A stretch of 32,026 nt of DNA from Clostridiaceae bacterium (GCA_012523135.1 JAAYJD010000271.1:1-32026); one strand, 5' to 3'; positions 1 to 32,026 are shown, numbered from the stretch's first letter. Translations and numbers: made by a program. Notes: generated from the sequence alone by a model not told the origin.

Positions 1-127
1 GCGTCTCATCGATCTAATTCGCGACAAAGCTGCACGCACTGCGATAAGCACCCATGGTTTCGTCCAGCAGACGTTGTTGCTCGGGGGCAACTGCAACCTG
101 AATCTTCGCAGTCGTGGTGATTTGCAT
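1..127 (-). pseudogene. 5' end of an IS200/IS605-type OrfB (TnpB) gene with an in-frame amber codon
   Basis: Read on the minus strand, an ATG at 127-125 follows a strong GGAGG Shine-Dalgarno site. It opens a frame beginning MQITTTAKIQVAV and continuing through LLDETMGAYRSACSFVAN. This is the N-terminal helix-turn-helix region typical of OrfB/TnpB proteins. The next codon (16-14) is TAG, after which the frame continues IDET. Family members usually carry an aromatic residue, often Tyr, at this place, so a Tyr codon appears to have become TAG. The rest of the gene lies outside the window. It may be a nonsense-mutated relic or, if the cell decodes UAG as pyrrolysine, a readable gene. Family assignment is fairly secure; pseudogene status is not. 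Confidence 0.7.
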
Positions 128-203
128 ATATCCTCCTTTCTATCGGCTTCACTAACATGAATTAAGATACTCTAATAGTGAACATGTAAAAAGATAAGAG
201 AAA

Positions 204-245
204 CGGTGCTCCTCCCACCCCATAAAAGGAGTGGGAGGAGCACCG
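204..245 (-). terminator. Long perfect-stem hairpin, possible terminator
   Basis: Two 18-nt arms (204-221 and 228-245) pair with a single mismatch around a 6-nt A-rich loop. On the minus strand the stem is followed by TTTCTCTTATCTTTTT, a broken U-rich tract, so it could end minus-strand transcripts coming from the beta-helix gene and IS3 remnant. The plus-strand side has no T run. It also lies 77 bases upstream of the TnpB start and could belong to the end of that element. Confidence 0.45.
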
Positions 246-353
246 ACAGGATTCATATGAAGAGGAATGAAGCGATGATCTGACAGAAAGAAGGCGACAG
301 CATTGCCCTGCGGTCTGCCCACACGAACCTGTCCGATACTTATTCGCGGTATT

Positions 354-549
354 TCATGCAGCCAGATCCAGGACGCGCTTCTGCAGCTTCACTCTTTCGG
401 CGTCTTCCAGCCGAAATGCCATAGCCTGGGAACGCGTCCACCGAATGCTGATGGTTAGCCTCGATCCAGCCGGTTAAGCAATCTGTCGGCATGCACAGAT
501 CACAGGCGACCTTTCATGGTTTGCGTTTCTTCTCGATCACCAATCGTTA
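354..549 (-). pseudogene. Decayed IS3-family OrfA transposase fragment
   Basis: Minus-strand translation gives RLVIEKKRKP, then TGA, then KVACDLCMPTDCLTGWIEA and HQHSVDAFPGYG. This is the helix-turn-helix and DAFPG signature of IS3-type OrfA. A frameshift near 420 is needed to continue into FRLEDAERVKLQKRVLDLA, which matches the leucine-zipper part that normally follows DAFPG; the shifted frame stops at 356-354. The piece therefore carries a premature stop, a frameshift and truncations at both ends, and no OrfB is visible. It abuts the 3' end of the beta-helix gene, nine bases from its stop codon, so the gene end may have been reshaped by insertion and decay. Confidence 0.75.
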
Positions 550-558
550 GATCGTTCT

Positions 559-2727
559 TCAAGATCCGATCTTGACACTGGCGGCATCGGATAAATCGCT
601 GGATGCCAGGCCATTATTGGCGATGACCTTATACCAGTATGTGCCGGCTGCCAACCCCTTATCCGTGAAGCTGGTTTTCGTCACGGCGCCAAGATTCTTA
701 TAATAGCCGGTCCCGTTGGATTCCGTACAGCGCAGCACTTCATATACCGTTGCGCCGGAAACCGCCTCCCAGGTCACGGTCACCTCGCCAGCCGCCGCCG
801 AGGCCGCGCGCACACCGGTGGGTGTCGGCGCCTTGGCCAGCAGTGTGTAGTTCGTCCCTGTCAGGTATGGCGACCCCGTCGCCAGCCGGTTCAGCGCGTT
901 TCCGTTTATGTAGACTGACGCGTCAACCGACGTTACGCCGTTGGTCATTTCAATCGGATCGCTCTTGCTGGTGCGTCCGCCCAGCGTGTTGTTGGTCAGG
1001 CGGATATTGATCGCGCTGGCATTGGAAAAGGTGATGCCGTTGTCTGCGCTGCCAATGATGGTGTTACGATCGAATATCACATTCTCCACCGTATGGGTTG
1101 AGCCAATGCCCCAGCCCGATACATTGAACCCGGCCCGGCAGTACTGGATGGTGTTGTGGTGGATGTTCACCCCATCCAGATGCCCGTTGTTCTCTGCCCC
1201 CACGATAATGCCGTTGCCGCAGCGCACGACACGGTTGTTGTAAACTTCGATATTGGTCTGGTAACGGTCATACGCGTCCAGGTAGATGCCGTTCATGTCC
1301 CATTCACCCGCCAGAAGGTCGTGGACATAGTTGTCGTAGATCTTGCCGTTGGATGACCCGCCCTTGGCGTCGATCCCTTCCTTCAATCCATCGAAGACTT
1401 CGTTCCCGTTGATGGTGAAGCCCTGGATGCCGTGCAGTGAGATCGCTTCCTCCTTGCCGTTCGTGTTGGAATACTCCACCACATTATTGCTGATCGTGAT
1501 GTTGCTGCCCCAGAAGAAGGCGATGCCGCTCGATCCGGTATTGTAGGTCGAACAGTTCCGGACGATGATATTGCGGCCGTTGTTTGTTTCACCGGCCATG
1601 TCCCCGATCCCGAAATAGTCTGAATTGATGACGCGCAGGCCATCGATGGTGATGTACGATCGCCCGTTCGTATCGAACAGCGCCCCTCTGCTTGCAGCTA
1701 ATGCAATGCCCGTGCCGTTCAGGATAACGGTTTCGCCTGAGTAACTGGCAAACGTGATCCTGGCGCTGCTGGTGCCCGAAACCTTGAGCAGAACCCGCTC
1801 TTGATACGTACCGCCCCTGATCAAGACTGTATCTCCGGCTTTGACCGACTCCGCCGCTTTCTGAATGGTGCGCCACGGCGCTTCTGCCGTGCCTGGACCG
1901 GTATCGCTGCCGGTTGTCGAGACATAGTATGCGCCTGTCGCGACCGCCGCATTTGTCGGCGCGGGTGTCGGCGTCGCTGTTGGCGTGACCGGCTTTGGTG
2001 TCGCTGTTGGCGTGACCGGCTTTGGCGTCGCTGTCGGCGCGACCGGCTTTAGCGTCGGTGTTGGCGTGACCGGCTTTGGCGTCGCTGTTGGCGTGACCGG
2101 CTTTGGCGTCGCTGTCGGAGCGACCGGCTTTGGCGTCGCTGTCGGCGCGACTGGTTTTGGCGTCGCTGTCGGCGTGACTGGTTTTAGCGTCGGTGCCTGT
2201 GTTGGCGCCTTCGTAGGACTGGGTTCAATCTGTTTTGGCAAAGAGGTAGGGCTGAGTATCCTGGGTGGTTGTGTTGTTGGTGTCGGGTCAGTCAGGTTCG
2301 GCGTGGTTTCGGTTCTGCTCTCAGCTGGTGTTGCTGAGGGCCGCACTGGCGAGAAACCTGGTTCTGTAGTTGGTTCCGGTTCAGGATCAGCCGGCGCCTG
2401 TTGCGTCGGGACGGTTGCCGGACTGGTCGGCGACACTCTTTTTTCATCCTGCTTTTGATCGCTATTCTTTTTGTCAGTCAGGTTGTCAGCTTCTCCGGAA
2501 TTGTCTTTTTCTGCTGCCGGTTCCGTTGCTTCCAACAAAGAGGGCAATACATCCTGTCTGACATCACTGGTCTTTCCCGCTGAATATGACGATCCTTTCA
2601 GGACTGTCATTTGCATCGCATACGCGGATAATCCGTAGGCAGGGACCGATAAAACCGCTGCGATGATCAGAATCGCCCAGCAGGTCCCAGTCATTTTATA
2701 TTTTTCCTTTTTATTCGAGTTCAGCAT
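559..2727 (-). CDS. Secreted proline-rich right-handed beta-helix protein with a C-terminal FN3-like domain
   Basis: This 722-residue protein begins with a positively charged stretch and a hydrophobic segment (about residues 13-37) that should act as a signal peptide or membrane anchor. An acidic and Ser/Thr-rich linker leads to a long Pro/Thr region (about 105-265), including nine-residue repeats of the type PTATPKPVT. From about 268 (YYVSTTGSDTGPGTAEAPW) it has a DUF1565-type entry and many short beta-helix coils rich in NN, ITI and GI motifs, as in pectate-lyase-fold proteins. The last about 90 residues (PTGVRAASAAAGEVTVTWEA onward) resemble fibronectin type III. A surface or extracellular role in binding, cutting or epimerising the EPS made by the neighbouring genes is plausible; catalytic residues cannot be assigned. 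Expression is apparently controlled by the GEMM-I riboswitch just upstream. Confidence 0.85.
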   Translation of the reverse strand: MLNSNKKEKYKMTGTCWAILIIAAVLSVPAYGLSAYAMQMTVLKGSSYSAGKTSDVRQDVLPSLLEATEPAAEKDNSGEADNLTDKKNSDQKQDEKRVSPTSPATVPTQQAPADPEPEPTTEPGFSPVRPSATPAESRTETTPNLTDPTPTTQPPRILSPTSLPKQIEPSPTKAPTQAPTLKPVTPTATPKPVAPTATPKPVAPTATPKPVTPTATPKPVTPTPTLKPVAPTATPKPVTPTATPKPVTPTATPTPAPTNAAVATGAYYVSTTGSDTGPGTAEAPWRTIQKAAESVKAGDTVLIRGGTYQERVLLKVSGTSSARITFASYSGETVILNGTGIALAASRGALFDTNGRSYITIDGLRVINSDYFGIGDMAGETNNGRNIIVRNCSTYNTGSSGIAFFWGSNITISNNVVEYSNTNGKEEAISLHGIQGFTINGNEVFDGLKEGIDAKGGSSNGKIYDNYVHDLLAGEWDMNGIYLDAYDRYQTNIEVYNNRVVRCGNGIIVGAENNGHLDGVNIHHNTIQYCRAGFNVSGWGIGSTHTVENVIFDRNTIIGSADNGITFSNASAINIRLTNNTLGGRTSKSDPIEMTNGVTSVDASVYINGNALNRLATGSPYLTGTNYTLLAKAPTPTGVRAASAAAGEVTVTWEAVSGATVYEVLRCTESNGTGYYKNLGAVTKTSFTDKGLAAGTYWYKVIANNGLASSDLSDAASVKIGS
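1982..2197 (-). repeat. Eight tandem 27-bp repeats encoding a Pro/Thr-rich linker
   Basis: Eight consecutive units of 27 bases, of the type GGCGTGACCGGCTTTGGCGT plus CGCTGTT, lie in frame in the beta-helix gene. Each encodes nine residues (PTATPKPV plus T or A). Units differ at a few positions, such as GTG/GCG and TTTGG/TTTAG, so the array is partly diverged. A partial unit follows toward lower coordinates. Copy-number change would keep the frame and lengthen or shorten the linker. Confidence 0.9.
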
Positions 2728-2750
2728 CTATAAACCTCTATCCATATTAA

Positions 2751-2784
2751 ATACAAAAAATCCTGCTCGGTTAACCGAACAGGA
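2751..2784 (-). terminator. Intrinsic terminator of the cyclic di-GMP riboswitch leader
   Basis: On the minus strand the 10-nt arms TCCTGTTCGG and CCGAGCAGGA pair around a TTAA loop and are followed directly by TTTTTTGTAT. It lies after the riboswitch aptamer and 24 bases before the beta-helix start codon. That is the position expected of an expression-platform terminator. Confidence 0.9.
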
Positions 2785-2809
2785 CTCATCAATGCGTGAT
2801 GAATGTTTT

Positions 2810-2886
2810 CGGCAACCGGCTGTCATGGTCAAATGACTTTAGACCCTTGGTTTTGCGCCCCCGTCTTTCGACGGGTTTGCCTTTAT
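2810..2886 (-). promoter_or_regulatory. Class I cyclic di-GMP riboswitch (GEMM-I) upstream of the beta-helix gene
   Basis: The minus strand shows the GEMM-I core in order: GGCAAACC (P1 5' side), CCCGTC-GAAA-GACGGG (P2 with GNRA tetraloop), GGCGCAAAACCAAGGGTCTA (conserved GCAAA and GGGTCTAA region), a P3 arm, CATGACAGCC, and GGTTGCC closing P1. It is followed by a small hairpin (TCATCA/TGATGA) and then the intrinsic terminator. Family knowledge: GEMM-I RNAs bind cyclic di-GMP and often control surface, motility and matrix genes. Whether ligand turns the gene on or off is not decided by the sequence. The match was made by eye against the remembered consensus. Confidence 0.88.
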
Positions 2887-2922
2887 CGGTACAGAAAAAT
2901 GATTATTCTGTCAGATGTTCAG

Positions 2923-2951
2923 AATATACAGCTTTCCGGAGTGGCTGTCAA
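2923..2951 (-). promoter_or_regulatory. Consensus sigma-A promoter for the riboswitch and beta-helix transcript
   Basis: The minus strand has TTGACA (2951-2946), a 17-nt spacer and TATATT (2928-2923). That is a full -35 match and a 5/6 -10 match at optimal spacing. Transcription would start near 2916, about 30 bases before the aptamer, giving a leader of roughly 190 nt. Confidence 0.85.
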
Positions 2952-3026
2952 TAGTAATTTCGAATTGGCTCACAACATCCGAAATGCAAGCTGCGCTATA
3001 GCGCCCGAAGTTTCGCTAACAGCTTG

Positions 3027-3998
3027 TCAATGATGCAGATACCATGCAACGAACTTTTTGATACCGTCATGAATTCCGGTCTGAGGCGCGTAACCAAGAA
3101 CCGACTGCGCCTGCGTGATGTCCGCGTACGTTCTTTGAACGTCACCTGGCTGTTCCGGCAGATGCTTGATAGAAGGAACCTTATGCAGCGCGCCAGCTAT
3201 CATATTGATCAAGTCAAGTAGGCGAACAGGATCCCCATTTCCCAAATTGAAAACATCAAAGCGTTGGCCTTCCTGAGTCCATAAGAGCGCCTTATACGTG
3301 CCGTCAACGATATCGTCGATATATGTGTAATCACGCGCCATGCTGCCGTCACCATACATGGGTACCGGTTGATCGGCTGCGATCAGCCTGGTAAATTTGT
3401 GAATCGCCAGATCCGGCCGCTGCCTGGCACCATATACGGTAAAGTACCGGATGCAGGCGATGCTGATACCATACAGATGGTGGTAAACATAGCAAAACAG
3501 CTCCGCCGCTTTTTTGGAGGCGGCATACGGCGAGATGGCCTGGTCAACCGGATCCTTTTCGCTGAACGGCACTTTGGGGTTATTCCCATAGACGGAAGAT
3601 GAGGAAGCTAAAACCAGCCGGCCTACCTGGTGCTGTTTCATCTGTTCTAAAATGTTCACAGTCCCGTTGACATTGACCGACAAGTACAACTGCGGATTCT
3701 CAATTGAAGGCCGCACACCAGCATAGGCTGCCAGATGGATGACTGAATCGATCTTTTGGTTCGAGAACACGTCAGATAGAAAGCATTGATCCAGAATATC
3801 CCCCGGCAGCATGGTGAAGTCCGATCTGCTGCCTGATGCCGTTTTCATGACTTCAGCGATATTTTCCTTTTTGACACGAGGATCGTAAAAATCATTGAAA
3901 TTATCAATTCCAACGACATCATGGCCATCACGCAGCATTTTCTCCGCCACATGGGAGCCAATAAATCCGGCAATACCCGTGATCAGTATTTTTCCCAT
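3027..3998 (-). CDS. NAD-dependent epimerase, probable UDP-glucuronate 4-epimerase
   Basis: This 323-residue short-chain dehydrogenase-type protein has the NAD-binding motif GIAGFIGSH (residues 8-16), SSSSVYG (132-138) with the catalytic Ser, and the catalytic pair Y158/K162 in SPYAASKKAAE. The N-terminal segment VVGIDNFNDFYDPRVKK is typical of the UDP-glucuronate 4-epimerase group (CapI, LspL), which makes UDP-galacturonate in the cytoplasm. The start ATG lies one base after the stop of the UDP-glucose dehydrogenase gene, with AAAGGG as ribosome site. The pair would thus give UDP-Glc, then UDP-GlcA, then UDP-GalA. A different uronate or hexose epimerase is possible, but the context favours a uronate. 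It is the last gene of this transcription unit. Confidence 0.82.
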   Translation of the reverse strand: MGKILITGIAGFIGSHVAEKMLRDGHDVVGIDNFNDFYDPRVKKENIAEVMKTASGSRSDFTMLPGDILDQCFLSDVFSNQKIDSVIHLAAYAGVRPSIENPQLYLSVNVNGTVNILEQMKQHQVGRLVLASSSSVYGNNPKVPFSEKDPVDQAISPYAASKKAAELFCYVYHHLYGISIACIRYFTVYGARQRPDLAIHKFTRLIAADQPVPMYGDGSMARDYTYIDDIVDGTYKALLWTQEGQRFDVFNLGNGDPVRLLDLINMIAGALHKVPSIKHLPEQPGDVQRTYADITQAQSVLGYAPQTGIHDGIKKFVAWYLHH

Positions 3999-3999
3999 T

Positions 4000-5358
4000 T
4001 CAGCCCTTTCTCTGGCGTCCGATCGAGTAGTATTCTACTTGAGCTTTTGCCATCTCTTTTATACTTAGAATATTGCGTCCATCAAAGACAAGCGGCGTAT
4101 GCATCAGCTGCCGGTAGTCCTGAGGCGTGATTTCCTTTATTTGCTGCCACTCCGTAAAAATAAAACAAGCATGCGCGTTCTTGAGTGCATCTCTCGGCTG
4201 GGTCACATAGGTTATATTGCCGGCTTCATGCCTGCCTTGCGGGAATAATTTCTGAAAATTAGGCGTTCCAACCGGATCGTAGGCAAACACCTCAGCACCC
4301 TCATGAAGCAGAAAACTGATGTTGTCAATTGCTGCTGATTCCCGGAAATCGTCCGTACCGGGTTTGAAAGTCAACCCGAGCGCAGCGATCTGCAATCCGG
4401 AAAAGGTAATCAGCCGGCTTGATGCCTTGCGGATGAGAATGGTTTTCTGGTCACGGTTGACATCGATCGCTGCTTTGACTGTCCTGAGATTATAACCGTG
4501 TTGTTTAGCCAGAAATTCCAGCGCTTTCGTATCCTTGGGAAAACAAGATCCGCCATAACCGATACCGGCATTCAGATGTTTTGCCCCGATTCGATCATCA
4601 TAAGACATCCCTTTGGCGACATCGAGAATGTCGGCATCCACCAGTTCGCAAAGATTCGCGATATCATTCATGTAGGATATTTTGAGCGCTAAAAAGCTGT
4701 TGGCCGCATATTTGATCATCTCTGCGCTGCGTCTGGAAACAGACACGATCGGCAAGCCAAACGGTTTATAAATGTCCGTCAGCAAGTCTTCAGCCCACCG
4801 GCTGCTCGTTCCGATCACAATCCTGGCAGCCTGCAACGTATCGTGCACGGCAGATCCCTGGGCCAGGAATTCCGGATTGCTGGCCACTTCGATGCGAATG
4901 CCATTCTTCTTGAAATCGCGGACAAACTGCTCGACTTTATCGTTGGTTCCCACCGGCACAGTTGATTTAACGATGACCAGGCAGTCCTGTTTGACGTTTT
5001 CCGCTATTTGCCGGGCAACTTTGGCGATGCTTGACAAATCGGCAGATCCGTCTGGTTGCTCGGGTGTTCCCACGCCAATAAATATAGCCGCCGCATCCCT
5101 GTAGGCTTGATTGACATCCGTCGTAAAAAAGAGGCGTCCTTGCTCAAGGCCTCTGGCCAGCAATTCCTGCAGTCCTGGCTCAAAAAACGGCGCAATACCG
5201 CTTTTGCATAAATTGATTTTATCCCCGTCCACATCAAGGCAAGTCACATGGTGTCCGATTTCTGCAAAACAGACGGCAGCCACCAAGCCCACGTATCCTG
5301 TGCCCACGACAGCTATTTGATACATCATATCATTCGCCAGCCATTTTCTGCTCACCAT
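4000..5358 (-). CDS. UDP-glucose 6-dehydrogenase
   Basis: The protein oxidises UDP-glucose twice to UDP-glucuronate with NAD. It carries IAVVGTGYVGLVAAVCFAE (Rossmann motif, from about residue 15), IFIGVGTP (92-99), the STVPVGT segment and the active-site cysteine C272 in GYGGSCFPKDTKALEF. The length of about 450 residues fits the family (Ugd, TuaD). From this start it overlaps the upstream Wzc-like gene by seven bases. Two internal ATG codons at 5328 and 5325 would start the protein directly before YQIAVVG, where homologues usually begin. Neither choice has a strong Shine-Dalgarno site, so the start is uncertain. Its product is the likely source of carboxyl groups for the TupA-like amidoligases of the locus. 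Confidence 0.93.
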   Translation of the reverse strand: MVSRKWLANDMMYQIAVVGTGYVGLVAAVCFAEIGHHVTCLDVDGDKINLCKSGIAPFFEPGLQELLARGLEQGRLFFTTDVNQAYRDAAAIFIGVGTPEQPDGSADLSSIAKVARQIAENVKQDCLVIVKSTVPVGTNDKVEQFVRDFKKNGIRIEVASNPEFLAQGSAVHDTLQAARIVIGTSSRWAEDLLTDIYKPFGLPIVSVSRRSAEMIKYAANSFLALKISYMNDIANLCELVDADILDVAKGMSYDDRIGAKHLNAGIGYGGSCFPKDTKALEFLAKQHGYNLRTVKAAIDVNRDQKTILIRKASSRLITFSGLQIAALGLTFKPGTDDFRESAAIDNISFLLHEGAEVFAYDPVGTPNFQKLFPQGRHEAGNITYVTQPRDALKNAHACFIFTEWQQIKEITPQDYRQLMHTPLVFDGRNILSIKEMAKAQVEYYSIGRQRKG

Positions 5359-6704
5359 TTATATCCGTTATTCAAGATCAATCCGGCGACTTTCAAGTCA
5401 CTCATGGAAAACCGGCTAATCGCCAGTTTTATGTCCTGGAAAGCTGTTATCCCCTGCATAACCACTAAAATAGCGCCATCGGCATGTTTTGCCAGGGTCA
5501 GGGCATCCGGATTCGCATTGAGCGCAGGCGTGTCGATAAGAATATAATCATATTTATTTTTCAATGTTTCAAGCAGCTCGTTCATGGCGGAACTGCCCAG
5601 AATGTCTGCGGGATACATGGGAAGGTTTCCTCTGCATATGATATCAAGATTGCGAATATCCGTCTTGTTGATAAGCTTGGCATGTAGATTTTTGTTTGAC
5701 AGCATCTGCGATAGGCCCGGCTTCATATTCAGTTTAAAATAGCGATAGAGTGCCGAGTTGTGCAGGTCACCTTCATTCTGCGGTTCAGCCCTGCGAAAAT
5801 CGCAGTCAATGATCAAAACGCTTGCAGTTGTCATTTGCGCAAGCATGATGCCAAGATTATAGCAGTTTGTCGATTTCACAGTGTTTTTATCCGGGCTTGA
5901 AAAGATAATCGTTTTTAAGCCTGACCCCGGATCTTCGAAAAGGTTCGTCAACAGCTCTTTATACCAGTACACAGAACGGCTGTTCGATTTCACATCAAGC
6001 ATCGGTTCCATTCTGTGGAACGGAATGAAGATATGGCCTATGACCGGAACATCATAACGCCTGAGCAAATCGTCTTTGTCTTTGACATGCTTGTCTGTTC
6101 TGCTTAGGACCATCGCCAGGATCAAGCCAAGGAACATGCCGGTTGCAATGCCGAATATGATGTATTTAGCAAGGCTTGGGCCACTGGATCCTGTCGGGGC
6201 TTTTGCCGGGCTTAGAACCTTCAGCGTATCGTACTCATTGATCTCCGATACAATCCGCGGCGCCAGCCAGGTAATCGATTCGGCAATGGCCAGTGCATCG
6301 CCAGGGTTGCCGGATATAACCTGCAATTCGAAATATTCTGTGTCATTGATAACATTGTAGGCGACCATGTTCTGCAACGGCCCCGTTCCGTTAGCCAGTT
6401 TGCTTTGTTTGGCCACTGCATCAAGGAAAATATCGGTTTTTAGCACCTCGATATAAGAGATCACGATCTTCTGCAGATAGTTCAGATCACTTAACGGGGT
6501 TTGATAACTATCCGGTGCAGCCGTTGATGTTTTGGCCACATACATGATTGCTGTCACCGTATATTCCTTATCCACCAAATATTTCGCGGCTACCAGTGAT
6601 CCGGCCAAACACACGAAAACGCAAATGACAACAATCAAGAGTCTCCTTCTGAGAATGGAGAATAAATCTGCAATCGAATATCGTTTATCTTTATCTGCGT
6701 TCAT
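5352..6704 (-). CDS. Wzc-like polysaccharide chain-length protein fused to a BY-kinase-type domain with a degenerate Walker A
   Basis: The 450-residue protein has a Wzz-type N-terminal half with membrane segments at about residues 22-42 and 178-200 flanking an extracytoplasmic region. The C-terminal half is a bacterial tyrosine-kinase-like P-loop domain. Walker A-prime (VLIIDCDFRRAEP) and Walker B (YDYILIDTPA) are present. The Walker A site reads PDKNTVKST where active enzymes have PGEGKST, so its glycines are missing. The protein ends NNGYKW without the usual tyrosine cluster. Kinase activity is therefore doubtful; a structural role in chain-length control or export is more likely. The ATG at 6704 has GGAG nine bases upstream. 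A longer TTG start at 6755 would overlap pylD. Confidence 0.85.
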   Translation of the reverse strand: MNADKDKRYSIADLFSILRRRLLIVVICVFVCLAGSLVAAKYLVDKEYTVTAIMYVAKTSTAAPDSYQTPLSDLNYLQKIVISYIEVLKTDIFLDAVAKQSKLANGTGPLQNMVAYNVINDTEYFELQVISGNPGDALAIAESITWLAPRIVSEINEYDTLKVLSPAKAPTGSSGPSLAKYIIFGIATGMFLGLILAMVLSRTDKHVKDKDDLLRRYDVPVIGHIFIPFHRMEPMLDVKSNSRSVYWYKELLTNLFEDPGSGLKTIIFSSPDKNTVKSTNCYNLGIMLAQMTTASVLIIDCDFRRAEPQNEGDLHNSALYRYFKLNMKPGLSQMLSNKNLHAKLINKTDIRNLDIICRGNLPMYPADILGSSAMNELLETLKNKYDYILIDTPALNANPDALTLAKHADGAILVVMQGITAFQDIKLAISRFSMSDLKVAGLILNNGYKW

Positions 6705-6739
6705 ATCTCGTTTCTCCGAATCATCTGCTGATTTTTGCT

Positions 6740-7558
6740 TTATCTTTGATTCCAAGATTTCAGCTTTTTTATAAAGTCAAAATACATGGTCATAATTCCG
6801 AGTTCCAAAGGATTATGGATAACCGTTGCTGTTTCTCTGGCTGCTTCCGTTATGCCGCATGGCATTCCAGGCGCTGAAATAATCGTATTTTCAGTCACAT
6901 CTGCCTTTGTTATAAAATCAGCTGCTGTGGAGGCCTCAATGATATAAGGATATAGCTGCACACTCGTTATTGCAGGTAAGACCACAGCATTTTCAATATT
7001 TTTGGCCGCTTCGGCTGCTTTACGCTCATCCAGGTCACAGATAACGGGGATCGCACGCTGCCCGGCAAGGTATCTTGCCGCCGAATGTCCCACCGGTCCC
7101 GCACCGATGATCAGCACCCGCGTGTTTTCGATTGTGATCCCGCGTTTTTTCATTACCTGCACCAGAGCAGCGGCAAAACCCTGACCGGTAGCCCAACCGT
7201 TATCGGACTGGATGGCGCTACCGATCCCAAGGGCTGCACAAACATGGTCGTCAGCCAAAAAGGCAACGTCACACCGATTCAAATACGCCTCTTGAATGCC
7301 GGCAACATCCGTTTTCCCGGTGACAACCGTTTCAACACCGCAATGACGGAGAATTGCCGCCACCGCCTGCGCAAACCCGCTAATGACACCAAAGCCGCTT
7401 GTGACAGGAATAACAGCGGCTTTCCCGTTTGTATAACATCCTGTAAGGCCAACAGCAATTTTCGCGATTTCTGCCAGTGTTTGCCCGGTCTGCTGCATAA
7501 AAAGCGCTTCATACTGATTCAGCTGCGCTTCGATGACACCGATATCGGTTTCTTTCAA
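6740..7558 (-). CDS. pylD: PylD, 3-methylornithyl-N6-lysine dehydrogenase (pyrrolysine synthase)
   Basis: PylD oxidises the terminal amine of 3-methyl-D-ornithyl-N6-L-lysine with NAD; the aldehyde then cyclises to pyrrolysine. The 272-residue protein shows the family blocks PVTSGFGVISGFAQAV (51-66), FLADDH (100-105), the Rossmann motif IGAGPVGHSAARYL (151-164) and SAPGMPCGITE near residue 230, in the same order as in Methanosarcina PylD. It is slightly longer than archaeal PylD (about 260) because of a C-terminal tail. The start is TTG with GAGGAGGAAGG about 12 bases upstream, as no ATG fits. It follows pylC by 21 bases and precedes the Wzc-like gene on the same strand, so it sits inside the EPS operon. 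Confidence 0.93.
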   Translation of the reverse strand: MKETDIGVIEAQLNQYEALFMQQTGQTLAEIAKIAVGLTGCYTNGKAAVIPVTSGFGVISGFAQAVAAILRHCGVETVVTGKTDVAGIQEAYLNRCDVAFLADDHVCAALGIGSAIQSDNGWATGQGFAAALVQVMKKRGITIENTRVLIIGAGPVGHSAARYLAGQRAIPVICDLDERKAAEAAKNIENAVVLPAITSVQLYPYIIEASTAADFITKADVTENTIISAPGMPCGITEAARETATVIHNPLELGIMTMYFDFIKKLKSWNQR

Positions 7559-7579
7559 TCTGGTCGTATGCCTTCCTCC

Positions 7580-8728
7580 TCACCCTTCAATAAAACCCCA
7601 GTCGGCAATACCACATTCTCTTTTCACACAGGCGATGAAATCCAGAAAACGTTCTTGCGCCTGAAGTCTGTCAGCACCTGTTGTTATGACAATTGCTTTC
7701 CACTTTAAACTGCCTTCCGTGTAATCGGTAATGGCCTCTGTACTGCCAAAAAATCCCTTGTGAACGCGTAAATGCCTGCATGTACTCATGATATGCTCGC
7801 CAAGAACATTGATCTGTCCGTCGCCGACCTGGATCTGCTGATAGACGCAGACCTGTCTGGATGGTAAAACGCGGACTTTCTCCACGTGCCCCTGTGCCAT
7901 GTCAACCAGCATCTCCACCATATTCATCCCCGTGGCGTGATACACGCTGATGGGGGTCTGGCTGGGCAGACGGGCATCGATCTCCAAGAGCTTCAACTGC
8001 CCGTGATGGCTGATGACCTCAATATCAAAGATTCCTTTGATATTGAGGCTCCTGGCCAGGCTTTCGCCAATCGCCAGCATCTGCTGTTCTTCACTTTGGC
8101 TCAGCTGAGCGGGAGCGATGATGCGCTTGCAATCATAATCCCGATCGCAGATCACTTCGGTAATCTGCGGGAAAAAAGCATTTTGACCGTCACCGAGCAC
8201 TTCCAGCGAATAAGAAGGTCCCTCCAGATATTCCTGGATAACCGTTCCATCCAGACCGTGTACCGCCAGATACGCCTCGACTTCGCTCGGGCTGTAAGCT
8301 TTTTGCACGTAACGGCTGCCGCTGAGCCCATCTGGTTTCAGAATAACGGGGTATCCGCAATCCGGATAGACAGCGGGTATCGGCAGCTGGTTTTCAACAA
8401 ACAGCGCGTTGGAATTTTGCTTCGAACACGAAATGCTGTACGCTCTTTTGTCAAAAATAACGGGTGTTCCGATTCGGCCACCGTATTCCTCAAGCTTGGT
8501 CAGAATGTTTATGTCTTCTATGGCCGGCAGAACGGCATCGGCTTTCTGAAACAATGAACTCATTGTTTTTTCATCATAAACATCAGCAATGAACGCTTCG
8601 TCGGCTAACAACATTCCCGGTGCATCATCGTTCCGATCCGCAACCATGACGTAATAACCGGCTTTTCGGGCCAGATACATGGCCTCGACACCCTGCAGTT
8701 TTGCGCCAATGACTAATATGCGTGTCAT
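7580..8728 (-). CDS. pylC: PylC, 3-methylornithine--L-lysine ligase
   Basis: PylC is an ATP-grasp enzyme that joins 3-methyl-D-ornithine to the epsilon-amine of L-lysine. The 382-residue protein matches the family from its start, MTRILVIGAKLQGVEAMYLA. It has the ATP-grasp elements YPVILKPDGLSGSRYV, VIQEYLEGPSYSLEVLGDG and the metal-binding LLEIDARLPSQTPISVY, all characteristic of PylC. The ATG at 8728 has AAGGA nine bases upstream; an ATG three codons earlier (8737) lies directly on that site, so 8728 is preferred. It lies between pylB and pylD, the order found in translation-associated bacterial pyl clusters. The 126-bp gap to pylB holds a possible small ORF. Confidence 0.93.
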   Translation of the reverse strand: MTRILVIGAKLQGVEAMYLARKAGYYVMVADRNDDAPGMLLADEAFIADVYDEKTMSSLFQKADAVLPAIEDINILTKLEEYGGRIGTPVIFDKRAYSISCSKQNSNALFVENQLPIPAVYPDCGYPVILKPDGLSGSRYVQKAYSPSEVEAYLAVHGLDGTVIQEYLEGPSYSLEVLGDGQNAFFPQITEVICDRDYDCKRIIAPAQLSQSEEQQMLAIGESLARSLNIKGIFDIEVISHHGQLKLLEIDARLPSQTPISVYHATGMNMVEMLVDMAQGHVEKVRVLPSRQVCVYQQIQVGDGQINVLGEHIMSTCRHLRVHKGFFGSTEAITDYTEGSLKWKAIVITTGADRLQAQERFLDFIACVKRECGIADWGFIEG

Positions 8729-8733
8729 CTTAT

Positions 8734-8907
8734 TCATTCCTTCTCGTCAGGGGAAAAGCTGCGTTTGACCAAGGAACTATGAAGCAATGAGTTGGTCTTT
8801 TCTCCGAAAGATTCATGAATCTGGTTATTCTTTTGGAGAATCTGTAGAGCAACTTTTTCATGATCAGTTCCTAAGGCTATTTTTGCGTTGGACCAGCCAA
8901 TCATCAT
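8734..8907 (-). CDS. Possible 57-residue small protein between pylB and pylC
   Basis: An open frame begins at two adjacent ATG codons (8907, 8904) inside the 3' end of pylB, preceded by CAGGAA. It fills the whole pylB-pylC gap and stops with a TGA overlapping the first possible pylC start. The predicted peptide starts MMIGWSNAKIALGTDHEK and ends VKRSFSPDEKE. It is charged and helical-looking, with no membrane segment, and I recognise no family. Its codons look like those of its neighbours and the stop/start arrangement suits translational coupling, but a chance frame in a 126-bp gap cannot be excluded. Confidence 0.35.
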   Translation of the reverse strand: MMIGWSNAKIALGTDHEKVALQILQKNNQIHESFGEKTNSLLHSSLVKRSFSPDEKE

Positions 8908-9916
8908 ATTCCTGCTTCGTCGCGTTTCTCACGCCACATTTTTTGAAGATATCCTGAATGCCAGCCACCGTACGGTACCCTTCGTCAATACCGGCTTCGC
9001 AGGTGGCAACGCCCGCCAAACCCTTTTGGGGCGGGATAATTGAGGTCACGACATTGGCCCCGGCCAGCAGCCTTTTTTCAAGGCCCTGCAGCCCTTCCAC
9101 ATCGAGCGACGCCGGAATCAGCGCATCCGGGAAAAGCAGACGCATAACGGAAATATTCCTCAGTTCGTTTCGATAGTCAGGTTCTGGCGAGCCGCTATAC
9201 GGCGTTCCTTCCTGCGGGATGAAGGTCATCGTGCGAACTTGCGAAGCATTCAGGCTTTTCATGACTTCGAAGGAATGCACGCAGTCCAAATGCGTATCGC
9301 CCACACCGGTCAGCAGCCCTTCTTCGATTAACAGCCCGAGTTTTGCCGCCGCCTTTTTTGCGGCCATCCGTGTGTCATAGCTTTGATCCAGCCGAAGCCT
9401 TGCATAAAGCGTCCTGTTGTGCGTTTCCTGATAAAGAGCATACCAGTCAGCACCTGCCTCTTTGATGGTTTCCAGTCCTTTTTGATCCAATACGCCGGGT
9501 GAAACCATAACGGCCAGTCCCGATTCATCTTTGACCGCTTTGACAATATTGCCAAGCAGCTCCGGATTCATCGTGAAAAACGGGTCGTCACCGGTTGTCA
9601 GATCGATCAAATGAACCCCAGACACCTGCAGTTCCCGTACCGTATCCAGCACCTCGCTTGATGTCTTGCGATAACGCGGCGGTTTATGGTTGTCCTTCCT
9701 GTAAAAACAAAATGTGCAGTTGTTTTTGCAATAGGTGGAAAAATATACAAAACCATATAGGAATATTTTATCAGCGAAGACATGACGGCACGTTTCTCTG
9801 GCCGCTTGGAAAATCAACTGCTCATCGGCTTCGTCCGTCCGGTCGAGCAGATATAATATCTCTTCCGGGGCAACCGTCTGGTTGTTCATGCACTTGTTGA
9901 GGATGTCCTTAAGCAT
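8864..9916 (-). CDS. pylB: PylB, methylornithine synthase (radical SAM)
   Basis: PylB rearranges L-lysine to 3-methyl-D-ornithine, the first step of pyrrolysine synthesis. The 350-residue protein has the radical SAM cluster motif C63-x3-C67-x2-C70 in YFSTYCKNNCTFCF. It also has PylB blocks LIDLTTGDDPFF, MVSPGVLDQKGLETI, ALYQETHNRTLYARLR, GLLTGVGD, VRTMTFIPQEGTPYSG and LIPASLDVEGL. From memory of the Methanosarcina PylB structure, substrate-binding Asp, Arg and Ser/Asp residues lie in the DLT-G-DP, VR-MTF and ASLD segments, and all appear conserved here. The length equals the family norm. A strong GGGGGA ribosome site precedes the ATG. It follows the TupA-like gene by 51 bases. Nearby BioB-like radical SAM enzymes are the main alternative, but the fit to PylB is far better. 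Confidence 0.95.
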   Translation of the reverse strand: MLKDILNKCMNNQTVAPEEILYLLDRTDEADEQLIFQAARETCRHVFADKIFLYGFVYFSTYCKNNCTFCFYRKDNHKPPRYRKTSSEVLDTVRELQVSGVHLIDLTTGDDPFFTMNPELLGNIVKAVKDESGLAVMVSPGVLDQKGLETIKEAGADWYALYQETHNRTLYARLRLDQSYDTRMAAKKAAAKLGLLIEEGLLTGVGDTHLDCVHSFEVMKSLNASQVRTMTFIPQEGTPYSGSPEPDYRNELRNISVMRLLFPDALIPASLDVEGLQGLEKRLLAGANVVTSIIPPQKGLAGVATCEAGIDEGYRTVAGIQDIFKKCGVRNATKQEYDDWLVQRKNSLRN

Positions 9917-9967
9917 CGCTTTATTCCCCCACTCGATCTCAGATGGGTTTTTGCTTGCCTTTGACGA

Positions 9968-10861
9968 TTAACTCACATCAATCAGATCACCGAAACTGAA
10001 ATCGTATTCGTCTGGATTGAAGCGCAGGAAACCGCTCCCGTCGTATAATGTCAACTCATTGAAATATATTTTTGAGTCAACAACAAACAAATCGACTCTG
10101 ACAAATCTGAAACCTTGAGAAAGCTTCTTTGCGACATCAAGCAGTTGGTCCAGTATTTCAATTTTCGGAGTTGGCTGGTCAACCTGGATAAATTTCGAGC
10201 CGAGTGGAATGCGGTTCCAGTTCACATCGAAGATCTCCATTTGATGTGCGACAAAACGGCCCTTGTGCAGCTGAATATACCTGGGAACACCGCCGAAACA
10301 CATCACCTTGTAGTCATCAGGCGGATTTTTTGTTTCGGACATGAATTTTTCGCAGATGATCTTGGGGGTTACTTTTTTATATGGCCATTCCCGCCCTTGG
10401 TAAAACCAGTTGATACGCATCCATTTTTTCAGTTTTCTTTTGGCGTCTTTTATATCCAGCTTACTTTTATCACCGCAAATGATATTGAACCCCGACCCGT
10501 GTGTACACTTGAGGGCGAAGGCAGCCGGCAGGGCGTCCCAATTAATATCATCAACGCTTTCACACACCATGACCAGCGGGATCAGGTATTCATCGCCAAT
10601 CCTGTCTCTGATGAAATCCCGGACAGCATATTTATCAACAATTTGCGTATAAAGAGGATTTCTGTCGTGAAGTTTAAGCCATTGCAGCTTTTCACTGAAT
10701 CGCCTGGGATTCTTCAAATTAAGCCGAAAACCCATGTGGTTGCGGTACATCGTCTTGAGATACATTTCATCAGGCATCCAATCAAAGTAACCGTGATTGG
10801 CAAAACCACGCACGAGATCATCTGGATGGCCGATTTTCCCAAGTTGTTTGAACATTTGCAT
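9968..10861 (-). CDS. TupA-like ATP-grasp amidoligase, first copy
   Basis: The 297-residue protein belongs to the TupA-like ATP-grasp family (Pfam ATPgrasp_TupA). The N-terminal block NPRRFSEKLQWLKLHDRNPL and DKYAVRDFI are diagnostic. The nucleotide-binding segment is ALKCTHGSGFN (K118), and the metal-binding C-terminal part is RVDLFVVDSKIYFNELTLYD. The name-giving TupA is required for teichuronopeptide in alkaliphilic Bacillus, and comparative studies predict that the family forms amide bonds between amino acids and surface polymers. Here it is the first gene of the unit containing pylBCD and the UDP-uronate genes. I infer it could attach an amino compound to a uronic-acid carboxyl. The substrate cannot be read from sequence. 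Confidence 0.85.
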   Translation of the reverse strand: MQMFKQLGKIGHPDDLVRGFANHGYFDWMPDEMYLKTMYRNHMGFRLNLKNPRRFSEKLQWLKLHDRNPLYTQIVDKYAVRDFIRDRIGDEYLIPLVMVCESVDDINWDALPAAFALKCTHGSGFNIICGDKSKLDIKDAKRKLKKWMRINWFYQGREWPYKKVTPKIICEKFMSETKNPPDDYKVMCFGGVPRYIQLHKGRFVAHQMEIFDVNWNRIPLGSKFIQVDQPTPKIEILDQLLDVAKKLSQGFRFVRVDLFVVDSKIYFNELTLYDGSGFLRFNPDEYDFSFGDLIDVS

Positions 10862-10945
10862 GCCGCCAATTCGTAAAATGGGAATATCAAAATCGCCCGG
10901 TTAATCATGATGCTTAAGTGAAACAGCTTCAAATAAAAATATTCT

Positions 10946-10973
10946 GAATAAAAAACAAGAAACATGCTCTTGT
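10946..10973 (-). terminator. Terminator-like hairpin with a competing stem in the TupA-pyl leader
   Basis: On the minus strand ACAAGA (10973-10968) pairs with TCTTGT (10960-10955), followed by TTTTTATTC. An overlapping alternative stem pairs CATGC (10978-10974) with GCATG (10967-10963) and would break the first hairpin. The arrangement could work as terminator and antiterminator. The stem is short (6 bp), and the element is about 200 bases from the aptamer. Confidence 0.4.
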
Positions 10974-11168
10974 GCATGAACCTGTCAGCGTTCTTGAATG
11001 CGTATGGCAGGTATGTTGTGGAATACAAACATGGGTTTCGAAGAGGTGTCAAAATGAAAATTTCACGGGCATGACGCTTCGTGAAACAGGAGATTAGATC
11101 AGATATAGAAAGTAATGAAGACAGACTTCTATTGATGTGCTTATAAAGATAATCGAATGTGACGCCTT

Positions 11169-11251
11169 GGCAACCAGACAATCATGACACCTTGAGGTGT
11201 ATTAGACTCACGGCTTTGTGAACCAGGTTTTCGCCTGGGGTACTCTTTTCA
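11169..11251 (-). promoter_or_regulatory. Probable degenerate GEMM-I (cyclic di-GMP) riboswitch in the TupA-pyl leader
   Basis: The minus strand reads CCAGG-CGAAAA-CCTGG (P2 with a GAAA-containing loop), then CACAAAGCCGTGAGTCTAA (conserved CAAAGCC and GTCTAA), a P3 arm with CACCT-CAA-GGTG, then CATGATTGTCTGGTTGCC, very like the 3' half of the aptamer at 2810-2886. The 5' strand of P1 (GAGTACC) pairs only partly with GGTTGCC and the tetraloop closing pair is a mismatch. It may therefore be a diverged, weakened or re-purposed member. Its place between promoter and first gene supports a regulatory role. Confidence 0.55.
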
Positions 11252-11253
11252 GT

Positions 11254-11282
11254 TGTCCATCCACGTGGCGGTTAAGTGGACA
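11254..11282 (-). other. Strong hairpin preceding the riboswitch-like element
   Basis: TGTCCA and TGGACA arms enclose an inner CCAC/GTGG stem. It lies directly 5' of the aptamer in the transcript and may insulate it or stabilise the leader. No U-tract follows, so it is not a terminator. Confidence 0.5.
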
Positions 11283-11377
11283 GATGCATATTCTGCCAAT
11301 ACGTATTCGATTATCAAGTTTCAGCTTTTGCGGCAATATTGTTCAGATATCGGACTAAATAGAAAGACTACATTTTT

Positions 11378-11406
11378 ATTGTAGCACGTGATTAATCATG
11401 AATCAA
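11378..11406 (-). promoter_or_regulatory. Sigma-A-type promoter for the TupA-pylBCD-Wzc-Ugd-epimerase unit
   Basis: On the minus strand TTGATT (11406-11401) and TACAAT (11383-11378) are separated by exactly 17 bases. It lies just after the weak hairpin ending the Wzx transcript and before the leader. It implies that the pyl-containing unit can be transcribed independently of the upstream EPS operon. Confidence 0.7.
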
Positions 11407-11429
11407 GAGATTCTGTAACGCGCACGTAA

Positions 11430-11458
11430 AATAGCGGTAATGGAATCATCGCGCTATT
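11430..11458 (-). terminator. Weak terminator-like hairpin after the flippase gene
   Basis: AATAGCG and CGCTATT arms (7 bp) flank a 15-nt loop and are followed by TTTACG on the minus strand. The U-tract is short, so some read-through into the pyl-containing unit is likely. Confidence 0.35.
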
Positions 11459-11503
11459 CTAGCCTTGCTTAGCGGCCGTGCTGAGCATTTTAGACGGGCT
11501 CTT

Positions 11504-13057
11504 CTAAATTTTCTTGTTATTTTTTTCGCCTTTGCGCATGCTGTCCTTGAGTTTTTTCCACAGTTCCATAAACATTTTTGTCCGACTGAATATCAAGACC
11601 ATAGCGCCGTTAAACACAACTGTTATAAACAGGATGTCGATCAGAAACCCCGGCAGACCGCCGAGCTTGATAAAGGATAGGAAAAACCGGATGATAAAAA
11701 ACAGGCACACAAACAAGGCATCATAGCCCATGTGCCGGATATAATATTTTACGCATGCAGATTTCAAGCCGTTCTTATATGTCACAAGAATGTCAACCGG
11801 CTCGACAATCAGGGATCGGATTAATATCGGTGCAATAAAAAGGCCAATCAACCCGAATCTTTTAAACAGAAGAACTTCCAGAATGATATTGACAATCGCG
11901 GCAAAAAGCGGTACCCACCTGAATTGCGAAAAATAGCCCATTGATTTTCTGAAGATGTAGGCCGTATAATGAACGCCGTTCATGTAGAACTTGATCACTA
12001 ACGCATACATGACGCCTGTCGTCAGCAAATACGCAGGATCGAGCCAGATTTCACCGATAAATTTGTTGAGCAGAAGCAAAAATCCGGTTCCGATATAGCC
12101 GTATATCCAGGCGTTGATGAAATATATTTTATTGAACGCATCAAGCTTTTTTTCTTCATTTTCCAGAACGTTCAGGTTGCCGACACTCGCGGATATTGAT
12201 CCGATGACTTGGCCGATGGCCCCGTTGATCGTGTTGATCAACAAGAGATAATTGGAAACATAGCCGATATACTGGATGCCAAGCAAAATTGAAATCATGA
12301 TATAATCGGTCTGGTAAAAAATCATGGAACCGATTTTTTGCAGGGCTGTGCTTTTGATATCGGTCCAAAGCTTTGCCTTTTCTTCAATTGTGATTGGCAT
12401 AATCTGTTTTTCTTGCAGATAAGGATAGTCTTTTGTCGCTCTTCTTGAGCAAAAAACATTGTTGAGCAAATTGCTGGCAATCATCAGCAGGACGTAGACA
12501 ATGTAGTTGTGTGTCACCAGCAATCCGATGATTTGTGCCACGTTTAGCAGGATATTGAAGATCAGCCTGAATAAATTGACGATATAACTCTTTTGATCGG
12601 CTAGATAAATCGTGAAGCGATAGACGAAAAGATAGCTGGTCAGTGAATTGACCAAAAAAAGTACATACAAGAGCGTGACGCTTTCTTCAACCTGCGGTGT
12701 CTGTACCAGGTACTTGAGAAAAGGGATGATGGATAATCCCAATCCTGCAACAACAATGAGTACGACTCTGAACATTTTTCTGCAAAAATCAATCCACATT
12801 TTAATCTTTTCAGTGTCGTTCATCGCGATTGGTTGATACATGCGATAGATCAGCGCTTCTTCGAAACCCAGCTCAGCCAGCGACAAAATGTTAAAAATGT
12901 TTCCGAACAGGCCATTGATTCCCAGATATTCCGCACCTAATAATCTGATGAAAATGGTTCGGCAAATAAAACTCAGCATGAAATACAGAACCTGACATAT
13001 GAACGCGATTCTCATGTTGTTGAGCGCTTTATAAGTCCTGCTGGCGCGGTTCATCAT
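11504..13057 (-). CDS. Wzx-type polysaccharide flippase
   Basis: The 517-residue polytopic membrane protein has about 12-14 hydrophobic segments. Its N-terminus (IRLLGAEYLGINGLFGNIFN) is typical of the oligosaccharide flippase/sugar translocase branch found in Bacillota EPS and capsule loci. Role: moves undecaprenyl-pyrophosphate-linked repeat units across the membrane. The ATG follows GGGAGAA, and the gene overlaps the polymerase gene by four bases. It ends in TAG, one of only two amber stops among the intact genes here. Another in-frame TAG lies 15 codons further on and a TGA 17 codons after that. Confidence 0.9.
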   Translation of the reverse strand: MMNRASRTYKALNNMRIAFICQVLYFMLSFICRTIFIRLLGAEYLGINGLFGNIFNILSLAELGFEEALIYRMYQPIAMNDTEKIKMWIDFCRKMFRVVLIVVAGLGLSIIPFLKYLVQTPQVEESVTLLYVLFLVNSLTSYLFVYRFTIYLADQKSYIVNLFRLIFNILLNVAQIIGLLVTHNYIVYVLLMIASNLLNNVFCSRRATKDYPYLQEKQIMPITIEEKAKLWTDIKSTALQKIGSMIFYQTDYIMISILLGIQYIGYVSNYLLLINTINGAIGQVIGSISASVGNLNVLENEEKKLDAFNKIYFINAWIYGYIGTGFLLLLNKFIGEIWLDPAYLLTTGVMYALVIKFYMNGVHYTAYIFRKSMGYFSQFRWVPLFAAIVNIILEVLLFKRFGLIGLFIAPILIRSLIVEPVDILVTYKNGLKSACVKYYIRHMGYDALFVCLFFIIRFFLSFIKLGGLPGFLIDILFITVVFNGAMVLIFSRTKMFMELWKKLKDSMRKGEKNNKKI

Positions 13058-14268
13058 TCAGTTCTCCCGTTCCCGCTGATTGGCGAACGTCCGTTCGCAT
13101 AATCACACAGCGCGACACACATCAACAGAGCATAAAAACCAAAATTTTCACAGGATAACTCGGCGATGGCCGCTAAGATAAGGGCTGTCATGCCGAAAAC
13201 CAACAGGATGACATCGCGCTTGTTTCGGCATGTTTTCAATCTGGCCCCGGCTGTCAGCAGCATGGCATAAAACACGCCAAGCCCGATCACCCCGTTAAAG
13301 TACAGGATGCTGAGCAGCTGGTTATGGACTTGAATGGGACTCACCAGATTCATGCCGGCATCCGGATTGACAATATTGACTTGAACTGTTCTTCTGTTTT
13401 CCCCGATGATGCCATGGCCCAGCCACATTTTCTCCCGGCATTGGCGCAGGACATCATCCCAGATATAGGTCCGTTTATTCAGCGACAGATCCTCATTCAG
13501 CAAATCAACAATCAGCCAGCGAAAGTAATTCTGAATTCGCAAAAACAAGATGGACAAGTTAAGCACAATGCCCGCTGAGACCATGAAGGTGTAATTGATG
13601 ATTCGATGCGCAAACGCGAAATAAGCCAGGAAATACCCGATGAGAAGCGCAGCAGATGCGATCATCACGGTGGAGATGCGCCGGTCAACGATGTAGTAAA
13701 GACTAAGTCCCAAAAAAACATAGTCATACCATTTAAACCTTGTGCCTCCGAGTTCCTGCGTTATCAGGCATAGGGTCAGGCAGACGATAAAGCTGTGGCT
13801 GATTTTCGTTCTGATTCCAAGCAGTTCAATTCCAGTCGCATAAAAACAAAGAACATGCAAGATTATCCACACGGACAAGATCCAGTACAATTTCTGAACC
13901 GTGCTGTAATAATCTCGCTTGCAGGCCAGAAAGATGATATAGCACAACAATACGACTGAATAAAAATCCTTAAACCATAAATACAGTGTTCTGAATGCAA
14001 ACGCATTGCCCAGGAGTAACGGAATCACGTCCAGACCTTTGAAAACCATCACCAGATAAAAAGCAACAGGCAGATCGCTGTCTTTTCTGCTGATATTGAT
14101 GACAACGAAAAACAATACGCCCAGTTTATACAACTCGATCATACTGCTCACAGCGCCCAGATTCATGACATATTGCGGCACAAAGAAAGGAAACAGCAAT
14201 AAGAGCAGTTCCAGCTCACTGCTTTTGAGGGATATATTAGCGGCTGCTCTCCGATCCAGCATATTCAT
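13054..14268 (-). CDS. Wzy-like O-antigen/EPS polymerase
   Basis: The 404-residue protein has about ten to eleven predicted membrane segments. The large loop and motif RTYIWDDVLRQCREKMWLGH followed by PIQVHNQLLSILYFNGVIG are characteristic of the O-antigen ligase/polymerase family. It should polymerise flipped repeat units on the outer face of the membrane. It starts seven bases after the GT4 gene stop and overlaps the flippase start, so the three are likely translationally coupled. Such polymerases are poorly conserved; the family call rests on topology, motif and context. Confidence 0.82.
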   Translation of the reverse strand: MNMLDRRAAANISLKSSELELLLLLFPFFVPQYVMNLGAVSSMIELYKLGVLFFVVINISRKDSDLPVAFYLVMVFKGLDVIPLLLGNAFAFRTLYLWFKDFYSVVLLCYIIFLACKRDYYSTVQKLYWILSVWIILHVLCFYATGIELLGIRTKISHSFIVCLTLCLITQELGGTRFKWYDYVFLGLSLYYIVDRRISTVMIASAALLIGYFLAYFAFAHRIINYTFMVSAGIVLNLSILFLRIQNYFRWLIVDLLNEDLSLNKRTYIWDDVLRQCREKMWLGHGIIGENRRTVQVNIVNPDAGMNLVSPIQVHNQLLSILYFNGVIGLGVFYAMLLTAGARLKTCRNKRDVILLVFGMTALILAAIAELSCENFGFYALLMCVALCDYANGRSPISGNGRTE

Positions 14269-14274
14269 CGTGAC

Positions 14275-15474
14275 TCATTCATCCATCAATTGCAGGTATT
14301 TGCTCAATTCTTTTGCCAGATCGTCTGGCTGGTCTGCAAGATTTCTTTCCAGTTCAGTGCACAGGTTCCGGTCATCGATCAGTGCTTGAATACCTGATGC
14401 GATCGCACTACTGTCTGTTTTCACGATCAGGCCTTGCTGTCTGTCTATGATGTTATCCCTGACCGTGCCGTATTCTGTGACAACAATCGGTTTGCATAAT
14501 ATCTTGGCCTCATCCAGAACGATTGACTTGCCCTCAATCCTGGATGTCTGGACAAAGACGTCCGCGTGATGCAGGTAGCCATAGGGGTTGATCCGTTCAC
14601 CCAGAAATGCGACGAATTCCTCCAATTCCAATTCAGCTCTTAGATCCAGCAGGCTGTTGTGCAGCGGACCGATTCCGATGAAGAACCATTTAAAGTGATA
14701 ACCGGCATCCTTGAGTGTCTTTGCCGCAGCCAGAGCCAAATCAAACCCTTTTTCATAAGATAGTCTGCCGATTGAAATGATCTTTTTGTCATGAACCGGC
14801 TCGTATTCCTGCGGATATCCGCTCATCTTCGCCATATGCCAGATTAACTTGCCGGATGAAATGTTCAGGATAACCCTGACTTTCTCTTTCAGTTCGGGGA
14901 ATATGCTGGTAAAATGTTCGGCGCAGCGGTCCGATACGGTGACGATTTGATCAGCCTTTGCGTAATACCGCCTGTCAAAAGCCACATCACGGCCTTTTTC
15001 AGAATACTGCGCATGAATCCACATGGTTTTATGGTCGGCATTGACTTTATCAATCAGGTAATAATTGGGACAGCCGTGCATGTATGAGATGGCGGCATCA
15101 TAATGGATACCCGATGCCGGAACAATTTTTCGCCAAATATCCCACCATGACTGCTGTTTTTCGCCAAAGTCACGTTCATCAAAATGTCTCTGCACAAACT
15201 GCCATTTAATCTTGGCGATCAGGCTTTTGATGCGGCATGCTTTCCAAAAAATCTTGCTTGTGACCGGGCTGTGCATGCAGATCAATTCATTCGGTATTTC
15301 AACAAGCTTGATATACGGGGGTATCTGACCAAAAAACAATCCTTCCCTTTTCATCAACATCAGGTTCAATTCATACCGGTCCTGATACTTTTCCAGTTCA
15401 GAAAATAAAGACAGCAGACTTCTCTGAGCGCCGCCGCTGGCCATGTCATGCATAACGAACAATATTTTCCTCAT
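14275..15474 (-). CDS. GT4-type glycosyltransferase
   Basis: The 399-residue GT-B fold enzyme begins MRKILFVMHDMASGGAQRSL, with the GGA-x-RSL donor-side loop of GT4 proteins. It has IISIGRLSYEKGFDLAL in the C-terminal domain and an E-x7-E motif in RIEGKSIVLDEAKILCKPIV. It should add one sugar to the lipid-linked repeat unit on the cytoplasmic side. Donor and linkage cannot be told. AGGAAAAGAG precedes the ATG. It lies 20 bases after the second TupA-like gene and six before the polymerase gene. Confidence 0.88.
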   Translation of the reverse strand: MRKILFVMHDMASGGAQRSLLSLFSELEKYQDRYELNLMLMKREGLFFGQIPPYIKLVEIPNELICMHSPVTSKIFWKACRIKSLIAKIKWQFVQRHFDERDFGEKQQSWWDIWRKIVPASGIHYDAAISYMHGCPNYYLIDKVNADHKTMWIHAQYSEKGRDVAFDRRYYAKADQIVTVSDRCAEHFTSIFPELKEKVRVILNISSGKLIWHMAKMSGYPQEYEPVHDKKIISIGRLSYEKGFDLALAAAKTLKDAGYHFKWFFIGIGPLHNSLLDLRAELELEEFVAFLGERINPYGYLHHADVFVQTSRIEGKSIVLDEAKILCKPIVVTEYGTVRDNIIDRQQGLIVKTDSSAIASGIQALIDDRNLCTELERNLADQPDDLAKELSKYLQLMDE

Positions 15475-15494
15475 GTATAAACGCTCTTTTCCTG

Positions 15495-16421
15495 CTAATC
15501 GCTCTTCTCCGGCAAATCAAGCCAGCTGCCCAGCAGTTCATCCCATTTTTCAGGGATGAAGGGCTGGTATCCAGCCCAGTTAAAGAAAGTCATCTCATTG
15601 AAATAGATCGTTCCAGATATGTTGTGCAGGTCGACCCGGACATGGCAAATCCCCTGTGCAAGCCTGGCTGCGACTGATTTCATCTTCTCGAAATTCACAG
15701 GCTTAACGATCGTATAGCCAGCTTTTTCGTATCCTGCTGACATGTCGATACGGTTGAAGTCCATATCAAAATAGTCGTAACGCACATCCTCCCCCCTATC
15801 CACTGTGTAAACCAGGAACTTGGGCATACCGTGAAAACAGAAGATTTTATAGACATTCAGAACAGGGGTTGTATCGTCAGGATATTGATCTGCCGGCCTG
15901 TCATCCAAATATACCTCTCCGATAATGCGCGGTACGATATTCTTGTAGGGCCATTCACGCGCAGTATAATAGTGGTTTTTCTGCAGAGATCGATTAAGAA
16001 TCATTTTAGCCGCAGACATATCCAGCTTGCTTTTGTCGCGACAGATGACCAGCCCGCCGCTGTCGTGCGTGCATTTCAGGACGAAACGGTCGGGCAGATC
16101 TGAAAAATCAATCTCTTCTACACGATTCCAAACGCCGATAAGCGGCACCAGGTACTTATCCCCGACCGTATCTGCCACATATTTCCGCACGCTGTATTTA
16201 TCCGCCATCATGGTGTATTCCGGTTTTCGGTTATACAGCTTCAGCCATTGCAATTTTTCATTAAACGTGACAGGATTTTTCAGGCGCAGCTTTTTGCCAC
16301 ACTCTGCGCGGTAGCGAATTTTCAGATACAGAGGGTCTGGAATCGCCCTGGATATTTTTGCACGCAAAGCCCGCAGGATGATCCGCTTTGCCATTTTCGC
16401 CGTACGGCTCCTATCATTCAC
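15495..16421 (-). CDS. TupA-like ATP-grasp amidoligase, second copy
   Basis: The 308-residue protein is a diverged paralogue of the protein at 9968-10861, sharing NPVTFNEKLQWLKLYNRKPE, DKYSVRKYV, the nucleotide-binding VLKCTHDSGGLVIC (K116) and a C-terminal VRVDLHNISGTIYFNEMTF. It carries an extra short insert (DDRPADQYPDD). Two different amidoligases imply two amino-acid transfers, or one main and one accessory reaction on the polymer. The GTG at 16421 has GGGTGACGG upstream; an ATG at 16394 is an alternative start. It ends in TAG, with a TGA eight codons later. Function beyond family is inference. Confidence 0.83.
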   Translation of the reverse strand: MNDRSRTAKMAKRIILRALRAKISRAIPDPLYLKIRYRAECGKKLRLKNPVTFNEKLQWLKLYNRKPEYTMMADKYSVRKYVADTVGDKYLVPLIGVWNRVEEIDFSDLPDRFVLKCTHDSGGLVICRDKSKLDMSAAKMILNRSLQKNHYYTAREWPYKNIVPRIIGEVYLDDRPADQYPDDTTPVLNVYKIFCFHGMPKFLVYTVDRGEDVRYDYFDMDFNRIDMSAGYEKAGYTIVKPVNFEKMKSVAARLAQGICHVRVDLHNISGTIYFNEMTFFNWAGYQPFIPEKWDELLGSWLDLPEKSD

Positions 16422-16465
16422 AATCCGTCACCCAACTGAATCCTTCCCAATCAGCAAGCTTGCGG

Positions 16466-17248
16466 TCATCCGGTTCGCTTAATTTTACCTTTGAGCGGAC
16501 GCAACACTTTTTTCACGCCGAGTATAACGGGGGCCAGATAAAGACTGTAGAGAACATACAATTTCTCATCTGCCAGCTGCCAAGCCAAAGGATAATTACC
16601 GCTGTCTAAAAGGTCGGAAAAACTGGCCAGACAGGCGCTGTTGCGATTCAGTGTTTTTCGAAGTGTTGCGAGCTCTCTTTCGCCGTTCAGGCAAGGGTGC
16701 AAAGCGACCGTCGTGATGCCGGCGCATTTTACGCTGACCCGATAGGAACGGCACGGAATGAATTTCAGACCGAACCGCTCGTAACATTGGTGAGAACGTC
16801 CGTCGGAAACATATTTGAATCCTGTCTGTCTCAGCGCCATGAGGGTGTTTTTATCGAAGGCGTGTGCAGGTGCAAAGAAAATGTCCGGTGCCAAATCATG
16901 TTGCTGCATAATGGCAAGGCCTTTTTCGAGCTTATCACACTGCACTTGAAAACCATGGCCTGCGAACTCGCTTTTCCCTCTGCCGGTCATCATGCTTTTC
17001 GCTTTGCGATCGTAGACATGCCTGTAGCCGTGCATGCCGATAAGGCAGCCTTCATTTTGATGTTCTTTCATCTTCAGCCAGAAATCAGGATCTGCATCAC
17101 GCTGTTTGAGGAAGGGATCCTGATTGTCGGGAATGATGCCCAGCAAAGGTTTAATCCCATATTCATTGAGCATCTTCAAGGCTGCGAGGAATTTTCCCTC
17201 GTCCATGTGCGGGCAGACATCATCGATTCTGAATGCTAGCTTTTTCAT
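16466..17248 (-). CDS. DUF2334-type polysaccharide deacetylase-like protein
   Basis: The protein of about 260 residues starts MKKLAFRIDDVCPHM, where the two Asp residues match the NodB-type metal and catalytic site. It has IGMHGYRHVYDRK with an H-x3-H metal motif and FFAPAHAFD. DUF2334 proteins belong to the polysaccharide deacetylase superfamily and may remove N- or O-acetyl groups from sugars. No signal peptide is seen, so it acts inside the cell. The ATG at 17248 has GGAG five bases upstream; a GTG at 17293 would lengthen the protein but lacks a ribosome site. Deacetylation of a GlcNAc- or GalNAc-type residue would yield a free amine. Confidence 0.82.
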   Translation of the reverse strand: MKKLAFRIDDVCPHMDEGKFLAALKMLNEYGIKPLLGIIPDNQDPFLKQRDADPDFWLKMKEHQNEGCLIGMHGYRHVYDRKAKSMMTGRGKSEFAGHGFQVQCDKLEKGLAIMQQHDLAPDIFFAPAHAFDKNTLMALRQTGFKYVSDGRSHQCYERFGLKFIPCRSYRVSVKCAGITTVALHPCLNGERELATLRKTLNRNSACLASFSDLLDSGNYPLAWQLADEKLYVLYSLYLAPVILGVKKVLRPLKGKIKRTG

Positions 17249-17297
17249 CATATCTCCAAAAAACAGAAAACTTCTCGCTCTTTCGGCCTTCACGCGA

Positions 17298-18365
17298 TTA
17301 TTCCGTGATCAGTTGTTGCCACAAACCGCATATCGTTTCCTTATCCAGCAGCGTTTTTACCTTGACAGCTTCTCTTGACATCGCTTCAGCCATATTGGCG
17401 TCACGGGCGATCTCATCCATTTTCCTGAACATGCTTTCAACATCGCCGACCGGTGTCAGAAACCCGTTGACGCCGCTATCGATGAACATTCTCGCGCCGC
17501 CTGGCGGACAGTCTGTACAGATGCATGGCAGCCCCATGCCCATGGCTTCCAGCATGGCATTGGACAATCCCTCGTAATCTGAAGGCAGGACAAACATGGC
17601 GCAATCACGCGTTTTTTCATGCACATCCGGGTCAAAGCCATGAAAGGTAACGTTACCTTCCAGGCCGCTTTGTTTGACGATCTGCTTCAGCTCTTCCTCG
17701 CAGCTTCCTTTACCATAGATGGATAGCGTGTATTCAGGATGTTTGCTGATAAACAGCTTATACGCGTCGATCAGCAGCGGATAGTTCTTTTGCGGTTCCA
17801 ACCGGGCAAACGAGACGACCTCCTTTCTTCTCCTGCCTTCATAGCGTTCCGGGAGTCCTTCCATGATGGGGTTTGCAATAATGACGCCTTTTTTTTTAAC
17901 TTTTTTATCGAAATATTCCATGGCGTCCGGCGTTTGAAACACGATTTTTGTCGCTCTCCGGTAAAGGAATCTTCTTATGGCAAATAACCACCGTTTATTG
18001 GGAATGCTTTTTGCCGGATCCAGGCGCTCTGAAACGATGATTTTTCTTTTCAGCCCCAGGGCTGCTGCCAGAAGATAAAGATTGAACATGCTGAAGAAAG
18101 AGATGAACACGGCCTCCTTGTTTTTATTCATCAGCGAACGCAGGTCATGCAGGCGCCACAACGTTTTCGCGACCCCTTTAGCTCCGCGCATGTATGTCGT
18201 ATCGACAGTCACCTGTGCCGGCAGCTTATAATCGACCTGGTTGGCATTCATCAGGTATATTCTGACGGCAAAGCCATGCCTGACAAGGTATTCAGACAGA
18301 ATCGTCACGACTCTTTCTGCTCCTCCGCCCAGCATGGCAGGCATGATAAAAATCACATGTTCCAT
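17298..18365 (-). CDS. GT4-type glycosyltransferase (GalNAc/Gal transferase-like)
   Basis: The 355-residue enzyme begins MEHVIFIMPAMLGGGAERVV. It has SFARLEPQKNYPLLIDAYKL and the E-x7-E motif EGLSNAMLEAMGMGLPCI followed by TDCPPGGARMFI. This group includes PglA/PglH-like and WbnH-like transferases that often use UDP-GalNAc or UDP-Gal, but the donor cannot be fixed. A very strong GGGGGGA ribosome site precedes the ATG. Confidence 0.87.
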   Translation of the reverse strand: MEHVIFIMPAMLGGGAERVVTILSEYLVRHGFAVRIYLMNANQVDYKLPAQVTVDTTYMRGAKGVAKTLWRLHDLRSLMNKNKEAVFISFFSMFNLYLLAAALGLKRKIIVSERLDPAKSIPNKRWLFAIRRFLYRRATKIVFQTPDAMEYFDKKVKKKGVIIANPIMEGLPERYEGRRRKEVVSFARLEPQKNYPLLIDAYKLFISKHPEYTLSIYGKGSCEEELKQIVKQSGLEGNVTFHGFDPDVHEKTRDCAMFVLPSDYEGLSNAMLEAMGMGLPCICTDCPPGGARMFIDSGVNGFLTPVGDVESMFRKMDEIARDANMAEAMSREAVKVKTLLDKETICGLWQQLITE

Positions 18366-18392
18366 AAGTCCCCCCGGCCGGCTCGCAGTTCG

Positions 18393-19814
18393 TCAGCATA
18401 AACCCAGTATGTAATCGTAGACATTCAATATGGATACGACATGTTCTGTTCCATCCGCATTTCCCGCGATCACGCCGCTTGACCGATGGCCGCCTGAGAT
18501 AATCTTGCAGAAGGCATTGCTGCCAAACAGCCGTTTTCCGAACAATCCACGATCAACGCCATATTCAGGATCCATACAATAGACAATTTCCGGATAATGA
18601 TCTGTTCTTGAACCAGGGTAGATATCTTCGCCGCGCTTTGCCCAAATTATAACAGGTTTACCTGCATCCCGCACCTTCAGCAAACCTGATATGATGCGAA
18701 TCCGTTCCGCTTCATAGGCCTCATCTGAAGAAAACGCTTCCCGAAAAACACGGATGCCGCCGTATGGATTCGTTCCATCAAAATGGGGCGCATAACATGC
18801 CCCCTTTGCTTTGAACAGATAGCCAGCGTTTTTAACCTTATGGGCAAATGCAAATCTCTTGAAAAACCCGACCCCCGCTTCGACAGCATGCATTTTTTCC
18901 AATCCCAGCAATACGGCATGCTTGGCGTACTCAACAGCCCGTTTTTTCTGATCGGCTTCGCAGATGAACCGCTCGTTGATCAGCCATTGATTGATGTAAA
19001 ATGTCTTGCGGCATCTCGGTCCGTGACCATGATCACTGATGACGATGACATGATACGCATCACCAAATTCATTCAGAATTTCACCGATCATGTTTTCCAT
19101 CAGAAGATAGGTTTCTTTTATGGCGCCGCTCAGGCGATTGCTTTTTGGGGCAGCATGCTTGCCGTCATCAGCAAAACGCCAGAGAAAATGCTGTATCCTG
19201 TCCGCTGTCAGAATCCCCAGAAAAGCAAAATCGTATGTCTCACGGCTGAGGCATCGCCGAAAAGCACTGAATTGTTCCCGGGTCAATTTAAGGTTCTCTG
19301 ATAAAAACGAGTTCATCGCTTTTTTGCTGGGGTGATCAACGAGACCGCCGAGCGACGGCAAATCAGCCAGATCGACCTGATCTGCCTTGTTCGTCGTGAC
19401 ACGGCCGCTTTCAAAGACAGGACCGCTGATCATCAGGCCATTGACATCCCAGGCTGGATAAGCCAGAAAGGGATTGAAAACAAGGACTTTTCGCCCCCTG
19501 CGACTCAGTTCATCCCATATGCAATGCCCTTTGATCTGTGAATAATCGCCGGCTGACTTGCTTTTAAAATTCATATAGTCAATCGACTCGATAACCCCAT
19601 GCGTTGCCGGATTGAGGCCGGTATAGATGGTTATCCAGGCCGGAATCGAATCGCCCGGGACAACAGATTCCAGCCGATTGAGCCGATTGTTTTCAAGCAA
19701 GGTCCGGAACAACGAAAACGCATGGCTGTGTTGTGCAATGTACGCATAATCCAAACCGTCAATGACGATCAGGATGGTTTTTCGTTTCTGTGCTGCGGCC
19801 ATTTGATTGCCCAT
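18393..19814 (-). CDS. Alkaline-phosphatase-superfamily (phosphodiesterase/nucleotide pyrophosphatase-type) hydrolase
   Basis: The protein of about 473 residues shows the AlkP-superfamily metal site: ILIVIDGLDYAY, then DSIPAWITIYTGLNPATHG with the likely Thr nucleophile, TADRIQHFLWRF, VISDHGHGPRC, and a late DHYPEIVY and GGHRSSGVIAG. It has no signal peptide, so it is cytoplasmic. Such enzymes appear in EPS loci and may hydrolyse phosphodiesters of lipid- or nucleotide-linked intermediates, or transfer phospho groups. The ATG at 19814 follows GAGAGG by six bases; a TTG at 19832 is an alternative. It sits between a P-loop kinase and a GT4 gene, which suggests a phosphorylated substituent. Confidence 0.82.
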   Translation of the reverse strand: MGNQMAAAQKRKTILIVIDGLDYAYIAQHSHAFSLFRTLLENNRLNRLESVVPGDSIPAWITIYTGLNPATHGVIESIDYMNFKSKSAGDYSQIKGHCIWDELSRRGRKVLVFNPFLAYPAWDVNGLMISGPVFESGRVTTNKADQVDLADLPSLGGLVDHPSKKAMNSFLSENLKLTREQFSAFRRCLSRETYDFAFLGILTADRIQHFLWRFADDGKHAAPKSNRLSGAIKETYLLMENMIGEILNEFGDAYHVIVISDHGHGPRCRKTFYINQWLINERFICEADQKKRAVEYAKHAVLLGLEKMHAVEAGVGFFKRFAFAHKVKNAGYLFKAKGACYAPHFDGTNPYGGIRVFREAFSSDEAYEAERIRIISGLLKVRDAGKPVIIWAKRGEDIYPGSRTDHYPEIVYCMDPEYGVDRGLFGKRLFGSNAFCKIISGGHRSSGVIAGNADGTEHVVSILNVYDYILGLC

Positions 19815-19828
19815 AAAACGCCTCTCAA

Positions 19829-20560
19829 TCAATGAGCCTGACCTGAATGGAGAATCAGCGCCTTGATCTGATCGTTGATCACTCCGGGGGATGCCTCACC
19901 GTCCAGAACGGACCACTGGCAACGCCGGGCCAGATGATCATAAACACCTTCACGCAGCCTGAGATAATTGATATCGGGAATATCCGCTTTGCGCATAATA
20001 CAGACATCGGGTGAAGCTTTTAAATAGATATACCGGTCGATCCGCGGAAAAAGCCAGCGGTGACGCCTGATTTCCTGCTCAATCCGTGCAGGAGAATAAC
20101 CAAAATTGATGCCCTGGTCTACAAACAGATCCAGATAATAGCGATCAAAGACAATCTTTTTTTTCATGAGAACCAGCGGGAGCACCTTGACCTGGAACTG
20201 GATCAGGTAGTCTGCCAGGGCCATAAACATCCACACATTGCGGACTGGGGATTTTTTGAAAATTTTACGTTTTAGCTCTGATTTATCTTCCTCCCGGCAG
20301 TGAGGGCTCGATGGCTTTCGGCTGGCTGTCTTTTGCAAAAGCCAATAGGCCGGTCTCAGCAACAGCGGTTTCCATCTGGCCCAGACAAAACAATACGGCC
20401 TAAAATCAGCAGCCTGCTTCAGCAGGCTGATCTGTGACGATTTCCCGCAGCCGTCCAGACCAACCAGAACGATCCGGCTGTTTTTCTGCGAAACTGCTTC
20501 GGATAGATGATGGTTGGCGATATGCGATTTTGGGGAATCTGATGCGTTCATATCATTCAA
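19829..20560 (-). CDS. Thymidylate-kinase-like P-loop kinase
   Basis: The 243-residue protein has a Walker A motif GLDGCGKSSQ near residue 35 and a DRYYLDLFVDQG segment like the DR(Y/H) motif of dTMP kinases. It also has a long basic insertion that true Tmk enzymes (about 205-215 residues) lack. Thymidylate-kinase-like proteins are frequent in EPS and O-antigen clusters and probably phosphorylate a different substrate. It overlaps the upstream GT4 gene by eight bases, indicating coupling. Housekeeping Tmk is unlikely given the location. Confidence 0.8.
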   Translation of the reverse strand: MNDMNASDSPKSHIANHHLSEAVSQKNSRIVLVGLDGCGKSSQISLLKQAADFRPYCFVWARWKPLLLRPAYWLLQKTASRKPSSPHCREEDKSELKRKIFKKSPVRNVWMFMALADYLIQFQVKVLPLVLMKKKIVFDRYYLDLFVDQGINFGYSPARIEQEIRRHRWLFPRIDRYIYLKASPDVCIMRKADIPDINYLRLREGVYDHLARRCQWSVLDGEASPGVINDQIKALILHSGQAH

Positions 20561-21569
20561 CCATGCTTTCCAGTCTTGTCACTGATTTTTTCCAATCATA
20601 ATCAAGGACGGTCTCTCTGGTATGAACATTTTGGCTGCCCATGGCGGCTTCAAGCGATGATGCGACTTCCGGCACGCTGCAGGCATGCAACGGGTAATAT
20701 CCCGCGCCATGGATCAGCTCTTTCACTTCACCATAGGGTGTTGTCACGATCGGCAAATTGCAGGCTGCTGCTTCCAAGACAGACAGCGGGCTGTCAATAC
20801 AATTGCCGCTCGCCATAACCGGGAATATATAGACATCAGCCAACTGGTAAATCTCCTGGATATTTGCAACGTACGTGTCAATGATCCTGGTATGCGGTCT
20901 TTTTTCCAGTCTTGCCCTCAGGTCGGCGTTCTTGCTTGTCAAGGAACTAACAACGATCAGGATGAAATATTTCGCGTCGACTGTTTGCAGGATATCCAGA
21001 TTCCGGCCTGTTTTCAAATGCCCGACGTGCAGAACCACCTTCATGTCTGCCGGAATACCATACCTTTCTTTCAGGGCATTTTTCTGGTCCCGCGTTACCG
21101 GTCTGAATTGATCGGTATCGACCCCTGTTTTCAGATAAAACGCACGCGTTCCCAACAGCGATTGAAAATAGGTTTGTGAATCTTTGGCCAGGGCGATGAC
21201 ACTGACTTTACTGGTCCTGAGCAAGATCCTTGCAAACCTGTTCATCGGATGCTGAAGGGCAAAGAGAACGCTGATTTTTTTATGGCTGAATACGGATAAA
21301 ACAAAAGCCCGCATAGCACTCGCTGTCGTGTTGGATGCGAAAGGAATATAGAGAACAGAACCCGCAGTCTTATTAAGAATGTGAAATAACTGCCTGTTGA
21401 CAAACAGCTTGTTCAAACGGATGTAATGGCCCGAAAAGTGCTGTTTTGAGCCGCACGTCAGGATCATCGTTTCCGGAAAAGCCTCTTTCAGCCGGATCGC
21501 CAGACTTGTCGCAACTTTCAGGCAACCTTCATCAGGCTTTGATGTCAGGCAATCAGAAATGATGATCAA
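20553..21569 (-). CDS. GT4-type glycosyltransferase, first gene of the minus-strand EPS operon
   Basis: The enzyme of about 338 residues has a GT-B fold: N-terminal IIISDCLTSKPDEGCLKVAT, C-terminal VVLHVGHLKTGRNLDIL, an IYQLADVYIFPV segment and NCIDSPLSVLEAAACNLPIV in place of the classical E-x7-E. The TTG at 21569 with AAGGGTGGGA upstream is preferred over an ATG at 21596. The latter would lie only about 26 bases from the predicted transcription start and has no ribosome site. The usual first Glu is replaced by Asp or shifted, so activity may differ. Confidence 0.82.
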   Translation of the reverse strand: MIIISDCLTSKPDEGCLKVATSLAIRLKEAFPETMILTCGSKQHFSGHYIRLNKLFVNRQLFHILNKTAGSVLYIPFASNTTASAMRAFVLSVFSHKKISVLFALQHPMNRFARILLRTSKVSVIALAKDSQTYFQSLLGTRAFYLKTGVDTDQFRPVTRDQKNALKERYGIPADMKVVLHVGHLKTGRNLDILQTVDAKYFILIVVSSLTSKNADLRARLEKRPHTRIIDTYVANIQEIYQLADVYIFPVMASGNCIDSPLSVLEAAACNLPIVTTPYGEVKELIHGAGYYPLHACSVPEVASSLEAAMGSQNVHTRETVLDYDWKKSVTRLESMVE

Positions 21570-21628
21570 ATCGATCCCACCCTTACATAGCAACATGTTG
21601 CGGTCAGGGATGTATGCTGTTTATGCTT

Positions 21629-21657
21629 ATTATAGCCGAACAGACATCATCGGTAAA
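21629..21657 (-). promoter_or_regulatory. Sigma-A-type promoter of the minus-strand EPS operon
   Basis: On the minus strand TTTACC (21657-21652), a 17-base spacer and a perfect TATAAT (21634-21629). It lies 60 bases upstream of the preferred start of the first GT4 gene. It would drive the operon down to the flippase. Confidence 0.75.
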
Positions 21658-21732
21658 GGATCGGGCAATGCCAGCGGCCTGATAATTTTTAACACAGTGT
21701 TACTGAATTTTTACATATACATTAAATTTCGC

Positions 21733-21761
21733 TTGTTTTTTTACGTAGCGCATGTTACGAT
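21733..21761 (+). promoter_or_regulatory. Possible promoter of the plus-strand EPS operon
   Basis: TTGTTT, a 17-base spacer and TACGAT lie in an AT-rich stretch divergent to the minus-strand promoter. The predicted start near 21768 would give a leader of about 350 bases before the small membrane protein. The match is moderate. Confidence 0.45.
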
Positions 21762-21769
21762 AAAGAGGG

Positions 21770-21784
21770 TGTCATAATATGACA
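21770..21784. promoter_or_regulatory. 15-bp perfect palindrome, possible operator
   Basis: TGTCATAATATGACA has two 7-base arms around one central base. It sits at the predicted start site of the plus-strand promoter and about 110 bases upstream of the divergent one, a natural position for a repressor. No regulator gene for it is visible nearby. Confidence 0.5.
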
Positions 21785-22116
21785 TCGTTTAAAATATCGG
21801 CATGGGTGGTTCTGTGAAAATGCTTTTTTGCAACCACACCTTGACAAGCAAGACCGCATAACAAAGTTGTCCGCAAGCCTGGAACGAACCGCATGTTTCG
21901 GCACAATGCAGGCGCCGGAACCATTGGGTTGATGAAAAGGCAAAGCTCAAATCATGAACCTCGCGTCCATGGCCCTGAGCGTACTTCTGGTCTACCGCGT
22001 TATCAGTAACGGCTGGTTGTCTCACACCGATTCCATAACAGATGATTGGTTGCCTTCCAAAACGTTTCTAAGCAAGCTGCCTTTTGTGATTTTCATATGA
22101 TTAGAAGGTGTTGTCA
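21785..22116 (+). other. Untranslated leader or spacer before the plus-strand EPS operon
   Basis: About 330 bases contain no convincing gene. Minus-strand frames of 62 and 78 codons are present but show no family resemblance and no clear ribosome site. The plus strand has a 43-codon frame ending just before the next gene, also unrecognised. No known riboswitch core was found here. Confidence 0.5.
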
Positions 22117-22449
22117 ATGAAAAAACGCAGTGTTATCTTCATGACGCTTATGGTTTCCATCATCTTATTTATTTTTTTAGTCAACATTGAAGATTATAAC
22201 GAGTCTTTACATTCAATTCCCGATGAAAAGATTCCATTGGCAAATTTTGATGTCAGATCATTATTGTCACATCAAAGTCAAATTGAGTCACAAGCCACTG
22301 ATGAAACCTTGAATGATTTTATGCACCGGACACTGATCATCTTAGCTGTTCTGCTTGGTTTGTGGAGCCTTTGTATCTATCTGGCTGCACGGCTCAACCT
22401 GTTCATGAACCATAATGGCAAGAAAGAGGACAAGACGAAAGGCAGATGA
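22117..22449 (+). CDS. Small two-pass membrane protein of unknown function
   Basis: The 110-residue protein starts MKKRSVIFMTLMVSIILFIF and has a hydrophobic segment at about 5-23 and another at about 73-92 (TLIILAVLLGLWSLCIYLAA). They are separated by an acidic, Ser/Gln-rich outer loop; the tail is basic. AGAAGG lies eight bases before the ATG. It overlaps the priming transferase gene by four bases (ATGA), so the two are translationally coupled. It may be an accessory of the transferase or a small Wzz-like anchor, but no family is recognised. Confidence 0.75.
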   Translation: MKKRSVIFMTLMVSIILFIFLVNIEDYNESLHSIPDEKIPLANFDVRSLLSHQSQIESQATDETLNDFMHRTLIILAVLLGLWSLCIYLAARLNLFMNHNGKKEDKTKGR

Positions 22450-23870
22450 GCCAAGTCATGACCGGCAAAAACACAGATCTATACCGAATATACGTACAAA
22501 TACTGGATCTGGCCTGTCTCTGCCTGTCCTTTTTCATTGCGATGTGGATTCGCTTCGGCGTCATAACGATCAAGCTTCAGGGAACCTTATACGGTTTATT
22601 GCTTTTGCTGCTCGTGTTGAGCCATATCCTGATCTACAATGTGCACGATTTTTACGATGGGTTTTACAAGCGTGGTTTCTATGACGAATTTGTCAATGTA
22701 TTCCAGATCAACCTGGTGGCGGCTCTGCTGGTTAGCGGGATTTTTTTCTTTTTTCAGGCCGGCTCCTATTACTCGCGGTTTTTCCTGGCCAGCCTACTCC
22801 TGATCAACATCCTGATCGACTATATTGCACGCCAATACTTCAAAGTGTTTTCTATTTCATATTATAAAAAAAACAACATTATCAACAGCTTTTTGCTGAT
22901 TACGACAAAAGATCAAGTCTGTTCTATTGTCCGCAAAATGCTTGACAACAAGAACTGGCAATCGCAAATTACAGGCATTGCCGTCATCGATGAAAATATG
23001 ACCGGCCAGGTTGTCGCGGGCATCCCGATTGTGAGTGACAAAGACAACCTGATAGATGTGATAACAAAATCAGTTGTGGATGAAGTTTTTATCAGCGTTC
23101 GCCATTCCGATTGTTTTAATTTGGATGAGCTGATCCTTGATTTGGAAAACATCGGTCTGACGATCCATCTGAGTCTGTCAAACTATGCTTTCAACATGCG
23201 GGCAAGAACGATCAACACCGTATACGGGCATAATGTGCTGACATTCGAACCCAGAGTATTCAACAAAGGCGCTCTCCTGCTGAAGCGCGCGGAGGACATC
23301 GCCGGATCGCTGATCGGAATCATCGCAACGGTCATCGTTGGGATCTTTGTCGTCCCGGCAATCATGATTGAATCACCCGGACCTTTCATTTTTTCCCAGA
23401 CACGCGTTGGCAAGAATGGCAGGAGATTCAGGATCTATAAATTCCGATCGATGTATATGGATGCTGAAAAAAGAAAAAAAGAGTTGATGCAGCACAATGA
23501 AATGCAAGGGCTCATGTTCAAAATGAAGAATGATCCCCGTGTGACAAAAGTCGGCAGATTTATTCGAAAAACCAGCATTGATGAGCTGCCGCAGTTCTTC
23601 AATGTATTGCTGGGAGATATGAGCCTCGTCGGCACAAGGCCGCCAACGGAAGATGAGTTTATGCATTATGAAAGCAGGTTCAAGCAGCGACTGGTCATGC
23701 GGCCGGGCATTACAGGGCTGTGGCAGGTGAGCGGGCGGAACAAAATCAAAAACTTTGAGGATGTGCTGAAGCTTGACATGGCTTTCATCAACAATTGGTC
23801 CATCATGCTGGATGTCAGGATCTTGATTAAAACAGTCGTCTATGTCCTGCTCAGGCTTGGAGCGGAGTGA
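22446..23870 (+). CDS. Polyprenyl-phosphate sugar-1-phosphate transferase (priming EPS transferase)
   Basis: The 474-residue protein starts the repeat unit by moving a sugar-1-phosphate from a UDP-sugar to undecaprenyl phosphate. Four or five membrane segments fill the N-terminal part, followed by a CoA-binding-like soluble region and another membrane segment near 280-305. The catalytic domain shows [49 protein letters not shown] and [14 protein letters not shown], all typical of the WbaP/WcaJ-like bacterial sugar transferase family. The sugar (Glc, Gal or another) cannot be predicted. It is the only priming enzyme in the window, so it should serve both divergent operons. Confidence 0.94.
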
Positions 23871-23881
23871 TCAGATAGGCC

Positions 23882-25051
23882 ATGCGACAGACAGACACCG
23901 GACTGAAAATAGCCATGATCGGGCATAAACGAATACCTTCCCGTGAGGGCGGTGTTGAAATTGTCGTTCATGAACTGGCGACGCGCATGGTTCTGTCAGG
24001 CCACAGGGTCGATGCCTATAACCGCGCCGGACATCCTGTGTCAGGAGAACATGACGCTTTCGATTCGGCCGCATCCCGAAAAGAATACAGGGGCATTCGC
24101 ATCATCACGATCCCCACGTTTCAAACCGGGAGTCTGAATGCACTGGTCTATTCCCTCTTGGCAACGCTGCGCGCCTTGTTCGGCCAATATGATGTTATCC
24201 ATTACCATGCTGAAGGGCCTTGCGCCATGATCTGGATTCCGCATCTGTTGCGAATGCGAACCGTGGCCACCATTCATGGTTTGGATTGGCAACGCTCAAA
24301 GTGGGGCGGCCTGGCGTCAAAATACCTGAAATTCGGCGAGAGGATCGCTGCCCGCTATGCCGATGAACTCATCGTGTTGTCAAAGAATGTCCAAAACTAT
24401 TTTTTATCAGAATATGGCAGAACCGCGGAATATATTCCTAACGGTATTGCGCGCTGCGACAAACGGGACGACACGGTCATCAGGAATAAATATGGATTGA
24501 CTCAAGATTCCTATATTTTATTTCTGGCCCGCATCGTCCCCGAGAAAGGCCTCCACTACTTGATCGACGCCTTCCAGAAAATTGATACGGGGAAAAAACT
24601 CGTCATCGCTGGCGGCAGCAGCCACACAGATGATTACCTGTCGGCGATCAGGCAAAAGGCCTCGGAAGATCCGCGTATTGTCATGACGGGATTTATCCAG
24701 GGAGATGAGCTGGAATCGATTTTCAGCAATGCTTATTTGTATGTCCTGCCCAGCGATGTTGAAGGTATGCCGATCAGTCTGCTGGAGGCGATGAGTTACG
24801 GGAACTGCTGCCTGGTCAGCGATATTGCTGAAAATGCTGAAGTGGTCGGTGAGCGGGCCGTTTGTTTCCGGAGAGGTGATGTCATTGATCTGGCTGAAAA
24901 AATGAGTTGGCTGCTGGAGAATCCCGATATTGCGCATGCATTCCGACAGTCGGCCAGTGCCTATATCTGCAGCAAGTATAATTGGGACGATGTCGTCGAA
25001 AAGACAGTGAAATTGTATAAGCATGCCGGGAAAGCTGATAAAAAAACATGA
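23882..25051 (+). CDS. GT4-type glycosyltransferase with DUF1972-like N-terminus
   Basis: The 389-residue enzyme begins with IAMIGHKRIPSREGGVEIVV, the signature of the DUF1972 acceptor domain seen in EPS rhamnosyl- and related transferases. The donor domain has LFLARIVPEKGLHYLIDAFQ and the E-x7-E motif in VEGMPISLLEAMSYGNCCLV. It lies 11 bases after the priming transferase and overlaps the next GT4 gene by four bases. It probably adds the second sugar of the repeat unit. Confidence 0.88.
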   Translation: MRQTDTGLKIAMIGHKRIPSREGGVEIVVHELATRMVLSGHRVDAYNRAGHPVSGEHDAFDSAASRKEYRGIRIITIPTFQTGSLNALVYSLLATLRALFGQYDVIHYHAEGPCAMIWIPHLLRMRTVATIHGLDWQRSKWGGLASKYLKFGERIAARYADELIVLSKNVQNYFLSEYGRTAEYIPNGIARCDKRDDTVIRNKYGLTQDSYILFLARIVPEKGLHYLIDAFQKIDTGKKLVIAGGSSHTDDYLSAIRQKASEDPRIVMTGFIQGDELESIFSNAYLYVLPSDVEGMPISLLEAMSYGNCCLVSDIAENAEVVGERAVCFRRGDVIDLAEKMSWLLENPDIAHAFRQSASAYICSKYNWDDVVEKTVKLYKHAGKADKKT

Positions 25052-26280
25052 ATATATTGATGGTCAACAAGTTTTTGTATCCGAATGGCGGTTCAGAAAC
25101 CTATCTTTTCAAAGTCGGGGCTTGCCTGGCGTCCGAAGGGAATCAGGTTGAGTATTTCGGCATGGAACACGAAGACCGGATTGTCGGAAACCGTGCAGGG
25201 AGCTATACAGCCAATATCGACTTTCATTCCGGGAAGATCAGCAGGCTGCTTTACCCGTTTAAAATTGTGTACTCCGTTGAAGCAAGGCGGAAAATCAGAA
25301 AGGTTCTGGACGATTTCAAGCCCGATGTCGTTCATCTGAATAATTTCAATTTCCAAATCACCCCATCCATCCTGTATGAGATTAAAAGCTTTGCCAAAGA
25401 ACATGGAAAGCCTGTCAAAATCATTTATACCGCGCATGATTATCAGCTTGTATGCCCGAATCACATGCTGAGAAATCCCATCACGCATCGAAATTGCGAG
25501 AAGTGTATCGGTGGCCGGTATGTTCACTGCACGATGGATCAGTGCATTCACGGCTCAACACTGCGCAGCTTTTTAGGCAGCGTTGAAGCCTTTTTGTACA
25601 AGGCGCTGAAAACCTATCGGCTGATTGATACCGTCATCTGCCCTTCTTTTTTCTTACAGGAGAAAATCCTGACCAATCCCCGGTTGAAAGGCAAAACCAT
25701 TGTTCTGCACAATCCGATTGATCGGGTTCAGCAAACAGAACCCGCGAAAGAAGACTATGTGCTTTACATCGGGCGGTTTTCAGAAGAAAAAGGATTCAGA
25801 ACCCTGATCGATGCCTGCAGGCATTTGCCGGATATACCGTTTGTATTTGCCGGCAGGGGGCTGCTTGAAGCAGAAACAGCCGGTATTCATAATATCAACA
25901 ACGTCGGTTTCCAAACCGGCGCAGCTTTGGAGAACCTGGTCCGGAAAGCTAAGTTCAGTGTATGTCCATCTGAATGGTATGAGAATTGTCCTCTTTCTGT
26001 CATGGAATCACAAATGTACGGCACACCTGTGCTGGGAGCCGACATCGGCGGCATACCAGAGTTGATCGATATTGGCCGGACCGGTGAATTATTCAGGAGC
26101 GGCGACAGCGGCGACTTGCAGGAAAAGATAGCCGACCTGTGGCATGACCGCGAAAAATGTCGGATTTTTGCTCAGAATTGCCAGCATCTCAAATTTGATT
26201 TCATCGATGAGTATTGCGGGAAACTGATTGATATCTACACGGGGTCAACGGCAAAACAGCCAGACATGAGTCTGACTTGA
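25048..26280 (+). CDS. GT4-type glycosyltransferase with a cysteine-rich insert
   Basis: The 410-residue enzyme begins MNILMVNKFLYPNGGSETYL. It has TAHDYQLVCPNHML followed by a Cys-rich segment (NCEKCIGGRYVHC and DQCIHG), as in a known subgroup of GT4 enzymes. It also has LYIGRFSEEKGFRTLIDA and the E-x7-E motif in YENCPLSVMESQMYGTPVLG. The cysteines may bind zinc or stabilise a loop. Donor and linkage are unknown. The ATGA overlap with the previous gene indicates coupling. Confidence 0.88.
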   Translation: MNILMVNKFLYPNGGSETYLFKVGACLASEGNQVEYFGMEHEDRIVGNRAGSYTANIDFHSGKISRLLYPFKIVYSVEARRKIRKVLDDFKPDVVHLNNFNFQITPSILYEIKSFAKEHGKPVKIIYTAHDYQLVCPNHMLRNPITHRNCEKCIGGRYVHCTMDQCIHGSTLRSFLGSVEAFLYKALKTYRLIDTVICPSFFLQEKILTNPRLKGKTIVLHNPIDRVQQTEPAKEDYVLYIGRFSEEKGFRTLIDACRHLPDIPFVFAGRGLLEAETAGIHNINNVGFQTGAALENLVRKAKFSVCPSEWYENCPLSVMESQMYGTPVLGADIGGIPELIDIGRTGELFRSGDSGDLQEKIADLWHDREKCRIFAQNCQHLKFDFIDEYCGKLIDIYTGSTAKQPDMSLT

Positions 26281-26299
26281 AAGCAAGCGAGGAATCAAG

Positions 26300-27319
26300 A
26301 TGCCAGGAAGAAAATTATATGGTACGGTCATTGTCACGTACAGGTGCAATGCTCGGTGCAATATGTGCAATTGCTATTTATACCCTACCAAAGCCAGCGA
26401 AGAAATTACTTTGGATGATATTAAAAAGCTTCCCGAAATGAAATTTGTCAACGTAACGGGAGGAGAGCCGTTTGTCCGGCAAGATCTGCCGGAAATCGTG
26501 GCTGTACTCGCCGAAAAATCAGACCGGGTTGTCATCTCAACAAACGGGTATTTTACCAGCAGAATCCTCGATTTATGCCGCCGGTTTCCTAAAGTCGGCA
26601 TCCGTATCAGCATTGAAGGGCTGGAGAAAACCAATGATGCAATCCGAGGAATCCCTGACGGGTTCAATAGAGGATACGGCACGTTGAAAATGCTGGTGGA
26701 AATGAAGCACCCGGATGTTGGATTCGGCATGACGATACAAGATATGAACGCGGAGGATTTGATCCCGCTTTACAGGCTGTCCGCTGAACTGAATATGGAG
26801 TTTGCCACAGGAACGCTCCATAATTCATTTTATTTTAAAAAAACGGACAACAAAATCGTGAACAGGCTGAAGGTGGCGCAGAATATCGAGAAGCTGATCA
26901 ATGAGCTGTTGGAGAGCAATTCTCCTAAAAAATGGTTCAGGGCCTACTTCAATCATGGGCTTATCAATTACATCTACGGTCAGCCAAGGCTCCTGCCCTG
27001 CGGCATGTCAAACGATGCTTTTTTTATTGATCCGTACTGCGATGTTATCCCCTGTAACGGCATGGCGGAAAAAGCAGTCATGGGAAATCTCCACAACCAG
27101 TCCTGGGATGAAATATGGCATTCCGAGCAGGCCAATCGCGTCAGGGAACGAGTCCGGAAATGCGATCGGAACTGCTGGATGATCGGCAGCGCTTCGCCGG
27201 CCATGCACAAACATATCTGGCGGCCTGCCCTATGGATTATCAAACATAAAGGTCTAAAAGGAGGTCACTATTCGCTCACTGAGAACGATTTTATCGCACA
27301 GCAACCCCGTAACACCTGA
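26300..27319 (+). CDS. Radical SAM protein with SPASM-like C-terminus
   Basis: The 339-residue protein has the radical SAM motif C-x3-C-x2-C in YRCNARCNMCNCY (about residues 12-24), the NVTGGEPFVRQDLPE block and a STNGYF segment. Its C-terminal Cys cluster (LPCGMSND, DVIPCNGM, KCDRNCW) with GNLHNQSWDEIW is like the extra iron-sulfur region of SPASM or twitch enzymes. It lies last in the plus-strand EPS operon with GAGGAA before its ATG. Relatives modify peptides, sugars or lipids; here a modification of a sugar or of an amino substituent is possible. It is clearly different from PylB. Confidence 0.85.
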   Translation: MPGRKLYGTVIVTYRCNARCNMCNCYLYPTKASEEITLDDIKKLPEMKFVNVTGGEPFVRQDLPEIVAVLAEKSDRVVISTNGYFTSRILDLCRRFPKVGIRISIEGLEKTNDAIRGIPDGFNRGYGTLKMLVEMKHPDVGFGMTIQDMNAEDLIPLYRLSAELNMEFATGTLHNSFYFKKTDNKIVNRLKVAQNIEKLINELLESNSPKKWFRAYFNHGLINYIYGQPRLLPCGMSNDAFFIDPYCDVIPCNGMAEKAVMGNLHNQSWDEIWHSEQANRVRERVRKCDRNCWMIGSASPAMHKHIWRPALWIIKHKGLKGGHYSLTENDFIAQQPRNT

Positions 27320-28063
27320 GAGCATGAAGCTGGCGTTATGAACACGGGTGAATGTCCGTTTCACCGGAAATTAATCATCCATTCAGCGTAGGAGCAAGCT
27401 GGCAGTTCAGCGCAAGGCCGAAGCCTGCCTGCGCCACGGGCGGACCGTCTGAACAGCAACCGGGCCTCCCCTGCCCCTTCCGTGGAGCTGACGCCAGGCT
27501 TTGAACTGAGATCAGTAACGACTGGCCAGACCAACGATGATACGTTTTTTTGTTTGTCAAGACAGTTGCCGCAAATCTTATCGTGCATTTATGGAGATTG
27601 AACCATGCTTCACCGGCACAGGCCAGTCCCTGAGCTTACCGATCCAGAACCAGGGCATTCTGGAACACGTTTCATCATAGATTAGTCGCGTTCGCCGGAA
27701 TTGACTCTGCGGCTCCCGTGCTGAGCCGGTGTGGCGTTAAGAACTGAATGCCACTGAGGTGTTGATGTTTCAGGGCAGGATGCAACGCGCGGGTCTTGAC
27801 AAAAGCGTTAAAACGGCGTTTACTGAAGAAGTCGTGGCCGTAAGGCTCATTTTATCCAGGCCCGGATCAGGAACCCCCGAAACCGGACAGCAACATCGGA
27901 AGACGTCAAGGATCGGAGGCATGCCTGTCGGGAGACGGATCCCCCTCTATCATGACAAGAAGGAACGAAAGTCTTGATTGCGTTCATGCGCAACAGCAGA
28001 GCACAGGCACCCATTTAACCAGGCCGGAGAAAACGAGCCAAAAAACGAAAGAGGAAATTGAAC
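27320..28063. other. Non-coding junction between the EPS locus and the GC-rich flank
   Basis: About 740 bases hold no gene I can support. A GC-rich block near 27400-27520 contrasts with its surroundings, and a 75-codon minus-strand frame covers it without a recognised family. A good promoter lies at 27796-27824. The block may be a relic of a mobile element, but no ends or transposase motifs are visible. Confidence 0.5.
27796..27824 (+). promoter_or_regulatory. Sigma-A-type promoter for the CxxC zinc-ribbon gene
   Basis: A perfect TTGACA, a 17-base spacer and TTTACT. The predicted transcript would start near 27831 and carry a leader of about 230 bases rich in short inverted repeats before the ATG at 28064. 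Confidence 0.65.
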
Positions 28064-28369
28064 ATGCCAGACAAGAACATCGTATGTAAAGACTGCGGCG
28101 CGACATTTGCATTCACAGAGAATGAACAAGCATTTTATCGGGAGAAGGGGTTTGACAACGAGCCCCAGCGTTGTCCCGCCTGCCGTGCAGCCCGCAAGCA
28201 ATCCCGCAACGGCGGGCAAGGCCGCGGCGACTACCAGCAGCGCGGCGGTGACCGGGAAATGTTCGCCGCGATCTGCTCCGAATGCGGACGCGAGACCATG
28301 GTCCCCTTTAAGCCGAGCGGCAACAAGCCGGTTTACTGCCGGGATTGCTACCGTTTCAAAACACGCTGA
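28064..28369 (+). CDS. Small CxxC zinc-ribbon protein
   Basis: The 101-residue protein starts MPDKNIVCKDCGATFAFTEN. It has four Cys pairs: VCKDCG, RCPACRA, ICSECGRE and YCRDCYR, joined by a Gly/Arg-rich stretch (RNGGQGRGDYQQRGGD). This is the zinc-ribbon CxxC-x17-CxxC type common in Clostridia and Chloroflexi, often with nucleic-acid-binding linkers. Exact function is unknown. GAGGAA stands nine bases before the ATG. Its own promoter and terminator make it a single-gene unit. Confidence 0.85.
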   Translation: MPDKNIVCKDCGATFAFTENEQAFYREKGFDNEPQRCPACRAARKQSRNGGQGRGDYQQRGGDREMFAAICSECGRETMVPFKPSGNKPVYCRDCYRFKTR

Positions 28370-28389
28370 TCGCACTTAGCCCCTAAACG

Positions 28390-28424
28390 AAGCCCCGTTG
28401 CACAATCTGCAGCGGGGCTTTTTC
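28390..28424 (+). terminator. Intrinsic terminator of the zinc-ribbon gene
   Basis: Arms AAGCCCCGTTGCA and TGCAGCGGGGCTT pair with a single G-U around a CAATC loop, followed by TTTTC on the plus strand. It lies 21 bases after the stop codon and just beyond the end of the convergent HD gene. Confidence 0.85.
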
Positions 28425-28429
28425 ATCGG

Positions 28430-28936
28430 TCAGTCGTCAAGGGCGAATTCCTGACCTAGCAGGGCTCGGCCGGTCCGGGTCTTGAACAAGCTCTCACGCG
28501 TGCTGCGAATCACGGCGAGATCCATCTTCCCTTCGGCGGCATTGACCAGGAAGTCAGCTTCGACCAGGATCTGGTGATCGATGGCCTGGATGTTGTCAAC
28601 CTGGTGGTGATGGCCGATCAGCCAGCAAACACGCTCGATCAAAGGCTTGGGCAAGCCCAAAGCCGTCAGCATCTGTTCCGCTTCCGGCGGACCGAGCGCC
28701 TCCTGGAAGGGCGCGGCCGCACTCTGGTACTGTTTCAGGCTGTTGCGGATCCCGATGTCATGTGTCAGAGCCACCACGTCGATCAGTGCCAGCTGATCCG
28801 GATCCAGGCCCTCCGCTTCGGCGATGATGCGGGCAAAACCCGCGACTTTGAGAAAATGTCCGATCCGGTGCGGGTCGCCGCGGTCATACGCGACCATGGC
28901 TGCGGCAACGGGGCCGAAAAAGCGTTTTGTCTCCAT
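28430..28936 (-). CDS. HD-domain phosphohydrolase-like protein
   Basis: The 168-residue protein begins METKRFFGPVAAAMVAYDRG. It has the HD-superfamily metal residues in PHRIGHFLKVAGFA and VALTHDIGI, then LIGHHHQVDNI and LVEADFLVNAAEG. HD domains hydrolyse phosphate esters of nucleotides or phosphorylated metabolites; the substrate here is unknown. The ATG overlaps the stop of the DUF4126 gene (TGATG) and follows GGAGGTTGTTG. The frame stays open upstream, but that part is only the shadow of the neighbouring gene. Confidence 0.85.
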   Translation of the reverse strand: METKRFFGPVAAAMVAYDRGDPHRIGHFLKVAGFARIIAEAEGLDPDQLALIDVVALTHDIGIRNSLKQYQSAAAPFQEALGPPEAEQMLTALGLPKPLIERVCWLIGHHHQVDNIQAIDHQILVEADFLVNAAEGKMDLAVIRSTRESLFKTRTGRALLGQEFALDD

Positions 28937-29523
28937 CAACAACCTCCATCTTGCCGCGGCTGAACCGGGCGTTTTTTCCGGTAATGCCGGAACAGGCGAT
29001 ACGTGCCATACGCGAGCAGGGCCAGCAGGACCAACATCAGGATCGGGGCCAGGATCGCACTGAGTGACAAGACCGCGGCGCCCGCATCTTCCGCCGTACT
29101 GACCACCGGGGCAGCGGTTCCAGCCGATGCGGTGTCGACCACCGTCCGGGTCAGCGATTTGGCGATGTGGACGCCGCCGGCCAGGATAACGCCGGCCAGG
29201 ATCAGCAGCCACGGACTGACCTCAGACGCGCTGCCGGATGCGGCCACGGCAACAATCCCGCCAACGGCCGGCCGGATAGCCGTCTGGATCACGTTATTGA
29301 CATGGTCCACCACCGCGATCTTGTCCGCCACGATTTCAATCACCAGCAGGCCGGCGATCACGGCGATCATCCACCATTCACCGAGAAAATCCAGCGGTGC
29401 ACGCAAGGAAAGCCAGCCAAAGCGCTGCGCCAGGGCGACAGCCAGCAGCGGAATGTACGCGTTGAGTCCGGCCGGGATCGCCAGGCCCAGTGCCGTTATG
29501 ATATCCACCACAGATTCCTCCAT
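28936..29523 (-). CDS. DUF4126 membrane protein
   Basis: The 195-residue protein has the family signature GLAIPAGLNAYIPLLAVALA at the N-terminus and four to five membrane segments, ending in a basic tail (RHYRKKRPVQPRQ). DUF4126 proteins are conserved inner-membrane proteins without known function. It is coupled by overlap to the HD gene downstream and lies 40 bases after the MATE gene, so the three may form one operon. Confidence 0.85.
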   Translation of the reverse strand: MEESVVDIITALGLAIPAGLNAYIPLLAVALAQRFGWLSLRAPLDFLGEWWMIAVIAGLLVIEIVADKIAVVDHVNNVIQTAIRPAVGGIVAVAASGSASEVSPWLLILAGVILAGGVHIAKSLTRTVVDTASAGTAAPVVSTAEDAGAAVLSLSAILAPILMLVLLALLAYGTYRLFRHYRKKRPVQPRQDGGC

Positions 29524-29563
29524 TCCCGTTTGACCGCGTCAGGAATGCGGTCAGCTGTTTGTT

Positions 29564-30949
29564 TCACGAGGCGGTTGTCCGGCGCGGCGGGATGACCGAA
29601 ACCCACTTGACCTTGAGAATCATGATCAGGGTGATGGCCATCGAGGCATAGTTGGAAAATAAACTGCCCCAGAAAACCGCATTATAGCCCAGATATTTTT
29701 CGGTGACAAGAATGAACAAGTAGCGCAGCAGCCAGACACGCAGCAGGCTGATCACAACCGTGATCCGGGTTCGGCCCAGCCCGATGAACGCACCTTGCAG
29801 CACCATGGTGATGCCGAACCCGATGACCGCGTAAAGGTAGATGCTGAGGGCGTTGTTGGCGACATCCAGAACCGCTTGCTGGCGCGTGAAAAAGAGCGTC
29901 AGGCGCGGCGTCAGCGGCACGATGATGGCAATCAGGAGCGCGGCGGTCAGCGAGCTGATCACGCAGCCGGCGAAGCAGGCCCGCTTGGCCCGTTTTTCCT
30001 GCTCGGCCCCGATGTTCATGCTGACCAGGGTTGTGATCGCTGTGCCGTAGGATGAGGGCAGCAGGAAACACAGGTTTGAGATGTTGCTGGCGATTCCCGC
30101 CCCGTTGAGCACGATCGCGCCATACTTCTGCACTTCATTGTTGATCAGGACAAAGCCCAGGTTGAGGATCAAGCTGGACAGGATCGAGGGAAAGCCGACC
30201 TGGCCCAGTTCGCGCATGATCGGCTTGTCGACGTGAAAACCAGCCAGCGAAAGGCGTTCCGGGCCCGGTTTGGCGAACAGCTCGTAGTACATCCAGACGC
30301 AGATCAGGATGTTGGCCGTCAAGGTCGACAGCACGGCGCCGACCAGGCCCCAGCCCAGAAGCCCGATGAACAGGCTGTTGAAGGCACCCTTCAGCACCAT
30401 CAGGATCAGGATGCGCGCAAAGGTATCTTCGGGCCGGCCGTAGGCGTTCTTGATCGCGTTGTAGACGGCCCCGATAAACGAAAACGGCAGAACGAGCGCG
30501 TTCAGGGTCAGGTAGGTGCGCACGGCGTCTGAGATTTCCGGCGTCACCCGCGCGGCGATGGGAAAAGCAGCCGCGATCATCAGGGGAACCAGAATCAGCC
30601 CGCCCAGGAACGCAGCCACGGTCAGCTGGACCGACACGCGGCGGGCATCCGCATAGTCCGCCTTGCCGACAGCCTGCCCGATGATCGCCATGCCGGCGAC
30701 ACTCAGCCCCTGGGCCAAAGCGCCGAATATGCCGACCAGCGGCGCACTGTAGTGGATGGCGCTGGCTGCGACCGTGCCGACGATGTTGTTGATGAAAAGG
30801 CCGTCAATAATCGGGATGATCGCCTGGACAAGGCCCAACAGGAGCGCCGGAGCCGATAGCATCAGGATGGTGCGCGGGATCGGGCCGCCGATGATCATCG
30901 CCCGCCGCTGCGCTGTGTTTTGCTTGATCAGTTTCATGGCCAAGAGCAC
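29564..30949 (-). CDS. MATE-family efflux transporter
   Basis: The 461-residue protein has about 12 hydrophobic segments and the MATE features LVQAIIPIIDGLFINNIVG (after the N-terminal PIPRTILMLSAPALL), LAQGLSVAGMAIIGQAVG and, in the second half, SSYGTAITTLVSMNIGAEQ. It would export small organic compounds using a sodium or proton gradient. The GTG at 30949 and the ATG at 30937 are both possible starts; neither has a strong ribosome site. Base composition is GC-rich like its neighbours and unlike the EPS cluster. Confidence 0.9.
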   Translation of the reverse strand: MLLAMKLIKQNTAQRRAMIIGGPIPRTILMLSAPALLLGLVQAIIPIIDGLFINNIVGTVAASAIHYSAPLVGIFGALAQGLSVAGMAIIGQAVGKADYADARRVSVQLTVAAFLGGLILVPLMIAAAFPIAARVTPEISDAVRTYLTLNALVLPFSFIGAVYNAIKNAYGRPEDTFARILILMVLKGAFNSLFIGLLGWGLVGAVLSTLTANILICVWMYYELFAKPGPERLSLAGFHVDKPIMRELGQVGFPSILSSLILNLGFVLINNEVQKYGAIVLNGAGIASNISNLCFLLPSSYGTAITTLVSMNIGAEQEKRAKRACFAGCVISSLTAALLIAIIVPLTPRLTLFFTRQQAVLDVANNALSIYLYAVIGFGITMVLQGAFIGLGRTRITVVISLLRVWLLRYLFILVTEKYLGYNAVFWGSLFSNYASMAITLIMILKVKWVSVIPPRRTTAS

Positions 30950-31015
30950 AAGCCTGCTTTCCGGCGGTCGGGCGCCGTCTTCTCTTTGTCCATTCTAGGT
31001 CAAAAATACAGATGC

Positions 31016-31045
31016 TTCAATGCAAGGCGGCAAATCTGCTATAAT
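31016..31045 (+). promoter_or_regulatory. Possible promoter for the primase-like gene
   Basis: A perfect TATAAT (31040-31045) lies 18 bases after TTCAAT, a weak -35. The start would be near 31052, about 110 bases before the ATG at 31164. Confidence 0.5.
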
Positions 31046-31163
31046 AAAAAGCAGTATCCAACCCCATCGGGTCAACAATGCCATCCCTTGAGCGACATCC
31101 TGTCAGTCATCTTGATGCAACTCCGAACACATGCAGGTCACCAGATCTGGATTGGAGCTTTCA

Positions 31164-32026
31164 ATGACGGAAAAGCAAGCAGATGAATTTGTTCGCAGCA
31201 AACTCGAAGACTACCTGAAAAAAATGGGTCAAAAGCCCGACCAGGCCGGACGCTACCACTGCATCGCCAAGGACCATACAGACGGCAACCCCAGCATGAC
31301 CATTCACAAGAGCGGCACGTACGCCATGTGCTGGAGCCATCCCAGTCCGAAAGACACCTTCAACATCTACGATGCGATCGGGATCTTTGAAGGCTTACAT
31401 AGCCTGCGTGCCCAAAAGCAGCGCGCATATGCCATTTACGGATTGACCATCGACGAGACCAGCGCGACGCAGCCAGAGAAAAAAGGAAACGACGTCAAAT
31501 CCGTTGCGCCTGAGACACCGGCGCCCGGCAAGCACAAACAGCCAAAAGCGGCCCCCCTGCAGCATGCTGTCGCCGTACCGCCGCCGGACATGAGGACCGT
31601 AGCCAAGCAGCCCGTCTGGCCGGCGCCTGCGAAAGCTGCGCCACCACCCGCAGCCGCAGTCACTGCGGAGCAGCCGGTTAAACACCCGGAGGAAAACATC
31701 GCCAAGTCGGATGAGAAACTGCAAATTCCGCAGCTGGTCGCGAAAAAGGATGAAGCACTTGAACGGTCTGTCGCCAAACCCGAAACACAAATGACCGAAA
31801 AACCGGTGCCGGCAGATACCCCCGCGCCACCGCAAGCCTCATCGCCCACCAAGCCGGAAGCACCGAAACCGGTAAAGCCAGAAGATATGCCGATCCTGTC
31901 TGTCACACCAGTCGCGGCTAAACCGCCCCTTCCGCCACCGGCTGCTGTTCCGCCAGCTCATGCGGAAAAACCTAAACCGATCAGCCCAATACCGGAAACG
32001 AAGTTTGAAGAAAAGATAGAGGTTCC
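31164..32026 (+). CDS. Primase-type zinc-finger (CHC2-like) protein with a long Pro/Ala linker, incomplete at the window end
   Basis: At least 287 residues, open at the window edge. The ATG follows TTGGAG by eight bases. Residues 1-95 resemble the zinc-binding domain of DnaG-type primases: RYHCIAKDHTDGNPSMTIHK takes the place of the usual C-x2-H-x-NPS block. It is followed by GTYAMCWSHPSPKDTFNIYD and AIGIFEGL, where the second half usually has C-x2-C. Here the metal ligands look like Cys/His/Cys/His, so the finger is atypical. From about 110 onward the sequence is a Pro/Ala/Lys-rich, disordered linker, so a catalytic domain may follow beyond the edge. A mobile-element or phage replication protein is likely but not shown. 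Confidence 0.65.
   Translation, partial: MTEKQADEFVRSKLEDYLKKMGQKPDQAGRYHCIAKDHTDGNPSMTIHKSGTYAMCWSHPSPKDTFNIYDAIGIFEGLHSLRAQKQRAYAIYGLTIDETSATQPEKKGNDVKSVAPETPAPGKHKQPKAAPLQHAVAVPPPDMRTVAKQPVWPAPAKAAPPPAAAVTAEQPVKHPEENIAKSDEKLQIPQLVAKKDEALERSVAKPETQMTEKPVPADTPAPPQASSPTKPEAPKPVKPEDMPILSVTPVAAKPPLPPPAAVPPAHAEKPKPISPIPETKFEEKIEV

Follow-up and report, generated by a model that had tools for sequence, protein, structure and literature searches.

A complete and intact set of pyrrolysine biosynthesis genes, pylB, pylC and pylD, lies within an exopolysaccharide (EPS) locus of a Clostridiaceae bacterium that has no detectable machinery for decoding UAG as pyrrolysine. Pyrrolysine is the rare 22nd protein amino acid, and its biosynthesis is treated in the searchable literature as serving UAG decoding only. 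Our preferred reading, to which we assign a probability of roughly 0.55, is that pyrrolysine (or 3-methylornithyl-lysine) is made here to be attached through an amide bond to an exopolysaccharide that contains uronate. The product, its attachment and the co-transcription of the genes are inferred; intact enzyme genes, the absence of PylSc, tRNA-Pyl and MttB, ownership by the host genome, an operon-like layout and a riboswitch are observed. The first-pass annotation of this DNA had suggested recruitment to a surface polymer rather than to UAG decoding, and our results support that suggestion, with the polymer attachment and the single transcript still resting on inference. No literature report of pylBCD without pylS, of non-translational pyrrolysine or of a link to EPS was found, although most subscription papers and preprints were not covered.

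The window, that is, the whole stretch of 32,026 nucleotides that we analysed, is one complete contig (G000:C176) of a genome bin of 3.42 Mb in 366 contigs, 97.46% complete and 4.64% contaminated. Its features are collected in Table 1.

Table 1. Predicted features of the window, with the matches on which each assignment rests
Feature	Position	Strand	Evidence
pylB, methylornithine synthase (radical SAM)	8864-9916	-	TIGR03910, 456.5 bits (cut-off 348.2)
pylC, 3-methylornithine--L-lysine ligase (ATP-grasp)	7580-8737	-	TIGR03909, 365.9 bits (cut-off 248.3)
pylD, pyrrolysine synthase (NAD-dependent dehydrogenase)	6740-7558	-	TIGR03911, 174.1 bits (cut-off 150.05); PF21455 (PylD_N)
MITE-like dispersed repeat, ~105 bp, near-palindromic	8770-8876	-	Terminal inverted repeats TTAGGGACTGTT in consensus
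tupA1, TupA-like ATP-grasp ligase	9968-10861	-	PF14305, E 1.5e-60, profile 1-240/241
c-di-GMP-I riboswitch aptamer	11166-11254	-	RF01051, 54.6 bits (gathering 35), E 3e-8
Wzz/Wzc-like chain-length determinant fused to AAA kinase-type domain	5352-6755	-	PF02706, PF13614; TIGR01007, 103.7 bits, just under cut-off
Ugd/TuaD-like UDP-glucose 6-dehydrogenase (UDP-glucuronate supply)	4000-5358	-	TIGR03026, 429 bits, over cut-off; NF047673, 499 bits, under cut-off
NAD-dependent nucleotide-sugar epimerase, likely uronate epimerase	3027-3998	-	PF01370/PF16363
Polysaccharide flippase-like membrane protein	11504-13057	-	Context only, no Pfam hit
Wzy_C O-antigen ligase/polymerase-like protein	13054-14268	-	PF04932
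tupA2, second TupA-like ATP-grasp ligase	15495-16421	-	PF14305, E 4e-60
Rest of EPS locus: DUF2334 (polysaccharide deacetylase-like), glycosyltransferases, phosphodiesterase, priming sugar transferase (+), radical SAM-SPASM (+)	16466-27319		Pfam

The cassette occupies positions 6740-9916 of the minus strand. Its three reading frames contain no internal stops and their products alike exceed the NCBIfam equivalog cut-offs, which confirms the earlier identification of three consecutive PylB, PylC and PylD genes. PylB aligns over approximately its whole length with the solved archaeal PylB 3t7v (E 4e-81), as does PylD with 4j43 (E 3e-26), while residues 6-318 of PylC align with 4ffl (E 5e-48). In alignments with 23-24 sequences from other genomes, 151 of the 153 residues that are invariant in the translational relatives are preserved: 81 of 83 in PylB, where the changes are R43C and L329V, and all of those in PylC (50) and PylD (20). 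The radical SAM motif CxxxCxxC is present in PylB, with C63, C67 and C70 as the cluster cysteines. Previous work reported that mutation of PylC at S177, E179, D233 or T256 alters substrate choice (PMC11467909); the equivalent residues of the window PylC, S177, E179, D238 and T261 according to our own mapping through the 4ffl alignment, are unchanged and invariant. The start of pylC is likelier to be the ATG at 8728 than position 8737. By their equivalog scores PylB, PylC and PylD belong to their respective families, and the activities that would yield pyrrolysine are inferred from this.

The 5' end of pylD differs from that of its relatives. Where the Desulfosporosinus proteins begin with MTRLLESDI, the window reads ACG-ACC-AGA-TTG; the position of the ancestral ATG is now ACG (7567-7565), so that PylD would probably start at the annotated TTG (7558), or else at the non-standard ACG. 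Translation from either codon may be weak and the yield of PylD low, in which case the real product might be the open-chain 3-methylornithyl-lysine. PylD may thus be scarce, which leaves room for an alternative that we regard as unlikely and yet the best of those considered, namely that the cassette is non-translational and delivers 3-methyl-D-ornithine or 3-methylornithyl-lysine instead of pyrrolysine, for attachment to the polymer or for export. However, an unused pylD would be expected to decay, and the gene is full length, passes its equivalog cut-off and retains every invariant residue.

The setting of the cassette is that of an EPS locus. On the same strand, tupA1 lies directly upstream of pylB, and the Wzz/kinase fusion, Ugd and the epimerase lie directly downstream of pylD. 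The neighbours had been described as TupA-like, Wzc-like, Ugd and uronate epimerase genes; this description stands except for the identity of the epimerase, which stays under the equivalog cut-offs (for example GalE, 188.9 bits against 262), so that its exact substrate family is unresolved, and for the start of the Wzc-like gene, which is likelier to be ATG 6704 than 6755. The short gaps without an evident terminator were also found as reported: 51 bp between tupA1 and pylB, 126 bp between pylB and pylC, 21 bp between pylC and pylD and about 35 bp between pylD and wzc, followed by overlapping or abutting ends, with no strong terminator-like site on the minus strand among tupA1-pylBCD-wzc-ugd-epimerase. 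Promoter-like sites were no more frequent than in shuffles. The layout of the seven genes is operon-like; in the absence of transcript data, a single transcript is inferred. TupA1 shares 40% identity with TupA2, and the subgroup of TupA-like ligases to which they belong gave no significant PDB match. TupA1, whose PF14305 domain is full length and which lies among genes for a uronate polysaccharide, is a candidate ligase for joining pyrrolysine to a uronate carboxyl, the ligation itself being inferred.

Upstream of these seven genes lies a c-di-GMP-I riboswitch, which the first-pass annotation had missed. It scores above the RF01051 gathering threshold; its GGCAAA stretch deviates from the consensus, and its binding of the ligand is inferred. 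Its position fits control of the EPS genes.

Our phylogenetic analyses point to a translational origin. The concatenated PylB, PylC and PylD tree pairs the window with six Desulfosporosinus sequences as its sister set (support 100/100), within a group of translational clusters; these named sister sequences belong to the Bacillota. The Desulfosporosinus loci carry tRNA-Pyl and an MttB gene with an in-frame TAG, and most of them have an intact pylSc, either close to pylD or at another place in the locus. Given this sister relationship, the parsimonious reading would be that the ancestor was translational and that pylS and pylT were left behind when the cassette was taken over. The end branch of the window (0.33) equals that of the translational sister set, so that, as far as the sequences can tell, there is no sign of relaxed constraint or decay. 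Searches of the family (22 genomes) and the order (187 genomes) detected PylB in no further genome, and no pyl genes were found on plasmids or viral contigs. The contig scan for relatives used a single protein query and reached close relatives only; orphan pylBCD in other phyla is not excluded. The placement of pylBCD within an EPS setting is known from this single genome, and conservation of the linkage across species is thus not demonstrable.

Another possibility would be that the cassette is a recent and functionless passenger that reached a variable EPS island by transfer and is neutral there. It is the only copy outside a translational setting in our family, order and class sample, and it has suffered both the insertion of a repeat and the change of a start codon. 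We nevertheless consider this improbable, since the cassette sits cleanly in a co-directional gene string with three intact frames and no pylS remnants, and its end branch is no longer than that of the translational sister group. Its composition is also that of the surrounding island and not that of the host, with a GC content of 0.49-0.51 for pylBCD, 0.41-0.50 for the EPS genes and about 0.61 for the host.

The central observation is the lack of decoding machinery. No PylSc, PylSn or tRNA-Pyl was found in the window, as had been stated before, nor was any other tRNA, and no pylS remnant remains between pylD and wzc. The first-pass annotation had named a functional pylS and tRNA-Pyl elsewhere in the genome as part of what would refute its proposal; our search for them was empty. 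In the whole bin, the best match to PylSc (TIGR02367) reached 19.2 bits against a cut-off of 178.15, and the MttB family was not represented. A covariance model trained on eight tRNA-Pyl genes of Desulfosporosinus likewise detected nothing in the bin at E 1; PylSn was absent from the window and from sampled contigs, which is the scope of that search. As controls, 20 further genomes that encode PylD or PylB were searched alongside the bin: 19 of them contain PylSc over the cut-off and 19 contain tRNA-Pyl (E 1e-16 to 1e-25). The exception, G764, was considered as a second orphan pylCD and rejected, because its pylSn stands beside pylD on a broken 3.6-kb contig, indicating a fragmented translational system.

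In 40 stretches sampled from the contigs, 22 of 153 long reading frames (14%) terminate in TAG, as do the flippase-like gene and tupA2 of the pylBCD locus; UAG therefore looks like an ordinary stop in this genome, whereas its reported usage as a stop is below 6% in Pyl-containing archaea (PMC9723677). The case for a non-translational status of pylBCD is strong. It is limited in that the bin may lack about 2.5% of the genome and that the methyltransferase absence covers the MttB family only. We considered whether an ordinary translational system is present whose pylS, pylT and methyltransferase genes are simply missing from the assembly. The bin is fragmented, pylSc does not adjoin pylBCD in two comparators (G672 and G619), and pylSc and tRNA-Pyl can drop out of a bin where a contig breaks, as G764 illustrates. 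At 97.5% completeness, however, the assembly would have to have missed PylSc, tRNA-Pyl and MttB at once, the flanks of 6.7 kb and 22 kb carry EPS and host genes only, and the lack of PylB in the 187 other genomes of the order and the frequency of UAG stops also disagree with this explanation, which we judge very unlikely.

The remaining question is whether the cassette belongs to this genome. Most of the gap between pylB and pylC consists of the dispersed repeat, a feature not remarked on earlier. This repeat recurs ten times on other contigs of the bin, mostly where the GC is host-like, and six times in G003, a genome of the same genus; none was detected in the other 21 family genomes at the sensitivity used. 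The inserted copy provides the stop of pylB and its last three residues (LRN-stop), beyond the family-model match. The presence of this genus repeat inside the cassette indicates that the cassette is native. The right-hand flank (28-31 kb) returns to the host GC of 0.59-0.61, and some segments to the right of 27 kb align with genomes of the same genus at 74-92% DNA identity. Despite the bin contamination and an island GC far under that of the host, a contaminating or chimeric contig, including one formed by repeat-mediated misassembly, is very unlikely to the point of dismissal, given the genus-specific repeat, the host-like flank matches and tupA-pylB and pylD-wzc junctions that lack this repeat or any other that could cause misassembly.

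Returning to attachment to an exopolysaccharide as the preferred reading, we propose that a lineage close to Desulfosporosinus was the source of pylBCD, which arrived unaccompanied by pylS and pylT and came to lie within a c-di-GMP-responsive exopolysaccharide operon. The C-terminal TupA-like ATP-grasp domain of Campylobacter jejuni Cj1438 forms an amide between C6 of glucuronate and an amine in the capsule (PMC11800379), and by analogy with this published enzymology a surface-polymer role is chemically plausible. Uronic-acid amides of amino acids, including lysine, are known in Proteus O-antigens, and in Proteus mirabilis O3 galacturonate is amidated with lysine (PMC7767033). Pyrrolysine is lysine acylated on the epsilon nitrogen (PMC11467909), which leaves the alpha-amino group of its lysine half free for amide formation. 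From these three points we propose pyrrolysine as the amine for TupA1. The enzyme would use it to amidate the C6 carboxylate of a uronate residue, either glucuronate or galacturonate, that Ugd and the epimerase provide; the decorated chain would then be exported via Wzx/Wzy/Wzc-type machinery. Against this, TupA1 or TupA2 could use an ordinary amino acid instead.

The more specific form of this proposal remains tentative and in our estimate falls somewhat short of even odds: a natural, non-translational use in which pyrrolysine, under c-di-GMP control, is amide-linked to a uronic-acid exopolysaccharide, where its reactive imine could give the matrix reversible cross-linking or carbonyl-type chemistry. 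If true, a complete and apparently maintained pathway without detectable decoding machinery would separate the metabolite from the genetic code, and would offer a possible way for the 22nd amino acid to have preceded its own codon or to do without it. It would also define a new class of electrophile-bearing surface polymer, testable with existing imine-specific probes.

To conclude, the locus combines parts of known systems. The translational pyl cluster of the Desulfosporosinus and Desulfitobacterium type comprises pylT, pylSc, pylB, pylC, pylD, pylSn and MttB with an in-frame UAG. The window shares with it the order pylB-pylC-pylD, as the first-pass annotation had recognized, a protein identity of 60-65% and the sister position in the tree, but differs in that pylSc, tRNA-Pyl and MttB were not detected in the bin, nor pylSn in the window, and in its EPS neighbours and upstream riboswitch. 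The C. jejuni HS:2 capsule likewise has a TupA-like ligase in a capsule or EPS locus, a glucuronate supply and a dedicated amine pathway (PMC11800379); its amine is serinol-phosphate or ethanolamine-phosphate, whereas the pathway adjacent to TupA1 is predicted to make a pyrroline amino acid. In the Proteus O-antigens (PMC7767033) and the teichuronopeptide of alkaliphilic Bacillus (PMC8153356), amino acids are joined to or combined with uronic acid surface polymers, as we propose for the window, although these are ordinary amino acids and, unlike here, no pyrrolysine pathway is involved.

The second c-di-GMP-I riboswitch of the window is close to consensus and is directly followed downstream by a strong terminator-like hairpin (2787-2758). 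DNA similar to this riboswitch region is carried by G003, a genome of the same genus as the source bin, and by another comparison genome, G011. Part of the beta-helix gene (window 549-1428) has a 93% identical copy at the end of C73, another contig of the source bin, and the right end of the window contig also matches a further contig of that bin, C129.

The 105-bp MITE-like element occurs at ten sites in the source bin besides the one in the window, and within the family search it was found only in this bin and in G003.

Features of the window, in order of position
Feature	Coordinates	Strand	Remark
Beta-helix surface protein gene	559-2727		Downstream of the riboswitch at 2808-2891
Second c-di-GMP-I riboswitch	2808-2891	-	84.1 bits
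MITE-like element, 105-bp	8770-8876		Near-palindromic
243-aa protein of the EPS locus	19829-20560	-	Sole match a weak P-loop (dTMP kinase, 24 bits)
Radical SAM protein with SPASM domain	26300-27319	+	End of the EPS locus

Among the Desulfosporosinus loci with translational pylBCD, the pylSc adjoining pylBCD appears to be truncated or replaced in some (L030, L031 and L034, about 12240-12430); L030 and L031 carry a divergent pylSc with a second tRNA-Pyl, about 10 kb away.
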